A stretch of 64,000 nt of DNA from an uncultured Bacillota bacterium (GTDB taxonomy: Bacteria > Bacillota_I > Bacilli_A > RFN20 > CAG-288), in assembly GCA_949284445.1 (NCBI GenBank), contig CASDVP010000003.1:62001-126000 (forward strand). The letters run 5' to 3'. This document shows positions 1-64,000 of this stretch, piece by piece. The translations under genes and the position numbers were made by a program. The notes under the pieces are model-generated. The model made no database searches, was not told where the DNA came from, and saw only the letters and a list, made by a program, of their open reading frames with translations. Each line of letters starts with the position of its first letter. Positions within the stretch are counted from its first letter, which is position 1.

Positions 1-1788
1 TCTCTACCAGAAACTCATTATCAACCTGGTGAAACTTTCTCATCAGAGGGTTTGAGCTTAATTTTAGTCACCACTTTCAGAACGATCAATGATGGTCAAA
101 AAAAAGTTAGCACTGTTTTAACCGATTATGAATTGACTATCGATTCTGAAGAAGCAGACGGTTATAAATTGCCGATGGATACCTGCAGAATCCCAGTCAC
201 TATCACAGCTACTGATTATGATGGCGACGAAATAGAAGCCACTTTCGGAGTTTTTGTTTTAAGACAAGAAGTCGATGGTCCTACTATCTATAAAGATGAC
301 ACCATTCAATTAGCCGATGACAACAATTCCTTAACAGTTTCTATCAACGGATTTAAAGATACAAGCGCAAGTGATAAAGGTTATTATTCACCAGAAGAAG
401 TCGAATTAGGTTCAACTTTTTACGATTATTCAAAGCACAGCTATGACAACTGGAAATATGCACCTAGCTATTCTGATGAAGGAACACAACAAACACCTCT
501 TTTAGTCGTTCCTGTGATCGTTCCTGGTTATGAAACCATGGCAACTGATAATAATTGGGATATCATTAAAAAAGTCTTTTTCGGCGATTCTGCTGATATG
601 AAATTTGAATCACTGCATTCTTATTACTACAAATCAAGCAATGGAAAATTAGATATCACTGGTACTATCACCGACTTCTATTATGCGGATGATGAATCTT
701 CTTTCTTTCACTCTAGCACTATCAAAGAAACTCAAATCGCTACACTAGCACAAGAATGTGCTGATTGGGCAAAAGACATCTACGATCTAAATCTTCAAGA
801 TTATGATTCAGATAAAGATGGTCTCATCGACGCTATGTGGCTTGTTTATATCGGTCCTAAGAGCAGCAATTACAACGCATATTGGGCTTTTTCATCGACA
901 ACGATGGCACAAGGAGATATCAACAATCCTAAAGTCAATAACTACGGTTGGTGCGGTTTCGACTTCTTGACTACACACAGTGAACAATTTGCAAACGAAG
1001 ATTCTCACGTCGTCATTCATGAAACCGGTCATATGTTAGGTTTGAATGACTATTATTCTTACTCATATTCCAGTTATGGACCTCTTGGACGAATCGATAT
1101 GATGGATAATAATGTCGGTGATCAAAACGGATATTCTAAGATGATGTTAGGATGGACAAAGCCATATATCGCTTATGGTAATTGTGAAATAACCATTCCT
1201 ACTTCATTACATGAAAATGCTGTGATCGTCATACCATATGATGGTAAAACATATGAACAGAATAAAGATGGCAAATATATCTTCAATCCATTTGATGAAT
1301 ATCTTTTATTAGAATTTTATGTCCCTGATGATCTCAATGAATTAGATTATGATTATTATGATGTGAAAACCATTAAAGATTTTGGCTTAAGGGTCTATCA
1401 CGTAGATAATCGATTAGCCCATCAAAAAAATGGCAAATGGTCATTCTATGAAAATCCTGATGATGGCATCACCGATGTGAGTGGAAATCGTAACACTATC
1501 ATTTCAAACACTGAAACCAATTCAGGTGATGCTTATGGCTATGGTGAATCATATTATACCGGTATACCAGAAAGCGCAAATCGCTTTGATGAAATCAGAT
1601 GGATCACTCAAAACAACACTTATCTCAATCAATACTATGATATAAATAGGAATCCTGATATCTTGTTTAAAACTGGTGATAATTTCACTTTAAATACCTA
1701 TCGTTCGCAATTCAATAATGACGGTTTTAATTGCGGAAAAGAATTCACATCCAGCTTCACTGTAAAAGAGATCAAATATCAAGCTTGA
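1..1788 (+). CDS. Secreted M6-type zinc metalloprotease (5' end outside window)
   Basis: The reading frame is open from base 1 to the TGA at 1786-1788, so the gene starts left of the window; the TTG at 52 has no ribosome binding site and is probably an internal codon. The first ~85 residues look like a bacterial Ig-like beta domain. The peptidase domain follows, with the zinc site HETGH at 1018-1032 and a downstream Gly/Asp-containing segment, as in the M6 (immune inhibitor A-like) family. Signal peptide and any anchor must lie in the missing part; no C-terminal membrane helix or sortase motif is visible. Expected role: extracellular protein degradation. The family call rests on the HExxH context and the large Tyr/Asp-rich secreted body and is fairly secure; substrate is unknown. 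Confidence 0.8.
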   Translation, partial: SLPETHYQPGETFSSEGLSLILVTTFRTINDGQKKVSTVLTDYELTIDSEEADGYKLPMDTCRIPVTITATDYDGDEIEATFGVFVLRQEVDGPTIYKDDTIQLADDNNSLTVSINGFKDTSASDKGYYSPEEVELGSTFYDYSKHSYDNWKYAPSYSDEGTQQTPLLVVPVIVPGYETMATDNNWDIIKKVFFGDSADMKFESLHSYYYKSSNGKLDITGTITDFYYADDESSFFHSSTIKETQIATLAQECADWAKDIYDLNLQDYDSDKDGLIDAMWLVYIGPKSSNYNAYWAFSSTTMAQGDINNPKVNNYGWCGFDFLTTHSEQFANEDSHVVIHETGHMLGLNDYYSYSYSSYGPLGRIDMMDNNVGDQNGYSKMMLGWTKPYIAYGNCEITIPTSLHENAVIVIPYDGKTYEQNKDGKYIFNPFDEYLLLEFYVPDDLNELDYDYYDVKTIKDFGLRVYHVDNRLAHQKNGKWSFYENPDDGITDVSGNRNTIISNTETNSGDAYGYGESYYTGIPESANRFDEIRWITQNNTYLNQYYDINRNPDILFKTGDNFTLNTYRSQFNNDGFNCGKEFTSSFTVKEIKYQA

Positions 1789-1837
1789 TTTACTCATTCA
1801 TTAAATAAAAACTATAATATTTAAGAGGTGATTTAAA

Positions 1838-3037
1838 ATGTATTGTACACGTAAAATACTTGATGATTTGTTCTATGTCGGTGCTAGTGATAAGAGACTT
1901 GAAAGATTTGAAAATCTTTTTCCTATTCAAGATGGTGTTTCATATAACTCTTATCTGTTCACAGATGAAAAGACTTGCTTGATGGATACTGTTGATACAT
2001 CAGTATCCCGTCAATTCTTAGAAAATGTTGAACATGTCTTGGCTGGTAGAAAACTAGATTACTTAGTCGTTCAACACATGGAGCCCGATCATTGTGCGAA
2101 TATAGAAGAAATACTTATCAGACATCCTGAAACTATGATCGTCGGCAATAGTAAAACATTTGCTTTCATCAAACAATTCTATCCAAATTTAAATTTAGAA
2201 GAAAAAACAGTGGTAGTCAAAGAAGGTGATACCTTAAATCTAGGTAAACATGTTTTAAAATTCGCCTTCACACCTATGGTTCACTGGCCGGAAGTCATGA
2301 TGTCTTTTGATATCAATTATGGTTTGCTCTTCTCTGCAGATGCCTTCGGTGCCTTCAAAGCCTTGGACGGAAATCTCTATGCAGACCAAGTCAACTTTGA
2401 TCGTGACTTTTTAGATGAAGCGAGAAGATATTACACAAACATCGTTGGAAAATATGGGCTTCAAGTCCAAATGGCATTTAAAAAATTAGCTGGGCTTGAT
2501 ATAAAAATGATCTTACCTTTACACGGCCTTATTTTTAGAAAAGATATTCCATATATTTTAGATAAATACCAACATTGGTCTACTTATACTCCAGAAGCCA
2601 AAGAAGTCATCATCGTTTATGGTTCCATGTATGGGAATACTGAAAATGCGGCTTTCATCTTAGCTAATAAGCTTTCTGAAATCGGAGTGAACAATATCCG
2701 TGTCTATGACGCTTCTAAAACCACACCTTCTATGCTGGTTTCAGAAGCTTTCAGAGTCTCCAATATCGTCTTAGTCACACCCACTTATAACAATACGATA
2801 TATCCTGCCATTGAAACTTTCATCGATGATTTCTTACGCATGAATCTGCAGAATAGAACTCTTACTTTGATCCAAAACGGAACCTGGGCTCCACAAGCCA
2901 ATAATCTGATCAAAAATAAACTTAGCAAAGCTAAATTCAGTTATACACCTACTGAAATGACCATCACTTCTAGCGTCGATGAAAGAACCATTTCACAGCT
3001 AGAACAAGTCGCTCAAGAAATAAAAGCAACTTTTTAG
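1838..3037 (+). CDS. fprA: Flavodiiron protein (A-type flavoprotein, O2/NO reductase)
   Basis: A 399-residue flavodiiron protein of usual length. The N-terminal metallo-beta-lactamase-like half holds the di-iron ligand set: H80, E82, D84 (HxExDH), H149, D168 and H229. The C-terminal flavodoxin domain begins near residue 255 with the FMN loop YGSMYGNTEN. The enzyme reduces O2 to water (or NO to N2O) in the cytoplasm of anaerobes, taking electrons from rubredoxin or a related carrier; no rubredoxin gene is adjacent. The start is fixed by the ribosome binding site AAGAGGTG just upstream. It fits with the hydrogenase operon as evidence of an oxygen-sensitive metabolism. All ligands are present, so activity is expected. 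The choice of O2 versus NO cannot be read from sequence. Confidence 0.93.
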   Translation: MYCTRKILDDLFYVGASDKRLERFENLFPIQDGVSYNSYLFTDEKTCLMDTVDTSVSRQFLENVEHVLAGRKLDYLVVQHMEPDHCANIEEILIRHPETMIVGNSKTFAFIKQFYPNLNLEEKTVVVKEGDTLNLGKHVLKFAFTPMVHWPEVMMSFDINYGLLFSADAFGAFKALDGNLYADQVNFDRDFLDEARRYYTNIVGKYGLQVQMAFKKLAGLDIKMILPLHGLIFRKDIPYILDKYQHWSTYTPEAKEVIIVYGSMYGNTENAAFILANKLSEIGVNNIRVYDASKTTPSMLVSEAFRVSNIVLVTPTYNNTIYPAIETFIDDFLRMNLQNRTLTLIQNGTWAPQANNLIKNKLSKAKFSYTPTEMTITSSVDERTISQLEQVAQEIKATF

Positions 3038-3109
3038 AAATAAAATAATAATTTTTTCTTCTTTTATCCCATGTTTTAGCTTATACTTTTAATGCTAGGA
3101 AATTAAAAA

Positions 3110-3910
3110 ATGCTTTTTTATAATATTTTGACACAGGCTGAAACAAAAAGCTCAACAATCGAAAATATCATCAACAATTTTCACACTCCAACTTATGTCA
3201 TTGATTTTGCTGTTTCAATCTTATTTCTAGTTCTGATCACTGCTTTTACTGCATATAAAATCAAGAGAATTGCTACTACCATTTTTTATATCGCTTTTGA
3301 TTTGATTTTTTTAGTCGCAATGATCTTCGATTTATCAATGCTATCCTTCTTAGCGGCGATAATCATTATCGGTGGAACGATCGTCTTCATGTTTATCAAT
3401 TCCGGTATCATTCGTTCTTATGTCGCTATTCCTCTTAAAAAAAGTAAGATTAAACCTGCTAAAACATATGATAAAGAAAAAGTCATTCAGAATATTCTCA
3501 CTGCTGTCAACTGGCTCAGTGCCAATAAAGTTGGTGCATTGATAACCTTTGAAAGAAGCACTCCTTTAACTGATTTCATCAAGAATGGAACAATTATCAA
3601 CTGCCCAGTGACACCCGAGATAATAGAAACGATTTTTTATGAAGGAACCAGACTACACGATGGAGCTATTGTCATCAAAGACGACTTGATAGTAGCTGCT
3701 GCCGTTTATTATCCTCCTTCAACTAAAGAGATCGTCGGTAAATTCGGTGCTAGACATAGAGCTGCTTTAGGTATTTCTGAAATCACAGATGCTATCACAA
3801 TCGTCGTTTCTGAAGAAACCGGTAGAATCTCCATAACTCATGGTGGGTTGATAGATAATATCAAAGGCGATGAATTCGAAAAGATCTTCCGAAATCAAAT
3901 CGCTGACTAA
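3110..3910 (+). CDS. cdaA: Diadenylate cyclase CdaA (c-di-AMP synthase)
   Basis: A 266-residue CdaA/DacA protein. Three membrane helices lie at about residues 32-49, 56-73 and 78-98, then a DisA_N catalytic domain with the DGA motif at 184-186 and RHR at 215-217. It condenses two ATP into c-di-AMP, the signal that governs potassium, osmolyte and wall homeostasis in Firmicutes. In most Firmicutes cdaA is followed by cdaR (YbbR repeats) and glmM; here a terminator follows and the next gene is deoD, so the partner is absent or elsewhere. The usual GTRHR reads GARHR here, a small change near the active site. Start: AGGA at 3097-3100 with a TATACT box at 3082-3087. Confidence 0.92.
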   Translation: MLFYNILTQAETKSSTIENIINNFHTPTYVIDFAVSILFLVLITAFTAYKIKRIATTIFYIAFDLIFLVAMIFDLSMLSFLAAIIIIGGTIVFMFINSGIIRSYVAIPLKKSKIKPAKTYDKEKVIQNILTAVNWLSANKVGALITFERSTPLTDFIKNGTIINCPVTPEIIETIFYEGTRLHDGAIVIKDDLIVAAAVYYPPSTKEIVGKFGARHRAALGISEITDAITIVVSEETGRISITHGGLIDNIKGDEFEKIFRNQIAD

Positions 3911-3996
3911 CGACTTAAAGTTATATAATTTTACACTATAAGACGTATCAAAAAACTTCATTACTACAAAACATTTACCATAAAAAATAACCGTTT

Positions 3997-4023
3997 ATGA
4001 GGACTAACACTCCTCATTTTTTT
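3997..4023 (+). terminator. Intrinsic terminator after cdaA
   Basis: Perfect 7-bp stem ATGAGGA/TCCTCAT with a 7-base loop, followed by a run of seven T. It closes the cdaA transcript 87 bases after the stop codon. The rest of the 228-base gap to deoD holds only the likely deoD promoter (TATGAT at 4103-4108). Confidence 0.85.
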
Positions 4024-4138
4024 AATCATCATCAAAGAAATACTAATCCTACTATGCTGTTTCGTTAATGCTTACTGATTTTAGACCTCATATTTACAAA
4101 ATTATGATAAAATTATTAATAATTTTAGGAGGTGCAAA

Positions 4139-4849
4139 ATGTCAACACCACATAATGAAGCAAAAGTAGGTGAGATCGCTAAAACAGTTTTGATGCCAGG
4201 AGATCCATTAAGAGCTAAATTTATCGCTGATAATTTTTTGACTGATGTAAAACAATTCAACAGCGTAAGAAATATGTTAGGATTCACTGGCTATTATAAT
4301 GGAAAACGAGTATCAGTCATGGGATCTGGTATGGGTATTCCATCTATCGGCATTTACTCTTATGAACTCTATCATCATTATGATGTCGACAGAATCATTC
4401 GTGTTGGAACAGCTGGTGCTATTCAACCTGATTTAAATCTTTTCGATATCGTCATCGCAAACGGTGCTTCTACAAATTCTAATTGGGCTAGCCAATATGA
4501 TTTACCAAAAGGTACATTAAGTGCAACTGCTAGTTATGATGCTTTAGAAGCAGCTGTTAATTCTGCTAAGAAACATCAATTCAAATATCGTGTCGGACAA
4601 GTCTTTTCTTCAGATAATTTCTATAACGATCCAGAATCTGTATGGTCTCGTTGGGCTAAGATGGGTATCACCTGCTGTGAGATGGAAGCTTACGGCTTAT
4701 ATTGCACTGCTTTAGAAGCACATAAAGAAGCCTTAGCTATTGTCACCATCTCTGATTCAATGATCACTCATCAAGAAACCACTAGTGAAGAAAGAGTCAA
4801 ATCTTTCACCAACATGATGAAAGTAGCTTTAGATTGCATTAAAGAATGA
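4139..4849 (+). CDS. deoD: Purine-nucleoside phosphorylase DeoD
   Basis: A 236-residue, trimeric-disc-type purine nucleoside phosphorylase of normal length. The N-terminus (STPHNEAK..G.IA..VLMPGDPLRAK) with the phosphate-binding GDPLRAK segment, the central RVGTAGA and the late EMEAYGLY purine-site segment are typical of DeoD. It splits purine (deoxy)nucleosides with phosphate into base and (deoxy)ribose-1-phosphate in the cytoplasm, for salvage. The start is set by a perfect AGGAGGTG at 4127-4134. Its TGA overlaps the next ATG in ATGA, so the following three genes are translationally coupled to it. A TATGAT -10 box lies at 4103-4108 with a weak TTTAGA 17 bases upstream. Confidence 0.95.
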   Translation: MSTPHNEAKVGEIAKTVLMPGDPLRAKFIADNFLTDVKQFNSVRNMLGFTGYYNGKRVSVMGSGMGIPSIGIYSYELYHHYDVDRIIRVGTAGAIQPDLNLFDIVIANGASTNSNWASQYDLPKGTLSATASYDALEAAVNSAKKHQFKYRVGQVFSSDNFYNDPESVWSRWAKMGITCCEMEAYGLYCTALEAHKEALAIVTISDSMITHQETTSEERVKSFTNMMKVALDCIKE

Positions 4850-5523
4850 TCACTACTATTATTGTTATTATTTTTATCGTATTAATATTTTTCCTTCTTT
4901 TATTCGCTTTATTCTATCCAGAGATAAAGCGAACATTAGAGAAGCATTTTTATCGAAAAAAAATCTATAAAGTTCTACACTATTATGCAGAAGAGAATGA
5001 TGAATTATTGATCAATGATATCGACTTATATCTCTCACAAGATGATGAGGATTTAAAACCGACTCACTTTGATCACATTCTCCTCACTAAGAAATATGTT
5101 TATATCTTTCTTGATTTTTACGCATATGGCGGACTTTATGGCAATTTAAACGATAATTATCTCTTTTTAAAGAACTATCACAATAAAGTTAAAAAAATCA
5201 TCAATCCGGTCTTGAACAATGAAAGCAATGTCAAGAAGCTAGAAAGTTTAGTGCAAGCTCCTAAAGATGATGACGAACCGAGTTGCTTTGTTTCTGTCGT
5301 TTGTTATAACAACTCCTTAGTCGTCTCTGATTCCTTGAAGAAAAATCAATTTTCTTCTGTTTTCATACCATATAAAAATCTTGCTAAAGAAATCAAAGTT
5401 ATCGAACAAGATGATGTTCCGCTCATCCCAGAATCACTCACTGAAGCTTTAGTCAACAATATCAAAAAACGTTCTGATGACATCAAGGAGGATATTAAAA
5501 ATAAGAAAAAGAGGCTAAGATGA
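4846..5523 (+). CDS. Membrane-anchored hypothetical protein, possibly NERD-like
   Basis: I do not firmly recognise this 225-residue protein. It has one N-terminal membrane helix (about residues 3-25, isoleucine-rich), a short basic stretch, then a soluble cytoplasmic part ending in a highly charged Lys/Asp/Glu tail. The central segment with DHILLTKKYVYIFLDF followed by a small GG.Y.GNLN stretch resembles the opening of NERD nuclease-related domains, but I cannot identify a catalytic set, so this is only a hint. It overlaps deoD by ATGA upstream and copA by ATGA downstream, so it is translated as part of a four-gene unit. Function unknown. Confidence 0.6.
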   Translation: MITTIIVIIFIVLIFFLLLFALFYPEIKRTLEKHFYRKKIYKVLHYYAEENDELLINDIDLYLSQDDEDLKPTHFDHILLTKKYVYIFLDFYAYGGLYGNLNDNYLFLKNYHNKVKKIINPVLNNESNVKKLESLVQAPKDDDEPSCFVSVVCYNNSLVVSDSLKKNQFSSVFIPYKNLAKEIKVIEQDDVPLIPESLTEALVNNIKKRSDDIKEDIKNKKKRLR

Positions 5524-7706
5524 AAAAACTCACTCTCTCTGTCAAAGGGATGTATTGTTCCCATTGCTCCAAAGCCGTAGAAAATGCATTGAACAAAGCT
5601 GGTGTTATGTCAAATGTGAATCTCTCAAATAACACTGTCACTTTCACATATGATGATACTAAGATCAGTTTAGACTATTTGAAAAGATTGGTGAAAAGAG
5701 CTGGTTATGAACTGGTCATAGATGAAAAAAAGCATTTTGATTTTAATATAGTATTGCTTCCGATATCAGTCATCCTCTTAGTCTTATGTTTATTAGGAAT
5801 GATTCACCATTTAGGTGTTCATAACTCATTTTTCTTCTTTTTAGGTAACGATATCACGTTCTTAGTCGAAGCCAGTATCGCCTTAGTTGTATTAGGAACA
5901 CCTTTTATCATCCGTGCGATAAAAGGTATCCGATATAAGAATATCGGTATGGACTTTCTTATCGCTTTCTCTTCTTTAGTGTCCTATGCCTTATCCTTAT
6001 ATATATTTATTAAAAATATTCAAAACGGAATCGCTTTAACTGATTCTCACGTCATGTCTAATCCCGACTATCAGATGGGATATTTTGATGCAACAATCAT
6101 GATTTTAAGCATCATCACTTTCGGACATAAGATCATTGATTCCATCAAATTAAAAGCTGATAAGAATTATAAAAAAGCTGTTTTAGAACCGCCTAAATTT
6201 GCAAGATTGAATGATGATCCTGATAACAAAATCGACGTTGATGAGATTGAAGTCGATGACGAAATATTAGTCTTAGCTGGTGAACAGATACCTGTTGATG
6301 GTGTAGTCATCTCTGGTAAGGGTTCAGTCGATGAAAGTTCGCTTAATGGGGAAAGCCGCCCTCGCATCGTCTTAAAAGACAGCAAAGTGATGGGGTCCAC
6401 TCTTTTATTAAAAGGCCCAGTGGTGATGAGAGCTAGTAAAATCGCCTTAGATTCTCTTTACTCTTCGATCATCAATGAAAGTTATGCTCTCGATCATCAA
6501 AAAGGTAAACTCAGTCGTCTATCCGATATCATAGCTTCTATCTTTACTCCAGCGATCGTCTTATTAGCTATCATCTCATTCTTCATCTGTGCTTATGGTA
6601 TGGGATTGAGTTATGAAGAAGCGATTGTGAGAGCTGTCTCGGTTCTTTCAGTCAGCTGTCCATGCGCATTCGGGCTTGCTGTTCCTATCGCTACTCTATC
6701 AGGTTATGATTTAGCTTTAAAAAATGGAGTGTTATTTAAAACCGGAGATACTTTTGAAAAAATCAAAAGCATCAAAGCTGTCGTTTTTGACAAAACTGGA
6801 ACATTATCATTAGGAAAATTGAAAGTAGAAGCTAAGATCTGCCCAGACGAATATGGCTCGATAATAAAAAGCATGGAACAGAAGTCTTTGCATCCTTTAG
6901 CGATAGCTTTGGTTGAAGATTTAAGTTCATATGAAAGCTTAAATGACATCGAAGTCGAAGAGATCCCTGGTGTCGGTCTAAAATATAAAGAATTCTTACT
7001 AGGTAGTGAAAAGACTATTCAAAACAAAGAAATATCTGATGAATCCAAAGAATTCGTGAAGAAATATTCGAATTCTTCACTCATTTTCTTCAGTGATAAC
7101 AGAAAAGTATTATCTGTGTTTTCGCTTGAAGATGAATTGGTTCCTGATGCTAAAAAGACCATCAGCAAACTTCAAGATGATGAAATAAAATGCTACATGT
7201 TAACCGGTGATCGCAAAGACTATGCTTATAAAATAGCAAACGAATTAAACATCTCTGCTTCGCAAGTGTATTATGAAGCTGATCCGAGTAAAAAAGCTGA
7301 TATCTTAAGAGAGATCAGAAAAGAGAACGGTGTCATCTGCTATGTCGGCGATGGTATCAATGATACGCTCGCCCTCAAAGAAAGCGATTTGTCATTCGCA
7401 TCTTATAAAGCCAGTGAAGTCGCTTGTTCAAGCGCAGACGCTTTACTGATGAAACCAGAATTATATGTTTTATATTATGCGTTAAAAATATCAAAAAAGA
7501 CTTATATAAACATCATCGAAAATTTTATCTGGGCAATCCTTTATAATATTACTATGATACCTTTAGCTATTTTAGGTATCATTGAACCAGCACTATGTGC
7601 TGCTCTCATGATCGTTTCTAATTTGACATTGACGATTAACAGCTTAAGGTTACGTCTATATAAACCCATGAAGGAGGAAAAGAATCATGGCCATGATCAA
7701 AGTTGA
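5520..7706 (+). CDS. copA: Copper-type heavy-metal P1B ATPase
   Basis: A 728-residue metal-exporting P-type ATPase. An N-terminal HMA domain carries C13-x-x-C16; membrane helices precede an actuator domain; the transport site is C380-P-C382; the phosphorylation motif DKTGT has D424; an HP motif (SLHPLA), GDGIND hinge, and late-helix YN and MxxS features follow. The CPC site plus YN places it with Cu(I) exporters. The actuator loop reads NGES (276-279) instead of the near-universal TGES, though the catalytic Glu remains. It is coupled to the preceding gene by ATGA and to the CopZ-like gene by a 20-base overlap. Expected role: copper efflux at the membrane. No CopY/CsoR regulator is nearby. Confidence 0.9.
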   Translation: MKKLTLSVKGMYCSHCSKAVENALNKAGVMSNVNLSNNTVTFTYDDTKISLDYLKRLVKRAGYELVIDEKKHFDFNIVLLPISVILLVLCLLGMIHHLGVHNSFFFFLGNDITFLVEASIALVVLGTPFIIRAIKGIRYKNIGMDFLIAFSSLVSYALSLYIFIKNIQNGIALTDSHVMSNPDYQMGYFDATIMILSIITFGHKIIDSIKLKADKNYKKAVLEPPKFARLNDDPDNKIDVDEIEVDDEILVLAGEQIPVDGVVISGKGSVDESSLNGESRPRIVLKDSKVMGSTLLLKGPVVMRASKIALDSLYSSIINESYALDHQKGKLSRLSDIIASIFTPAIVLLAIISFFICAYGMGLSYEEAIVRAVSVLSVSCPCAFGLAVPIATLSGYDLALKNGVLFKTGDTFEKIKSIKAVVFDKTGTLSLGKLKVEAKICPDEYGSIIKSMEQKSLHPLAIALVEDLSSYESLNDIEVEEIPGVGLKYKEFLLGSEKTIQNKEISDESKEFVKKYSNSSLIFFSDNRKVLSVFSLEDELVPDAKKTISKLQDDEIKCYMLTGDRKDYAYKIANELNISASQVYYEADPSKKADILREIRKENGVICYVGDGINDTLALKESDLSFASYKASEVACSSADALLMKPELYVLYYALKISKKTYINIIENFIWAILYNITMIPLAILGIIEPALCAALMIVSNLTLTINSLRLRLYKPMKEEKNHGHDQS

Positions 7707-7875
7707 TGATATGCACTGCATTCATTGTAAGATGACTATCGAAAAAGCTTTGAAAAGAAAACGCATCAATGCCGAAGTTGACTTAGAAAATAAACAGGTC
7801 AAGCTCGCTGATGAAGCTGATAAAGATAAAGCTTTACAAGCCATCAAAGATTGCGGTTTTAACCCGACTATTTAA
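7687..7875 (+). CDS. copZ: CopZ-like copper chaperone (single HMA domain)
   Basis: A 62-residue HMA domain with the metal motif MHCIHC, i.e. two cysteines in CxxC spacing near the N-terminus. Such proteins carry Cu(I) in the cytoplasm and deliver it to the P-ATPase encoded just upstream. AAGGAGG at 7671-7677 sits 9 bases before the ATG at 7687; an in-frame ATG at 7693 is a weaker alternative. The gene starts inside the end of the ATPase gene, so the two are coupled. The HMA of the ATPase and this protein both have an unusual His-rich CxHC type of motif (CSHC, CIHC), consistent with a matched pair. Confidence 0.88.
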   Translation: MAMIKVDDMHCIHCKMTIEKALKRKRINAEVDLENKQVKLADEADKDKALQAIKDCGFNPTI

Positions 7876-7906
7876 TATGGCTTTTTGTTATCAATAGCTA
7901 TTATCA

Positions 7907-7932
7907 GTCTTCAATAATGAAGTCTAGTTTTT
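7907..7932 (+). terminator. Probable weak terminator after copZ
   Basis: A short imperfect hairpin (core CTTCA/TGAAG, loop ATAA, one mismatch then AG/CT) is followed a few bases later by six T. It lies 32 bases after copZ and ahead of a TATAAT box at 7936-7941, so it probably separates the deoD-copZ unit from the next one. Confidence 0.45.
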
Positions 7933-7950
7933 GATATAATATTAAAATAA

Positions 7951-7982
7951 TGAAAGTGATATATAATGAAAGTGATATATAG
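7951..7982 (+). repeat. Exact 16-bp tandem duplication in a 5' leader
   Basis: Two adjacent identical copies of ATGAAAGTGATATATA (7951-7966 and 7967-7982) lie just before the ribosome binding site of the gene at 7991. Each copy contains an ATG and a GTGA. Most likely a recent replication-slippage duplication in the leader between the TATAAT at 7936-7941 and the start codon. Confidence 0.8.
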
Positions 7983-7990
7983 GTGATTTA

Positions 7991-9229
7991 ATGAAGGATG
8001 TTAACTATACACAGCGCTTAAAAGCGAGAAAGAAAAGAGCACTAGGAAAAAATCTGTTTATCAATCTTTTACTCTTACTGCCTCCTTTGCTCTGCTTAGC
8101 AATTATTATTATGACGGCGCTGGTGACTTTTTCTTTGTCTCTGTTTTTGATTTATTTCATTCTGCCGATGTTCTATACAGTCGATAGAAGGCTTCGATAC
8201 GACATATCAGGTATAGGTAAGCGTAATTTTACATATGCTGATGGCTATAAAGCTTTTTTCACCTCTTCTAAAGGTGGTATTTTTGGCGTTATCATGGCTA
8301 TTTTTTCAGCTGTTGCACTGATCTTGCTCTTTTATCTTATCTTCTCTCCGACGATCGAACCTCTGATCAATTGTTTTCCAGATGCATCGGTGGTCTGGAA
8401 AGAAGCTAATAATCTGATCAATCAAGAGCAGATTGATGAAGCTATCACCTTGCTTCAAGATAACATCAGTTTTCTCATCCCACCTCTCACTATTTTCTGT
8501 GGCCTAGTCGGATTTATACCTTCCTTATATGTGATCTTCTTTGCTATCAATAACAATCTCAACAATCATTATTTAGCCACTATCGTCTTACCAGATATCG
8601 ATAAAAATATCTCTGCTTCACAAGCGAGAAATCTTTCACGTACCAGCTTCGGTGCTCTCATCAATTTGGATAGATTAAAGAATTCCTTCTTGAGCAATTG
8701 GCCGTTTTATCTGATATATTCCACTATATATGGGCTCCTTTTATACGCTTTCACATTTGTGAAAACCGATAACGTTTTCGTCATGGAAATGATCATTTTC
8801 TTAGCTCCTACTCTCTCTCTATTCTGTGGCTTCTTCATCAATTATTTCTGCCTTTTGAACGATTATGCTTACTTAGAAGAAAATCAAAATCTTGTCTTAG
8901 AAAGAATGCCGATGAACATGCGTGCTTCTATCTATCAAACATATTGCAATCCCCACTATGTACACGGTGAAGAATCTGCTAACCGCGGATGTTTTGTTCC
9001 GGCTGAAACTTATAGAGATGTTCACCCTTTCAACTCTCCTTTTTCAACATTCGCAGAGCAAACACCAACACCTTCACCAGAAAACGATACTCCTGTCACA
9101 CAAGATACCACTGCTTCTTCTGAAACGACTGACGAAGAACCTACCGGTGTCGTTATAGATCTATCAGCTGAAGTGAAGAAAACAGATACACACAAACCAA
9201 ATGATCAAGGAAAGGAAGAAGAACAATGA
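7991..9229 (+). CDS. Multi-pass membrane protein of unknown function
   Basis: A 412-residue protein I do not recognise. The N-terminus is basic, followed by two close membrane segments (about residues 20-65), further helices around 97-120, 160-190, 240-260 and 265-290, and a long hydrophilic C-terminal tail (from about 300) rich in Thr, Pro and Glu. Start: AGGTGA just before the ATG at 7991. Its stop overlaps the next start in ATGA, tying its translation to the dehydratase activase gene. The coupling suggests a shared transcript, but no residue pattern identifies it as a transporter or as part of the activase system. Confidence 0.7.
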   Translation: MKDVNYTQRLKARKKRALGKNLFINLLLLLPPLLCLAIIIMTALVTFSLSLFLIYFILPMFYTVDRRLRYDISGIGKRNFTYADGYKAFFTSSKGGIFGVIMAIFSAVALILLFYLIFSPTIEPLINCFPDASVVWKEANNLINQEQIDEAITLLQDNISFLIPPLTIFCGLVGFIPSLYVIFFAINNNLNNHYLATIVLPDIDKNISASQARNLSRTSFGALINLDRLKNSFLSNWPFYLIYSTIYGLLLYAFTFVKTDNVFVMEMIIFLAPTLSLFCGFFINYFCLLNDYAYLEENQNLVLERMPMNMRASIYQTYCNPHYVHGEESANRGCFVPAETYRDVHPFNSPFSTFAEQTPTPSPENDTPVTQDTTASSETTDEEPTGVVIDLSAEVKKTDTHKPNDQGKEEEQ

Positions 9230-12168
9230 TCTCTGTCGGTATAGATATAGGTTCTACAACTATAAAAGCGATCGTTTTAGACGATGATAAAGTCATTTAT
9301 AAATCATATGAACGTCATTTCTCACGAATCGCTGAAAAATTACAAGAAGTATTAAACGCTTTACAAGCCGGTCCATTAAAAGGTATGGAGAAAGTTCATT
9401 TAGCTTTTTCCGGATCAGCCGGTATGGGTATTGCAGAAAGCTGTCATTTCCCATTCTACCAAGAGGTTTATGCGACTCGTGAAGCCACTAAAAACACTTA
9501 TCCAAACACTGATTGCATCATCGAATTAGGTGGTGAAGATGCTAAGATTCTCTTCTTGACTGATGGCGTAGAAGTGAGAATGAACGGCACTTGCGCTGGC
9601 GGAACCGGTGCATTCATCGATCAGATGGCATCCCTATTGAATGTTAAAATCGAAGATATCGATGCCTTAGCCAAGAATCATGAACGCATCTATACTATCG
9701 CTTCCCGCTGTGGTGTCTTTGCAAAGAGTGATATTCAGCCTCTTTTAAACCAAGGCGCTAGAAAGGAAGATATCGCTGAATCCATTTTCTATGCTGTCGT
9801 CAATCAAACTATAGCTGGTTTAGCACAAGGAAGAGAGATCAGAGGCAATGTGATGTATTTAGGTGGTCCTTTATCCTTCATGTCTGAGCTTCGCAAAGCT
9901 TTTGATGATTCTTTAAGAGTGACTGGTGTCTTACCTGAAAACTCCCTTTATTTCGTCGCTATGGGTGCTAGTTATCTCGCTAAAAAAGATGATGAAGTAG
10001 TCATCTCTTCCATCATGGATAAAGTGAAGAATTATACTAATTCTGATAATTTTGCTTATTTACCACCTCTGTTTAAAGATGAAAAAGAATATGAAGATTT
10101 TAAAGAAAGACATGAGAAAGATCACGTTCCTACTTTACCTTTAGAAGAGTATGAAGGACCTTTATATCTCGGCGTTGATTCCGGTTCGACAACTTTAAAA
10201 ATCGTCTTGATCGATAAGGATGATAACATCCGTTATTCTGATTATGTCTCTAATCAAGGCGATCCGATAGCTTTATTAAAGCAGATGCTTGAAACTATTT
10301 ATTCAAAGATGAATGATAAAGCATATATAGCTGGTGCCACTTCTACAGGTTATGGCGAAGATTTAGCTAAAAATGCCTTTTCTTTCGATCATGGTATCGT
10401 CGAAACAATGGCCCACTTCGATGCCGCTAGACATTTCTTAAAAGATGTTGAATTCGTCATCGATATCGGCGGTCAAGATATCAAATGTTTCCGTATTCGT
10501 AATGGTGTCATCGATGATCTCTTCTTAAATGAAGCTTGTTCCTCAGGCTGCGGTTCATTCTTACAAACTTTTGCTTCTTCTTTAGGATATAGCATCGAAG
10601 ATTTCAGCAAATTAGCACTCTTTGCAAAAAGACCTGTCAATCTTGGATCACGATGCACAGTGTTCATGAACTCTTCAGTCAAGCAAGCCCAAAAAGATGG
10701 AGCTAGCGTCAATGATATCTCAGCTGGTTTAGCTGTTTCGGTCGTTAAGAACGCTTTATATAAAGTTATACGCTGCGGCTCAAAAGATGAATTAGGTAAA
10801 AAAGTTGTCGTCCAAGGCGGAACTTTCTTAAACGATGCAGTTCTAAGAGCTTTTGAACAAGAATTAGGAATCGATGTCATCAGAAGTAACATCGCTGGTT
10901 TGATGGGCGCTTATGGAGCAGCTTTAGATGCGAAGAGTTTACAGTTAGAGCATTCCAAAATCATCACTAAAGAACAGCTGAAAACCTTCCATCGAAAAGT
11001 GGTGTCTTCATTATGTCAAGGTTGTAACAATCATTGCCGCTTAACAATATCTATTTTCGATGATAATCGAGTCTTTATAGGCGGTAATAGATGCGAGAAA
11101 CCGGTGACTAAAAAAGCGACTGATCTCTCATTAGATCTTTATGACTTCAAATATCGTCTTTTGAGAAGTTATAACTATGAGAATTCTTCTAGGTCTTTTA
11201 AGCGTGGTAAAATCGGTCTTCCGATGGGATTAAACTTCTATGAATTGACTCCTTTCTGGACCTCCTTCTTTAACGCTTTAGGCTTCCAAGTCGTCCTCTC
11301 TGATCACTCGTCTAGCAAGATGTATCGTCTAGGTCAGATGACCATCCCATCTGATACTGTTTGTTACCCAGCTAAATTATTACACGGACATGTCATCAAC
11401 CTTTTAGATAAAGGCGTGAAGACTATTTTCTATCCCTGCATGTCATATAACATCGAAGAAAAACACACTGATAATCACTACAATTGTCCGGTTGTCGCTT
11501 ATTATTCAGAAGTTATTCAAGCTAATATGCGCGTGTTGAGAAATCCGGAAGTCAAATATTTAAAACCTTATGTAAATCTTTCTGAAAGAGTGCATTTCCC
11601 AGAAAAGATTTATGAATATATCGTCGAATACTATCCAGACATCTCATTCAGCGAAGTGAAAAAAGCTAGCAATATCGCCTATGATGAATATCATAAATAT
11701 TTAGATATCATAGAGCGCAAAGGCTTAGATATCATCGCTGAAAGCCGTAAAGAAAATAAAACGATCATCGTGCTTTCAGGAAGACCATATCATGTCGATC
11801 CTCTCATCAATCACGACATTCATAAATTGATCCTAGAATATAATTGTTCAGTGGTCAGCGAAGATATCATTGCTAAACTGGAAAACAAACCTGAACCGAG
11901 CCATGTATTAAATCAATGGACATATCATTCAAGACTATATAAAGCAGCTGAGTATGTCAAAGATCAAAAAGATATGGAGCTTTTACAGCTTGTCTCGTTC
12001 GGATGCGGTGTCGATGCTATCACCTCGGATGAAGTCAGAGATATCTTAGAGAGAAACAATAAGATCTACACACAGATCAAAATTGATGAAATCACCAATC
12101 TCGGTGCTGTTAAAATCCGTATCAGATCATTGTTAGAAGCTTTAAAGAGGAGAAAAGATCATGAGTGA
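9226..12168 (+). CDS. Two-domain 2-hydroxyacyl-CoA dehydratase activase (BadF/BcrA type) with DUF2229
   Basis: A 980-residue protein with two consecutive ASKHA ATPase domains (about 1-255 and 313-570), each opening with a GIDIGSTT/GVDSGSTT phosphate loop. The first has C123 (GTCAGGTGAF) and C162 (SRCGVF), matching the cysteine pair that holds the inter-subunit [4Fe-4S] cluster in HgdC activators; the second has C439/C443 and C478. A DUF2229-type region follows with a CxxCxxxC cluster (QGCNNHC) and further cysteines. In related Firmicutes the protein runs on to ~1400 residues; here the HgdB-like end is a separate gene. The family couples ATP hydrolysis to low-potential electron transfer, but the substrate of this long subclass is, to my knowledge, not established. 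Confidence 0.85.
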   Translation: MISVGIDIGSTTIKAIVLDDDKVIYKSYERHFSRIAEKLQEVLNALQAGPLKGMEKVHLAFSGSAGMGIAESCHFPFYQEVYATREATKNTYPNTDCIIELGGEDAKILFLTDGVEVRMNGTCAGGTGAFIDQMASLLNVKIEDIDALAKNHERIYTIASRCGVFAKSDIQPLLNQGARKEDIAESIFYAVVNQTIAGLAQGREIRGNVMYLGGPLSFMSELRKAFDDSLRVTGVLPENSLYFVAMGASYLAKKDDEVVISSIMDKVKNYTNSDNFAYLPPLFKDEKEYEDFKERHEKDHVPTLPLEEYEGPLYLGVDSGSTTLKIVLIDKDDNIRYSDYVSNQGDPIALLKQMLETIYSKMNDKAYIAGATSTGYGEDLAKNAFSFDHGIVETMAHFDAARHFLKDVEFVIDIGGQDIKCFRIRNGVIDDLFLNEACSSGCGSFLQTFASSLGYSIEDFSKLALFAKRPVNLGSRCTVFMNSSVKQAQKDGASVNDISAGLAVSVVKNALYKVIRCGSKDELGKKVVVQGGTFLNDAVLRAFEQELGIDVIRSNIAGLMGAYGAALDAKSLQLEHSKIITKEQLKTFHRKVVSSLCQGCNNHCRLTISIFDDNRVFIGGNRCEKPVTKKATDLSLDLYDFKYRLLRSYNYENSSRSFKRGKIGLPMGLNFYELTPFWTSFFNALGFQVVLSDHSSSKMYRLGQMTIPSDTVCYPAKLLHGHVINLLDKGVKTIFYPCMSYNIEEKHTDNHYNCPVVAYYSEVIQANMRVLRNPEVKYLKPYVNLSERVHFPEKIYEYIVEYYPDISFSEVKKASNIAYDEYHKYLDIIERKGLDIIAESRKENKTIIVLSGRPYHVDPLINHDIHKLILEYNCSVVSEDIIAKLENKPEPSHVLNQWTYHSRLYKAAEYVKDQKDMELLQLVSFGCGVDAITSDEVRDILERNNKIYTQIKIDEITNLGAVKIRIRSLLEALKRRKDHE

Positions 12169-13450
12169 AATCAAATTTAAATATGCTAAAAACGGTCGCC
12201 TTCTCTTCACCAAAGAGATGAAAAAAGAATATACCATCCTCTTTCCAATGATGGCGCCTATTCATTTCCGAATCTTACAAAGAGTGTTTAACTACTACGG
12301 CTATAAAGCTGAACTGCTCACTGATTCCACTCCTGATATCGCACAGACCGGTTTAAAATACATTCAAAACGATATGTGTTATCCAGCTATTTTAAGCTGC
12401 GGTCAACTCATTCATGCTCTTTTAAGCGGTAAATTTGATGTTCATAAAGTGGCTTTGATGATCACACAGACCGGTGGTGGATGCCGCGCGTCTAATTACA
12501 TCTCACTATTAAGAAAAGGCTTAAAAAGAGCTGGCTTAGAATTCGTGCCAGTCATCTCTTTAAACATCTCTGGCTTAGAAAAAAATCCTGGCTTGACTAT
12601 CACCTTGCCAATGATCAGAAAAGCTTTAGCGGCTGTCATTTATGGTGATATGCTCATGTGCTTAAAGAATCAAGCTGAGCCTTATGAAATCAATAAAGGT
12701 GACACGGAAAAGAAAGTGATAGAGTGGACTGATACACTATCAGATGAATTATTAAATTCAGGCGGTTATAAACTGAAAATCGTTAAAGAAAACTTAAACA
12801 AGATCGCTAAAGATTTTGATTCTATTCCCAGAGATAATAAAAAGCGTGTCAAAGTTGGTATCGTCGGTGAAATCTATGTCAAATATGCTGCGCTAGGAAA
12901 CAATAATCTCGAGCAGTTCTTGCGGGAACAAGACTGCGAAGTCAATCTTCCTGGCATGCTCAATTTCATCTTGTTCAAAATCGACAATCGTATCGATGAC
13001 TGCAAGTTATACGGCGGTCATAAACTCAAACAATTCGTCTGTCAAAAGTTATTTGATTATTGTACAAAGATTCAAGATCTCTTCTCTTTAGCTATCAAGA
13101 ACAACTCTTCATTCCAAGTCCCATCCAGCTATCAACATGTCAGAGAATTAGTCAAAGGTGTTAACGGTTATGGTAATAAGATGGGTGAAGGCTGGTTATT
13201 GACTGGTGAGATGCTAGAACTAGCTGAGTCCGGATATCCGAACATCGTCTGCACACAACCGTTCGGTTGTTTACCGAATCACATCTCCGGCAAAGGCATG
13301 ATCAGACGTGTGAGAGAAGTCTTCCCGCAAGCCAATATCGTCGCTGTTGACTATGATCCAGGTGCTCCGAAAGTCAACCAAGAGAATCGTATCAAACTGA
13401 TGTTATCAATCGGTAAAGAAAACCTAGAACTCAGTGATAAAAAAGACTAG
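12161..13450 (+). CDS. HgdB-like 2-hydroxyacyl-CoA dehydratase component (detached C-terminal part of activase)
   Basis: A 429-residue protein matching the C-terminal 2-hydroxyglutaryl-CoA dehydratase D-component region of long activase-related proteins. Conserved cysteines sit in CYPAILSCGQ, GGGCRASNY and CTQPFGCLPNH, presumably cluster or substrate ligands. It overlaps the activase gene by 8 bases in another frame and has its own Shine-Dalgarno site (GAGGAG at 12147-12152, 8 bases from ATG), so this is a real separate gene rather than a sequencing frameshift. It should act as a complex with the activase. No CoA-transferase, acyl-CoA dehydrogenase or etf genes are adjacent, so a fermentation role like that of HgdAB is not supported by context. 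Confidence 0.82.
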   Translation: MSEIKFKYAKNGRLLFTKEMKKEYTILFPMMAPIHFRILQRVFNYYGYKAELLTDSTPDIAQTGLKYIQNDMCYPAILSCGQLIHALLSGKFDVHKVALMITQTGGGCRASNYISLLRKGLKRAGLEFVPVISLNISGLEKNPGLTITLPMIRKALAAVIYGDMLMCLKNQAEPYEINKGDTEKKVIEWTDTLSDELLNSGGYKLKIVKENLNKIAKDFDSIPRDNKKRVKVGIVGEIYVKYAALGNNNLEQFLREQDCEVNLPGMLNFILFKIDNRIDDCKLYGGHKLKQFVCQKLFDYCTKIQDLFSLAIKNNSSFQVPSSYQHVRELVKGVNGYGNKMGEGWLLTGEMLELAESGYPNIVCTQPFGCLPNHISGKGMIRRVREVFPQANIVAVDYDPGAPKVNQENRIKLMLSIGKENLELSDKKD

Positions 13451-13468
13451 TTAATAAAATACATGTTA

Positions 13469-13518
13469 AAAATCATCTTTCATCAAGTAAAGAATAAACG
13501 CTTGAGGAAGATGATTTT
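13469..13518. terminator. Bidirectional terminator between converging genes
   Basis: Long hairpin: AAAATCATCTTTCATCAAG (13469-13487) pairs with the segment 13501-13518 over almost its whole length, with one small internal mismatch and a 13-base loop. The right arm reaches into the stop codon of the leftward gene at 13517. A/T-rich ends on both sides let it serve both the activase operon (+) and the LTA-synthase-like gene (-). Confidence 0.75.
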
Positions 13519-15499
13519 ATTTTATGTTCGTATCTTGGTTAAAAGATTTAAAATTATGTGTAGAGAAATAATCGCTGGTCAAAATCTTTTCTAAATAATT
13601 TTGTTTTTCTAAAGCTCTAGAAGCCGCATTTAAGAAGTCGACTTTTTGTTTAGCGTTTTCATCAAAAACATAATTGATCATACTACCATCAGTGCTATAG
13701 TACCAATCATTGAAGACTGCAGAAAGTTCTGAAGAATAAAACACCTGTTGCTTTTCCATCTCTTCTGAAAAGAGTGATGAACTCATGTAAAAATTCGGAT
13801 TATAGTCTATCCCTAACAGATCTAAAACTGTCGGGACGATATTATACGGTGATGTGAATTGTTCATATTCAGTAGTTCCATAATTCTGTTTAAATCTTTC
13901 GGTCAGTTTTTTGTTATAGAAAAATAAAGTAGTATCAAATGGGCAATAGACGATATTATCAACACCAGCTAATGTGAGGTTTAGACCAACACCATCTGCA
14001 CCTGGATAATAAATATCATGATCGCCATAAATCACAAACAAAGTGTCATCAAGTTTTCCGGCTTTTTCAAACTTATCAAATAAATCACCGAGAGCGTTAT
14101 CAAAATCCATCGAAGCTAACATAAAATTATCAATGCATTCTTCATTTTCAGTTCCAGCTAACGGATTGACATATGATCCATCTCTCTTCGCTTGGTCTAA
14201 ACGACTACCATATAAAGAACGTAAGAGCGGTTCATTGATAGGATCTTTATATGGACCATGCATAGTCAGTGAAGTATAGAAAGCGAAGAATGGCTCGTCT
14301 TGTTCTAAAACGATATCAGAAACAGTGTCTAGAGTTTCAGAATCTAGTGAATAATCACCTTGCCAGCCCCAAATCGGAGTATCAGCAGCATATAAGTCTT
14401 CATGGAAATAAGATCTGTCAAAGTTCAGTTTTGGCATCAGCACATGTCTTGAATAGATATCTCTATCATTCAAGCCGACTTTACCAACATCATGGAAATA
14501 CATCTTTGTGTATCTATCGCCCAGCATGTTCGGTAAAGAATAAGGCAGATAATAATCGTATTTATCAGCCTGAATACCCATGCTAGGAGCACTTCCAGTG
14601 ATACCTATGAATTCTGAAATATTAGTTTTATTCTTAGAATGATTATTGCTGCAGTAAAGACCGGTTTCTGTCAAAGAAGTGATGTTCGGTGTCAAAGTCG
14701 GATTGAGCATGAGAGAATCACCGGTTTCAACCATGATGACAAAAACATTCATATCTTTTAAAAGGCCAGTATAATTATTATCCACTGACTCAGTTTGAGT
14801 GAAATATTCGATCAGATCACTTTCATCAATGTTATTGGAACCATTCACTAAATAATTCAGTTCTTTTAAATAGTAAGTTAAAGTTCCATATTTCTTAAAA
14901 TTAGCACTTTTTTGCATAGTGATGACGACTCGATTATCACTCACAAAATTATCAGAGATAGAAAAGCTTCCGACCAAAACAACCACACTCGATAAAAATG
15001 AAAAATATCTTCTTTTAATTTCAAATTTAGAAGTTTCTTTTCTTAGAGGAGAGGTTTTAAACAAAGATTTAAAATCAGTTATTTTATAAAATCTATTGAA
15101 AAGAACTACAAAGACTACAAAGAAAGCATATGTCAAAATAACTATTGACAAAAAGCCGAAATCAAAAAATGAAGGATTAGCAGCGACTTGAACGCCTTGA
15201 TTGATCAGCCCTAGATTATAAAGAGAAAAGACATCTCCAAAGTTAGAATAAAAGATACCATTTGCAGCACAAAATAAAGCGATGGCAAACATGACTATCG
15301 AAAGATATATCTGATCGAAAAGTGTATTTCTCACTATAAAAATGACTGAAGCGATGATTAAAATCAAAAAACAATCTAAAAAAAAGTATTGCGCAAAAGG
15401 AAAATCAAACATTTTAGTGAATTGGATGATCTGAAATATGATGAAAAAAATAAAGAAAGCTAATATTTCGATACCTTTTTTTACATAAAGCTTTTTCAT
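13517..15499 (-). CDS. LTA-synthase-family sulfatase-fold phosphoglycerol transferase
   Basis: A 660-residue LtaS-like enzyme. Five N-terminal membrane helices (to about residue 185) are followed by an extracellular sulfatase-fold domain. Metal and catalytic positions can be traced: Glu in IMVETGDS, the nucleophile Thr in NKTNISEF, His in TMHGPY and Asp-His in YGDHD. LtaS enzymes move glycerol-phosphate from phosphatidylglycerol onto a growing lipoteichoic acid chain at the outer membrane face; paralogues act as primases or modify other polymers, so the exact polymer is uncertain. A TATAAT box (15533-15528) precedes the gene, but no good Shine-Dalgarno lies close to the ATG (the nearest AGGA is about 16 bases away). 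It is transcribed alone. Confidence 0.85.
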   Translation of the reverse strand: MKKLYVKKGIEILAFFIFFIIFQIIQFTKMFDFPFAQYFFLDCFLILIIASVIFIVRNTLFDQIYLSIVMFAIALFCAANGIFYSNFGDVFSLYNLGLINQGVQVAANPSFFDFGFLSIVILTYAFFVVFVVLFNRFYKITDFKSLFKTSPLRKETSKFEIKRRYFSFLSSVVVLVGSFSISDNFVSDNRVVITMQKSANFKKYGTLTYYLKELNYLVNGSNNIDESDLIEYFTQTESVDNNYTGLLKDMNVFVIMVETGDSLMLNPTLTPNITSLTETGLYCSNNHSKNKTNISEFIGITGSAPSMGIQADKYDYYLPYSLPNMLGDRYTKMYFHDVGKVGLNDRDIYSRHVLMPKLNFDRSYFHEDLYAADTPIWGWQGDYSLDSETLDTVSDIVLEQDEPFFAFYTSLTMHGPYKDPINEPLLRSLYGSRLDQAKRDGSYVNPLAGTENEECIDNFMLASMDFDNALGDLFDKFEKAGKLDDTLFVIYGDHDIYYPGADGVGLNLTLAGVDNIVYCPFDTTLFFYNKKLTERFKQNYGTTEYEQFTSPYNIVPTVLDLLGIDYNPNFYMSSSLFSEEMEKQQVFYSSELSAVFNDWYYSTDGSMINYVFDENAKQKVDFLNAASRALEKQNYLEKILTSDYFSTHNFKSFNQDTNIK

Positions 15500-15711
15500 T
15501 TGTGTTGATAAGTGTTCCTAGTAAATAATTATAATATCTAATATAAAAATATACAAAAAAATTCTTTACAATTAATTTAAAATCACTGAAAAGACACTTC
15601 TAAATAATTCTATCTATTTTTAAAAAGACTAGGAATTATCTATGATCTCATAAACAACTTTTTAAATATATAGCATAGTGTTTCTTATAACTATTCCGTT
15701 ATTACAATTAA

Positions 15712-15740
15712 AATAAAAGAGCTAGCTATATAGCTAGCTC
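15712..15740 (-). terminator. Terminator of the first GH3/lipoprotein operon
   Basis: A perfect 22-base palindrome at 15719-15740 (arm GAGCTAGCTAT) followed, on the minus strand, by TTTTATTTT. It lies 23 bases after the stop of the lipoprotein gene. The rest of the 264-base gap (15500-15763) holds the TATAAT box of the LTA-synthase-like gene and otherwise only A/T-rich sequence. Confidence 0.88.
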
Positions 15741-15763
15741 AATACTATCCAAATAAGAAACGA

Positions 15764-17458
15764 CTAAAATCCAATATTTTCTGGTAAAGTGAGATTATAG
15801 ATTCTCACAATCGCATTTGTTTGAGGAACAAATGCAATACGTTGACCATAAGTACCTGTTGAAGTGAATTTAAAATTGATGAAACCATCTTTGTAACTCA
15901 CCAATTTTGGTGTCGCTTTTTGAGTGAATTCAATAGCCTTATCATCAATTGTTAAAGAGAACTGAAGATTATTAGCATCCACACGGTTGACAGTTATTTT
16001 AACATCATATTTTGTTTCACCATCCAATTTCAATTCAACCGGTGCCTCGAATAAGACTTCAGAATTCTCAGCTCCATAGAAAGAATTTTTCACAGAAATC
16101 TTGTCTTCTTCAAAGGTTAAGTAAACACCGGCCGACCCGCTTTGACTATAAGCTGCTGGAAGATTAGCAGTTCCGAATAAAATCATATCAAAAGCTTTTT
16201 TGGATGACATATTCAAAGTCCATGAATATGATTTGTTATAAACTTCTTGATCATTGAGAGTTGAACCTTTATCGCCTAAATGAACATTTTTACTCTTACC
16301 TTTGACATAGAAGAAATCAAATCTAGCTGGATTCTTAAATTTTAGAGCGCTATTCATCTCAACTGGTTGCTCACCTTTGTCATCACCAGCAGCAAACTTT
16401 GTCCAATTGCTTGGCTCAAAGAAATCCTTGCCGTTAATCATGACTTCAGGTAAAGGTGCAGCATCGGGATCTTGAACTTCATCATCTGGTTCTTCGGGCT
16501 CTGGTTCTTCTGCGACAAGAGTTCCCTCTGGGAAAGAATAAGTGCCATCAGTTTTCATAATGTATTCTTCACCATTAAAGGTAAAAGAGAATTCTGATTT
16601 ATCTTCGCTAACATCATAACCGCTCTCTTCTACTAAAGCTGGAAGAGTAAAAGTATTACTCTTTGAATGTTCAGTGCAAGCAAGATTGATAGTCCCGGCT
16701 TCAGATACTGTTGGTAAATCGATAGTGACCACTGTATCATCTTCCCACCAGTTCGGTGTGAACCCAGTGATATTAGCAGAAGTTTTGATATTGATATAAT
16801 CAAGGTTACAGACGCCAGATAAAACACTCATGACTAATAAGTTATGTCCTTCTTTAATAGTTAGAGGAACTTCAACATTTTGAATACAAGTATATTTGTT
16901 GCCACCTTTCACTTGCTCTTCTGTGGCAGCTGGAACGACAACATTAGCATCAACAGGATTATCATTGATAGTGATATCATACATCGCTGAAAGATTTCTT
17001 TCAGTCCAAGCAGTTGCAGTTTCAGAATAAGCTGACGCGACTGCTACTTCTAATTTGCACTTATAAGCTTTATCAGAATCGAATTCAAAAATGTATTTAT
17101 TGTTAGTATTGGTGACATTTCTGATGATTGCTGAGTCAGAAAACGAAAGATCAAAGAAGAATGATTGAGCGATACATTTTCCACCTAAAGATAAATTGCT
17201 GGAAGTAGAAACACCATTGAATTGCGCAGCCTCAGCATCAAAGATATGATCTTTTAATTCGCCAGTATCTTCAGGCGTGTTATCAATGACAGGGGTTGAG
17301 CTATCTTCTGGATATTCATTGGTAGGAAGCATAGGTTTATTCGAATCATACGTTTTAGATGAATCAGAAGGTGAACAACTAGTGATAGCAAATGAAACAG
17401 GAAGTAAAAGCAAAGCAAGCAAGCCTTTAGACATAACATTCATATTTTTATTTCTCAT
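15764..17458 (-). CDS. Carbohydrate-binding-type surface lipoprotein
   Basis: A 564-residue lipoprotein: signal peptide with lipobox ITSC (Cys at residue 28), a Ser/Pro/Asp linker, then a CBM6/35-like beta domain ending in CNLDYINIKTSANITGF. Next is a small module with PTVSEAGT ... LPAL, a degenerate form of the PTxTEAGT...CxxC...PAL repeats of gut Firmicute surface proteins. An acidic Glu/Pro/Asp linker leads to a C-terminal concanavalin/LamG-like domain. It lies 14 bases behind the reversed GH3 gene and is surely co-transcribed. The lipoprotein at 45900 shares the first two domains, with the same NLDYI.I.TSA.ITGF signature. Likely role: holding glycan near the GH3 enzyme (inference). Confidence 0.8.
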   Translation of the reverse strand: MRNKNMNVMSKGLLALLLLPVSFAITSCSPSDSSKTYDSNKPMLPTNEYPEDSSTPVIDNTPEDTGELKDHIFDAEAAQFNGVSTSSNLSLGGKCIAQSFFFDLSFSDSAIIRNVTNTNNKYIFEFDSDKAYKCKLEVAVASAYSETATAWTERNLSAMYDITINDNPVDANVVVPAATEEQVKGGNKYTCIQNVEVPLTIKEGHNLLVMSVLSGVCNLDYINIKTSANITGFTPNWWEDDTVVTIDLPTVSEAGTINLACTEHSKSNTFTLPALVEESGYDVSEDKSEFSFTFNGEEYIMKTDGTYSFPEGTLVAEEPEPEEPDDEVQDPDAAPLPEVMINGKDFFEPSNWTKFAAGDDKGEQPVEMNSALKFKNPARFDFFYVKGKSKNVHLGDKGSTLNDQEVYNKSYSWTLNMSSKKAFDMILFGTANLPAAYSQSGSAGVYLTFEEDKISVKNSFYGAENSEVLFEAPVELKLDGETKYDVKITVNRVDANNLQFSLTIDDKAIEFTQKATPKLVSYKDGFINFKFTSTGTYGQRIAFVPQTNAIVRIYNLTLPENIGF

Positions 17459-17472
17459 TTTGCACTCTCCTA

Positions 17473-20400
17473 TCAGTTTTTCTTTTGCTTAAATCTCATC
17501 ACCAAACTGATCGTTAACATCGCACCACATCCGACAGTCGTAGTAGCAAAGAAGCCGATCAAACAATATAAGGCGATTTGCCAAGGCGGTGTCAAAGTTT
17601 CGACAATAGATTCACGAGTGATGCCGTTAAAGGTATGAGTATGAGCGACATTATAAATAATAATCTTGCTAGATTCTCTTAAACATTTAGCAAAATCAGG
17701 GTCATTTTCATAGCCGGAAAACCAGCTGGGGTTACCATTGCCATCAAAGGAGTTAGTGCCAGCGAAGACAGCATCAGGCTTAGACATATATTTGTTTTCA
17801 ACCCAGTCAGTGATATTGATGCCATCCCATCCCCATTCTTCTCTTAAGATGTTAGTCTGTAATTCTTTACACATACCAGACCATTGAGTACCACATCTAG
17901 TGAAAGAATTCATAGTTCCAGAAGCTTCGCCATCAGTGAAAATGATTTCGAAAGCTCTGAGATAGTTTTCTCTAGCAGCTTGTTCATTAGACCAAATGCC
18001 GCAATAATGACGATAAGTTTCCATATCGTTGAAGGCGAAATGTTTGATATAAGCGATGCTGCCTTTATTTTCAATACCTTTGACTTGAGCAGCACCGATG
18101 AGGCCAGATAAGACTGGGTCTTCTGAATAATATTCCCAGTTTCTGCCACCGAATGGTGAACGATGTAAGTTACCACCAGGTCCATAAATACCATTGTATC
18201 CGAGATATAACATGTCTTCGCTCATATGCTGACCGATATCTTCAACGATATCAGTGTTGAAAGTAGAAGCTAAAACAGGAGCGCTCGGATAGCAAGTATA
18301 ATACCAATCTTTGACGTCTTTATTAGGGATTTGCCAATTAGACTCACCTCTCTTAGTTATACCGACAGGTCCATTTTCTTGGCGTGAAGAAGGTAAAGCG
18401 ATGCTCTCAGCAGCATTCAATTGGTGATAAGCATTTGCGCAAAGCTGAGCTTGCTCAGTCCAAGACATCTGATCTAAAAGCTGATTCCATTTAGTTTCCC
18501 ATTCCTCAGACCATCCTTCAGAATATTCATTCAAGGGTGCATCGATGAAGTCAGCAGCGACAAGATCGCCATTATTCACATCTGGCTTTCCACTTGTGGA
18601 ACCGCTGGCAAATTTACTATATGTCGGCATATTATCAGGATCATTTTTTGGTGAAACATGAGTGACAGCCAAATCATCCTTCATACCATCAGTGAAATTT
18701 AAAGCGACAGGCTCGGGATAGGTTTCCTCCCAATTTTGCCTTGATAAATAAGTGATTTTATTATCTCCTTTATTCTCATACTTATTTATATCCATATTGT
18801 CTAGTTGATTATGAATTGCTTTGCCAGTTTGTCTTGAAGTTTTAAATGTTTCATTATCTTCAGATAATGTTAATCTAGTAGCAAAATCTTTACCCATTTC
18901 AACTTCTCTGGAACCAGCCATCACTGTTTCGGCAGTCGGAGTTTCGCCTTGAGCAGCTAAAACATTATTAGCCGCGATATGAGAATCAGTGGCTGCTGTG
19001 AGATAATAATCACCACCTTCTAATATATAGCGTCCTTCAGTCCCATCCTCATTCATATATGTGGAATCATAAGTCTTGAAATAATCTAAAGGTACAGAAA
19101 TTGTCAAATCTTCATGGGCATTAGGTTGTAATTCTTCAGTTTTATCAAAACCGACTAATTCAACACCTGCGACTTCGATATCATGTTCCTTATCATAATC
19201 AGTATAAGGTTTAGAAAGATATACTTGGACGACTTCTTTGCTAGGCACATCACCAGTATTAGTTACAGTCAAAGAAACCTCATAGCTCTGTTCATCTTCA
19301 GAAAGCTTTACATCATAATTGCTATAAGAAAAAGTAGAATAACTGAGACCATAGCCGAATGGGAATGCGACTTCTTGATCATAATTCCATCCGCTAGTCG
19401 AATTATAGGCGCCAGCATTTGATAAAGCACCTGTTCCAGAAGGATCACTTATACCATCCATATATCTGGTTTCAAAATATTTATATCCGATATAAATACC
19501 TTCTTGATAGACCATATAATGTCCTTGATAACGTTCGCTTTCAAGAGCACCATTGATATTTGAATAGGTGAATTTATCATCATTTAAAGTGGAAGGATGA
19601 GAAAAGAGATTATAAGCTAAGGTATCAGCTAAACGTCCTGATGGACTCTTATTACCGATCAAGATTTCAGCTAAAGCATTGACACCCGAAGTACCTGCTT
19701 CGCCCATATAGATAGCGGCATCAATATTATCGATATAAGGTTGTAAATCCTTCATCATGATAGGATTGCCAGTATTGAGGACTAAGACGACTTTCTTGAA
19801 ACGAGAATCATTAGTGACGTTTTGCAAGAGATCCTTTTCTTCTTGGGTGAGTGCTAAATATCCGCCATCTTCAGTAGCAATACCATCTTTGCTGGTGTGT
19901 AAATCACCATTTTCACCACCAGTTCTAGAGATGAAAATCAAAGCGGCATCGTTATATTCGCCAAATGAATTCTTCACTTCATCAGTATACTTTGACCAAG
20001 GGACTTCATTGACAGCGCCAGGTCCAGATTCACTATAGTTAGTCTTTCCACGTCCATAACCAGAACCACCGCCGATATGATAGAAGTTCCAAAGAGTATC
20101 ATTGACTTGGAAATATCTGTTCAATGCATCCTTTAAAGTGGTTCTAGCATTTTTACCTTCTTGATTGACAGTGTCGATATGACCAGATCCTGTTCCTGAT
20201 TCAACGATGTCTACAGAAGAGTGACTCAAGCAGCTCAATCTGTTGTCTTTTGCTAAAGGTAAAGCTGGTTTACCATCGACATCTTTGTTCCAAAGAAGTG
20301 TCATACCTTCACTAGCCGCTTCACGAATCATTCTCTTGTTTTCGTTGAAGAAGCCTTCACCGTTTGGATTAGCCCAATCGGACTCGTATCTCATACGCTC

Positions 20401-20556
20401 TGTTGTACCGATGACTCTAGAAGGATTGAAACCGAATACCATGTTGATAGCGGCTGATCCTTCATTTATCGCAAAGTAAGAACCGATAGCACTCGCTGTC
20501 AAAAGAACAGCAGAGACACTGGTGAGCACAGTCCATAAAGTTGTACGTATTTTCAT
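17473..20556 (-). CDS. Membrane-tethered GH3 glycosidase with reversed domain order
   Basis: A GH3 enzyme (1027 residues from the ATG; an adjacent GTG is less likely, AAAGGAG lies 8 bases before the ATG). Order: N-terminal membrane helix (~8-30), GH3 C-terminal alpha/beta domain with GGENGD (probable acid/base Glu), fibronectin-III-like domain (KEVVQVYLSKPY), then the GH3 (beta/alpha)8 domain with YIKHFAFND and the nucleophile Asp in ITDW (~residue 917), ending in a second membrane helix (~last 35). This order is the reverse of most GH3 enzymes but is known from rumen bacterial beta-glucosidases (Butyrivibrio, Ruminococcus). With helices at both ends the catalytic body forms one large extracellular loop. 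Substrate unknown. A cre-like site lies about 120 bases upstream. Followed by the lipoprotein gene. Confidence 0.9.
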   Translation of the reverse strand: MKIRTTLWTVLTSVSAVLLTASAIGSYFAINEGSAAINMVFGFNPSRVIGTTERMRYESDWANPNGEGFFNENKRMIREAASEGMTLLWNKDVDGKPALPLAKDNRLSCLSHSSVDIVESGTGSGHIDTVNQEGKNARTTLKDALNRYFQVNDTLWNFYHIGGGSGYGRGKTNYSESGPGAVNEVPWSKYTDEVKNSFGEYNDAALIFISRTGGENGDLHTSKDGIATEDGGYLALTQEEKDLLQNVTNDSRFKKVVLVLNTGNPIMMKDLQPYIDNIDAAIYMGEAGTSGVNALAEILIGNKSPSGRLADTLAYNLFSHPSTLNDDKFTYSNINGALESERYQGHYMVYQEGIYIGYKYFETRYMDGISDPSGTGALSNAGAYNSTSGWNYDQEVAFPFGYGLSYSTFSYSNYDVKLSEDEQSYEVSLTVTNTGDVPSKEVVQVYLSKPYTDYDKEHDIEVAGVELVGFDKTEELQPNAHEDLTISVPLDYFKTYDSTYMNEDGTEGRYILEGGDYYLTAATDSHIAANNVLAAQGETPTAETVMAGSREVEMGKDFATRLTLSEDNETFKTSRQTGKAIHNQLDNMDINKYENKGDNKITYLSRQNWEETYPEPVALNFTDGMKDDLAVTHVSPKNDPDNMPTYSKFASGSTSGKPDVNNGDLVAADFIDAPLNEYSEGWSEEWETKWNQLLDQMSWTEQAQLCANAYHQLNAAESIALPSSRQENGPVGITKRGESNWQIPNKDVKDWYYTCYPSAPVLASTFNTDIVEDIGQHMSEDMLYLGYNGIYGPGGNLHRSPFGGRNWEYYSEDPVLSGLIGAAQVKGIENKGSIAYIKHFAFNDMETYRHYCGIWSNEQAARENYLRAFEIIFTDGEASGTMNSFTRCGTQWSGMCKELQTNILREEWGWDGINITDWVENKYMSKPDAVFAGTNSFDGNGNPSWFSGYENDPDFAKCLRESSKIIIYNVAHTHTFNGITRESIVETLTPPWQIALYCLIGFFATTTVGCGAMLTISLVMRFKQKKN

Positions 20557-20674
20557 CACGTTTTCTCCTTTCTCTTAAAAAACCAAGCGATTTAAATCTG
20601 AAGCTATCGTAATAGAGAAAAAAAGATAAGCCAAGAATTTTGGCGTAAATTCATCAGCAAAAGTCGTAAAGTAT

Positions 20675-20688
20675 TGTAAGCGCTTAAG
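20675..20688 (-). promoter_or_regulatory. cre-like palindrome upstream of GH3 operon 1
   Basis: TGTAAGCGCTTAAG on the + strand (CTTAAGCGCTTACA on the -) fits the catabolite-response-element consensus TGWAANCGNTNWCA at 12 of 14 positions in either direction. It overlaps the stop codon of the histidine kinase gene and is about 120 bases before the GH3 start. The same AAGCGCTT core occurs at 36664, 45815 and 53354. I could not define a clear -35/-10 pair for this GH3 gene. Confidence 0.6.
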
Positions 20689-22057
20689 CAGTCGCTTTTT
20701 CAGCATTTTCCTTTTTAAATGGGATGATTATGTCTAAATTGAAAATATCTTCTTTCAATGAAACAGTCAATTCACCACCATATTTTTTAGCGATTCTCTT
20801 CATGCTGAGCATACCAAAACCATGGTAATTAGGGTCCTTAGAAGTCACTGGTAAACCGTCTTTAAGTTTCAGATCACCCTGAAAATAATTTTCTACATGA
20901 ATTATCAACATATCTGCGATCTTCCGTGCGATGACGTTAACGCATCTTTTTCCTTTATCTTCGATATTTTCTACACTCTCGATAGCATTAGATATCGCGT
21001 TTCCAAAGAGAGAATAAACATCAAAATTATCCATAAAAGATACCAGTTTTCCATTGACGACACAAGTCAGTTGAATCTGACGTGAATCACAGATCAATTT
21101 CTTTTGCGTCAATAGAACATCTAGTTCATCATTACCGGTCTTAATAGCTGAATCATATATCATGATCGCATGTTCAATCTCTTGGATATTCTTTTCTGAT
21201 CCATCCTTTCTTAAAGAGGCGATTTGATGTTTTAAATCATGACATTTGATATTGATCAGTTCGATATTCTCTTTGCTCAATTCATACTGTTTGCGTTCAT
21301 TTCTTAAAATCTCAGCCATCATATCAACTTCCTGTGCCATATTCTCATTCTTTTTGATATCGAATATCGTTGAGATGATAAGACCGCAGCATAAAATCGC
21401 ATAAACAGAATTCGAAATGATAGAAATAAGTGTCTGTTGTTCAGGAATATCGATAGTGATTCTTGACATGCCGATACAGACGATGGTCACGATAAAAGCG
21501 GTGATCGCTTTCCTTAAGTTATCAGCATTTCTTTCGATATCATTAGAAAATTTCTTGATCAATATGAAATAAAAAAGAAGATAAACAGCCGCAAAAATAA
21601 GAAACTCAAGTATTAATGACATATATGGTCCGAATGGGTCTTCAGTGAAATAGTCATGAATAGTGCAAAGGCGTGTAATACTTCTTGCGATATGTTGTAA
21701 AGCATATCCACCCGAACACAAAAATAACGCTTGGGTGAATTTGATTTTATAACTCAAAAAGACAGTCAAAATAGTCATCAAAAAGATGATCAGATAGAAA
21801 AAGAAATTAAAAAGTGATTTACCTATGGATTGATCATTATTGATGCTATCACCATAAGTGAACCATTGCTGCATAATCGAAGAATAAGTGATCTCCGTAA
21901 ATATGGTGATATATATGGATGTGAAACCACATAATAAAAATATCACCCAAAAATATTGTCTTTTAGGAGCTGTTTTAACAAATAAAAACTCACCTAATAA
22001 AATTTCTACAACCAAAATGGAAGGTGTGAAGAACGAGATGGTTTGACTAACGTTCAT
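20684..22057 (-). CDS. GHKL-type sensor histidine kinase (AgrC/LytS-like)
   Basis: A 457-residue kinase. Six or seven membrane helices fill residues ~8-235, followed by a short coiled region and a kinase core of the GHKL family: phospho-acceptor His in KCHDLKHQ, N-box in LFGNAISNAIES, and G-box HGFGMLSMKRIAKKYGG. This arrangement is that of AgrC/ComD-like peptide sensors. Its ATG overlaps the stop of the response-regulator gene by 4 bases, so the pair is coupled. No agrB/agrD-like peptide genes are present nearby, so the signal is unknown. The position directly before GH3 operon 1 makes that operon a candidate target (inference). Confidence 0.88.
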   Translation of the reverse strand: MNVSQTISFFTPSILVVEILLGEFLFVKTAPKRQYFWVIFLLCGFTSIYITIFTEITYSSIMQQWFTYGDSINNDQSIGKSLFNFFFYLIIFLMTILTVFLSYKIKFTQALFLCSGGYALQHIARSITRLCTIHDYFTEDPFGPYMSLILEFLIFAAVYLLFYFILIKKFSNDIERNADNLRKAITAFIVTIVCIGMSRITIDIPEQQTLISIISNSVYAILCCGLIISTIFDIKKNENMAQEVDMMAEILRNERKQYELSKENIELINIKCHDLKHQIASLRKDGSEKNIQEIEHAIMIYDSAIKTGNDELDVLLTQKKLICDSRQIQLTCVVNGKLVSFMDNFDVYSLFGNAISNAIESVENIEDKGKRCVNVIARKIADMLIIHVENYFQGDLKLKDGLPVTSKDPNYHGFGMLSMKRIAKKYGGELTVSLKEDIFNLDIIIPFKKENAEKATA

Positions 22058-22782
22058 ATGCTTCCCCCGAAATATTTAGCTACTTCTTGGATAAAAGCTT
22101 TTCTTTTCGGCTGGGATATCTTCAATCTATCATCGGTTCCATTCAGGACGACTTCGTCACTATCTATAGATTTTACATAAGCCAGATTTACTAAATAGCA
22201 TGAGTTACATAAAGCAAAATAATAATCTTTCAACTTATCATACATAGAAGAGATTGTCCCTCTTAAAGTCAATGTTTCTTCTTTTAAATGCACTAACAGA
22301 TTATGATTGTGAACCTCGATATAAAGGATATCATCGATAGAAACTCGCATGATATTGTTCTTTGTATTAAAAACAATAGTTTTACTGGCGTCTTTTTTGA
22401 GTTTCTTATGTTCAACTATTTTACAAAGACGCTCGAGTTTTAAAGCTAGCGTGGAATAGGATACTGGTTTTAAAACAAAATCCATCGCATCAACTTCATA
22501 ACCTTCTATAGCATATTGGGCAAGATTAGTGACAAACACAATGACCACATCAGCATCTTGCTTTCTGATCATATGAGCAGCATTCATGCCATTGATCATC
22601 GGAAGTTGAATATCCACAAAAATAATATCTGCATCCGCTTTGTATTCTTCTAATAATTTCACAGCATTATCATAACGAGTTATTTTAAAAGAATATTCGC
22701 TGTTTTGCTCAAAGCGTCGCAAGCAAGAGAGGAGCTTTTCTGCTGCTAAATCTTCATCTTCCAAAATAATCACATTTATCAT
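22054..22782 (-). CDS. LytTR-family response regulator
   Basis: A 242-residue regulator: receiver domain (about 1-120) with acidic pocket E8/D9/E10 region, phospho-acceptor Asp in IIFVDIQLP, Thr in VFVTN and Lys in VLKPVS; then a LytTR DNA-binding domain (about 135-238) with the typical ILYIEVHNHNLLVHL and a conserved F.LCNSCYLVNL.YV segment. It should be phosphorylated by the adjoining GHKL kinase and bind paired direct repeats. The gene begins 32 bases after the stop of the hypothetical gene at 22815, with GAAGGA about 10 bases before the ATG. Probably one transcript from 23573 to 20684. Confidence 0.9.
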   Translation of the reverse strand: MINVIILEDEDLAAEKLLSCLRRFEQNSEYSFKITRYDNAVKLLEEYKADADIIFVDIQLPMINGMNAAHMIRKQDADVVIVFVTNLAQYAIEGYEVDAMDFVLKPVSYSTLALKLERLCKIVEHKKLKKDASKTIVFNTKNNIMRVSIDDILYIEVHNHNLLVHLKEETLTLRGTISSMYDKLKDYYFALCNSCYLVNLAYVKSIDSDEVVLNGTDDRLKISQPKRKAFIQEVAKYFGGSI

Positions 22783-22814
22783 CGCCTAATATCCTTCATA
22801 CTCTTGAGGTCAAT

Positions 22815-23573
22815 TCATTTTATTTTTATGCTGATAACATATCCTCTTAATAAATAAATAACGATTATATGAGTGATGTCAGTATCTAAAAGTTTTTCAT
22901 CTAAATCAAAAAGAATATCTTTTAAAACATCTTTAAGTTGCTCTAATGAAAACGCATCTATATTGATAGGGATGACTAAGCTTTCGTCATAAACAAAATA
23001 AGGATTTGTGATATCAACGTTATTTTTGTCGATCAAAAACGGATCGATTGAGGGAACAGTTAAAAATGACTGGAATAATTCTCTTGCAAAGAGGACTACT
23101 TGATGGAAGATCTTTTCCCTATTCTTTTTAAACACTTGAAATACTTTATTATTCAAGCCATCAGAAGTCTTAGCTAATTTTAAAACAGCCATCGTGGATA
23201 GTTTTGCTAAAAGCAAAGCTAAATCGATATTCTCTTTATCGAAAAAGAAATGATTGATTGTCAATAAAACATCGTCTTTCTCTTTGATGGCTTTATCTTT
23301 TTCAGTGGTCAAGTCTGATACCATCTTAGAAAAATGGGATTGATATTGATTATAGGCGGTCTGCGAAGCTTCTTTTCCTTTAGCCTTAGCTATCACTAGA
23401 TGTTCAATGTAGGAAAAAAGTAAGAATGCTAATCTATTTTCGATACTATCATCGATATGTATTTTTGATGCAAAAGTATTGAAGATGGATGATACTTTTT
23501 GACCAGCATTATAAAAAGAAATATCTTCTTCTTTAACTGCCGATAAAGACAAAATAATATTTTCTTTAGTCAT
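22815..23573 (-). CDS. Hypothetical cytoplasmic protein upstream of a two-component system
   Basis: A 252-residue, largely helical protein with no signal peptide or membrane helix. I recognise no domain. A charged segment around residues 85-105 (TTEKDKAIKEKDD) may be a short coiled coil; the last ~60 residues are hydrophobic beta/alpha. It is the first gene of a probable operon with the LytTR regulator and kinase. No Shine-Dalgarno sequence precedes the ATG; instead an extended -10 box (TGTTATAAT on the minus strand) ends 12 bases before it, implying a leader of only about 4-5 bases. Function unknown. Confidence 0.6.
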   Translation of the reverse strand: MTKENIILSLSAVKEEDISFYNAGQKVSSIFNTFASKIHIDDSIENRLAFLLFSYIEHLVIAKAKGKEASQTAYNQYQSHFSKMVSDLTTEKDKAIKEKDDVLLTINHFFFDKENIDLALLLAKLSTMAVLKLAKTSDGLNNKVFQVFKKNREKIFHQVVLFARELFQSFLTVPSIDPFLIDKNNVDITNPYFVYDESLVIPINIDAFSLEQLKDVLKDILFDLDEKLLDTDITHIIVIYLLRGYVISIKIK

Positions 23574-23584
23574 AATGTAAAAAA

Positions 23585-23593
23585 ATTATAACA
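23585..23593 (-). promoter_or_regulatory. Extended -10 promoter close to the start codon
   Basis: Minus strand TGTTATAAT: a TATAAT at 23590-23585 preceded by TGn. The gap to the ATG (23573) is 11 bases, too short for a Shine-Dalgarno site between. A TTGACA (23608-23603) is only 12 bases further upstream, too near to act as its -35 box. Confidence 0.5.
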
Positions 23594-23702
23594 TATCAGT
23601 GGTGTCAAAAATCAGTATCTCTCAGTAGAAATGCACTATTTCTTCTCTAAAACGATAAATATAATCGAATGTTAGTATATAATTTTTGTGAGGTAAGCAA
23701 AC

Positions 23703-25235
23703 ATGAGCCAGAAAAGAATTGTTGTTTTAGATTTCGGCGGTCAATACAACGAACTGATCGCTAGAAGAGTACGACAATGTCATGTCTATTCCGAGGTTCT
23801 TCCATTCAATACTGATATTGAAAAGCTCAAAGATGATGATATTTTGGGTTTCATCTTCACTGGTGGACCTAATTCAGTTTACAAACAAGAATCGCCTCAA
23901 ATCACTAAAGAAATTTTCAATCTTAAAAAACCGATTTTAGGAATATGCTATGGTGCTCAACTGATCGCTTATGAATTGAATGGCACTGTAGATACTGCAC
24001 CAGTTTCTGAATATGGTCGAATCGAAATAACTAAAAAGAATGATTCAAAATTATTAGAAGGTATCAGTAAAAAAACTGATGTTTTTATGTCGCATACTGA
24101 TTATGTCAGTAAGTTACCTGAAGGATTCATCGTCACTTCTTCATCTAAAGATTGTCCGATAGCATCATTTGAAAATGAAGAACGTCAAATCTATGCCACG
24201 CAATTTCATCCAGAAGTCACTCATACTGTTGAAGGACAAAAAATAATCGAAAATTTCGTTTATAAAATTGCCAAAGCTGAACCGACATGGAAACCTGAAT
24301 CTTTCGTCAAAACGAAGATCGATGAGATAAGAGAAAAAGTGAATGATGGAACAGTCTTATTAGGATTATCAGGTGGAGTTGATTCATCAGTGACTGCTGC
24401 TTTACTGAGTAAAGCCATCGGTAAAAATCTTTATTGTGTATTTGTAGATCACGGACTTCTGAGAAAAAATGAATCTGATGAAGTTGAACAAGCTTTTAAA
24501 AAGTTTGATTTGAATTTCATCAAAGTAGATGCTTCTAAATTGTTTTTGGATCGTTTAAAAGGTGTGATAGAACCAGAGCAAAAAAGAAAGATAGTCGGGT
24601 CTACATTTTTAGAAGTCTTTGAACAAGAAGCTAAAAAATTAGGTAAAATCGATTATTTCGCACAAGGCACTATTTATCCAGATAGAATCGAATCCGGTCT
24701 AGGAGTATCGGCTACGATCAAATCACATCACAACGTTGGCGGCTTACCTAAAAAAATGGATTTCAAAGGCTTGATAGAACCATTAGATAATTTATTCAAG
24801 GATGAAGTTAGGGCACTCGGAAAAGAATTGGGATTACCTGACAACCTTATAAATAGACAACCATTCCCTGGACCTGGTTTAAGCATTCGCATCATCGGTG
24901 AAGTGACTGAAGAAAAGATAAGAATAGTTCAAGAAGCAGACTATATTTTTAGAGAAGAGATCAAAAATGCTAATTTAGATACGACCATTAGTCAGTATTT
25001 TGCAGCTTTGAGCAACCTCAAATCAGTCGGTGTCATGGGAGATAGTCGCACCTATGATTATGCAATTGTTTTAAGAGCAGTGATAACTGATAACTTTATG
25101 ACATGCAAAGCATATCATTTTGACGAAACTGTGATGACTAAAATTGCTGATAGGATCGTCAATGAAGTCAAAGGTGTAAATCGTGTTCTATATGATTTCA
25201 CTTCAAAACCGCCAGCTACTATCGAATTAGAATAG
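23703..25235 (+). CDS. guaA: GMP synthase (glutamine-hydrolysing)
   Basis: A 510-residue GuaA of normal length. The N-terminal glutamine amidotransferase half has the nucleophile Cys in GICYGAQL and the His/Glu in FHPEVTHT; the ATP-pyrophosphatase half has the PP-loop LSGGVDSS, and the C-terminal dimerisation domain ends with the invariant-type KPPATIELE. It aminates XMP to GMP using glutamine and ATP. Start: GTGAGG at 23688-23693 before the ATG; a TATAAT lies at 23678-23683. The gene stands alone, divergent from the operon at 23573. The 129-base gap is too short and lacks the pairing for a purine riboswitch. gmk and purB are also in this window but not linked. Confidence 0.97.
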   Translation: MSQKRIVVLDFGGQYNELIARRVRQCHVYSEVLPFNTDIEKLKDDDILGFIFTGGPNSVYKQESPQITKEIFNLKKPILGICYGAQLIAYELNGTVDTAPVSEYGRIEITKKNDSKLLEGISKKTDVFMSHTDYVSKLPEGFIVTSSSKDCPIASFENEERQIYATQFHPEVTHTVEGQKIIENFVYKIAKAEPTWKPESFVKTKIDEIREKVNDGTVLLGLSGGVDSSVTAALLSKAIGKNLYCVFVDHGLLRKNESDEVEQAFKKFDLNFIKVDASKLFLDRLKGVIEPEQKRKIVGSTFLEVFEQEAKKLGKIDYFAQGTIYPDRIESGLGVSATIKSHHNVGGLPKKMDFKGLIEPLDNLFKDEVRALGKELGLPDNLINRQPFPGPGLSIRIIGEVTEEKIRIVQEADYIFREEIKNANLDTTISQYFAALSNLKSVGVMGDSRTYDYAIVLRAVITDNFMTCKAYHFDETVMTKIADRIVNEVKGVNRVLYDFTSKPPATIELE

Positions 25236-25267
25236 CCAAAAGTTTTATCAAAAAAGAAAAATAAGCT

Positions 25268-25298
25268 ATCAAATAAAGATTAATTATTTGATGATTTT
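25268..25298. terminator. Bidirectional terminator overlapping a stop codon
   Basis: Nine-base perfect stem ATCAAATAA (25268-25276) / TTATTTGAT (25284-25292) with a 7-base loop, followed by GATTTT on the + strand and a long T-rich run on the minus strand. It closes guaA and, read the other way, the XRE gene, whose stop codon at 25284-25286 lies inside the stem. Confidence 0.75.
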
Positions 25299-25895
25299 AA
25301 GTTTATCATTTATTGCAAAGTGCAGAGTTAAGGCTATTTGAATAGGTATCATCAAAATAAATAAAGGCCAAATATTATATTGTATAAACTGAACGTAACA
25401 GGCGATGACTAGGGTCCAGAAGAAGATCGTCTGAATCACAAAATTATAGACTTTATTTTTCCAAACTTTTTTGAAAAGTAGCATGAGTAACGAGGTTGCT
25501 GGTAAAGCCCAAACAAATATTTGCCAAAAATTGATATCAGAAATAAAGGTTAAATAAATATAAATTATACCGGCAAGGATCCAAACGAAGGAGCAATATA
25601 GGGTTTCTATCAATGCATTGTTGATAATAATGGCTTTATTCATCCGATTTACATAACGTATCTTGTTTTCAAAGCTATTTTCATCAATCAAAAAATCTAA
25701 TTTAACATTATAAAATTGGCACAGCTTATAAAGTGTTTCAACATCGGGTAATGTATCACCATTTTCCCATTTACTAACTGCTTTATCACTATAACCAAAT
25801 CGTTCTGCAAGCTCACTTTGAGTAAGCTTTCTATTTTTTCTTAAAGCTGTTAAATTTTTAGCGATAATAATACGTAAATTTTTACTTTCTTCCAT
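25284..25895 (-). CDS. XRE-family HTH regulator with membrane tail
   Basis: A regulator of 203 residues from the ATG at 25895. An XRE helix-turn-helix (LTQSELAERFGYSDKAVSKWENGDTLPD) fills the first ~65 residues and four hydrophobic helices the C-terminal half, so it is a membrane-bound repressor type. I chose 25895 rather than the upstream ATG at 25910 because the promoter TTGACA-N17-TATGAT has its -10 box at 25907-25902, overlapping that upstream codon; transcription would begin at or next to the A of the ATG at 25895. That implies a leaderless mRNA. ACTCTCTT half-sites abutting the -35 box suggest autoregulation. It is divergent from the exported-protein pair at 26051, a likely target. Confidence 0.85.
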   Translation of the reverse strand: MEESKNLRIIIAKNLTALRKNRKLTQSELAERFGYSDKAVSKWENGDTLPDVETLYKLCQFYNVKLDFLIDENSFENKIRYVNRMNKAIIINNALIETLYCSFVWILAGIIYIYLTFISDINFWQIFVWALPATSLLMLLFKKVWKNKVYNFVIQTIFFWTLVIACYVQFIQYNIWPLFILMIPIQIALTLHFAINDKLKIIK

Positions 25896-25901
25896 ACAAG
25901 T

Positions 25902-25930
25902 ATCATACAAATGCTGGGTAAAAATGTCAA
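25902..25930 (-). promoter_or_regulatory. Consensus promoter of the XRE gene
   Basis: Minus strand TTGACA (25930-25925), 17-base spacer, TATGAT (25907-25902). Six bases separate the -10 box from the ATG at 25895, so the expected +1 coincides with the start codon. Confidence 0.8.
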
Positions 25931-25968
25931 ACTCTCTTAAAAAGAGAGTGTTTTCTTGAACTCTCTTT
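25930..25968. promoter_or_regulatory. Putative operator: three ACTCTCTT half-sites
   Basis: ACTCTCTT occurs directly at 25931-25938 and 25960-25967, and inverted (AAGAGAGT) at 25942-25949. The first copy adjoins the -35 box of the XRE gene. The inverted pair has a 3-base gap (8-bp perfect palindrome arms), the other a 10-base gap. Located between the divergent XRE gene and the exported-protein operon, this is a good candidate binding site for the XRE protein; binding itself is inference. Confidence 0.55.
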
Positions 25969-25993
25969 TAAGGTTTTGAAGTTTCTAGTGACA

Positions 25994-26022
25994 TTGAAAA
26001 TGGCTTTTGCTTAAATTACTAT
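25994..26022 (+). promoter_or_regulatory. Promoter of the exported-protein pair
   Basis: TTGAAA (25994-25999), 17-base spacer, TACTAT (26017-26022). The ATG at 26021 lies within the -10 box, which argues that translation starts at the later ATG at 26051, preceded by GAAAGGG. Confidence 0.6.
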
Positions 26023-26050
26023 GGCTTTTAAGCTAGAAAGGGCGTCTAAA

Positions 26051-26929
26051 ATGACAAAAGATAAAAAATCAACAATCATCACTATCTCTGGCATTTTATT
26101 ATCTTTAATAATAGGTGGTGCTGCAGGCACTATCGTCGCTTTTAGCCTTTCAAAAAAAGGAGTCGATTATTCACAAGTACATGTGACCGAGAACGATCAA
26201 GAATCTCTTTATGAAGATTACATCAACAATCCGCGTGATCCACTAACATATAAGCCATTCGAATTAGCTAATATTGCTTTTTATAAATATAGTTTGAATG
26301 AATATACTAGAAGTGAAGTTAAATCCTCAGCAGTTGCTATGGGTGTCACCCAAACCACAAATGGTCAAAACTTCAAGAATAAAGATATATATTTTAGTGA
26401 AAGTGTTTCTTCATCAACTTTTGTTAAAGTCGCTAAAAGATTTTATATTCAAGATGACAAAGTCGATATTTATAACGGCAAACTCATCAATAATAAAAAT
26501 GGTCTAGGCGGTGAATATTCAACCTCAGAAGAAATGACTGTTGATGAATATAAAGATACTTGGGGTAAAGACTTAAATAATCCTGTCATTTATACCATAA
26601 CTTCTGAAACCACTCTTGACAGTTCTTCAATCTCGAAAACTGATGATGGTTATCTGATCTCCTTAGATCTGGATCCCTTAAAGAGTGTCACAAGATATGT
26701 CAAACAGATGATGCAGATGTCTAATTTATCTGATTCACCTGAATTCGATTATGTTCATCTTGAATTCAGCTTGGATTCTGAGCTCAACCTCTTAGAGATG
26801 AATGTCAAAGAAGCATATTATGTTTGGGTTGTTGGTAAAAATTATACTGAAGCCAAGTTAACTGAAAAATTTATGGTAATGGATGAGAGCACTCCTATCC
26901 CTTCGGTTGATGAAGTTGTTTATTATTGA
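26051..26929 (+). CDS. Membrane-anchored extracytoplasmic protein, unknown function
   Basis: A 292-residue protein from the ATG at 26051 (GAAAGGG 8 bases upstream). After a basic start there is one membrane helix (about residues 10-35), then an extracellular part of alternating beta-type segments with many Ser, Thr, Asp and Tyr. I recognise no domain. It is followed after 8 bases by the gene for a larger exported protein whose Shine-Dalgarno (GAGGTG) overlaps this stop codon, so the two are co-expressed. The mixed pattern of polar and hydrophobic residues recalls lipid-binding beta folds, but this is a weak impression. Divergent XRE regulator may control it. Confidence 0.65.
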   Translation: MTKDKKSTIITISGILLSLIIGGAAGTIVAFSLSKKGVDYSQVHVTENDQESLYEDYINNPRDPLTYKPFELANIAFYKYSLNEYTRSEVKSSAVAMGVTQTTNGQNFKNKDIYFSESVSSSTFVKVAKRFYIQDDKVDIYNGKLINNKNGLGGEYSTSEEMTVDEYKDTWGKDLNNPVIYTITSETTLDSSSISKTDDGYLISLDLDPLKSVTRYVKQMMQMSNLSDSPEFDYVHLEFSLDSELNLLEMNVKEAYYVWVVGKNYTEAKLTEKFMVMDESTPIPSVDEVVYY

Positions 26930-26937
26930 GGTGTTAA

Positions 26938-29814
26938 ATGAGAACTCTGTTTAAAAGATTAATAATATGGTCAAGCGTCTTCTTAGTTTCTGCAGGAACC
27001 GCTTTTGCTTGCTCGTTTGACTATAAAAGTTTAAGTAAAAATAATAATAGTGCTGTTAACACTAGTCAGAACAATGAATCATCTAAGAAACCTAGTGTTA
27101 AACCTCAACAAGCTTTATTGAATAGTATCATATCTTTAAAGCAAGCTGAGATTGCTGGTGCGATAAACATCACTGCTGATAATCAAGACATCAATATCGA
27201 TCTCGATGGTCAACTAGAACTTGATACATCTGCATTAGAAAACACCCGTTTTGAAGGATCAACTGATATCGATATCAACGGTGCTGATATCAATGCAAAA
27301 ATCAATTATTATGATGGCAAAATTTTCATGGATTATGAGAACTCTAAACTTTTCCTTGAAACTGATTCATTATTAGATTTTATCGAAACTATTCCTAATT
27401 ATGGATTAAATCTCACATTGCCTGAAGAATTGACCAATATCGATATCAATGGCATCATGTCTAAATTAGATACTATGGAGCCTGAAAAGACCAGTGATGG
27501 TTATCTGTTTAAGCTAGAATTGAGTGATACGATTGAATTATTATTAAAAAGTGATGATGAATATAATTTTACAGGTGCAAAGACCAATAAATTTTATTTT
27601 GAAAATACTTATATTTATCTAGACTTTGATTTAGTTCAGCATCCGAGCAACGATTTGACTTTTTCTGAGCCTAATATACTTGAATATCAAAACTTTTCAT
27701 CAGCATTCAATTTAGTTAACGCTTTGTATAACACTTTCACTAGGGCAAACAACACGATCAATCTTTCACTTGATATTTCTTACCTCAATAACCCTTATTT
27801 AAATTTTGCTGGTGATATTTCATATGATACTGACCTTTCTGCTATATCCTTTGATGGTGATATTGAAGAAGTTGAAAACAACAGAAGTCATCGTTTTAAA
27901 CTTGGTTACCAACAAGATAATTTGATAGTCAATTACAATAATTTAAAATTCAAAATTGAAAAGCAAAGCATAAGTGCGCTTTTAGGATATGTTTTAGAAA
28001 AAGTCGGTGATGATTATTTACAGAATGCTTTGAATAAATTAGATGAACTTCTTCAAAATCAAGATTTTCAGAACATCACTAATGATTTAAATCTGATAAA
28101 TAATATTATTAAGAACGTCAATTTTACTGATTCCAGCATTAACATCTCTTTGAATTTATCAGCTTTAGGAATAGAAGCTGATAACATTCTCATCGATGTT
28201 GATTTCGACAAAGAAAGTTTAAACGCGATTCAAATTCAAGGCTTAAATATAAACGGTTATGCAGCTGATATCTGTTTGTCTTTAAAGCAATATGCCCCTA
28301 TCAACTTCAATCTTGATGATTATGTATCGATCGATCCAGCTCTTTGCCTATTAGAAGCATATGAAGGATTATCAAAAGAAAACAGATTCAGATTGGAATT
28401 TTCTGGATTAATTGATGATCAAAATGAAGCCACTTCTGATATTAATATAGAAGGTGGTTTACAATTTGACATCACGAATAAATTTGGTTATGGTGAATTA
28501 GATCTCAAAGATAAAAACGATTATAACCATGATATAAAAGTCGATATGAGAAGTTTTGATGAAATATTATTCACCTATAATGATCAGATGAAAGGAAGAT
28601 TTTCCAGTGACTTCTTCACCGATCTTATAGATATGGTGAGTGAAATATTGAACAACAAAGATGACCACTTCTATGAATTATTCGGTGATCTGATGAATTC
28701 CATGTCTTCCTTGCCCTTGATGGATGCTATCGATTCTAAAGATTATGGTCAATTGCTTGAAATCGGACTGATAAATTCTTTCATTGTTTCTGAAAATAGC
28801 ATTGAATTAGAGATCAATGGTGGATTAATAGGTATCGATTCCTCTTTGAATCTCGAATTAGTCTTTGATTCTCATGCTAGTAATAGCAGTGAGATTATAA
28901 AGTCATTAAAAATTAATGATTTTGAATTTGAAGGAAACATCTATTCATTCAATATCGATTTAAAATCATTTGATGATAGTTTAGAAGATACCCGTTTAGA
29001 TCCATTTGATACTTATTTAGATTTTGATTCATTAGCAGTTTTATTAAGATTAGGTATCAACACTTCTATTTATAATCATTATCATTTCACTGGCCAAGCA
29101 AGTCTAAACGTGCTCGGTATCAACATCGAAATCCCACTCGATTTAAAGATTGTCAATGATAAAGGTGATGTTTCTATCGCTATCGAATTAGAAAACATTC
29201 CTCTGATTCCTGGTGTCAACAGTGAAGTCAACGGTTTGCATTTCAATTCAGATAGAAAAATCAGCATCTATTACACTGATGGTTATTTCTATTTACATAG
29301 ACAAGAACAAGCCTCACCCAATGTTCTATTTTGGAATAAGACTGATTATGAAATGACCGCCAAAGTCGAAACACAATATTTCTTAGATAATATCATTTAT
29401 TATTTATGTGATTTCTCTTTGGGTTTAAACGATTCAATATTGGATCAGATCGGTTCTAGTTCAAATGATAGTGCTGACGAGAGCTCGATCATTCATTATG
29501 AAAATTTGTTGACTGATTTCTCCTTCAATGATCAGGTTGAAAGACCATACTTCCATTTTGGTCTCAACATGGTTGAACTGACAAAGATGGACATGTTCAG
29601 TGATTTAGATTTAAATGTTTACATCGATTCTCAAGAAAAGACTTTAAGTGGTATCAGTCTCAATTTGAATTTAAATGTCTTAGTCAATATCGCTATCAGC
29701 GCTAACTTGGATATCGTCGACTTAGGCACCGAATTCGCTTTAGATGCTTTAACAAGTTTTGTCGATGAACACATCAACGACGAAATCAATACAACTATTT
29801 CAACCTTTCACTAA
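26938..29814 (+). CDS. Large exported beta-rich protein, unknown function
   Basis: A 958-residue protein with a signal peptide ending AGTAFAC; Cys25 could be lipidated, though the lipobox (AFAC) is poor. A Ser/Asn linker leads to a long chain of amphipathic beta segments in which motifs such as INITADNQDINIDLDGQLEL or NLSLDISYLNNPYLNFAGDIS recur, separated by stretches of similar length. The repeating layout (short strand, DGK or DNQ turn, then a long 'L-D-x-[hydrophobic]' strand) suggests four or more tandem LolA/LppX-like lipid-binding folds, but I could not match one with certainty. Very Asp/Asn-rich and almost Cys-free. Paired with the gene at 26051. A role in lipid or polymer handling at the cell surface would be a guess. 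Confidence 0.65.
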   Translation: MRTLFKRLIIWSSVFLVSAGTAFACSFDYKSLSKNNNSAVNTSQNNESSKKPSVKPQQALLNSIISLKQAEIAGAINITADNQDINIDLDGQLELDTSALENTRFEGSTDIDINGADINAKINYYDGKIFMDYENSKLFLETDSLLDFIETIPNYGLNLTLPEELTNIDINGIMSKLDTMEPEKTSDGYLFKLELSDTIELLLKSDDEYNFTGAKTNKFYFENTYIYLDFDLVQHPSNDLTFSEPNILEYQNFSSAFNLVNALYNTFTRANNTINLSLDISYLNNPYLNFAGDISYDTDLSAISFDGDIEEVENNRSHRFKLGYQQDNLIVNYNNLKFKIEKQSISALLGYVLEKVGDDYLQNALNKLDELLQNQDFQNITNDLNLINNIIKNVNFTDSSINISLNLSALGIEADNILIDVDFDKESLNAIQIQGLNINGYAADICLSLKQYAPINFNLDDYVSIDPALCLLEAYEGLSKENRFRLEFSGLIDDQNEATSDINIEGGLQFDITNKFGYGELDLKDKNDYNHDIKVDMRSFDEILFTYNDQMKGRFSSDFFTDLIDMVSEILNNKDDHFYELFGDLMNSMSSLPLMDAIDSKDYGQLLEIGLINSFIVSENSIELEINGGLIGIDSSLNLELVFDSHASNSSEIIKSLKINDFEFEGNIYSFNIDLKSFDDSLEDTRLDPFDTYLDFDSLAVLLRLGINTSIYNHYHFTGQASLNVLGINIEIPLDLKIVNDKGDVSIAIELENIPLIPGVNSEVNGLHFNSDRKISIYYTDGYFYLHRQEQASPNVLFWNKTDYEMTAKVETQYFLDNIIYYLCDFSLGLNDSILDQIGSSSNDSADESSIIHYENLLTDFSFNDQVERPYFHFGLNMVELTKMDMFSDLDLNVYIDSQEKTLSGISLNLNLNVLVNIAISANLDIVDLGTEFALDALTSFVDEHINDEINTTISTFH

Positions 29815-29839
29815 AAACTGATTAATTGACTAACATTTC

Positions 29840-29868
29840 TAGACAAGTAAAGCTTCTTGAATTATACT
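29840..29868 (+). promoter_or_regulatory. Promoter of the PHP phosphoesterase gene
   Basis: TAGACA (29840-29845), 17-base spacer, TATACT (29863-29868). It lies downstream of the TTG at 29857, which rules out that codon as the start and supports the ATG at 29902. Confidence 0.6.
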
Positions 29869-29901
29869 TCTCATAAGAAATCAAAGAAGAAGATAGAACA
29901 G

Positions 29902-30708
29902 ATGTTATTAGCAAATTATCACACTCACACCAAACGTTGTGGACACGCTACCGGCGAAGATGAAGATTATGTTTTAGAAGCCATCGGCAATGGCTTTCAA
30001 TATTTAGGGTTTTCTGACCATGCTATGTTACCAGGATATAGTGAGCCTTACAAGAGAGGAGACTATACCCTCTTTTCTGATTATGTTGATTCGATCAATA
30101 AGTTAAGAAACAAATATGAGGACAGAATCACTATCTATTTAGGATTTGAAGCTGAATCCTATCCCAGTTATTTTCCATTTTATAAAGAACTATTAACTAA
30201 CGGTGTTCTCGATTACATGATTTTAGGCAATCACTCAGCGATGAGTGAAGACCATAAAGTATACGCCCACTTTTCTAACATCACCAATCCATCACAGCTG
30301 TATCTTTATAAAGATTTAGCTATCAAAGCTATCTCCACGGGAATGTTCTCCATCTTTGCACACCCAGATTATTTCATGTCATCGATCGCCAACTTTGATA
30401 GTGATTGTAAAAAGGTTTCTAAAGCTATCATCGAAGCTTGCATTGCTTATGATGTACCTCTAGAAGTGAATGTAGCTGGAATAAGACATGGTGAAAGACA
30501 GATCGGAAATAACCGAAGATTCCTTTATCCAACTGATGAATTCTTTAAACTAGTGAGCAAATATAAAGCTAAATGTATCATCGGAATGGATGCACACGCA
30601 CCTGATCAATTGATGAATGAAAGCGCCGTTTATACTGCAGTAAAGTTTTGCAAAAAGTACGATTTAAATGTGATCGATGTCCTGGATAAAATTAAAGTAA
30701 GACGTTAA
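29902..30708 (+). CDS. PHP-domain phosphoesterase, histidinol-phosphatase-like
   Basis: A 268-residue PHP protein from the ATG at 29902. Metal-binding motifs are in place: YHTHTKRCGHA near the N-terminus, GFSDHAM, the Glu of LGFEAES, GNHS, FAHPDYF, and a late GMDAHAPDQL. The layout is that of HisK/HisJ histidinol phosphatases (reaction: L-histidinol phosphate to histidinol), but there is no his gene nearby, and PHP enzymes with other small phosphate substrates look alike, so I give no symbol. A longer frame from TTG 29857 is excluded by the promoter position. Stand-alone gene, cytoplasmic. Confidence 0.82.
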   Translation: MLLANYHTHTKRCGHATGEDEDYVLEAIGNGFQYLGFSDHAMLPGYSEPYKRGDYTLFSDYVDSINKLRNKYEDRITIYLGFEAESYPSYFPFYKELLTNGVLDYMILGNHSAMSEDHKVYAHFSNITNPSQLYLYKDLAIKAISTGMFSIFAHPDYFMSSIANFDSDCKKVSKAIIEACIAYDVPLEVNVAGIRHGERQIGNNRRFLYPTDEFFKLVSKYKAKCIIGMDAHAPDQLMNESAVYTAVKFCKKYDLNVIDVLDKIKVRR

Positions 30709-30757
30709 TAAACCATTGTAAAAATACTGCTTGTTCTCAAATATTCAAAAAACACAA

Positions 30758-30784
30758 ATGCAATCTAAATACTTGTATTGCAAT
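30758..30784. promoter_or_regulatory. Possible operator before the fucosidase gene
   Basis: TGCAAT (30759-30764) and ATTGCA (30777-30782) form an inverted repeat with a 12-base gap, upstream of a TATAAT at 30807-30812 and the ATG at 30843. No AAGCGCTT core is present here, so any control would differ from the GH3 loci. Confidence 0.3.
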
Positions 30785-30842
30785 GTCTTTAATAGTGTTT
30801 CAAACATATAATTGATATAGAAAAACTGAAAGGAATTTATGT

Positions 30843-33803
30843 ATGTTAACAAAAGCAAATAACAGAGTTAAAATGTCGATCTGTTTAGCCTTTTCTCTTT
30901 TTTTCATCACTTCTTGCACTTCAACTAGTTCAATAAAATATAATTCATCAAAAGGCGATGATACACCGATTTCTTCGACCACTACCAAACCAGATTCCTC
31001 TAAAGACAACCTTTCATCTGCGAGCAAAGATAATAATAGTTCTTCAACAAGCTCAAGTGGTGGTAGTGAAGATGATAAACCATTTGAACGTGGTGAAAGC
31101 GGACCAGTATTAACTGGAAAGCCATATGCTTTAAATGATATTCCTAATGCACCCGAGGCATATGGACCTGTGCCGTCAAATTCACAAATGAAATATTATG
31201 ACGAAGGTCTTTCAATGTTCATCCACTTTGGAATTAACACTTTTACCGATGCCGAATGGGGTGATGGAACTGAAGATCCTAATGATTTTCAACCCACTGA
31301 TCTCAACACTGACCAATGGGTGAGCGTTGCTAAAGAAAATGGTTTTAAGCGTATTTTATTCACGGCAAAACATCATGATGGCTTTGTCAATTATCCGACA
31401 GCTTATACTGATCATTCAGTCGCTAGTTCTTCATGGTTAGACGGAAAAGGTGATGTCCTCAGATCCTTTATCGATTCATGTGAAAAATATGATGTCGGTG
31501 CAGGTATTTATCTATCTCCATGGGATAGAAATATGCCGTGTTATAGCACTGATATCGCTCCTGATTATAATGATGTCTATGTCAACATGATCAAAGAGAT
31601 CTTCGATAACTATGGTAATGAAGAACTGGATAACATCGTTGAATTCTGGCTTGATGGAGCTTGTGGTGAGCCAGAAACACGTCCCACTTATGATTATGCT
31701 AAATGGTGGGAAACCATGTATGAATATAACGAAGATATCGTCATCAAATCCGAGTACGGCTCTACTGTTCATTGGATAGGTGATAAAGAATGTAATCTCG
31801 GGTGGGGTGGAGACCAAAATTGGCAGACATATAATAAAGAATATCTGTGGGGCGGATTCCCAGATAAATATAATAAAACGAACGATTTCAATAAATATTT
31901 AAATAATGGTGTTCCTTATATCGAAGGTAAAACTGGTAAAGAAAACGCTAATATATGGTCCGTTTCAGAAGCTGACATTTCAATAAGAACAACTGGAAGT
32001 GGAGAAACTGGTGCTTGGTTTTGGAGCCCGACAGATAAAACGAGATCTGTCGAAAATCTGATCGATATCTATTTTAATTCTGTAGGTAGAGGTGGTGTCT
32101 TTTTACTCAACGTTCCACCGACAACAGCTGGTCAATTCGAACAATGTGATATCGATGCTCTAGAAGAATTTCATGAGATTTTAACAAACACATTCACAAA
32201 TGATAAAGCTTTAAACGCTGAAGTCTTATCATCCAGTACTAGAGACGAAAGTGGTAATTTTGATGCATCAAACTTAACCGATACCGATTATGACACTTAT
32301 TGGGCCTTACCAGATGATGAATTATCTGGAACAGTCACTATCAATTTTGATCAACCAACTAATATGGACGTTGTCGAACTTCAAGAATATATTCCATTAG
32401 GTCAACGAATTCATAACTATAAAGTTGAAGTTCAGATCGGTGATACATGGATGGACTATGGTAGTGGAACAACAATCGGTTATAAACGTTTAGTCAAAGG
32501 CAAACCAGTCACTGCAAATGCTGTCAAAGTGACAGTAGACGGCTATGCGACACCAATTTTAAATCACATAGGTGTCTATAAAGCTGATAAAAGAATTGAA
32601 GAGGAAGTAGAGTTCACTTCTCCTGGCACTATTGAAGCTAATAAATTTTCTAAGCAATCTGGTAGTATAAAAGAACAAACTAAAGGTGGTGTAGCTAATA
32701 TCGGAAGCATCAAGAATGGTAATGCTGTCAAATATTCAGACATCCTTTTCAATGCTACACCAGATACTATTTCTTTTAATTACGCTGGAGCTGGTAATCC
32801 GACAGGTGCTGATACTAAAGTCACAGTCAGACTGGATGAAAAAGATGGTCCTGTAATACTCACTGCAGATTTAGCGTCCACCGGAAGCTATTATAATTTC
32901 ACAACTTCACCTAGCTATAATATCGATTATGACGAAGAAATCACTGGGTATCATGATTTATGGCTATCATTTGAAGGAAAGGCTGGATCAGGTCAAAATG
33001 CCGGCATCAATTTAGCATCATTTTCTCTTGAAACAATCAATACCATCAATTTTGAGCAAGATGAATTGTTCATTGATAAAACCGAAAACAAAGCTTTGCT
33101 CAAAGTAAAACGTACTAACCCAAGCGGTCAATCCACCATTAAAGTTCAAAGCATCGATCAGAGTGGAAAAGGTGGTGTTAATTATCAAAAATTAGATTCT
33201 GAGATCACATTTAATGATGGTGAGACTGAAAAGACGATCGAAATCCCACTGCTAAATGGTGATATAGAGACTGCTTATTATGATTTTAAAGTTCAAATAT
33301 CTGATGCTGAAAACGCCTATATCGGAGCAAAAGATGAGATCACCATCAATGTCATAGATGAAGCAAAAGCACAGAACTATCATATCGGTACAGAGGTGAC
33401 AATGAGTATAAATGATATCAAAGTCACTGGAAAACAAGAAACTGCTGAGAACAAAACATCCACAACCTTTAATATCACTGGCGCTGATGAAAAAGGTGGT
33501 GGAAAAACCGGAACTATCAAAAACGGAACTGATGATGGCTTTAAAGCTAATGGTAAAAAGCAGATCGTCCATCTATTCATCAAGAATAAAGGCGACGAAG
33601 AAGTTAATATTCGCTATTACCTAAACACCTCTAAAGTCACTGATGATTTAAATGGTGTCACACTCACAATTCCAGGAAAATCAACTGTTGATGCTTATTT
33701 CTCATTTACATTTGAAGAGAACAATGATGTGTTTGGCGGTATCTTATTATGCACCAATATTCCAGATACTGAATTAGTGTTCACCGGATACATATTCGAA
33801 TGA
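30843..33803 (+). CDS. GH29 alpha-L-fucosidase lipoprotein, multidomain
   Basis: A 986-residue lipoprotein: signal peptide with ITSC lipobox (Cys25), a Ser/Asp/Lys linker to ~85, then a GH29 catalytic domain (~100-450) with FIHFGINTF, TAKHHDGF and the nucleophile Asp271 in FWLDGACGE. Next come an F5/8-type C (CBM32-like) domain (~455-580), a CBM6-like domain (~590-730), a Calx-beta domain (~733-838), and a C-terminal beta module (~845-986) shared with the lipoproteins at 45900 and 56198. GH29 enzymes release alpha-L-fucose from glycans such as mucin or milk oligosaccharides. Anchored outside the cell. No fucose transport or catabolic genes adjoin it. The GH29 call is secure; linkage preference is not readable. 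Confidence 0.92.
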   Translation: MLTKANNRVKMSICLAFSLFFITSCTSTSSIKYNSSKGDDTPISSTTTKPDSSKDNLSSASKDNNSSSTSSSGGSEDDKPFERGESGPVLTGKPYALNDIPNAPEAYGPVPSNSQMKYYDEGLSMFIHFGINTFTDAEWGDGTEDPNDFQPTDLNTDQWVSVAKENGFKRILFTAKHHDGFVNYPTAYTDHSVASSSWLDGKGDVLRSFIDSCEKYDVGAGIYLSPWDRNMPCYSTDIAPDYNDVYVNMIKEIFDNYGNEELDNIVEFWLDGACGEPETRPTYDYAKWWETMYEYNEDIVIKSEYGSTVHWIGDKECNLGWGGDQNWQTYNKEYLWGGFPDKYNKTNDFNKYLNNGVPYIEGKTGKENANIWSVSEADISIRTTGSGETGAWFWSPTDKTRSVENLIDIYFNSVGRGGVFLLNVPPTTAGQFEQCDIDALEEFHEILTNTFTNDKALNAEVLSSSTRDESGNFDASNLTDTDYDTYWALPDDELSGTVTINFDQPTNMDVVELQEYIPLGQRIHNYKVEVQIGDTWMDYGSGTTIGYKRLVKGKPVTANAVKVTVDGYATPILNHIGVYKADKRIEEEVEFTSPGTIEANKFSKQSGSIKEQTKGGVANIGSIKNGNAVKYSDILFNATPDTISFNYAGAGNPTGADTKVTVRLDEKDGPVILTADLASTGSYYNFTTSPSYNIDYDEEITGYHDLWLSFEGKAGSGQNAGINLASFSLETINTINFEQDELFIDKTENKALLKVKRTNPSGQSTIKVQSIDQSGKGGVNYQKLDSEITFNDGETEKTIEIPLLNGDIETAYYDFKVQISDAENAYIGAKDEITINVIDEAKAQNYHIGTEVTMSINDIKVTGKQETAENKTSTTFNITGADEKGGGKTGTIKNGTDDGFKANGKKQIVHLFIKNKGDEEVNIRYYLNTSKVTDDLNGVTLTIPGKSTVDAYFSFTFEENNDVFGGILLCTNIPDTELVFTGYIFE

Positions 33804-33849
33804 GAAATGACTAAAACTTATTCAATTTTCATAAAAAATCTAATTTCTA

Positions 33850-33855
33850 TATAAT
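33850..33855 (+). promoter_or_regulatory. -10 box of the helicase gene
   Basis: TATAAT ending 6 bases before the ATG at 33862, with TTTTCA at 33826-33831 as an 18-base-spaced weak -35. The expected +1 coincides with the start codon; there is no Shine-Dalgarno sequence. Confidence 0.55.
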
Positions 33856-33861
33856 ATAACC

Positions 33862-36516
33862 ATGTTGACATCATCATTTGATAACATTCAGTTTAAAGGT
33901 ACCTTTCGTAACTATCAAAAGAAGATTTTAGATGCGTGTGAAAAATATCTCGCTGATAAAAAATTAAACATCGTCGCTGCTCCGGGTTCTGGTAAAACTA
34001 TTTTAGGATTAGAAATCATTCGAAAATTGCATAATAAGACTTTGATCTTGTCACCTACAACTACCATCAAACACCAATGGGGTGAGAGATTAAAAGATCT
34101 ATTTTTGCCTGAAGATGCCTCTTTAAGCGATTATCTCTCTTATGATTTACATGAGATAAAACTCATCAATTCAATAACTTACCAGGCTCTTTATTCGATG
34201 ATGAAAAAAGTGAAAGTCGAAGATGAAGAAGTGGATTTATCTTCACTTGATATTTTACAAATCATCAAAGATTTCGATATTAAAACTATCTGTTTAGATG
34301 AAGCCCATCACTTGAAAAACGAATGGCAAAAAGCCTTGACAGCTTTCTTGAAAAGTTTAGATAAAGATATCACTATCATCTCTTTGACAGCCACACCACC
34401 TTATGATGCTTCTCCTGAAGAATGGAAGAGATATCAAGAAACTTGTGGTGATATCGACGCTGAAATCTTTGTTCCTGAATTAGTTAAAGAAAAAACTCTC
34501 TGCCCACATCAAGACTATATTTACTTTAACTATGCGACTTTAGAAGAACAGAAAGTCTTTCAAAACTATCGTTTTAACGCCTTAGCAGCTATATCTGAAA
34601 TCAATGATTTAACTTGTTTCAAAGAACTGAATGACAGGATTAATAATCTATATAAAGAAAGAAAAGAAATCGTCTTTGCTAAATCACAATCCTTCTATTA
34701 TTTAGAATTATATCTACAAAAATACTTTTCAAAATATAACCATCATTTGCTGAGACTCTTATCATGTGGAAATAAAAAGAAACTGAATTTGCAAATCATT
34801 GAGGAGATCTATACATTTCTCTTAAAGTCTGATCTTCTATTTGATCAGACAGAAAAGAATCATTTGGATAAAATATTAAGAAAACATAGTTTGATTAATA
34901 ATTACGGGATCAGTCTTAATCTAAATGAATCACTTAAACGAAAACTCATCTCTTCGTGTGGAAAGCTAAAAAGCATAAGCGACATCGCTTTAAGTGAGTC
35001 TGAAAATCTGAAAGATGATTTGAGAATGTTGATTTTAACTGACTTCATCAAAAAAGAAGAATGCGATAAGTTAGGTACTCAACAAGAATTTAATTCTTTA
35101 TCAATAGTTTCAATATTTGAAACGCTCAGAAGAAAAGGCTTCAAAAAACTAGGATGTGTCTCAGGAAGTCTGATCATATTACCTATCTCGATAAAAAATG
35201 AATTAAATAATAAAAACATTTCTTACTCTTTTAAAGAGATTGAAAATACATCATATTGCTATTGTTCTTTCAATAGTCAAAACAAAGAAAAGGTTGATAT
35301 CGTCAATGACTTATTTAAAGAAGGAAAGATAGATATACTGATAGGCACGGCTTCCTTATTAGGTGAAGGTTTTGATTCACCTTGTATCAATTCCTTGATT
35401 TTAGCTTCTTATGTCGGCTCTTTTGTTCTTTCTAATCAGATGAGAGGACGCGCGATAAGAATAGATCCGAATAATCCGAATAAGACTGCTAATATTTTTC
35501 ATCTGGTGACTATCGAACCGGATTATATTTTTAAAGACAAAAAGATAGCCCAGTTAGGATCTTATCTTCAACAAGATCGCTCAACTTTCATATCCGAAGA
35601 TTATGAGACATTGAAAAGAAGATTCAGAAGTTTTATCGGACCGAATTATACAAATGGCAAATTAGAAACTGGTATTAAACGTATCACTTTGTTAAAAGGT
35701 CCGTTTGATAAAAAACGGTTTGAAACCATCAACGAAGGGATGCTAAAACTAGCTGCTAATAGGCAAGAATTATTTTCTGTTTGGCAAAATGCCTTGTGCG
35801 ATTATACTGGCAAGACTTATCTCGAAACTCTTTTCGAAAGAAAAGCTAAAGTTCCCACATTCTCTTTCATCAATATGGTCTCTATCATGACCTTCTATTT
35901 TGTCGCAATCATCTTCAACATCATTTATTTCACTTTTATCAGGACTTTCTTGCAGACCACTGAATTCACAATCTTAGCCATCATAGTCTTGGCTTTATCA
36001 GTGGTTTTGATTTATTTAGCGAGCAGAGCAGTCTATTTCATGATGTTACACATCAATCCTAATAAATCATTCAAACTGATAGCAAATGCCCTTTATCTAG
36101 CTTTGCAAGACATTCATAAACTCTCTTTAGATACCGAAATTGAGATCAGTGAAGATGCAAGTAAGAGGGTCTTTGAAGTGAAGCTGATCAATGCTTCTTT
36201 TCACGAACAAAACATCTTTATAACGGCTTTAAACGAGTTATTTTCACCTATTGAAAATCCTAAATATCTCTTAGTCAAAAAGAATTTCATCAATTTATAC
36301 GATTATAAATACACTTTTTCTTGTCCGGAAATCTTTGATTCTTCAAATCATCAAAGCCAAGAAGCTCTTTTGAACAGATTGAACAAAATCATGCCTGGCT
36401 ATTCATTGGTTTACACAAGATATGAAATCGGTTATAAAACGCTTCTCAAAGCTAGAAAATCATCCTTCGTCAATAAAAATGGAAAGCTGCTTTCATCAGA
36501 GATCAGTTTTAAATAA
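33862..36516 (+). CDS. SF2 DEAH-box helicase with transmembrane hairpin
   Basis: An 884-residue superfamily 2 helicase. Motif I APGSGKT is at 40-46, DEAH at 146-149, SAT-like motif III as SLTATPP, and the second RecA domain has GTASLLGEGFDSP and QMRGRAIR (motif VI). About residues 666-729 then form two hydrophobic helices separated by a short polar turn, followed by a ~155-residue cytoplasmic-looking tail. The enzyme would therefore sit on the inner membrane face, unusual for a helicase. The RecA cores resemble those of restriction-type and Rad25-like translocases, but no nuclease or methylase motif or neighbour is present. Transcript seems leaderless. Function unknown; a nucleic-acid surveillance or uptake role would be speculation. 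Confidence 0.82.
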   Translation: MLTSSFDNIQFKGTFRNYQKKILDACEKYLADKKLNIVAAPGSGKTILGLEIIRKLHNKTLILSPTTTIKHQWGERLKDLFLPEDASLSDYLSYDLHEIKLINSITYQALYSMMKKVKVEDEEVDLSSLDILQIIKDFDIKTICLDEAHHLKNEWQKALTAFLKSLDKDITIISLTATPPYDASPEEWKRYQETCGDIDAEIFVPELVKEKTLCPHQDYIYFNYATLEEQKVFQNYRFNALAAISEINDLTCFKELNDRINNLYKERKEIVFAKSQSFYYLELYLQKYFSKYNHHLLRLLSCGNKKKLNLQIIEEIYTFLLKSDLLFDQTEKNHLDKILRKHSLINNYGISLNLNESLKRKLISSCGKLKSISDIALSESENLKDDLRMLILTDFIKKEECDKLGTQQEFNSLSIVSIFETLRRKGFKKLGCVSGSLIILPISIKNELNNKNISYSFKEIENTSYCYCSFNSQNKEKVDIVNDLFKEGKIDILIGTASLLGEGFDSPCINSLILASYVGSFVLSNQMRGRAIRIDPNNPNKTANIFHLVTIEPDYIFKDKKIAQLGSYLQQDRSTFISEDYETLKRRFRSFIGPNYTNGKLETGIKRITLLKGPFDKKRFETINEGMLKLAANRQELFSVWQNALCDYTGKTYLETLFERKAKVPTFSFINMVSIMTFYFVAIIFNIIYFTFIRTFLQTTEFTILAIIVLALSVVLIYLASRAVYFMMLHINPNKSFKLIANALYLALQDIHKLSLDTEIEISEDASKRVFEVKLINASFHEQNIFITALNELFSPIENPKYLLVKKNFINLYDYKYTFSCPEIFDSSNHQSQEALLNRLNKIMPGYSLVYTRYEIGYKTLLKARKSSFVNKNGKLLSSEISFK

Positions 36517-36519
36517 AGC

Positions 36520-36535
36520 GAGATAATTTTATCTC
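36520..36535 (+). terminator. Possible terminator after the helicase gene
   Basis: Short hairpin GAGATA/TATCTC immediately after the stop codon with a tight loop, but the following tract is only weakly T-rich. The rest of the 215-base gap carries the cre-like site and -10 box of the hydrogenase operon. Confidence 0.35.
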
Positions 36536-36660
36536 TTGATAAGGTTTTAAAAATCATCGATCAGATATTCTTTTTAACATCAGAAGCTATTCGTATTGAT
36601 TTTAAGTTTCAAAAATCAATCAAACAATTTGTTAACTATATTTAACATTGCATTTTTATA

Positions 36661-36674
36661 AGTAAGCGCTTTTC
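36661..36674 (+). promoter_or_regulatory. cre-like palindrome before the hydrogenase operon
   Basis: AGTAAGCGCTTTTC, 11 of 14 positions of the TGWAANCGNTNWCA consensus and the same AAGCGCTT core as the three other sites. Its centre is about 50 bases upstream of the start expected from the TATAAT at 36705-36710, a spacing also seen at 45812. Confidence 0.5.
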
Positions 36675-36704
36675 TTTTGAACATTAAACTATTAAACTAA
36701 TTAC

Positions 36705-36710
36705 TATAAT
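36705..36710 (+). promoter_or_regulatory. -10 box of the hydrogenase operon
   Basis: TATAAT 21 bases before the ATG at 36732. No good -35 box lies at 16-18 bases; TTGAAC at 36677-36682 is 22 bases away, so an activator at the nearby cre-like site may be needed (inference). Confidence 0.5.
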
Positions 36711-36731
36711 CTAATAACAAAGGGGGTTTGC

Positions 36732-37214
36732 ATGATAAATCTACGCCATGAAGCAGTCGCTATCATCATTGAAATTTGTGATCGTTATAAAGATGAACCA
36801 TCCCCATTGATGTTGATTTTATCTGATGTTCAGAAGGAATACGGCTATATTCCTCTCGAAGTTCAAGAGATAATCTCAGCTAAAACTGGCATTCCTCTTT
36901 CAGACATCTATGGAGTGGTCACTTTTTATAATTTCTTCTCGCTAGAACCAAAAGGAAAATATGTCATCGATGTCTGTATGGGCACAGCTTGCTACGTTAA
37001 AGGCGGTCAGAATGTATTGGATAAATTCTGTGAATTATTAAAGATCAAACAAGGTCAGACCACTGAAGATGGTATGTTTTCTTTAGACGGTATCCGTTGT
37101 TTAGGCGCTTGTGGTATCGCACCAGCTGTCAGCATCAACGGTAAAGTCTATCCGAAAGTAACATTGGCTCAAGTTCCTCAAATCATCAAAGAATATCGTG
37201 AAATGGAGAAATGA
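36732..37214 (+). CDS. hydC: NuoE-like [2Fe-2S] subunit of NAD-linked [FeFe] hydrogenase
   Basis: A 160-residue thioredoxin-fold [2Fe-2S] protein. Four cluster cysteines are visible in the usual pairs: CMGTAC (in VIDVCMGTACYVKGG) and CLGAC (in DGIRCLGACGIAP). The N-terminal helical part contains the family's VQKEYGYIPLEVQEIIS. It is the small electron-transfer subunit that pairs with the NuoF-like flavoprotein encoded next. The run of G before the ATG (AAAGGGGG) is the ribosome binding site. Stop and next start are one base apart. Confidence 0.93.
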   Translation: MINLRHEAVAIIIEICDRYKDEPSPLMLILSDVQKEYGYIPLEVQEIISAKTGIPLSDIYGVVTFYNFFSLEPKGKYVIDVCMGTACYVKGGQNVLDKFCELLKIKQGQTTEDGMFSLDGIRCLGACGIAPAVSINGKVYPKVTLAQVPQIIKEYREMEK

Positions 37215-37215
37215 C

Positions 37216-39123
37216 ATGGCTACACAAAAAACAAAGAAAAACAAAGTTAACGAAGAAGTGATCAAAGATATTGCTAGTCTAGATAAAAAGATCGCTTCTT
37301 GCACTAAAACCTTAGATGAAAAGTTTTCTGGTAAAGATAAGAAGCGTCATATCGTCGTTTGTGGTGGAACCGGTTGCCTTTCTTCTGATTCTGCAAAAAT
37401 CGTCGAAGAATTAAACAAAGAGATCAAAAAACGCAAATTAGAAAGCAAAGTAACCGTAAACATCGTCGGTTGTTTCGGCTTCTGTTCACAGGGTCCATTC
37501 GTCAAGATCTTCCCTGAAGATACCTTGTATCACGGTGTCAAACCAGCTGATGCTAAGCGCATCATCGAAGAAGATATTGTCAACGGAAAAATAGTCGAAG
37601 ATCTTTTATATGTCGATCCGACCACTAAAGAAAAGATCAAACGTCAAGACGACATCAATTTTTATAAAAAACAGATGCGCATCGCACTTCACGGATGCGG
37701 AACTATCAATCCTGAAGATCTCAATGAAGCTTTTGGTTATGATGGCTTTAAAGCTCTTAGAAAAGTTCTACAGATGGATAGGCAAGCTGTCATCGATGAG
37801 ATCTCAAAATCAGGTTTGAGAGGAAGAGGTGGTGCTGGCTTCCCGACAGGTAGAAAATGGCAATTCGCTTATGACCAAAAGAGTGATGAGAAATATGTCA
37901 TCTGCAATGGTGATGAAGGTGATCCCGGGGCCTTTATGGACCGTTCAATATTAGAAGGCAATCCTGCAAGCGTCATCGAAGGTATGATGATAGCCGGTTA
38001 TGCTATCGGTGCTAAACAAGGCTACTTCTATATCAGAGCTGAATATCCAATCGCCTGTAATCGTATCAAAACCTGCATCAAAGAGATGGAAGAAGCTGGA
38101 TTGTTAGGCGATAACATTCTAGGAACCGATTTTTCATTCCACATCGGCTTGAGATATGGTGCTGGTGCTTTCGTCTGCGGTGAAGAAACAGCTCTTTTGA
38201 ATTCTATCGAAGGAAAAAGAGGTATGCCTAGACCTAAGCCACCGTTTCCCGCTGTCTCTGGTCTCTGGGGTAAACCAACTATCATCAACAACGTGGAAAC
38301 TCTCGCTAATGTCCCTTATATCATCCGTGTAGGCGCTGAAGAATTTGCAAAAATCGGTACTGATAAGAGCAAAGGAACAAAGGTTTTTGCTCTCGGCGGA
38401 AAAGTTAAAAATGTCGGTTTAGTCGAAGTACCTATGGGTACGACTTTAAGAACCTTGATTTATGATATCGGCGGTGGAATTCAAAATGATAAAAAATTCC
38501 AAGCTATTCAAACCGGTGGACCTTCAGGAGGTTGCTTGACGATCGATGAATTAGATGTTCCTATCGACTATGATTCATTAGTCGCTCATGGCTCTATGAT
38601 GGGTTCAGGCGGTGCTATCGTCATGGACGAAGACAACTGTATGGTCGATGTTGCTAAATTCTATATGCAGTTTATCTGTGATGAATCTTGCGGAAAATGT
38701 TCACAATGCCGTATCGGAACCAAGAGATTATTAGAGATCATGACTAGAATCACCGATGGAAAAGCTAAGCTTTCTGACTTAGATAAATTGACAGAATTAG
38801 CTGATTCTATCACTGTCGGTGCTCTCTGCGGTCTAGGTCAAACAGCTGCTAATCCGATCACCTCAACTCTCAGCAAATTCCGTGATGTCTATGTCAGACA
38901 TATCATGGACAAGAAATGTGATGCTGGTGTTTGTAAAACTCTTATCTCATATCATATCAATCCCGATAAATGCCGCAAATGTTCGTTATGTTCAAGAGGA
39001 TGCCCGGTTAACGCTATCTCAGGTGTAGTCGGAAAAGAAGCTTATAAAATCGATCAGAATAAATGCATAAAATGTGGTTCATGTATCGCTAGCTGCCGCT
39101 TCGGTGCTATTTATAAGGAGTAA
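37216..39123 (+). CDS. hydB: NuoF-like NADH/FMN subunit of NAD-linked [FeFe] hydrogenase
   Basis: A 635-residue flavoprotein from the ATG at 37216 (a GTG at 37198 is the longer alternative; GGAGAA precedes the ATG). Order: Lys-rich start, N-terminal thioredoxin-like [2Fe-2S] domain (VVCGGTGCLSSDS ... GCFGFC), NuoF core with the NADH/FMN loops GRGGAGFPTGRKW and NGDEGDPGAFMDR, the C-x2-C-x2-C cluster motif ESCGKCSQCRIG, and a C-terminal two-[4Fe-4S] ferredoxin domain (CRKCSLCSRGCP, CIKCGSCIASC). This is the architecture of HydB/HndC in trimeric, electron-bifurcating hydrogenases that use NAD(H) together with ferredoxin. Bifurcation is known for the family, not shown by this sequence. Confidence 0.93.
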   Translation: MATQKTKKNKVNEEVIKDIASLDKKIASCTKTLDEKFSGKDKKRHIVVCGGTGCLSSDSAKIVEELNKEIKKRKLESKVTVNIVGCFGFCSQGPFVKIFPEDTLYHGVKPADAKRIIEEDIVNGKIVEDLLYVDPTTKEKIKRQDDINFYKKQMRIALHGCGTINPEDLNEAFGYDGFKALRKVLQMDRQAVIDEISKSGLRGRGGAGFPTGRKWQFAYDQKSDEKYVICNGDEGDPGAFMDRSILEGNPASVIEGMMIAGYAIGAKQGYFYIRAEYPIACNRIKTCIKEMEEAGLLGDNILGTDFSFHIGLRYGAGAFVCGEETALLNSIEGKRGMPRPKPPFPAVSGLWGKPTIINNVETLANVPYIIRVGAEEFAKIGTDKSKGTKVFALGGKVKNVGLVEVPMGTTLRTLIYDIGGGIQNDKKFQAIQTGGPSGGCLTIDELDVPIDYDSLVAHGSMMGSGGAIVMDEDNCMVDVAKFYMQFICDESCGKCSQCRIGTKRLLEIMTRITDGKAKLSDLDKLTELADSITVGALCGLGQTAANPITSTLSKFRDVYVRHIMDKKCDAGVCKTLISYHINPDKCRKCSLCSRGCPVNAISGVVGKEAYKIDQNKCIKCGSCIASCRFGAIYKE

Positions 39124-39126
39124 TGT

Positions 39127-40929
39127 ATGGCCAAGAAAGTAACGATTTATATTGAGGATAGACCTTATCTCGTCGATGAAGGACAGTCGATCTTAGAAGC
39201 TGCTAAAAGCTGTGGATTCAACATTCCTAATCTCTGCAATTGGAGAGATCACAAATGCTCGTTAGCTTCTTGCCGCGTCTGCTTAGTCAAAGTGGAAGGT
39301 GAAAGAAGATTGATCCCGAGCTGCGCTTATCCGGTCAGAGATGGCCTTCGCATTTCAATTTCTGATCCAGCAGCCGTCTCTGCAAGAAGAACTTCAGTTG
39401 AACTTCTCTTATCTAATCATTATTACAACTGCCAAGCTTGTAGAAAAAATGGACATTGTGAATTATTAGAAGTCGCTAGAGAAGTCGGTGCTCGTCCAGA
39501 ATTATATGTCGGTGCTAAAACTCCGACGACCTTGGATGAGATAGCACCTGGTATCGTCAGAGATACTTCTAAATGCATCTTATGTGGAAAATGTATCGAA
39601 GCTTGTAAAGAATCACAAGGCATCGGTATCTTAGGATTTGAAAATCGCGGATTTCAAACCATCGTCGGTCCAGTCGCCAACAAATCTTTTGTCAATGTCC
39701 CCTGTATTCAATGCGGTCAATGCACTTTAGTCTGCCCGACAGGTGCTCTGATGGAGCATAATGACATTCCTAAATTAGATAAAGCCAGCCAAGATCATAA
39801 GACTATCATCGCCTTTGTCGCTCCGGCTGTCAGAGCTGCTATCGGTGAAGAATTCGGTGAAAAAATCGGAACCAATTGCACTGGTAAATTAGCAGCAGCT
39901 TTACATCGCTTAGGCTTCTATCGATGTTTTGATTTGAATTTCGGCGCTGATCTCACCATCATGGAAGAAGCGACTGAATTTGTCAAACGTCTTTCACAGC
40001 ATTCACCAAAACCGTTGCTCACATCTTGCTCACCAGGCTGGATCAACTATATTGAATACAATTATCCTGATTTATTGCCTCATCTCTCAACCTGCAAATC
40101 GCCTCAGCAGATGATGGGTGCTATCATCAAGTCTTATTATGCTGAAAAGAAAGGTATCGACCGCTCACAGATTTGTGTCGTCTCTATCGTCCCTTGCACG
40201 GCTAAGAAATTTGAAAGGCAAAGAAAAGAGATGAAGGTTGATGGCATCGATGATGTCGATGTCGTTTTGACCACTCGTGAATTAGGACAGCTCATCAGAC
40301 GTTCTGGTATCATTTGGAGCCGTTTACCAAACGAGGATTTTGACCATGATCTGATCGGCGAAAACTCCGGAGCAGGTGTCATCTTTGGTGTCACTGGAGG
40401 TGTGATGGAAGCAGCTATCAGAACCGCTTATCACATCATCACTAATCAAGAGATGGAGCCTGTCAATTTCACTCCTGTGAGAGGCTTAGAAGGTATTAAA
40501 GAAGCTTCTTTATCAATAGCTGGTATCAATTTGAACATCGCTGTCTGCTCAGGTATGAAAAATGCTAAAGTTCTTTTAGACGCCATCCGGGCTGGCAATT
40601 CCAAATATGATTTCATCGAAGTCATGGGATGCCCTGGCGGTTGTATAAACGGTGGTGGTCAGCCTTATGTCTTCCCAGTCTTCTTACCTGATGAAGATCC
40701 TGATATCTGGTATACCTATCGTGAAAAGAGAGCCAAGGTCTTATATGAAGAAGATAAAGGCAAGCCGATCAGAAGAAGTCATCTCAACCCTGATATTCAA
40801 AAACTATATAAAGATTTCTTGATCAATCCCGGTTCACCGATAGCTGAAAAACTGCTTCACACCTCTTACAATTTCCATCGTGAACCCTATCCAGAACCGA
40901 CAGAAAAAACCACTCCAATAACTAAATAA
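39127..40929 (+). CDS. hydA: [FeFe] hydrogenase catalytic subunit HydA
   Basis: A 600-residue catalytic subunit. Domains: plant-type [2Fe-2S] ferredoxin (residues ~1-80; CNWRDHKCSLASCRVC), His-Cys [4Fe-4S] motif (HYYNCQACRKNGHC), two [4Fe-4S] motifs (CILCGKCIEAC, CIQCGQCTLVCP), then the H-cluster domain with L1 TSCSPGW, L2 VPCTAKKFE and L3 EVMGCPGGCINGGGQP. L2 normally reads MPC; the Met that packs against the diiron site is Val here. It starts 3 bases after hydB with AAGGAG upstream. Reaction: reversible H2 formation with the NuoE/NuoF-like partners. Maturases HydE, HydF and HydG are not in the window. Confidence 0.94.
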   Translation: MAKKVTIYIEDRPYLVDEGQSILEAAKSCGFNIPNLCNWRDHKCSLASCRVCLVKVEGERRLIPSCAYPVRDGLRISISDPAAVSARRTSVELLLSNHYYNCQACRKNGHCELLEVAREVGARPELYVGAKTPTTLDEIAPGIVRDTSKCILCGKCIEACKESQGIGILGFENRGFQTIVGPVANKSFVNVPCIQCGQCTLVCPTGALMEHNDIPKLDKASQDHKTIIAFVAPAVRAAIGEEFGEKIGTNCTGKLAAALHRLGFYRCFDLNFGADLTIMEEATEFVKRLSQHSPKPLLTSCSPGWINYIEYNYPDLLPHLSTCKSPQQMMGAIIKSYYAEKKGIDRSQICVVSIVPCTAKKFERQRKEMKVDGIDDVDVVLTTRELGQLIRRSGIIWSRLPNEDFDHDLIGENSGAGVIFGVTGGVMEAAIRTAYHIITNQEMEPVNFTPVRGLEGIKEASLSIAGINLNIAVCSGMKNAKVLLDAIRAGNSKYDFIEVMGCPGGCINGGGQPYVFPVFLPDEDPDIWYTYREKRAKVLYEEDKGKPIRRSHLNPDIQKLYKDFLINPGSPIAEKLLHTSYNFHREPYPEPTEKTTPITK

Positions 40930-40937
40930 TAACTATT

Positions 40938-40987
40938 AAAGAGCTATCGGCTAAATCTTCACTTCAAAAGAGCCATAGCTCTTTTTT
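40938..40987 (+). terminator. Terminator of the hydrogenase operon
   Basis: Long hairpin: left arm AAAGAGCTATCGGCT (40938-40952), right arm AGCCATAGCTCTTT (40971-40984), one bulged base, 18-base loop, then a run of six T. Confidence 0.88.
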
Positions 40988-41055
40988 AGTCCCATAATTC
41001 TCTTTGCTCTTAATTTTTAATAGCAAGGCTGTTAAAATTATCTGTGGAGTTTAAA

Positions 41056-41943
41056 ATGTTCATTTCTTTTCAAGGATATAAAACTTATTACGAAATCTAT
41101 GGTTCTCATCAAGAAGCTATTCCTATCATCTTTTTGCACGGTGGTCCAGGTTCGACATGTGATTCTTTCCGGTCATTAACTAAATATGTCGATCTCACCG
41201 ATAGGCAGTGGATCCTTTATGACCAATTAGGATGCGGAAACTCCTCTTTGGACTTGCCACGCTATCTCTATTCTTCAAAGACTTGGATTGCTGAATTACA
41301 GAATTTGATTGAGAAATTACAGCTTAAAAAATATTATTTACTCGGTCATTCTTGGGGTGGTATGTTAGCTATCTTATACGCATTAGAGACTGAACATCCT
41401 GGATTAGAAGGGTTGATTCTCTCCTCTACTCTCTCTTCTTCAAAGCTCTGGTACGAAGAAGGACAGAGACTGATATCTTATCTTTCAGAAGAAGATCAAA
41501 AAGCTCTTTCCTCTAGTGATCATCAAAGCTTAGAATATCAAATCGCTATGTTTCATTATTATCAACGTTATGTATCTTCAAACAGAAAAACGAGCAACGA
41601 ATTCATCAGCAAGCAAATGAATGCTGATAATCCTTCTTATGAAATAGCTTGGGGTAAAGATGAATTCACTCCGACTGGTGAACTCAAAGATTATGAAGTC
41701 ACTGAGCGATTGAAGAACATAAAAGTTCCTGCTCTCATCCTCTCTGGAACTGATGATGAATCAACTCCTCTCATCAATAAAGCGATATATGATAACTTGG
41801 GAGGTTACAAAGAGTGGATTTTAACTCCAAACAGCAATCATTCTTCTTTTATTGGCGATCAAAAATACGTTGAAAAGATTAGCAATTTTATTAGAAAGGT
41901 GGAAAAAAATGAAATTCGAATTGATCAAACGCACTTTTGGTGA
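41056..41943 (+). CDS. Alpha/beta hydrolase, proline iminopeptidase-like
   Basis: A 295-residue alpha/beta hydrolase. Oxyanion motif HGGPGS, nucleophile elbow GHSWGG, acid region LSGTDDEST and catalytic His in NSNHSSF can be seen; HGGPG plus GHSWGG is typical of the proline iminopeptidase (S33) group, which removes N-terminal Pro from peptides, though members with other substrates exist. I start at the ATG at 41056, which has GGAG 6 bases upstream, instead of the GTG at 41044. No signal peptide: cytoplasmic. Its 3' end overlaps the start of the next gene by 35 bases. Confidence 0.85.
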   Translation: MFISFQGYKTYYEIYGSHQEAIPIIFLHGGPGSTCDSFRSLTKYVDLTDRQWILYDQLGCGNSSLDLPRYLYSSKTWIAELQNLIEKLQLKKYYLLGHSWGGMLAILYALETEHPGLEGLILSSTLSSSKLWYEEGQRLISYLSEEDQKALSSSDHQSLEYQIAMFHYYQRYVSSNRKTSNEFISKQMNADNPSYEIAWGKDEFTPTGELKDYEVTERLKNIKVPALILSGTDDESTPLINKAIYDNLGGYKEWILTPNSNHSSFIGDQKYVEKISNFIRKVEKNEIRIDQTHFW

Positions 41944-42904
41944 TTCGGAAGTCGGCGTCTTAGATGATGGCTATATCATCGCTTCTCCCTTTAAATTAGC
42001 TCTTTACGATAAAGAGTTCCATGAGCTCAAATCAAAGACCATCATGTCTGGTGTTTCAATCGCTTCCTTATCTGGTGATAAGAAATATTTTGTCGTCGTC
42101 GATGAAGCTAGCACTGTTAAGGTCTTCTCTACTTCTGATTTAGAAGAGCTCGCTTCTATGGATTTAGACCGCTCTTTGATAGTCAAAGGAAATAATTATT
42201 TTGTTTCACAAGACAGATTCTATATTTTCAGCTGTGATATCGATTTGCCAAGCGGTGCTTTTTCTTTCGGAACCGAGACTAGAATTCCTGATCCTACCGA
42301 TATCACTATCTATAGTCTTCCAGATTTAAGATATGTTTCTCACGAACAGATCGACCATAAATATCTTGGTTACATGCCATGTATAGATAGCACTGATCTC
42401 ATTTTAGCCGATAAAGATTCCACATATCTTAAATCCGGTGATCAGATTAAAGATCTCAAGATTAAAATCACTAAACATCGGATGTTGAAATACGATGATA
42501 AATATTATTTTGCTAAGCAGGATGGTGTTTATATCTTAAATAAAGATTATCAGTGCGAAAACGAGATCACACTCGGTCATAATACGATGAGCTTAGAAGA
42601 AAAAGATATGATCCGCTCTTTGAAGATGACTTTAGAAGGAACCAGGATGTCTAATATGTTCGCTTCTAAGAGTGAGAACAGTCTTTATGAAGTCGTGAAT
42701 TTTGATGTCACTGATAAGTATATCTTTATCCTCTACACCCATTCTTTCAGCAATTCAAGCAAATTGAATGTGATCGATAGAAGAACACATGAACTAGTCT
42801 ATGAATTCAACTCCAGTTATCGAGTCATCGATATCAAGGCAGATGAAGAACACCTCTTCTTCATGTGTCAAACCGGCTATTATATATTCAAATATTCTGA
42901 CTGA
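41909..42904 (+). CDS. Hypothetical protein, probable beta-propeller
   Basis: A 331-residue cytoplasmic protein that I cannot assign. From residue ~15 it shows a run of repeated four-strand units with small turns (DGYIIASPFKLALYD, DKKYFVVVDEASTVKVFS, DKYYFAKQDGVYILN, DKYIFILYTHSFSNSSKLNVID) that look like degenerate WD40/PQQ-type blades. The start at 41909 is chosen because AAAGGTGG lies at 41895-41902; the longer frame from 41852 has no ribosome binding site. It overlaps the hydrolase gene by 35 bases and is probably translated from the same mRNA. Confidence 0.65.
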   Translation: MKFELIKRTFGDSEVGVLDDGYIIASPFKLALYDKEFHELKSKTIMSGVSIASLSGDKKYFVVVDEASTVKVFSTSDLEELASMDLDRSLIVKGNNYFVSQDRFYIFSCDIDLPSGAFSFGTETRIPDPTDITIYSLPDLRYVSHEQIDHKYLGYMPCIDSTDLILADKDSTYLKSGDQIKDLKIKITKHRMLKYDDKYYFAKQDGVYILNKDYQCENEITLGHNTMSLEEKDMIRSLKMTLEGTRMSNMFASKSENSLYEVVNFDVTDKYIFILYTHSFSNSSKLNVIDRRTHELVYEFNSSYRVIDIKADEEHLFFMCQTGYYIFKYSD

Positions 42905-42957
42905 TATATCAAATGATATAAAGAGCATCTATAATATTTTCATCAGTGAGGTTATAA

Positions 42958-45729
42958 ATGCTTTCAATAAAACACCTATGCAAGAACTATATCAATCAAG
43001 ATAAGTCTTTTCCTGCATTAAAAGATATTTCAATCGATTTTCCAGACGTTCAATTCGTCGCTATTTTAGGTCCGTCTGGTTGTGGTAAAACGACACTTTT
43101 AAATTTGATAGGCGGCTTAGACGATATCACTAGCGGTGATATTTTTCTCAATGATGTCTCATTAAAAAAACGAACTGCTAGAGAGTTAAACAGCTATAGG
43201 AACAATGAGATCGGTTTTATTTTTCAAGATTATTATCTGATACCTAATTTCACTGCCTTAGACAACGTCAAAATCGGACTGGCTGTAAGAAACTACAAAT
43301 CAAAGGAAGTCGAAAATAAATCTTTATTTGCACTAGAAAAAATTGGTATCTTAGATTTAAAGGACAAAAAGCCATCGCAATTATCAGGTGGACAACAACA
43401 AAGAGTCGCAATCGCTCGTGCATTAGCTACCGATCCCAAAATCATTTTAGCCGATGAACCGACCGGTGCATTAGACAGCAAGAGCTCCAGCATGGTCATG
43501 GATATTTTAAAAGATATCTCAAAGACACGTTTAGTGATCATGGTGACTCATAATGAAGAATTAGCTAATGCTTATGCTGATAGAATAATTCGTTTACAGG
43601 ACGGTCAAGTCATCTATGATTCAGCACCATTTGTACCGGATGCTCAAAATGAACTTCCTATTTCTAAAAAAGAAAGAAAAAGCCGCTTACCATTATTGAT
43701 GACATTAAAATTTGCGTTCCAAAATCTTTTCACAAAGAAGATGAAAACCGCATTGACTTGTATCACTTCTTCTTTAGGCATGTTAGGAATTTCCTTCTTT
43801 CTCTCTTTGAACAATGGTTTTAATCATTATTCATCTAGATTATCGGAAGTCACTGCTAGCTCTTTACCGGTCATCTTAAACTCTTACACTTATAAAACTG
43901 ATACTGAAAGTGAGACTTTCGGTCAGGTCAACTTCACTGAAGACTATCCTGACACTGATGAGATTTATCCAATCGTCAGCACTGATTCCATCACTGATTA
44001 CTCCTTCACTTTTAATAATTTCACACCTAAATTCATGAGTTTTCTCGATGGCTTAATCGATAAAGGCTTAGCTTCTGAATATGTCATCAATTACGGAAAT
44101 TCTTATTCATTTAATCTCGTCACTAAATTTCCAGATGCTATCAGTTCTGAGAAAGAAGGTGGATATGAGATCGTCAACACCTCTTTGGTGAGTCAAAATA
44201 GTATTTCATCAAGAGTCGGTTTACCAACGAATATCTTTCATGTCCTATATGGTGATTTAAATGATTATGATGTTTTAGAAGGTCATCTACCGACAAATAA
44301 GAACGAATTAGTCTTGGTAGTGAATGAGAACAATGCAATTGATTTTTCGACTTTACAAGAACTCGGCTTCTATAATCAAGATGATGTTGAAGATGACGTT
44401 AAAGATCAAAGCTTGAGCACAAAAGTTAAGCCGATCAGTTTTAAAGATGTCATCGGAAAAGAATATAAAGTTTTTGATAATGATGAATTTTTTACAGTGA
44501 GTAATACTATCATGAAAAAAGATTCTCTTGATAATGAAAGGACTTTAACAACTTACCAATCTCCTGCTGATTTAGAGACTTTTTATAATACTCATGGTGA
44601 AAAATTAACTATCACCGCTATCATTAGACCGAAAAGAGGTTCCGATTATAATCTGTTATCACCATCATTGTGTTTCTTACCTGAATTACAAGAAGAGTTG
44701 GTTGAAAAGAATCTTTCCAGCTCCTTTGCAACAGATATGAAAAACAACGCTTATATCAATTTTCCATCAGATACTGGTTCTTCTAATTTTATCGATGAGA
44801 TCAAAACGATATTCCAAGAATATCTATCTAGCAAAGATAGTTTTTTACCTTCATCAAAACTGAATGATTTTTTTGACAAATATTTGGTCTATCAATCCAT
44901 CCTTTCAGAAACGCGTTATGTCGGATTAAACGCTTTATATAATGAAGCCACCGAGTATGGTGCTGATCTGATACCGGAATCTTTTAAAGGTCTCGATTTA
45001 TCAGATAAGAAGAACTTAAATGTTATCCTCACAGAATTTGAGACTGCTTGGAATGATAAAGATATCAAAGATATCGATAAAATTTATGAACTATTAGAAG
45101 GAATACACGCTTATATCAATGGTTTTACAAATATCAGAGCGATAGTGATCATCCCACAAGATTTAAATAAAAGACAAAAGATTTTAGATGCTATCACGGA
45201 ATTTAATAAAATCGACGAAAGCTCTTCTGATCATGCCTCCTCTATCCGTGAACAAGTGTTTTATTCGACCGCTAATGAAAGCTGGATGGTATCGAGCGTC
45301 GGAGAAGTCATCGATATGACTTCAACCATCCTTCTCATTTTTGCAGCTGTCTCTTTAACCGTTTCGGTATCGATGATCGCCTTGATCACCTCTAAAAATG
45401 TTTTAGAAAGAGAAAAAGAGATCGGATTACTAAGAGCATTAGGATCCAGAAAATTTGATATCGCCCGACTCTTTGAAACCGAAGCTCTCATCATCGGTTT
45501 GTTCACTGGATTTCTTGGTGCTTTACTAGGTTATGCGCTCAGTTTTCCGATCAATAACTTGATAAATTCCTATTATCCGACTTTTGAAGTCGGCATGATC
45601 TGTGATTTCACTTTTGTCCATGCCTTAATAGTCATCTCTATCTCTTTGATCATCTCATTCTTAGCAGCTTTGATCCCTTCTTATCACGCTAGTAAAAAAG
45701 ATCCTGCTAAATGTTTAAAATCTGAATAA
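42958..45729 (+). CDS. Fused ABC ATPase/FtsX-type permease (MacB-like)
   Basis: A 923-residue fusion. The N-terminal ABC domain (~1-225) has Walker A GPSGCGKTT, signature LSGGQQQR and Walker B IILADEPTGALD, the pattern of LolD/MacB ATPases. A first membrane helix (~265-285) is followed by a large extracellular part (~290-740), then three C-terminal FtsX-type helices with the conserved EREKEIGLLRALG segment. Related proteins export peptides or lipoproteins, or act in mechanotransmission and antibiotic resistance; which applies here is unknown. Start: GAGG 6 bases before ATG; TATAAT at 42930-42935. It forms its own transcription unit. Confidence 0.88.
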   Translation: MLSIKHLCKNYINQDKSFPALKDISIDFPDVQFVAILGPSGCGKTTLLNLIGGLDDITSGDIFLNDVSLKKRTARELNSYRNNEIGFIFQDYYLIPNFTALDNVKIGLAVRNYKSKEVENKSLFALEKIGILDLKDKKPSQLSGGQQQRVAIARALATDPKIILADEPTGALDSKSSSMVMDILKDISKTRLVIMVTHNEELANAYADRIIRLQDGQVIYDSAPFVPDAQNELPISKKERKSRLPLLMTLKFAFQNLFTKKMKTALTCITSSLGMLGISFFLSLNNGFNHYSSRLSEVTASSLPVILNSYTYKTDTESETFGQVNFTEDYPDTDEIYPIVSTDSITDYSFTFNNFTPKFMSFLDGLIDKGLASEYVINYGNSYSFNLVTKFPDAISSEKEGGYEIVNTSLVSQNSISSRVGLPTNIFHVLYGDLNDYDVLEGHLPTNKNELVLVVNENNAIDFSTLQELGFYNQDDVEDDVKDQSLSTKVKPISFKDVIGKEYKVFDNDEFFTVSNTIMKKDSLDNERTLTTYQSPADLETFYNTHGEKLTITAIIRPKRGSDYNLLSPSLCFLPELQEELVEKNLSSSFATDMKNNAYINFPSDTGSSNFIDEIKTIFQEYLSSKDSFLPSSKLNDFFDKYLVYQSILSETRYVGLNALYNEATEYGADLIPESFKGLDLSDKKNLNVILTEFETAWNDKDIKDIDKIYELLEGIHAYINGFTNIRAIVIIPQDLNKRQKILDAITEFNKIDESSSDHASSIREQVFYSTANESWMVSSVGEVIDMTSTILLIFAAVSLTVSVSMIALITSKNVLEREKEIGLLRALGSRKFDIARLFETEALIIGLFTGFLGALLGYALSFPINNLINSYYPTFEVGMICDFTFVHALIVISISLIISFLAALIPSYHASKKDPAKCLKSE

Positions 45730-45811
45730 AAACCTTTTTCAAACAGTTTGAGAAAAAATCTCTTTGATAAAAAATTCAATATCGCTCTATCTGATATCAA
45801 TAATATTTTTA

Positions 45812-45825
45812 TGTAAGCGCTTTGA
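45812..45825 (+). promoter_or_regulatory. cre-like palindrome before GH3 operon 2
   Basis: TGTAAGCGCTTTGA fits the consensus TGWAANCGNTNWCA at 13 of 14 positions. It ends 8 bases before the -35 box of the promoter below, so it is centred about 50 bases upstream of the expected transcription start. Confidence 0.65.
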
Positions 45826-45833
45826 TTTTCTGA

Positions 45834-45862
45834 TTGAAACTATATCTGCAGTAATGTAAAAT
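45834..45862 (+). promoter_or_regulatory. Promoter of GH3 operon 2
   Basis: TTGAAA (45834-45839), 17-base spacer, TAAAAT (45857-45862), 37 bases before the ATG of the lipoprotein gene. Confidence 0.7.
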
Positions 45863-45899
45863 TTAGTTAGTCTTTTATTAATAGGAGCAAAGGAAACAC

Positions 45900-47774
45900 A
45901 TGAAAGGAAAGAATAGGTTGAGCCTACTTATCTTAGCTCTTGGCTCGATAAGTATTTTAGCAAGTTGTAGTGAGACTTCCTTCTCCCTCCCATCTTATGA
46001 GCAGGGCGAAGATTTGACATGGGATGATATCCATGATCCCAATCGACCAGATGGCGATTTTGATTATGATGATGACTATGTTCCAGTCGATCCACCTGAG
46101 ATTATTCGTGAAGAGACGCCCGAACTCGATCCCGCGTATGAAGCAGGTTCAAAAACATCCGTCACCAGAATGGAAGCTGAGAATGCCTATGTCGATTTTG
46201 TCGGGTCAAACGCTTCCGCATGGAGAAATGTTTTCAGTGATGTCGATAAACTCGCCTTTGATTTCAGGCTTAGCAATAAACTCTGCACTCGAAATTTGAA
46301 CGATTCTTGGCAGGGTGGTACATCGATAAACTTTGATTTCAATTCTAGTGAATCATATCTAGTCAAAGTAAAAGCATTGATTTCTACTCATGATAAGAAA
46401 ACCGATCCATATGTCCCTGGATCTAATTTCAAAGTTAAATCTGAAGGAAAAAATGAAAAAGGTGAAGAGCTCTATTCTTATGCGGATTTATCTGAGATTT
46501 CGATCCCACGCTCAGAAAGCAAAGAATTAGTATCTGGTGGAGAGGTTAATAGCGATTATTTCTATTTTGCAGAAATCGAATTTTATGCAGCTATTTACAA
46601 AGGTGATACCACGATAAAATTTGAATTCGACGGAGGTGGAAAAGGCTGTAACTTAGACTATATCGAAATTGAAACATCTGCCGAAATAACCGGCTTTGAT
46701 AATGACTATTATCAAGATGGCGATAAAGTCACTAGCCTTGATGGTAAAACTTCTGAATGGTATGTCTCACAAGCTCCGACTGAAACTGAAGCTGGTACAT
46801 TCACAGCCCAAAAATATATCGAAGGTGAATGGCATACCTACACTTATGGATTACCAGCATTATTAGATGAAGAAGGTGATCTAGTCGAAGGTTATACAAA
46901 AGGAAATGATGGCTCCTATTCGTTCGACTTTAAGAATGACAAAGTCACTTTCACACCTGGTGAAGCCTTGACTTCTACTCTCACCATCAGTGATGATTCC
47001 ATCGTCAAATTTGCTGGTGGAGCAACTTCGATCAAGAAAGAAGTCGGTAAACCTATCGAACTCACAGATTTTGAGCTTCCAGATGGAAAAGGAATAGGTG
47101 TGATAGTAGCTTATGATCAATTAGGGCATGACTTAGGCGCGATCACCTTATCTTCTTGGACAGTGCCAAGCTATGGTGTCACTTTAGAAGTCAGAACTCT
47201 GATCCCTGAAGGCTATACACAATATAACGCAGGCGATGAACAATTTAGCAGATTACCTAATCCTGTCTATGGTGGAGCAATCAAGGCTAATTTCTCAATC
47301 TCTTCTTCTTATGACACCTTCATTCACGGTACTGATGCAGATGAAGGATTATATGGTAGCGTGGTCTCCTATAATGGAACCCTCAATCCTAGAGGTATTC
47401 CATTACCAACAGACTCAAATCCAAATCCGACAGAAGCTGATACTCAATTTAGACTCGCGACTCATATCGGTAAAAGTGATGATGATAAACCTATCGTTTT
47501 AAATAAAGAGCATTCATTCATTTATTACTTAGAAAACTTTGGAGATACTAGAATGCATCTCAGACTGAATGTCGTCAATGCTAGCAATTCCATTGAACCT
47601 GATGATCCAGGAGTTGATATCGACTTAGACCCAGGTGAAGCTCTCACAGCGGTTGTCAACATCAAATTCACATTAGGTAGTAGCAATCGAAACACCATGG
47701 CTTTATTCACTGTCTTAGAAGATATTGAAAATATGAAATTAGGCATCGCGTTTATCGCTAAACTAGGTGCATGA
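45900..47774 (+). CDS. Carbohydrate-binding-type surface lipoprotein
   Basis: A 624-residue lipoprotein: lipobox LASC (Cys23), acidic Asp/Pro linker, a CBM6/35-like domain (~90-260) opening with VTRMEAENA and ending CNLDYIEIETSAEITGF, a small PTETEAGT...LPAL module (~290-330), a beta domain (~360-450), and the C-terminal module (~460-624) ending in MKLGIAFIAKLGA. The first two domains are shared with the lipoprotein at 15764, the last with the fucosidase and the protein at 56198. RBS: AGGAG and AAAGGAAA before the ATG. First gene of an operon with a small membrane protein and the second reversed GH3. Probable role: glycan capture for that enzyme (inference). Confidence 0.82.
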   Translation: MKGKNRLSLLILALGSISILASCSETSFSLPSYEQGEDLTWDDIHDPNRPDGDFDYDDDYVPVDPPEIIREETPELDPAYEAGSKTSVTRMEAENAYVDFVGSNASAWRNVFSDVDKLAFDFRLSNKLCTRNLNDSWQGGTSINFDFNSSESYLVKVKALISTHDKKTDPYVPGSNFKVKSEGKNEKGEELYSYADLSEISIPRSESKELVSGGEVNSDYFYFAEIEFYAAIYKGDTTIKFEFDGGGKGCNLDYIEIETSAEITGFDNDYYQDGDKVTSLDGKTSEWYVSQAPTETEAGTFTAQKYIEGEWHTYTYGLPALLDEEGDLVEGYTKGNDGSYSFDFKNDKVTFTPGEALTSTLTISDDSIVKFAGGATSIKKEVGKPIELTDFELPDGKGIGVIVAYDQLGHDLGAITLSSWTVPSYGVTLEVRTLIPEGYTQYNAGDEQFSRLPNPVYGGAIKANFSISSSYDTFIHGTDADEGLYGSVVSYNGTLNPRGIPLPTDSNPNPTEADTQFRLATHIGKSDDDKPIVLNKEHSFIYYLENFGDTRMHLRLNVVNASNSIEPDDPGVDIDLDPGEALTAVVNIKFTLGSSNRNTMALFTVLEDIENMKLGIAFIAKLGA

Positions 47775-47785
47775 GGGTGATGAAT

Positions 47786-48229
47786 ATGGTAAATGAATTA
47801 TTGAACTTAGTAAAAAACTATTTTAAGAATAGAACTTTGGCATTCTATTTTTCACTCGGCGTCGCTTTATTAACTTTGATCACTGGAATCGTTTATGCAG
47901 CCACCATCTTACCATTGGATGATAGAGCTTCTGTATTTCCGATAGTCATGCTGATCATAGGTGCATTACTTGTACCGATATTTGCCCTTTTTAGACTCAC
48001 TAGAATCGGTTTAGGCTGCATGTCATTATTAACATTCTTTGCCTTCATTTTATATCTGATCAGCATTTATGAATATCCGATCGAACAAGCCATGAACGTC
48101 TCTAACATTTGGGAAATAACTGGCATGACTAACATCATTGTTGTAGCTGTTATGATGTTCATCTTTTTCATAGCTTCAAATGTTTTAGCTTACATCAAAC
48201 AAGAAAAAATAGTTTTGGAGGACAAATAA
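47786..48229 (+). CDS. Small four-helix membrane protein inside GH3 operon 2
   Basis: A 147-residue protein from the ATG at 47786; GAGGGTGA at 47773-47780 is well spaced for it, while the in-frame ATGs at 47771 and 47780 are too close. Four membrane helices (about residues 20-40, 50-70, 75-95 and 110-135 of the chosen frame), short loops, basic C-terminus. No recognised family. It begins only 11 bases after the lipoprotein stop, and its TAA overlaps the ATG of the GH3 gene by one base (TAATG), so it is locked into this operon. It has no counterpart in GH3 operon 1. It may interact with the two membrane helices of the GH3 enzyme (inference). Confidence 0.75.
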   Translation: MVNELLNLVKNYFKNRTLAFYFSLGVALLTLITGIVYAATILPLDDRASVFPIVMLIIGALLVPIFALFRLTRIGLGCMSLLTFFAFILYLISIYEYPIEQAMNVSNIWEITGMTNIIVVAVMMFIFFIASNVLAYIKQEKIVLEDK

Positions 48230-51200
48230 TGATTAGAAAAATATTATTTAAGACATCATTAATATTATTTAATGTCTCGGCGATTCTGTTTGGATTTACA
48301 ACATTATTTGATAATGTCAGCCGCAATGGTGAAGTACAAGATGTTTTAGATTCCTTCCTAGGTGCTGGAAAGCAATATACAATCAACACTGGAAAACCTC
48401 CTGTCTATTATAAAAGCTGGTATCAAGGCATCGATGATCTGATGGCCGGAAATGGGAACTACGCTGCCGCTGCTGAAGCTGAAGGCGCTGTTCTTCTCAA
48501 GAATGAAAATGATGCTTTGCCTTTAAATAAAGAGACAGATAAGATTTCTTTGTTTGGTGTCAACGCTTATCAACCAGTCTACAGCCTCCTCGGCGCTGGT
48601 AAAGTGCAAATCGATGAAGATAAAAAACAAACCTTCGGACCCGAATTAGAAAAAGAGGGTTTCACCTTGAATAAGGAGCTCTCTTCATGGTATGAATCAC
48701 ACACCGAATATTATCGCGAATACAAAGATACAAATTTCATCAACTTCAGTATCAACGGTGCTAGTTGGGATGAGATCACTACTGATAGCAAACTAAACGA
48801 TGAATATAACACTGCTATCTATGTCCTCGGAAGAGTCGGTAATGAAGGTGTCGATTTACCACCATATACCACTGATAAAGGTGGAACTTCTGGTCTGACT
48901 AACGGCGATTATTTAAAATTGACCTCGAAAGAAATCAGTGTTTTAGAAGAATTAAAAAAAGCAAAAGATAACCACATTTTTGACAAGATCATCGTCTTAG
49001 TCAATTCAGCTAACCCGATTCAAGAACCAGACTTCTTAGACAAAGAAGAATTCGGAATAGATGCCGCTTTATGGGTTGGTTTACCAGGAAGCAATGGTAT
49101 CCCAGGCATCTGCAATCTCTTATCTGGAGATTCTACTCCTTCAGGTAGATTATCTGACACTTGGTATACCCATCGCGAAGCTAATCCTACTTACAACAAT
49201 TTTGGTAACTTTAATAATGGAAATTCATACGTCTTATATCAAGAAGGAATGTATATCGGTTATAAATATTCTGAAACCAGATATGAAGATTACGTTCTCA
49301 ATAATCAAAACGCTGGAACTTACAATTATGATGAAAACGTGAATTATCCTTTCGGATATGGATTATCATATACGACTTTCGAACAAAAGCTTATCTCAGT
49401 GGTAGCTGATCCTGATCCCGTCAAGAATTATTATTCCGGCGGTGTCATGGCTTCTAATAGCAAGACTTATCACGGAAATCGCGGTGAAAAGCGTCCTGAT
49501 GATGAATTGAGAGCGACTGGTGATAAACTTGGTGATAACGATGATCTGATCGTTAATGTCGAAGTCACTAACACCGGAGAAAAAGCTGGTAAAGAAGTAG
49601 TGCAAGTCTATCTGCAACAACCATATACTGAAGAGAACAAGACCAATCAAGTTGAAAAGCCAGCTGTCGAATTAGTCGGTTTTGCTAAGACTAGCAAACT
49701 TGAACCTGGTACATCTGAAACAGTTCAAGTCAAAATCGACGCGAATAAATTATTTGCCTCATATGATATCACCCAAAATGACTACATTTTGGATGAAGGA
49801 AAATATTATTTAACGGTCGCCAATAACGCCCATGATGCCGTCAATAATATCTTGGCAAAGAGAGGCATTTCACCTGCTGATCATCCTAATATGGATGAAG
49901 AAGGAGATGAAGCATTAGTAAAAGATATCGATATATCCAAAGAAAGATCTGAATCCTACAAATATTGGACTTTAGGTGAAGAAGATGTCACCAATCTCTT
50001 CGATCACGCCGATCCTAATAAAGTTGATCCTAACGGAAATAAGATCAACTTCATGTCCAGAAGCAATTGGACGGGAACTGTCAGCAGCACTCATCAAAGA
50101 GTTGATAAAACCGATGCTAGAGAAGAAGGAAGATCCTTTGACGATGGAAAGAACTATGACAACTGGGAAGAAAACTATCCATATTATGAGAAGGAAGATC
50201 CCACCTTTGGAAGAGAGTTAGATGAACCGTTGATGCTGATCGATATGAAAGGCATCGAATATGATCCTAGCCGTGGTGCGACTGATGAAGATATTCAAAA
50301 ATGGAGCGACTTCTTAGATCAACTCACCTGGGATGAGATGGTCAAACTGACTGGAAGCGGCAGAAGATTGACAGAAGCTATTGATTCAATCGCTAAACCA
50401 TTAACTAACGATTTAAATGCTTCTAATGGTCTTAACTGGAGATTCAATCCCACTATCGATAGCAAAGGAAATAATGGAACAATCGGTTTAGGCGCAGCAT
50501 TCGATCCTAATAACAGAAATAGATATCCGACCGGTTATCCTTGTGAAGGTATCATCGCTTCCACCTTTAATATTGATTTAGCTCATATCATCGGTCAAGC
50601 TATAGGCGAAGATGCTTTATGGGCAGGCGCTAGTGGATTATATGGTTTCGGCTTAAATCTACATCGCAATCCCTATCATGGAAGAGCTGGTGAGTATTAT
50701 TCAGAAGATCCGTTCTTGACCGGTGTGATTGCCGGTTATGAATCTCTCGGCGCTCAAGAAAAAGGTTTGTATGTCTACAATAAGCACTTCGTCTTAAACG
50801 ACCAAGAAGTGAACAGATCCTCTTATGCCTCTTGGATAACTGAGCAAGCTCTCAGACAAGAGCACTTGAGACCATTTGAAATCGCCTTAGAGATTTCAGA
50901 TGCTATGTGCGTGATGACAGGTTTCAATAGAATCGGCACTTATTGGACCGGAAACGATTATAACTTGATGACTAGATGGCTCAGAGGTGAAGCTGGTATG
51001 GCTGGCTTTGCTGTCACTGACTGGTACAAGAGCTCAGGTATGAATATGACTAATGGCCACTTAGCCGGAAATGATTTACCAGATGGTGATGCTACTAGCA
51101 CCTTCAAAGATAAAGGACCTGGCACTGGAAACGAATATTTCACTCAAGCTACAAGAATTTCAGCTATGAGAATCCTTTATACAGTCGCCAATTCTAATGC

Positions 51201-51381
51201 GATGAACTTCATCGGTGAAGACACGATCATCTACACGATAGATCCTGCTTGGTGGCAAGGTAGAGATATCTTAGTGACCACCATGGAAGCTGTCTTTATC
51301 GCTTTCAGCTGTTGCTTAGTCGGAACTAGCGCTTGGATGATCACCGCTGAAATCTTAAATCGAAAACGTCAAAATAAATAA
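48229..51381 (+). CDS. Second membrane-tethered GH3 glycosidase with reversed domain order
   Basis: A 1050-residue paralogue of the enzyme at 17473. N-terminal membrane helix (~8-30), then the GH3 C-terminal-type domain (from EAEGAVLLKNENDALPL, with VGNEGVDLPP holding the probable acid/base Glu), a fibronectin-III-like domain (KEVVQVYLQQPY), the GH3 barrel with YNKHFVLND and nucleophile Asp931 in VTDWY, and a C-terminal membrane helix (~1010-1035). GGAGG lies 8 bases before the ATG. Many barrel motifs (NLHRNPYHGR..EYYSEDP) are intact, so it should be active. Substrate may differ from its paralogue, since several loops differ in length. Co-transcribed with lipoprotein and membrane protein upstream. 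Confidence 0.9.
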   Translation: MIRKILFKTSLILFNVSAILFGFTTLFDNVSRNGEVQDVLDSFLGAGKQYTINTGKPPVYYKSWYQGIDDLMAGNGNYAAAAEAEGAVLLKNENDALPLNKETDKISLFGVNAYQPVYSLLGAGKVQIDEDKKQTFGPELEKEGFTLNKELSSWYESHTEYYREYKDTNFINFSINGASWDEITTDSKLNDEYNTAIYVLGRVGNEGVDLPPYTTDKGGTSGLTNGDYLKLTSKEISVLEELKKAKDNHIFDKIIVLVNSANPIQEPDFLDKEEFGIDAALWVGLPGSNGIPGICNLLSGDSTPSGRLSDTWYTHREANPTYNNFGNFNNGNSYVLYQEGMYIGYKYSETRYEDYVLNNQNAGTYNYDENVNYPFGYGLSYTTFEQKLISVVADPDPVKNYYSGGVMASNSKTYHGNRGEKRPDDELRATGDKLGDNDDLIVNVEVTNTGEKAGKEVVQVYLQQPYTEENKTNQVEKPAVELVGFAKTSKLEPGTSETVQVKIDANKLFASYDITQNDYILDEGKYYLTVANNAHDAVNNILAKRGISPADHPNMDEEGDEALVKDIDISKERSESYKYWTLGEEDVTNLFDHADPNKVDPNGNKINFMSRSNWTGTVSSTHQRVDKTDAREEGRSFDDGKNYDNWEENYPYYEKEDPTFGRELDEPLMLIDMKGIEYDPSRGATDEDIQKWSDFLDQLTWDEMVKLTGSGRRLTEAIDSIAKPLTNDLNASNGLNWRFNPTIDSKGNNGTIGLGAAFDPNNRNRYPTGYPCEGIIASTFNIDLAHIIGQAIGEDALWAGASGLYGFGLNLHRNPYHGRAGEYYSEDPFLTGVIAGYESLGAQEKGLYVYNKHFVLNDQEVNRSSYASWITEQALRQEHLRPFEIALEISDAMCVMTGFNRIGTYWTGNDYNLMTRWLRGEAGMAGFAVTDWYKSSGMNMTNGHLAGNDLPDGDATSTFKDKGPGTGNEYFTQATRISAMRILYTVANSNAMNFIGEDTIIYTIDPAWWQGRDILVTTMEAVFIAFSCCLVGTSAWMITAEILNRKRQNK

Positions 51382-51402
51382 CAAGAACTGACAAGATCAA
51401 AG

Positions 51403-51449
51403 AAGCTGCAATTGAATCTCAGACTTAAGTCATGATTTAGTTGCAGCTT
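51403..51449 (+). terminator. Terminator of GH3 operon 2
   Basis: AAGCTGCAA (51403-51411) pairs with TTGCAGCTT (51441-51449), extended inward with mismatches, then TTTAAAA. The T tract is short. The remaining sequence up to 51609 carries TATAAT at 51548-51553 (TTGTAT 18 bases upstream), the likely promoter of the next gene. Confidence 0.6.
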
Positions 51450-51609
51450 TTAAAATGTCGAAATAAAAGTGCAAGAAAAAAGGAAAAAAATTGAATGAAA
51501 GCACTAAGAAAAACTTTTTTTGCTTGTATATTAAAGATATATATATTTATAATAACGAAGTGGTGCTTCCTTTTATGATGTGAGGAAGAGATTGAAAAGA
51601 GGTAATACT

Positions 51610-52332
51610 ATGGGTAGAGCACATGAAGTCAGAGCTAAAAAAATCGCACAAACCAACGCTGCTAAATCTGCATTATACAATCGTGCCAGTAAAGAAATTT
51701 ATATGGCTGCTAAATCTGGTGTGCCTGATCCCAATGAAAATTTAGCCTTGCGATCCGCTATCGAAAAGTGGAAAGCTCAACACGTCACCAGAGATGTCAT
51801 CGACAGAGCTGTCAACAAAGCTAAGAGTAAGGATTCTGCCGCTTATGTTTCCGGTAGATATGAAGGCTTTGGACCTGCTGGTGTCGCTATCATGGTCGAT
51901 ACTTTGACTGATAATGAAAAAAGAGCTTTTTCAGCTATCAGAGCCGCCTTCAATCATCACGGTGGTAAATTAGGTAATTCCGGATGCGTCTCTTATAATT
52001 TCAGCTTGATGGGCGTCTTAGATTTTGACTCCGATAAGTCCGTCGAAGAGATCGAAGACGATCTCATCTTGAATGATGTCGATGTTAAAAACGTTGATAA
52101 AGTCGATAATTCAGTCGAAGTTCAAGTCGCTTCTGACGCTTTAGAAGCTGCTAAAAACACCATTGAAAAAGACTTTGGTGTCACTGAATTTGATATGAAC
52201 GCTGTCACTTATGTTCCTAATGGTGAATATGTGAGCTTAAGCGATGAAGATAGAGTCAAAGTTCAAAATCTTCTCGATGCGCTCGATGATTTAGAGGATG
52301 TGCAAGCCGTCTATCATAACGCTGATTTATAG
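51610..52332 (+). CDS. YebC/PmpR-family transcriptional regulator (YeeN type)
   Basis: A 240-residue YebC-family protein from the ATG at 51610 (AAAGAGGT upstream); the frame's earlier ATG at 51580 would add ten residues not seen in the family. It begins MGRAHEVRAKK and contains the family's KEIYMAAKSGVPDPNENLAL and GFGPAGVAIMVD stretches, and ends with LDDLEDVQAVYHNAD. Members bind DNA or help ribosomes translate proline-rich stretches. The GRAHEVR start marks the YeeN-like subgroup. Cytoplasmic, single-gene unit with its own terminator. Confidence 0.93.
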   Translation: MGRAHEVRAKKIAQTNAAKSALYNRASKEIYMAAKSGVPDPNENLALRSAIEKWKAQHVTRDVIDRAVNKAKSKDSAAYVSGRYEGFGPAGVAIMVDTLTDNEKRAFSAIRAAFNHHGGKLGNSGCVSYNFSLMGVLDFDSDKSVEEIEDDLILNDVDVKNVDKVDNSVEVQVASDALEAAKNTIEKDFGVTEFDMNAVTYVPNGEYVSLSDEDRVKVQNLLDALDDLEDVQAVYHNADL

Positions 52333-52345
52333 ATTTAAATGACAT

Positions 52346-52370
52346 GGTATGGCTAGGCCATACCTTTTTT
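52346..52370 (+). terminator. Intrinsic terminator after the YebC gene
   Basis: Perfect 8-bp stem GGTATGGC/GCCATACC with loop TAG, followed by six T, 13 bases after the stop codon. An ATG inside this hairpin (52349) can therefore not be a sensible start for the next gene. Confidence 0.93.
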
Positions 52371-52379
52371 GTTTCGATA

Positions 52380-52408
52380 TAGACTTTTATTGGATTTTTC
52401 ATTATACT
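52380..52408 (+). promoter_or_regulatory. Promoter close to the start of the 52421 gene
   Basis: TAGACT (52380-52385), 17-base spacer, TATACT (52403-52408). Twelve bases separate the -10 box from the ATG at 52421, leaving a leader of about 6 bases. Confidence 0.5.
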
Positions 52409-52420
52409 TTCAATGCGCTT

Positions 52421-52852
52421 ATGAAAAAATTAAAAGAAAGATTTTCCCAATTTACAATCCACGATTATCTTCCGATAGTCTGTCTCACCATTTTATTTGC
52501 ATTCGGTCTTTATTTTTCTATCTCGATGTCTATCACTATCGCAAAAGGTTTGACTCTTTTCGGTGATAGCAACACCAGACCATCCGGTGTCGAAACTGAA
52601 GGACCGACGAGTGCAGATATAAGTGTCTTGTCTTTGATTTGGATCCTTGTCGTTCTATCACTTGTAATCTTGATCTATCTGATCTTTTTTAAAAAGCCAG
52701 TCAAAAACAGCGTCACTAAAAAAGAGGTCATCGATAATAAAATTATAGAGATCAAACAGAGCACAACTGATAATACCTCTTTATCAGATGAAGCTTTTTT
52801 GGATTCCTTGTCAAAATTAGAGAATAAAGAAAAGAACAAAGATGATAAATGA
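52421..52852 (+). CDS. Small membrane protein of unknown function
   Basis: A 143-residue protein from the ATG at 52421. The frame is open from an ATG at 52349, but that codon lies in the YebC terminator hairpin, so I prefer 52421. Two membrane helices (about residues 20-45 and 70-93) flank a short Ser/Thr/Gly-rich outside loop; the C-terminal ~50 residues are cytoplasmic, charged and probably helical (KKEVIDNKIIEIKQ, LSKLENKEKNK). No Shine-Dalgarno site is visible. The gene at 52842 begins inside its end, so both are one unit. Not recognised. Confidence 0.65.
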   Translation: MKKLKERFSQFTIHDYLPIVCLTILFAFGLYFSISMSITIAKGLTLFGDSNTRPSGVETEGPTSADISVLSLIWILVVLSLVILIYLIFFKKPVKNSVTKKEVIDNKIIEIKQSTTDNTSLSDEAFLDSLSKLENKEKNKDDK

Positions 52853-53216
52853 TATCATTGATTTAAACCATCTTCAGCAATATGAATTTATCAGATATGA
52901 ACTGAATGATAATAATATCTGTTTCTTTTTAGTGTCCGATGAACACGATCATCATGACGAGGAAGATGAAGATGATTGCTGTCATTTAAACGGGCATTTA
53001 TACAAATTGACCTTTTTAAATATCAGTGATCTAGTCATAACAGGTGAAGATGCTGATAGTTATATTTATACAACCTTTGAAATTAAAGATAAGCATTTGA
53101 CTTTGTCTTTAAAAGGCATCAACTATGCGTCCAAAAATACTGAACTTCACATCAGCTTCAGATTTTTATCACATCAGATTGAAGATTTAGGAACGATCAA
53201 AGAAGCTGATGCTTAA
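52842..53216 (+). CDS. Small acidic protein of unknown function
   Basis: A 124-residue acidic cytoplasmic protein, translationally linked to the gene before it by an 11-base overlap. A stretch at residues 31-48 (SDEHDHHDEEDEDDCCH) is packed with His, Asp, Glu and two Cys and could bind metal; the rest is beta-rich. I know no family with this. A 12-base direct repeat GAAGCTGATGCT spans its stop codon (53203-53214 and 53222-53233). Confidence 0.6.
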   Translation: MINDIIDLNHLQQYEFIRYELNDNNICFFLVSDEHDHHDEEDEDDCCHLNGHLYKLTFLNISDLVITGEDADSYIYTTFEIKDKHLTLSLKGINYASKNTELHISFRFLSHQIEDLGTIKEADA

Positions 53217-53350
53217 ACAGGAAGCTGATGCTATTTATTCATCAATTTTCCGGTCCAATTTTTAATTTTCAGAACCACCAAAATTCTGAAAAAACTCAAT
53301 AACACATAAAAATATCTCCTCATTTTCATCAAATAGGTACCGTTCAATTC

Positions 53351-53364
53351 AGAAAGCGCTTTCA
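53351..53364 (+). promoter_or_regulatory. cre-like palindrome before a lipoprotein gene
   Basis: AGAAAGCGCTTTCA, an almost perfect palindrome (GAAAGCGCTTTC) matching TGWAANCGNTNWCA at 13 of 14 positions in both directions. It is about 190 bases upstream of the transcription start expected from the promoter at 53510, much farther than at 36661 and 45812. Confidence 0.6.
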
Positions 53365-53509
53365 ATATTTAGATAAAGAACTGATACTAGACTAGAAGAT
53401 ATCTAATTTTGTCTTTTTTTATCGCTAAAAAAGGCATTTTTGTTTTTAAAAGCCTGAAATCAGGTCTCTTATATAGAAAAAAGAAAGCATTTTATCCTTC
53501 ACAAGACAA

Positions 53510-53538
53510 TTGATATTTTACTTTTCAATGCTTATAAA
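53510..53538 (+). promoter_or_regulatory. Promoter of the 53583 lipoprotein gene
   Basis: TTGATA (53510-53515), 17-base spacer, TATAAA (53533-53538); the ATG follows at 53583 with GGAGGA 8 bases upstream. Confidence 0.7.
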
Positions 53539-53582
53539 TTGATTATTCCACAAAAGCAAGATGCAAACGGAGGATATTTTTT

Positions 53583-55943
53583 ATGAAACACAAAAAGCAG
53601 AAAATGACTCTTTTCACCGCTATGATGATGTTAAGTTTAGTCAGTTGTACTGAAACTTCTTCAACGATTCTCTCTGGAAATAGTTCCTATACACCGATAT
53701 CCAGCACAAATGCTATCAATCCTCATAATATCGAAGTCCTCATCAGCGCTTTAAATCAAGAAGAATTAGCAGTGCAAGGAACATTCAAATTATCTTTTTA
53801 TCAAGCAGGTACTGAAACACTTATCAACAGTGTCACTACTAAAAATAGCATTGCAATAGGACCTGATTATTATTACAACTCCACAGAAGAAGATGGTGTT
53901 CTCGATTATAGTGAGTACTATAAAACTGCTGAAGGTTATGTCTCTGAAAGGACACTTTTACCAACCAATCAAGTTCGTGAAACAATTTATATTGATAAAG
54001 ATAACAACCCTTATTCATACGATGAAGTATTCTATAATTTCTTAGCATTTATCGATGCAGATGAATGCGAGATGGGTGAAGATGAAAATCATGTCTTAGT
54101 CACGGGTTTGAATGATACCGATAAAAAAGAAATCGTTTATGGCTTAACTTATTACAGTGATATCCCACTTGATACATTAGAGTTCGTTTATGATAAAGAT
54201 GAGAATTCTTGGTCAGGGAAATTAACTGGTTCTGATGAAGGTGTTCCAGTTGAAACGGAAGCTGGAAATATCACTATCGATATGAAATGTGAGATGGAGT
54301 TTGATTTAACAACACCTTCCGCTATCGGCTTTAATCCTGTTGTTTCGCTCCCATCAAGCGCTGAAAATGCTCCCTTACAAGAGCTGTTCACTAAATTACA
54401 AGCTGGAAATTATACGCTTGATATAAAAAGAACGGGTGGTATTGACCAAGGTGGTTCTCCCCAAAAATGGTATATCAATGATAAAGGTATTATCCGCACT
54501 AGCCTAGCTGATGATGGAAGTGTCAAAAGTGGATATGGCTATTATGATACTGGAACTGGTTTAGACCATGTCACTTATAATCAAGGAGAACTTGTCGGTA
54601 GTGAAACATTAGACACTAAAACTACTTTAGAAGATCTTAAAACACCATTCCTCTTTGCTGCTGAAGCCTTTGATCTCACCGATGAAAACACTTATGTATT
54701 AAAGAGCGGCTACGGATTTGAAGACTATATAGCATTAACTCTACCAGATGCCACTGCATCTTGGAATCAGCAGTACTATATCAATATTGATGATGGCTCA
54801 TTAAAGGTCACTTTAAATGATGATGGTTCAGCTACTTTTTTCTATTCTTACACCTATCTTGATTATGGTAATGAAGTAAAAGGCACCATCACTACCACAG
54901 TAAGTGCTATCAATAGCACTACTCTTCCATTCACATATACGCCTTATGAGGCACCAGATTTGACTAACTGGTCAGGTTATGGTGATGTTGCAACTGAACT
55001 ATTAGAACTATATTTAGGCAGTGATATCGACAAACTTCCTTTCCTCGATCCTACTACTGCTAAGACATATAAAGCTAGTGAAATCAACAATTACAATGGT
55101 CATTTATTAAGCATCACCAATTCTTATTCTGATGCTGCAACAGCACTTAGCACATATGAGGCTTATGTTGCTGAGTTAGAAGAAATGGGTTGGGTGAGAG
55201 ATGAAAAATATACAGATAGCACCGGTAGATATATGCTTGATGATGGTAAAGGAAATTACTATCACATCTCTATCACTAATAATACAAAATATATCTACTT
55301 GAAAGTCTATCAGCCAACCATCAGTTTGTCTGATTGGTATCACAGAAGCTTTGATGACCAATATGCATGTTGGATGACTTATACAACGAACGTTAAAACT
55401 TACGCAGATGAAACTGGTACTGGTGATCCCACCTCAAATACTACAGAAACAAATATCCAAAAGTTTAAAGATGGGGCCATGCAAGTCACCGAAAATGGTA
55501 AGCAAACAACCGTTTTCTATGAGGATGTCACAAATAATCGCTTTACTATTTTAGGGAAAAACTCAGATAACACTTGGGCACCTATCACTTATTATGATTT
55601 AGATACAGTCAATTTAACTAACTATCAAAATGGTGGTTATGTGACTGCTCCTTCACTGATGAACTATGTCGATTCATATTTTACTGAAGCAGAAGGTGAT
55701 GGCTCTTATACGCTCAATCCAGCAGTCACTAGTGCTATTGCTAAAGCACTATTTGATGTGACTGTTTCAGCAGAGGCAACTGGTTCATTACAAATGGATT
55801 TCTATGACAATGGTATCACTTTAACAATCACTGATTCTGTTGTAAATGAAGGTATCTTGACTGAAACAACTCTAAGTTTAAAAATCGATCATATCGGTCA
55901 CCAAGTAAGCTTCACTGTTCCTCAATTCGAATACGCTGAATAA
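53583..55943 (+). CDS. Large surface lipoprotein, unknown function
   Basis: A 786-residue lipoprotein: signal peptide with LVSC lipobox (Cys22), Ser/Thr linker, then a long beta-rich, Asp/Thr/Tyr-rich extracellular body. Two halves show loosely similar patterns (for example VSERTLLPTNQ.. and KTYADETGTGD.., each in the middle of hydrophobic/polar strand alternation) that suggest repeated domains, but I recognise none and see no catalytic motif. It lacks the C-terminal KLGIA-type module of the neighbouring lipoprotein. Transcribed alone from a good promoter, with a strong terminator behind it and a distant cre-like site upstream. Perhaps a solute- or polymer-binding surface protein; this is a guess from its location only. 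Confidence 0.7.
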   Translation: MKHKKQKMTLFTAMMMLSLVSCTETSSTILSGNSSYTPISSTNAINPHNIEVLISALNQEELAVQGTFKLSFYQAGTETLINSVTTKNSIAIGPDYYYNSTEEDGVLDYSEYYKTAEGYVSERTLLPTNQVRETIYIDKDNNPYSYDEVFYNFLAFIDADECEMGEDENHVLVTGLNDTDKKEIVYGLTYYSDIPLDTLEFVYDKDENSWSGKLTGSDEGVPVETEAGNITIDMKCEMEFDLTTPSAIGFNPVVSLPSSAENAPLQELFTKLQAGNYTLDIKRTGGIDQGGSPQKWYINDKGIIRTSLADDGSVKSGYGYYDTGTGLDHVTYNQGELVGSETLDTKTTLEDLKTPFLFAAEAFDLTDENTYVLKSGYGFEDYIALTLPDATASWNQQYYINIDDGSLKVTLNDDGSATFFYSYTYLDYGNEVKGTITTTVSAINSTTLPFTYTPYEAPDLTNWSGYGDVATELLELYLGSDIDKLPFLDPTTAKTYKASEINNYNGHLLSITNSYSDAATALSTYEAYVAELEEMGWVRDEKYTDSTGRYMLDDGKGNYYHISITNNTKYIYLKVYQPTISLSDWYHRSFDDQYACWMTYTTNVKTYADETGTGDPTSNTTETNIQKFKDGAMQVTENGKQTTVFYEDVTNNRFTILGKNSDNTWAPITYYDLDTVNLTNYQNGGYVTAPSLMNYVDSYFTEAEGDGSYTLNPAVTSAIAKALFDVTVSAEATGSLQMDFYDNGITLTITDSVVNEGILTETTLSLKIDHIGHQVSFTVPQFEYAE

Positions 55944-55966
55944 TCAATAGAATAAAATTACACTTT

Positions 55967-55994
55967 AGGCGCCACGAATAATGGCGCCTTTTTA
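55967..55994 (+). terminator. Strong intrinsic terminator
   Basis: GC-rich perfect stem AGGCGCCA/TGGCGCCT (8 bp), 7-base loop, then TTTTT. It lies 24 bases after the lipoprotein stop codon. Between it and 56197 is only a likely promoter, TTGGAA (56133-56138) with GATAAT (56157-56162). Confidence 0.93.
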
Positions 55995-56197
55995 TTGTTG
56001 TTTTAATAAAATTTGATATTCATACCATCAACAAATTTTAACTTTGTTTGAAAAATGTAAAGTTCATAAATATAGAGAAAGAACATGGTGTTGTCAATTC
56101 ACGTCTTCTTGTTAATAATTTAGGACATTTTATTGGAATAAAAAAGCAAATAGATTGATAATAATTATGTTTTAAAAACAAAGGGAGTTAAAGACTT

Positions 56198-59125
56198 ATG
56201 AAAAAATCCTCTAAATTTTCACTTCTTATTCTTCCACTATTATTTTCGATGTCACTTTTTTCTTGTGAAAGTCCAATATCAAGTTCAAATTCGATATCAG
56301 ATACCTCTAAACCTATCGGCGTCAACTCATCAAATAGTTCTCATAATTCTAGTTCATCGAGTAGCAATTCTTCTTCAACAACTACAAAACCTGTTGAAAA
56401 GAAAGAAAAGCTCACAATAATTACACCGGATGGTATCAGTATTTCTCCAGATTATGTCGACGAATTTATTGTAGGTAACCCGATTATTTTACCTTCTGAA
56501 AATCAAGTGATCGGCTTAGGCACAAAAGAGATCATCGGTTATTTCATAATAGACACTGATGATGAAATCATCTCCGGTGAAACATTGATGATCAAAGGCG
56601 GTTTGACTGTTGAGATGAGAGTCAAAGAAACTGTCGCCTCTCTTACCATCATCAATAATACTGAAGCAGAGTTAGAAACCGACTATCAAACAGAATTTAA
56701 AATCGGTGAAGCTATCACTTTACCAAATGTCGTATCTTTACCAATCGGTTATGAATTAGATGGTTTCTATATTCAAGGAACTGATGAAAAGGCAGTCAGC
56801 GGTCAAACGATCATGCCTGAAGATGGTTTAACATTAGAACTGAGATTAACTGCATTAATTAAAGTGACCATTCATTTTGCTAGCCAATTACACGAAGATA
56901 TCGAAATTTATGTCAAAGCCGGTTCAACAATTGATCTGGACGAATATGATATCACCGATGATTTGCCTGCAAACTATGAGTTCGATCACTGGCATGGATC
57001 TGATGAAAACGGAGATATCATTATCAATGAAGAAAATGAAGTAGTTATCAATTCAGATACTGAGATTTGGTTTGCAGTGAAAATCGCTAAACGCACAGTT
57101 GAACTCATTCTACCAGATGGAGTAACTGTTAAAGAAAGTTATAAACGCGAATACGAAGTTGGAATTCAAACAGTAAAAGCTCCATTAAGTAGTGAAGTCG
57201 TCGGAATTCCAGCAGGTCAAGAAATCGATGGCTGGTATTACAAAGGTGAGTTATATGATGGTAAAACTATTATGCCTTTAGAAGGTATGACTTTAGAATT
57301 ACGCTTAAAAGCTATGGAATGCACTGTAACATTAAATTTGACTATACCAAACTCAAAAGTGACTATATCAGATGATTATCCGACAAAACAAACCTGTGAC
57401 TATGGAAAAGCCATAGCTTTACCAAAACGAGAGCAATTATCCGGAATTGCAGAGGATGCTAGAATCGAATGGTATGTAAATGATATCTTATGTGAATCTG
57501 ATGATTTTATCGTCACTGAAAAGAAAACCACTATTTCTTTAAAGGTCTATGTTAAAGCAAAATTCATACTTCCAAGCACCATCACTGTCAGTGAAGAATT
57601 AACACAAGCTGAATATCAAGCCGGTCAAAGTATTCCATTTATCAATGATATTACATCTTACATTCAAATCGATGAAAGTGAAACTAGAACCATTGATACC
57701 TGGTATTATCAAAAAGCTGATGGAACTCAAGCTAAAGCAACCAAATATGTGAAAATACCAGCTAGTGGATTGATCTTGATGCCAACTTTTCTATCTAAAG
57801 GCACACCATTAATCCCTGGGAAAAATAGTGCCAAAGATATACCGGATAGATTTGGTCACTATAGCGATGATTTAAAGACATTCACTTCTTATGATGATAG
57901 TGATGCCTCTTTATTCTCACCAAATGATGCAATCGTCGATGGTGAATCAGGAAGGATTTTTAATCACAGCGGTATATTAGCTATCAATGATGCCTTCAGA
58001 TTAAACACCATGACTGAAAGTGGAGTCACAAGTGATAAGCACTATCGTGTTTATTATCATCTTAAAAACTGTGGTGAAACTGAACTATCATTTGATTTAT
58101 ATCAAATCAATTCAAAAACTGATATTTTATCCTCAAACACATCTGTCAAATATCCAGATACCATCACATTGGCAAAAGATGAAACCATTTCATTATCAAT
58201 CGAATTCACTGGCTATGATAACAACAACCTTCTCTCTATGATCGTCATGAAAAAAGAAGTTATAAATATGCGCTTAGGTATTGCAATGTCATTTGAAGAA
58301 TTCACACCAACTATCGATCCTAGCATTAAATACACTTTAACCTTATCAGAAAAAGATGACATAACTTTTGCAGATGGAAGTAAAACCGCTGAACTAGCTC
58401 AAGGAGAAACATTACCAGAAATAATCAACAATACTGGAAGGATCATTGAAGGTTATCATTCTGATGATAAGATCTTTGACGAATTCACCATGCCTAATCA
58501 AGATATCACTATCGCACCTCATTACATCAATAATGGATATCGAAGAATGTGGTATGGCGATGGTAAAGAAGATGGTATACCTGACAAGTTATCTGGAGGC
58601 GTAAGCGCAGATAATTTCGTAAAATTACGTGATCCTCTCACTCAATCTGATCCGTCGATTTACGGTGATATCAAAGACGTGATGAAAACTATTGTCAATG
58701 GTGGAGAAAACGGCTTTGCACAACAAGGCGTCTTGATGCAATATAATTCTACGATGAAAACAGGCGGCGCTTTCCGCAATTCTATAGTCGTCAATGATAA
58801 ATCTGATACTAGCGGATCTCAATTCAAGCTAGAAAAAGATAAAACCTATACCTATAATTTCAACTTTGAAAACAAAGGCGATAGCGATATCGCTTTCCAA
58901 GTGACCTTTGTTAATAATGGCGTTGATAAAACCAGTACTGGTGAAGATAACACCTTCAAAGTCGAGTTAGCTAAAGGTGAAAGCATGACTATAACTTGCA
59001 ATGTTTCTTACTTAACTTTCTATAGCGGTAGCACAAATGATAATGCTAATCTCTTATTTGAAGCTTTATCAGATATGACCGATATCAAGCTAGGTATCGC
59101 AATGTCTATTAAAATTCCCGAATAA
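56198..59125 (+). CDS. Repeat-built surface lipoprotein with two C-terminal KLGIA-type modules
   Basis: A 975-residue lipoprotein: LFSC lipobox (Cys23), Ser/Asn linker to ~65, then about six beta repeats of ~75 residues (~70-534). Repeats share a pattern: an opening strand like LTIITPDGI, a Y-x-x-E[FY].[IV]G segment, I.[GD][WF]Y, and a closing MP..GLTLELRL (e.g. EDGLTLELRL, LEGMTLELRL), related in layout to InlB B-repeat/Listeria-Bacteroides repeat domains. A module of ~175 residues (~534-708) ending MRLGIAMSFEEF follows, one more repeat (~710-775, GYHSDDKIFDEFTMPNQDITI), and a second module (~778-975) ending IKLGIAMSIKIPE. No enzyme motif. Likely an adhesin or glycan-binding surface protein. 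GGGAG precedes the ATG. Confidence 0.78.
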   Translation: MKKSSKFSLLILPLLFSMSLFSCESPISSSNSISDTSKPIGVNSSNSSHNSSSSSSNSSSTTTKPVEKKEKLTIITPDGISISPDYVDEFIVGNPIILPSENQVIGLGTKEIIGYFIIDTDDEIISGETLMIKGGLTVEMRVKETVASLTIINNTEAELETDYQTEFKIGEAITLPNVVSLPIGYELDGFYIQGTDEKAVSGQTIMPEDGLTLELRLTALIKVTIHFASQLHEDIEIYVKAGSTIDLDEYDITDDLPANYEFDHWHGSDENGDIIINEENEVVINSDTEIWFAVKIAKRTVELILPDGVTVKESYKREYEVGIQTVKAPLSSEVVGIPAGQEIDGWYYKGELYDGKTIMPLEGMTLELRLKAMECTVTLNLTIPNSKVTISDDYPTKQTCDYGKAIALPKREQLSGIAEDARIEWYVNDILCESDDFIVTEKKTTISLKVYVKAKFILPSTITVSEELTQAEYQAGQSIPFINDITSYIQIDESETRTIDTWYYQKADGTQAKATKYVKIPASGLILMPTFLSKGTPLIPGKNSAKDIPDRFGHYSDDLKTFTSYDDSDASLFSPNDAIVDGESGRIFNHSGILAINDAFRLNTMTESGVTSDKHYRVYYHLKNCGETELSFDLYQINSKTDILSSNTSVKYPDTITLAKDETISLSIEFTGYDNNNLLSMIVMKKEVINMRLGIAMSFEEFTPTIDPSIKYTLTLSEKDDITFADGSKTAELAQGETLPEIINNTGRIIEGYHSDDKIFDEFTMPNQDITIAPHYINNGYRRMWYGDGKEDGIPDKLSGGVSADNFVKLRDPLTQSDPSIYGDIKDVMKTIVNGGENGFAQQGVLMQYNSTMKTGGAFRNSIVVNDKSDTSGSQFKLEKDKTYTYNFNFENKGDSDIAFQVTFVNNGVDKTSTGEDNTFKVELAKGESMTITCNVSYLTFYSGSTNDNANLLFEALSDMTDIKLGIAMSIKIPE

Positions 59126-59164
59126 GACATTTTGATCAGATAAAAAGCAATATTAACAGCACTT

Positions 59165-59201
59165 AAAAAGAGTGGTCTGAACTTCAGAGCCACTCTTTTT
59201 T
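59165..59201. terminator. Bidirectional terminator between converging genes
   Basis: AAAAAGAGTGGTCTGA (59165-59180) pairs with the segment from 59184 to 59201 with one bulged base; A-tract on the left and T-tract on the right make it usable from both sides, for the lipoprotein gene (+) and the APRT-like gene (-). Confidence 0.9.
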
Positions 59202-59210
59202 ATCTATAGT

Positions 59211-59891
59211 TTAAGGACGATATTTGCACCAATCTTTTTTATCAAACGAGACTTGAATGATTCTAGTCTTCGGGAATAGCTTTTCACAAGGAACTGGTCC
59301 ATCTAGCCATTTGACACCGATCTCATTTTCTCTGACTGATAAGACGCGGAATTCACGGATACCGAGTCCATGAGCTGAGCAATCAAAGCGAACAAAATTG
59401 CCGACTGTGACACCATATTTAACAACAGTAACGATGCCTAAAGGTAATTCAGTTGAAACCGAATCAAGCAATTTATAACGACCGCGATGAGCGACTTTTT
59501 CGATCAAGAAAGCAAAGCCCAACACTTTAGCACCCATATCTTGAATGATGGAATACATCGAGAAATAAAGAGAACCACCGCAGATAGCAGATCCGACGAT
59601 CAAAACACTGTCTCCTTCTTTAAAATATTCACCTGAAGAGATGAGACCATCATAAGGATTTAAAATGATGACGCCCAAGCCTAAACGATACGCTAACGCA
59701 GAAGCGAAAGTGGTATCACCAGTCGGACAAACGATTTTAGTGATGCGTTTATCTAAAGGAGTCAATTTTTCCACCATGCTATCGACAGCGGCTTTGAAAG
59801 CCACTTGATCAGAAAACAAGGGTGTCAAATCCTTATAAGTAGGATTTTTCGGATCAGTCACAATATATTTATCAAAAATTTCTTCGTTCAT
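59211..59891 (-). CDS. Degenerate adenine-phosphoribosyltransferase-like protein
   Basis: A 226-residue protein whose first ~170 residues follow the type I phosphoribosyltransferase (APRT) layout: Y.D.TPLFSDQVAFKAAVDSM, then ALAYRLGLGVIILNP, then the position of the PRPP motif, and GAKVLGFAFLIE. The PRPP motif, normally VLIVDDLLATGGT, reads VLIVGSAICGGSL: both acidic residues and the ATGGT are gone. Catalysis as a PRTase is therefore doubtful. A ~50-residue C-terminal extension (REFRVLSVRENEIGVKWLDG...) is not part of APRT. RBS: AAGAGGTAA before the ATG. Could be a purine-binding regulator, as PurR arose from a PRTase fold, but no DNA-binding domain is seen. Confidence 0.75.
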   Translation of the reverse strand: MNEEIFDKYIVTDPKNPTYKDLTPLFSDQVAFKAAVDSMVEKLTPLDKRITKIVCPTGDTTFASALAYRLGLGVIILNPYDGLISSGEYFKEGDSVLIVGSAICGGSLYFSMYSIIQDMGAKVLGFAFLIEKVAHRGRYKLLDSVSTELPLGIVTVVKYGVTVGNFVRFDCSAHGLGIREFRVLSVRENEIGVKWLDGPVPCEKLFPKTRIIQVSFDKKDWCKYRP

Positions 59892-59924
59892 AAATTTTAC
59901 CTCTTGAAATAATTATAAACTAAA

Positions 59925-60485
59925 TCAGCTCTCTTTTTTAGATTTATGATGTTCTTCAGTGACTTTTTTTCGGATTCCTGATAGAACCTCATAAACTTCT
60001 TTGTCAGTGGCATCAGGATGTTCTTTGACATATTGGTCAAACTCCGAAATGATATCACCATAATAAGGCTCATCATACACTTCTTCTTCAGTCAGCTCAT
60101 CTTCATCATGTTCATGAGTCTCAGCTTTGACAGTATTAGTCTCAGTCATATAAATCGGATATTCTTCCTGCACATGAGTGTACTCATGATCTTCATCAAA
60201 ATAATTAAAAACGATATGCTGATGAACCGCGATTTCATCTAAAAATTTAAGAAGAACGTCTACAACTTCTTTTTCACGATCTTGATATTCATAAGGTGCT
60301 CTGACGATCACTTCTAAACGATAAGCTGTCTGTTCAACACCATCATGAATGATCAATGAAGAAGGTGCATAAAAGTTCAATTCCTCATCTGAACAAGAGA
60401 AGGCTTCTACTAAAGGTTTATGTAACTTCTTAGTCAAAGCTTCAGCTTGATAAATATCCATACCTAATAAACTGATTAGAATCAT
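59925..60485 (-). CDS. Hypothetical protein, weakly DUF1904/tautomerase-like
   Basis: A 186-residue cytoplasmic protein. I start at the ATG at 60485, which has a perfect AAGGAGG at 60500-60494; the longer frame to 60527 would overlap priA. The first ~105 residues (EALTKKLHKPLVEAF..., RLEVIVRAPYEYQDREKEVVDVLLKFLDEI, HIVFNYFDE) have the beta-alpha-beta pattern of DUF1904/4-oxalocrotonate-tautomerase-like folds, without the catalytic N-terminal Pro. A His/Glu/Asp-rich stretch (~120-150) and a Lys-rich end follow. It belongs to the gmk-priA operon. Assignment tentative. Confidence 0.6.
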   Translation of the reverse strand: MILISLLGMDIYQAEALTKKLHKPLVEAFSCSDEELNFYAPSSLIIHDGVEQTAYRLEVIVRAPYEYQDREKEVVDVLLKFLDEIAVHQHIVFNYFDEDHEYTHVQEEYPIYMTETNTVKAETHEHDEDELTEEEVYDEPYYGDIISEFDQYVKEHPDATDKEVYEVLSGIRKKVTEEHHKSKKES

Positions 60486-60498
60486 CTTGATATCCTCC

Positions 60499-62712
60499 TT
60501 ATAAAGCTTCACTTCCTGGATCGACATCGATCAAAATCTCCACATCTCGGTTAGCGATTCTGATTGTTTTTATCTCATCTAGAATAGGGCTCATCTCATC
60601 CCATGATTTATATTTTAACAAGAGTTGCCGATAAAATCTTCCATTAATATGTGGAATATAGGGGACAGATGGTCCATAAAGATTGATCCTTTTATCGAGA
60701 ATCTTTTCTAAAAAGAAATTTTTTAAGATATAACTGACATCTTCAGTCCTTTTTAAATCGATTCCTCTGACCACGATATGCACCAAATATGTATATGGCG
60801 GGTATTGATATTTCTTTCTTTCCAATAATTCTAGATTATAGAATTCCTCATAATTTTGGCTGGCAGCTAATTTTAAAATTTTATTGTCAGGCACATAGGT
60901 TTGTATCAATATTTTGCCTTTTAATTCAGCCCTACCAGCTCTTCCTACAAATTGAGAGATCAAATCAAAAGTTTCTTCATTAGCCATATAGGTAGGTAAC
61001 ATCAAAGAAGCATCAGCATCTAAGATACAAGCGAGTGAAACTTTTGGAAAGTCATGCCCTTTAGCGATGATCTGTGTCCCGATGATGATATCAGCTTCTC
61101 CTGAAGCAAAATCAGCTAAGACTTCATGTCTAACTTGATTAGACGAAACATCTGAATCTAAACGTCTGATCTTCGCATTAGGAAATAAAAAGCGCAAATC
61201 TTCGAACACTCTTTCAGTTCCAAAGCCGAGCTTTAAAAACTCTTTGCTTCTACATTCACAAGTATAATCCACTGACGAGACTTGATATCCGCAATGATGA
61301 CATTTTAAAACATCAGTCCTCTTATGATAATTGAGTGGGATATTACAATTAGGGCAGGTGACGATATGCCCACAATCACGGCACTTAAACACCGGTGAAT
61401 AACCGCGCCTATTCAGTAAAAGCATCGTCTGTTGATGCTTGATCAAATTTTCGTTGATAGCAGTCACTAAAGGTATTGAAAACAAAGGAGACCATTCCGG
61501 ATTCAAATTCCTAGAATTGTTCATATCTATAAATATGATTTCTTTATCTTGATTCAACGCATATCGTTTCTTTAAGAAAACGGGCTCATAAATGCCTTTT
61601 TCAGCACGAACTTTATCGATGATTCTAGGCGTTGCAGAACCGAGAACAACTTTGGCTCCTTCTATTTCAGAGCGCATCTTACTAACTGTGATAGCATCAT
61701 AATAAGGAACGTTATCTTGCTTGTAACTATTAGAATGTTCCTCATCTATGATGATGAGACCTAAATTTTTAACAGGTGCAAAAATCGCTGAACGTGTCCC
61801 TAATACGATTCGGCTTTCACCGAAAAGGATCTTGCGATATTCATCATATTTTCTCGCATCCGATAAAGAAGAATTCAGAATCGAAATGCTCTCTTTAAAA
61901 TAGGAGCTAAAAAGATAACTCATCCGATCAGTCAAAGCGATCTCAGGTACTAAGATGATCACCCCTTTGTTCATCTTCAGATAGTGTTCAGCAAGTCTAA
62001 GATAGACTTCAGTCTTACCTGAACCAGTGACACCTTCTAATAAAAATACATTTGATGAACTATTCACAATCTGCGCAAATGCTTTTTCTTGCTCATCCGT
62101 CAGATCAAACGGTTTTAATTGAGCGATTTCCATCTCTGGTATGCGTGATAAAGGCACTTGTTTAACAGTTAAAACACCGGAATCTAAAAGTTTTTTCAAT
62201 GTCTTTTTGGCAGTTATTTTGCTCTCTCTTAGCCCATCTTTATGTTTGTTGATCTCATCTAAAAGTCTCGCCTCAGTTCTATTAGGAGTGCAGTTAACAT
62301 CTTTATTGACAATTACAAAGTTAGCAAATCTAGCTTGCGGTTTAGATAAAGCAGAATCTTTTGGCTTTAATGAGGGTGGGAAGAAAACATTTAAGACTCT
62401 TAACATATCAGATTTATAATAGTCTTTAATCTTGTGAGCAAGATTGATAAGATTTTCATCCAGCAAAGGAAACTGGTCGACTGCCTTATTGATTTTAGCT
62501 AGTTTTATATCGTTGAGTTCTTGATATTCTTCAAGGGACATATCAATTCTTTCAGGTTCTTCTAAAATAAAACCCATGGTATTTTTAGACGCGCCAAAAG
62601 GAACTAAAACCCGCATACCAAGATGATAGCTATCATCGTAAGAATAATAAGTAAAAAAGCGGTCTAAAGAAAGAGCCGCTCTCCCTATCAACACTTTAAC
62701 TAAATAAAACAT
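60499..62712 (-). CDS. priA: Primosomal replication-restart helicase PriA
   Basis: A 737-residue PriA. The N-terminal DNA-binding domain is followed by an SF2 core with Walker A EGVTGSGKTEVY, DEEH (IIDEEHSNSYK), and motifs V/VI (GTQIIAKGHDFP, QFVGRAGRAELKG). The zinc-binding insert has CRDCGHIVTCPNC, LKCHHCGY and then CEC; the last pair is C-x-C instead of C-x-x-C, so one zinc site is slightly rearranged. PriA reloads the replisome at stalled forks. The ATG shares one base with the gmk stop, so the two are coupled; in many Firmicutes rpoZ and coaBC lie between them, but not here. Confidence 0.95.
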   Translation of the reverse strand: MFYLVKVLIGRAALSLDRFFTYYSYDDSYHLGMRVLVPFGASKNTMGFILEEPERIDMSLEEYQELNDIKLAKINKAVDQFPLLDENLINLAHKIKDYYKSDMLRVLNVFFPPSLKPKDSALSKPQARFANFVIVNKDVNCTPNRTEARLLDEINKHKDGLRESKITAKKTLKKLLDSGVLTVKQVPLSRIPEMEIAQLKPFDLTDEQEKAFAQIVNSSSNVFLLEGVTGSGKTEVYLRLAEHYLKMNKGVIILVPEIALTDRMSYLFSSYFKESISILNSSLSDARKYDEYRKILFGESRIVLGTRSAIFAPVKNLGLIIIDEEHSNSYKQDNVPYYDAITVSKMRSEIEGAKVVLGSATPRIIDKVRAEKGIYEPVFLKKRYALNQDKEIIFIDMNNSRNLNPEWSPLFSIPLVTAINENLIKHQQTMLLLNRRGYSPVFKCRDCGHIVTCPNCNIPLNYHKRTDVLKCHHCGYQVSSVDYTCECRSKEFLKLGFGTERVFEDLRFLFPNAKIRRLDSDVSSNQVRHEVLADFASGEADIIIGTQIIAKGHDFPKVSLACILDADASLMLPTYMANEETFDLISQFVGRAGRAELKGKILIQTYVPDNKILKLAASQNYEEFYNLELLERKKYQYPPYTYLVHIVVRGIDLKRTEDVSYILKNFFLEKILDKRINLYGPSVPYIPHINGRFYRQLLLKYKSWDEMSPILDEIKTIRIANRDVEILIDVDPGSEAL

Positions 62713-63341
62713 TATGGTCTTTTAATAATATAATCTTTAGAAACTTCTTGACCATTTTCAACAGCTTCGATGTATTTTAGACGATTCATAACAGCCTGTT
62801 TGAAACGAAGTGCAGTCTTTTTGACAGTATAATTAGTCAAACAGACATCATAATCATCTTTTAATTTCATCTCTTCTTGAGCTTTAGCGATTCTATTAGC
62901 GATCTCTTCATCTGTCTCACTGTTGCGAAGACGAATTCTTCTCTCTAACTCTTTCAAATCCGGTGGCAAGAGGAAAATCGCTAAAGTATACATACCGCGA
63001 TATTGTTTCATAACTTGAGTAGCACCAGCAACTTCAATTTCTAGCAAAACATTTTTTCCTTCCGAAAGCATTTCGTCGACAAAGCTCTTCGGAGTTCCAT
63101 AATAATGCCCACAATATTCGACATACTCGATAAAATCGTTTTTTTCGATGCGTTGTTTAAACTCATCTTCACTGACAAAAAAGTAATCTTTTCCGTTAGT
63201 CTCTTTGATTCGACGAGGTCTAGTAGTCATAGAGATTGAAAAGGTTAAATCCAAATCCTTATCCTTCATCAATTTACGTCTCAGGACACCTTTTCCAACT
63301 CCTGAGGGACCAGATAATATAATTAATAAACCTTGTTTCAT
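62712..63341 (-). CDS. gmk: Guanylate kinase
   Basis: A 209-residue guanylate kinase of normal length: P-loop SGPSGVGKG, the GMP-binding segment SFSISMTTRPRRIKETNGKDYFFVSEDEF, and LEIEVAGATQVMKQY followed by IFLLPPDLKELERRIRLR. It phosphorylates GMP/dGMP to GDP/dGDP. The Asp of the usual LEIDVQGA box is Glu here (LEIEVAGA). First gene of the gmk-priA-59925 unit. The 37-base gap after purB shows no terminator. Confidence 0.95.
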   Translation of the reverse strand: MKQGLLIILSGPSGVGKGVLRRKLMKDKDLDLTFSISMTTRPRRIKETNGKDYFFVSEDEFKQRIEKNDFIEYVEYCGHYYGTPKSFVDEMLSEGKNVLLEIEVAGATQVMKQYRGMYTLAIFLLPPDLKELERRIRLRNSETDEEIANRIAKAQEEMKLKDDYDVCLTNYTVKKTALRFKQAVMNRLKYIEAVENGQEVSKDYIIKRP

Positions 63342-63378
63342 AACAACAAAATTTTACCATATCCGAATGAATTATTCA

Positions 63379-64000
63379 TCAAACATTTAATTGAGAAACG
63401 ATTTCTTTTTTATGATATTTCTCGATGATCGGTTCGATTTCTTGTACGATAAATTTTTTTGCTTGATAGGAAGAAATACCGGTATAATTCTCGGCTTGAA
63501 GATGTGAGGTCAGCTCTTCTAAAGTCAAATTAAAACGGTTATCTTGCGCGATTTGATCTAATAGACGATTTGGCTGTCCTCGCTTTACTTCATCGCTAGC
63601 TTGTTGAGAATACACTCTTAAAATTTCATGAAGAACTTGACGATCTCCGCCTTTTTTCACTGCTTCCATCATGATGTTTTCAGTAGCGATAAAAGGTAAG
63701 TTAGTCTCGACTCTATTCGCTATGACTTTCTCATTGACGACTAATCCATCAGTCACATTTATCATGACATTTAAAATCGCATCAACTGTCAAGAAAGCTT
63801 CTGATATCACAATTCTACGATTAGAAGAGTCATCTAATGTTCTTTCGAATCCTTGCAAAGCAGAAGTGAAATAGCCGTTAGTCACACTAGACATGACATA
63901 TCTAGCCAAACCACATATTCTTTCACAACGCATCGGATTTCGCTTATATGGCATCGCTGACGAGCCGATTTGTTTCTTTTCAAATGGCTCTTCCATCTCA
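63379..64000 (-). CDS. purB: Adenylosuccinate lyase, 3' part (5' end outside window)
   Basis: The C-terminal ~207 residues of PurB; the reading frame remains open to the window edge, so the ATG at 63996 is an internal Met. It contains the fumarase/aspartase-superfamily signature GSSAMPYKRNP with the catalytic Ser loop, then the C-terminal helical domain (ENIMMEAVKKGGDRQVLHE). It cleaves adenylosuccinate to AMP and SAICAR to AICAR. Close behind it are gmk and priA, so purine genes cluster here. Confidence 0.95.
   Translation of the reverse strand, partial: EMEEPFEKKQIGSSAMPYKRNPMRCERICGLARYVMSSVTNGYFTSALQGFERTLDDSSNRRIVISEAFLTVDAILNVMINVTDGLVVNEKVIANRVETNLPFIATENIMMEAVKKGGDRQVLHEILRVYSQQASDEVKRGQPNRLLDQIAQDNRFNLTLEELTSHLQAENYTGISSYQAKKFIVQEIEPIIEKYHKKEIVSQLNV

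Follow-up and report, generated by a model that had tools for sequence, protein, structure and literature searches.

The gene for a predicted membrane-bound XRE regulator in an uncultured Bacillota bacterium (CAG-288) very likely gives rise to a leaderless mRNA, in which transcription would begin on the A of the ATG start codon at position 25895. The window analyzed here is a stretch of 64,000 nt of the assembly GCA_949284445.1 (contig CASDVP010000003.1, positions 62,001-126,000) and the features discussed are listed in Table 1. As an earlier note on this DNA had claimed, a TTGACA and a TATGAT element separated by a 17-nt spacer are present on the minus strand and the second ends 6 bases before the ATG, with only ACTTGT (25901-25896) filling the six positions between them. 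This gap falls inside the 6-8 nt that we used to define a leaderless promoter. The gene also starts with AUG and a Shine-Dalgarno (SD) sequence, looked for before the ATG at 25895, was not found; these were two further criteria for a leaderless mRNA. Transcription starting within about 5 nt of the start codon, the remaining criterion, is predicted from the -10 spacing and the -1 pyrimidine. No riboswitch or other known RNA matched at the gathering threshold in 25000-27500. The promoter scores 11/12 and is the top promoter-like site across 24500-27000. The 15 promoter-like sites in that 2.5 kb are near expectation (11.6 in shuffles, sd 3.4), and promoter counts from the window alone are insufficient to decide between a chance match and a real promoter. 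The exact TTGACA-N17-TATGAT pattern occurs in two places in the 1.47-Mb genome and its reversed control pattern in none.

Table 1. Positions of the features in the window
Feature	Position	Strand	Basis or remark
-35 element TTGACA	25925-25930	-	Sequence read-out and promoter scoring
-10 element TATGAT	25902-25907	-	End 6 nt from ATG; spacing kept in family
Start codon ATG	25893-25895	-	Predicted +1 at 25895 (A); base at -1 is T (25896)
In-frame TTG, would give MYDTC	25908-25910	-	Judged unused (sequence; stop in L004)
XRE (HTH_3) regulator gene, 203 aa, four predicted transmembrane helices	25284-25895	-	Pfam and AlphaFold2
O1 palindrome CTCTCTT-TTT-AAGAGAG	25932-25948		Abuts -35; centre near -45
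O2, imperfect, one perfect half AAGAGAG	25961-25977		29 nt from O1, farther out; footprint alignment
Divergent -10-like TCTAGT, weak	25984-25989	+	Tentative; O2 covers the matching -35 region
Gene for membrane-anchored LppX/LprG/LolA-like protein	26051-26929	+	Likely start after AAAGGG; longest ORF from 26021
Gene for 958-aa protein	26938-29814	+	Follows the divergent gene after 8 nt

The evidence for the leaderless start comes from the regulator family, defined by an XRE helix-turn-helix (HTH) together with four predicted transmembrane (TM) helices. Of 279 genomes in the order, 214 gave a profile match at E<=1e-25, and named genomes, when scanned, contributed 80 loci with titles from Bacilli, Erysipelotrichales, Clostridia, Oscillospiraceae and others. 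We compared 139 non-redundant upstream regions drawn from 174 loci with a profile match, after excluding matches below 160 bits, one locus lacking a start (L047), loci with less than 80 nt upstream and duplicates; these are the best-scoring loci and not a random sample. Start codons were placed by protein profile with ATG preferred and the promoter was not used, while the leaderless class was defined by matching to the promoter consensus. In 70 of the 139 members, 6-8 nt separate the start codon from the end of a promoter of at least 8/12, and the other 3-nt bins between 0 and 44 hold 2-10 each. A -10 element of at least 5/6 at a gap of 6 or 7 is found in 52/139, compared with 3.8 in shuffles (maximum 9 in 200). 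Leaderless promoters (70) and SD sequences of at least 4 (44) coincide in only three of the 139 members (Fisher p = 2.9e-13), and when each 55%-identity cluster is represented once (n = 58) there are 29 leaderless, 14 SD and none with both. These family and shuffle controls rule out a chance promoter in A+T-rich DNA. With 67 members leaderless-type, 41 SD-led and 31/139 in neither class, the leaderless trait is not universal in the family. A quick tree built from 120 members requires only 8 changes between leaderless and SD states versus 30.5 with shuffled labels, and none of 500 shuffles was as low. The leaderless start thus appears, from these upstream sequences, to be conserved in the family across Bacilli and Clostridia, including distant relatives from the animal gut.

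The base before the start codon, which took no part in the leaderless/SD classification, provides a separate line of evidence. Bacterial RNA polymerase prefers to initiate with a pyrimidine at -1 and a purine at +1. A pyrimidine occupies -1 in 65/67 leaderless-type members versus 23/41 SD-led members (p = 1.6e-7), in 29/29 of the 55% clusters of leaderless-type members and in 28/31 of the unclassified ones; background values are 105/167 for first-ATG genes sampled from the same genome and 277/455 for genes flanking the named loci. Since this is the usual initiator pattern, it points to the A of the ATG as +1. ATG is the start codon in every one of the 67 leaderless-type members versus 34/41 SD-led members, ATG having been preferred in both classes when starts were chosen. 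The proposal in the earlier note that transcription should start on the ATG is thereby strongly supported, through the 6-8-nt spacing, the exclusion of SD sequences, the -1 pyrimidine and the exclusive use of ATG. A general habit of this genome was also considered and is ruled out for the 264 kb sampled: of its 169 ORFs, 125 carry an SD before an early ATG, and four, the regulator gene included, have a promoter of at least 9/12 at a gap of 6 or 7.

The description of the product as a membrane XRE regulator holds up in the protein analysis. The window protein contains HTH_3 (PF01381, Pfam E=4e-17), as do 16/16 members of set A1. The AlphaFold2 model (pLDDT 81.7) places the HTH at about residues 3-70, followed by four long C-terminal helices (88-118, 125-145, 148-169 and 176-195) that are consistent with a membrane domain, so that a DNA-binding domain and TM segments are predicted to share one chain. 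The top Foldseek match of the regulator is C.BclI and its HTH also resembles P22 c2; the TM domain, folded within the whole protein, had no PDB match past the HTH in the Foldseek top 50. The gene adjoins guaA and no mobile-element gene was seen among the neighbors.

Upstream of the promoter lies O1, a perfect palindrome that abuts the -35 element in the window and likewise in close relatives. Its consensus, YTCTMYTNNNARKAGAR, is found at 12/14 or better in 88/139 members against a shuffle mean of 6.4, a count that leans upward on the first relatives viewed, after which the consensus was written. Second, weaker sites lie farther upstream and peak at offsets of 28-31 nt (31 of the 50 found among 90 operators). 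In close relatives one half of the second site is conserved, and next to it comes a divergent -10-like block. No regulon of many perfect operators was found in the genome: ACTCTCTTNNNAAGAGAGT occurs perfectly once, here, and once with 2 mismatches, and with up to 3 mismatches its 24 occurrences per strand nearly equal the 19 of the reversed control. Orientation of the upstream neighbor separates the two traits. Among the 92 members whose upstream ORF is at least 100 aa long, the operator is present in 54/72 with a divergent gene versus 4/20 with a codirectional one, whereas leaderlessness is similar in both (37/72 and 9/20). The operator tracks the divergent neighbor; leaderlessness tracks the regulator gene. 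This enrichment indicates that the operator probably serves the divergent target and not autorepression alone.

The divergent gene in the window has orthologs of about 300 aa that are likewise divergent in relatives, with 26 members in its BLAST-link cluster (the sizes of such clusters include some members not directly upstream). The protein has a sub-threshold Pfam match in the window and no Pfam family in two relatives checked. Its model (pLDDT 88.6) resembles LppX (Z 11.7, rmsd 3.8, 168 aligned), LprG (Z 10.7, rmsd 4.9, 179 aligned) and LolA (Z up to 9.1), folds that carry lipids or lipoproteins. In other branches the neighbor clusters are DegV (22; PF02645 in both tested), a family known as the fatty-acid-binding FakB, acyltransferase-like (13; PF01553 in 2/3 tested) and glycosyltransferase 8 (GT8; 7; PF01501 in 3/3 tested), and an AMP-binding enzyme and a GDSL lipase occur as single cases. 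Not all neighbors are lipid genes, as an EamA transporter and several proteins without a family are included, and 6 of the 20 neighbors on which Pfam was run gave no family. The set of partners suggests, rather than proves, a shared membrane-lipid theme. A promoter for the divergent gene is tentative. The TCTAGT in the window has the counterpart TATAGT in three relatives (L004, L122 and L137), and reverse-strand -10 elements show a weak peak 35-39 nt from O1 (13 in this 5-nt bin, neighboring bins 3 and 8), with counts that are larger again at 60-64 and 75-89 nt. The 958-aa gene that follows is probably in one operon with the divergent gene. Its product looks secreted and has no Pfam family, and a related large neighbor is found in L033 and L034.

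The explanation that we consider likely combines these elements. A sigma-70-type promoter would start on the A of the regulator's ATG and produce a leaderless mRNA; the regulator, most likely seated in the membrane, would bind O1 and O2 as dimers between its own gene and the divergent one; and, responding to membrane state, it would control the divergent lipid-handling gene and possibly its own promoter as well. The distance from operator to -10 in leaderless members clusters at 23-24, 34-40 and 46-49 nt, and two other roles for the palindrome compete with this explanation. The regulator could activate its own promoter from O1, as lambda CI does at PRM or as C proteins do, while the divergent promoter is repressed. 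Operator centres lie near -45 or -57 to -62, which are typical activator positions; the resemblance of the HTH to C.BclI and P22 c2 fits as well, and C.PvuII is described as activating its own gene, which is transcribed without a leader (PMC2997769). The promoter in the window is, however, so near to consensus that an activator should be unnecessary, and 16 of the 70 leaderless-type members have no recognized operator; we regard auto-activation as rather doubtful. Less probable still, and in our view unlikely, is that the palindrome is solely an autorepressor operator for the leaderless promoter. O1 abutting the -35 element in the window and close relatives would fit such a role, but the majority of leaderless members have 11-26 nt between the end of the operator and -35, and the association of the operator, unlike leaderlessness, with a divergent neighbor argues against it. 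With the palindrome upstream of -35 and associated with a divergent neighbor, activation and repression are both possible, and the term repressor used in the earlier note goes beyond the evidence. The same applies to its statement that translation is insensitive to leader-based control, which is true in a trivial sense only; both stress and the IF2/IF3 ratio have been connected with leaderless translation (PMC6431027).

Two further alternatives concern the start itself. A promoter farther upstream, giving an mRNA with an ordinary leader, could account for most of the expression, in which case the promoter near the ATG would be secondary and translation SD-independent; 41/139 members are SD-led and many of these have promoters farther upstream. 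No other minus-strand promoter of at least 9/12 was found between 25931 and 26840, no SD precedes the ATG, and the 6-8-nt spacing and -1 pyrimidine are kept over deep divergence, all of which make this alternative improbable. The protein could also begin farther upstream at 25910, with an mRNA start upstream of that, given that the frame is open to this position; we discard this as scarcely credible, as the codon directly precedes the -10 box and lacks an SD, and the reading frame of L004, an ortholog with 87% identity, is closed by a stop codon 12 nt 5' of its ATG with no start codon between, so that an MYDTC product is not conserved. The earlier note had read this codon as an ATG; it is a TTG, and the ATG at 25906, within the -10 box, belongs to another frame. 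Among leaderless-type members, 24/67 have a stop within 12 nt upstream and 20/67 have some alternative in-frame start upstream.

Leaderless regulator genes are already known (lambda cI, C.PvuII, CvkR). C proteins are not known to have a membrane domain. C.PvuII and C.AhdI share with the present case an XRE-type fold and a leaderless transcript of the regulator gene, but have other targets, and the auto-activation published for C.PvuII (PMC2997769) is only a candidate here. C proteins are located with restriction and methylase genes; the neighbors in the window are guaA and the LolA-like protein gene. Lambda cI (from PRM) and Tn1721 tetR, described as the best-studied leaderless mRNAs (PMC9938897), are alike in placing a repressor gene on a leaderless mRNA, but these regulators are soluble and belong to mobile elements, whereas the regulator described here has four predicted TM helices and lies beside guaA. 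CvkR of type V-K CAST is a further regulator with a leaderless mRNA, and only a short spacer separates it from its target gene (PMC9938897); it differs in belonging to the MerR family, in that its target cas12k is also leaderless, and in its association with a CRISPR-associated transposon. ToxR/CadC-type proteins are likewise one-component regulators with a DNA-binding domain and a TM part, described in a paper whose main text does not contain the term XRE (PMC10269533); four TM helices are predicted here. In streptococci, about 8-9% of mRNAs are reported to be leaderless and conserved between species, and 90% of leaderless mRNAs in S. agalactiae to begin on the A, whereas such starts are rare in the sampled part of this genome (4/169 ORFs). 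Leaderless genes of Firmicutes were assigned mainly to Lactobacillales and Mycoplasma (Zheng et al., 2011; PMC3160421), a mapping of C. difficile gave only 15 potentially leaderless genes (PMC7438776), and -10 boxes adjoining ORFs are described as common in Deinococcus-Thermus in a 2025 paper (PMC12340547). Among open-licence PMC articles, we found none naming this regulator family or its leaderless start.

The larger unit is probably a leaderless membrane XRE regulator with paired operators and a divergent, likely lipid-handling gene. As a more speculative proposal, which we hold only tentatively, four-TM XRE regulators of gut Bacillota may sense membrane lipid state from within the bilayer itself and control divergent lipid-handling genes through operators 29 nt apart, and their leaderless mRNAs may tie regulator synthesis to 70S or initiation-factor status instead of SD-dependent initiation, a coupling that selection would have maintained across Bacilli and Clostridia. 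One family apparently keeps leaderless starts across two classes whose sampled genes are mostly SD-led. Since leaderless and SD-led members occur in the same family, the use of the leaderless mRNA can be tested by swapping them. The analysis further supplies a predicted binding site, together with a list of putative lipid-related targets, for an uncharacterized family of membrane regulators in uncultured gut bacteria.

Some further loci are of interest in their own right. In L036 and L141, which belong to a clade with leaderless members, the operator lies about 122-123 nt 5' of the ATG, so that a longer leader is probable; they offer natural pairs for the study of leader gain or loss. In the window, a ResIII/DEAD-type helicase gene (33862-36513, plus strand) is a second leaderless candidate: a gap of 6 nt lies between a TATAAT and its ATG, and C occupies -1. 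In two other ORFs of the same genome (L193 at 14260 and L198 at 4268, both minus strand), the ATG follows a promoter scoring 10/12 at a gap of 7 nt, also with C at -1.

Follow-up and report, generated by a model that had tools for sequence, protein, structure and literature searches.

What does the pairing of a reversed GH3 glycosidase with a putative binding lipoprotein at positions 45900–51381 represent: a functional unit of the cell surface, or merely a recurrent arrangement of neighbouring genes? The question arose from an earlier note on the same DNA, a 64,000-nucleotide stretch of contig CASDVP010000003.1 from an uncultured Bacillota bacterium (the window), in which two such loci had been reported. 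Both were found where the note had placed them, on opposite strands (Table 1; the second spans 15764–22782), but they are not the only two, since about twenty paired loci occur in the genome. This twenty-fold paralogy, the GHKL/LytTR regulatory systems and the four-TM and two-TM partner proteins described below were features absent from the note.

Table 1. Positions in the window of the features of the reported and second loci
Feature	Position	Strand	Basis or remark
Sigma-A-type promoter (TTGAAA-N17-TAAAAT), 5′ of the operon	45834–45862	+	Direct sequence reading, consensus match only
Lipoprotein A, 624 aa	45900–47774	+	Lipobox LASC, Cys23
CBM35-like domain of lipoprotein A, residues 86–265, ending in NLDYIEIETSAEITG	46155–46694	+	
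C-terminal domain of lipoprotein A, residues 422–621	47163–47762	+	Profile search
152-aa four-TM protein, family TM4	47771–48229	+	
Reversed GH3, 1050 aa	48229–51381	+	Pfam, motif alignment, hydropathy
975-aa protein carrying the C-terminal domain of lipoprotein A twice	56198–59125	+	4.8 kb 3′ of GH3
Lipoprotein B, 564 aa, with CBM35-like domain and PT..EAGT..LPAL module	15764–17458	−	Lipobox ITSC
Reversed GH3 with two TMs, 1028 aa	17473–20559	−	
GHKL-type histidine kinase (AgrC-like, multi-TM)	20684–22057	−	PF14501, E 7e-23
LytTR response regulator	22054–22782	−	PF00072 and PF04397

At the reported locus, the start of the 152-aa gene sits within the stop of lipoprotein A (ATGA), and the start of the GH3 gene within the stop of the 152-aa gene (TAATG). 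Judged by these overlaps of 1–4 bases, lipoprotein A, the four-TM protein and GH3 form one operon. Lipoprotein A is made up of a CBM35-like domain, a PT..EAGT..LPAL module and a beta-sandwich-like repeat at the C-terminus, and the enzyme consists of an N-terminal TM, GH3_C (acid/base E206), Fn3, the GH3_N barrel (nucleophile D931) and a C-terminal TM. The order lipoprotein, four-TM protein and GH3 was kept in the sister genome G004, with another gene upstream and a lipoprotein A orthologue 82% identical, and was also present in a Clostridia MAG (L145). The C-terminal domain of lipoprotein A is also present in further surface proteins encoded by this genome, for example the neighbouring 975-aa protein, which is possibly a satellite surface protein. 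A structural model of this domain (mean pLDDT 58) matched beta-sandwich/CBM4-like folds only, and at that pLDDT no assignment beyond “beta-sandwich” was trusted. A 786-aa protein encoded between the module and the 975-aa protein (53583–55943) had no Pfam match at E up to 0.01.

Neither the 152-aa protein nor the related TM4 members gave a convincing Pfam match. Weak matches to AmoC and to an acyltransferase fell below cut-off and were judged to be chance, and a GtrA identity was rejected on a profile comparison with the GtrA-like neighbour of Streptococcus suis (0.5% probability). Members of the TM4 family adjoin GH3 genes, usually overlapping them, in Bacilli relatives and in Clostridia. A separate two-TM family of ~90 aa resembles the C-terminal anchor of the GH3s (E about 1e-4).

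The genome (1,469,369 bases, 91% complete) contains 24 GH3 genes, 22 of them reversed. The reversed domain order claimed in the note was confirmed by Pfam in both window enzymes, as GH3_C, an Fn3-like domain and GH3_N. By hydropathy, the only basis of the TM assignments, an N-terminal TM was predicted in 22/22 reversed GH3s and a second TM past the barrel in essentially all of them; the enzymes are thus probably anchored in the membrane by both ends, with the active site probably facing outward. This agrees with the suggestion of the note that binding protein and hydrolase may both be membrane-held. On alignment, the nucleophile Asp (TD/SD), KH, the R..E..SED motif and the acid/base Glu were kept in all 22, and the residues after the nucleophile varied among these paralogues; the glycone Asp of the DGP motif was replaced by Asn or lost in several, the reported enzyme having NAS. 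The reversed GH3s therefore look like active enzymes of diverged specificity. The nearest NCBIfam models, all far below cut-off, were those of arabinopyranosidase, beta-glucosidase and beta-xylosidase. Beta-glycosidase activity, a mark of the permuted GH3 subfamily, is putative here. The two normal-order GH3s, G000:C1:104858-107212 and G000:C5:131008-133461 (784 and 817 aa), have no TM, and the latter has its own GHKL/LytTR pair.

The CBM-like domains of lipoproteins A and B and 40 relatives were joined in one profile, which matched CBM35 structures in the PDB (2w47/2w1w, E 1e-13; 2vzp, E 7e-10). An AlphaFold model of the domain at 45900 (pLDDT 81) had the CBM35 structures 2w1w and 2w46 as its top fold matches, and the EAE and NLDYI ends were retained. 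The CBM6/35-like reading of the note was confirmed, by CBM35 matches of both sequence profile and predicted fold. Binding of carbohydrate (and calcium), as known for CBM35, is putative here; such domains would capture or position a glycan or glycoside.

In a neighbourhood survey of lipoprotein homologues, 18/18 CBM35-like ORFs of the genome lay no further than 5.1 kb from a reversed GH3, leaving none without a GH3 neighbour, and four of the 18 were part of the GH3 polypeptide itself. Among the matches listed for relatives, about 51 of 56 were near a GH3; of the roughly five exceptions, three were clearly away from GH3 and two on short contigs. Lipoprotein homologues regularly lacking a GH3 neighbour, which the note had named as evidence against its reading, were thus not observed. 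CBM35-like domains were absent from the same-genus genomes in which GH3 was not found. Viewed from the enzyme, 20 of the 22 reversed GH3s were either fused to a surface lipoprotein, CBM35-like or of another kind, or had one encoded no more than 2.6 kb away. The fused CBM35 domains are C-terminal to GH3 and in most cases also past a TM hairpin, a layout that would place the binding domains on the outer side of the membrane together with the enzyme.

The second locus carries a GHKL kinase and a LytTR regulator 5′ of GH3 on the same strand, and the kinase belongs to a family with 13 members in GH3 loci. Across the genome, 13 of 14 LytTR genes were within 5 kb of a GH3, a zone that makes up 19.6% of the sequence (binomial p ~7e-9). 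GH3 and a two-component system were linked at 13 of the 24 GH3 genes, and 10 of the 22 reversed ones were without LytTR within 5 kb. Over 59 genomes, the numbers of LytTR and GH3 genes were correlated (Pearson 0.97, Spearman 0.79, kinship left uncorrected). Relatives were surveyed through stretches around GH3, LytTR or CBM35 genes; starting from LytTR, a reversed GH3 was found within 6 kb in 52 of 57 neighbourhoods and an adjacent GHKL kinase in 56 of 57. Of 69 loci in named genomes where a reversed GH3 was recognised, 24 had both kinase and regulator in the neighbourhood (e.g. in Eubacterium plexicaudatum, Butyrivibrio, S. suis and Bifidobacterium asteroides). All these surveys used profiles built on this genome, and hence biased toward its relatives, and draft assemblies with genes called by a simple longest-ORF rule, in which high-GC genomes are undercounted.

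The binding sites of LytTR proteins are direct repeats spaced by about two helical turns. Scanning with the literature consensus WMMGTTNRK was too loose in this AT-rich DNA and gave no discrimination. When direct repeats of 11 bp with at least 10 identical positions were sought without any consensus, their spacing peaked at 21 and 22 bp and at no other distance, and did so upstream of module genes alone. Genes for the enzymes, CBM35 proteins or TM proteins of the module had such repeats in 13 of 78 promoters, versus 3 of 225 for others (Fisher p 3e-6); the rule was fixed after the first genome had been seen, and the relatives alone gave 7/57 versus 3/162 (p 0.004). The repeats cover about one module promoter in six, and their sequences vary between loci, which would fit each regulator having its own site. 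No two-component system or LytTR regulator adjoins the reported locus, and no 21/22-bp direct repeat was detected in its promoter, comparison with G004 included; control in trans or plain expression from the sigma-A-type promoter is therefore indicated for this copy.

The reading that we favour, and hold to be probable, is that 45900–51381 is one copy of a paralogous cell-surface unit, a regulated and membrane-held glycan-foraging module. As read from the sequence, its core is an exo-glycosidase of the permuted GH3 type that keeps its catalytic residues and has predicted membrane helices at both ends, the active site probably facing outward. Its gene is accompanied by that of a small membrane protein and by a CBM35-like partner, either lipid-anchored beside the enzyme or fused to it via a membrane hairpin. 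The CBM35 protein would hold the glycan or glycoside in place, and GH3, at the membrane, would cleave off its terminal sugar; the released product would be imported by a transporter encoded elsewhere. Often, a dedicated GHKL kinase and LytTR regulator beside the enzyme would detect the substrate and activate the operon by way of direct repeats spaced by two helical turns. The substrate probably differs from copy to copy; the glycone pockets vary.

The same parts could instead be an enzyme-coupled receptor, in which the double-anchored GH3 and its four-TM or two-TM partner act as sensor for the GHKL kinase next to them. Hydrolysis or binding would then be read via the membrane helices, and nutrition would be secondary. 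The kinases of the GH3 loci are multi-TM proteins with no evident extracellular sensor domain. AgrB (PF04647) was absent from this genome and from GH3-rich relatives, so no Agr-type peptide is expected, and the idea of an Agr pheromone system was rejected. Both ends of GH3 are predicted to be in the membrane, and an Asp was common in the C-terminal TM (63 of 145 GH3s from this and related genomes, versus 10 of 153 for the N-terminal TM), the anchor that the two-TM miniproteins resemble. The support nevertheless consists of gene proximity and helix features, no kinase is present beside the reported locus, and the enzymes seem catalytically complete, more than a pure receptor would require. We consider the receptor possible but doubtful. 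A combined arrangement, with GH3, binding lipoprotein and sensor-less GHKL kinase forming one sensing-and-feeding complex in about twenty specificities within a reduced genome, is put forward with similar reserve, as a tentative idea.

The foraging module might also be nothing more than a set of ordinary Gram-positive PULs, its parts together only through the general clustering of carbohydrate genes. Gram-positive PULs (gpPULs) are on record in Roseburia and Eubacterium rectale, where a linked transporter is part of the definition and where one of them, Ros-7, has a histidine kinase and a LytTR response regulator (PMC5320581). They share with the module a clustered glycoside hydrolase without SusCD and, at those copies where a two-component system is linked, a dedicated regulator. 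In the clostridial relative E. plexicaudatum a GH2 gene and an MFS_2 transporter gene do stand in the cluster beside the two-component system and GH3. In the lineage of the window, however, transporters and other CAZymes were mostly absent from these loci. Neither window locus contained an ABC permease (PF00528), only the C8 locus among those with a reversed GH3 had one within a few kb, and the PF00528 permeases were mostly encoded away from GH3 loci. The co-occurrence of GH3, CBM35 protein, small TM protein and two-component system some twenty times also speaks against general clustering, and we regard ordinary PULs as a rather unlikely explanation. The PUL-like system without SusCD that the note had supposed is thus upheld as regards SusD, no SusD/RagB match having been found in the genome, whereas a PUL in the strict Gram-positive sense is not fully supported, because the transporter that it requires is usually not linked.

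Maintenance of the cell envelope, with the GH3s trimming surface glycans of the cell itself or of neighbouring bacteria in place of dietary or host ones, was also weighed. GH3 includes beta-N-acetylhexosaminidases, and an LtaS-like sulfatase-fold protein with N-terminal TMs (13517–15499) adjoins the second locus. The closest NCBIfam models given above point away from such a role, and no GH3 was detected in the same-genus genomes G001, G005 and G014, which makes the function a dispensable and variable one, in line with foraging. Envelope maintenance is accordingly judged improbable.

Chance neighbourhood or recent tandem copying is scarcely credible: all the GH3s are paralogues, but those of the two window loci are only 33% identical, every CBM35 ORF of the genome is near a GH3, and the gene order of the reported locus recurs in the Clostridia MAG. 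The GH3 modules were multiplied by duplication, but not by recent tandem copying. The proposal that the pairing is kept by function and not by recent tandem copying therefore stands as far as the independence from gene order and the fusions are concerned, and needs amendment in that duplication did spread the module.

Several known systems share parts with the foraging module. The ruminal beta-glycosidase GlyA1 is a permuted GH3 (alpha/beta-sandwich, FnIII, TIM barrel) linked to gut microbes, and it has the same domain order as the module enzymes, with the nucleophile Asp in the barrel and the acid/base Glu in the sandwich (PMC5104943). The accessible part of that paper reports no TM helix for GlyA1, whereas the module GH3s are predicted to be anchored at both ends and have CBM35, small TM and two-component partners (PMC5104943). 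In Butyrivibrio proteoclasticus, LytTR genes were described in 2010 beside secreted GH3s with a C-terminal TMH at three loci, a regulator–enzyme neighbourhood shared with the module (PMC2914790). The portion of that report at hand makes no mention of a CBM35 lipoprotein, small TM partner, N-terminal anchor, fusions or binding-site repeats, and its three loci compare with about twenty module copies in the present 1.5-Mb genome (PMC2914790). The CBM35 modules 2w47, 2w1w and 2vzp share profile and predicted fold with the module domain, which unlike them is carried by stand-alone lipoproteins or across a TM hairpin from the enzyme. With AgrC/AgrA-type GHKL–LytTR systems the module has in common the domain types of kinase and regulator and, at about one module promoter in six, the 21/22-bp repeat spacing; those are peptide pheromone systems, whereas here AgrB is missing and the neighbour is a glycosidase. 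A Sus-type PUL of Bacteroidetes, in contrast, has the SusC/SusD pair. None of the open-licence literature found joined a CBM35 lipoprotein, small TM protein, double-anchored GH3 and two-component system. Most of the parts are of known kinds; no description of their combination, or of an expansion on this scale, as a unit was found in the literature searched.

Few carbohydrate enzymes would usually be expected of uncultured gut Bacilli whose genomes are reduced. This one has given some twenty GH3 units, its binding proteins and nearly all its LytTR regulators to a single design. If the foraging reading is true, the design would be a way for Gram-positive cells to forage at their surface without SusCD, would provide regulator/operator pairs of separate specificities that can be read from the genome, and would give GHKL kinases a role beyond peptide signalling. 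The core of double-anchored GH3 and GHKL/LytTR system was also found in Lachnospiraceae, Oscillospiraceae, S. suis and B. asteroides, and can thus be tested in cultured strains.

Some further genes were recorded. AAA_14/DUF4143 ATPase genes occur beside module loci (L043:14484-15848 and L049:547-1857), and similar proteins recur. Between the two loci of the window, a GH29 alpha-L-fucosidase with F5/8, CBM6 and Calx-beta domains is encoded at 30843–33803, the C-terminus of which matches the C-terminal repeat of lipoprotein A. Three genes at 36732–40929 (thioredoxin-like 2Fe-2S protein, NuoF-like protein and hydrogenase large subunit) form an NADH-linked [FeFe]-hydrogenase cluster.
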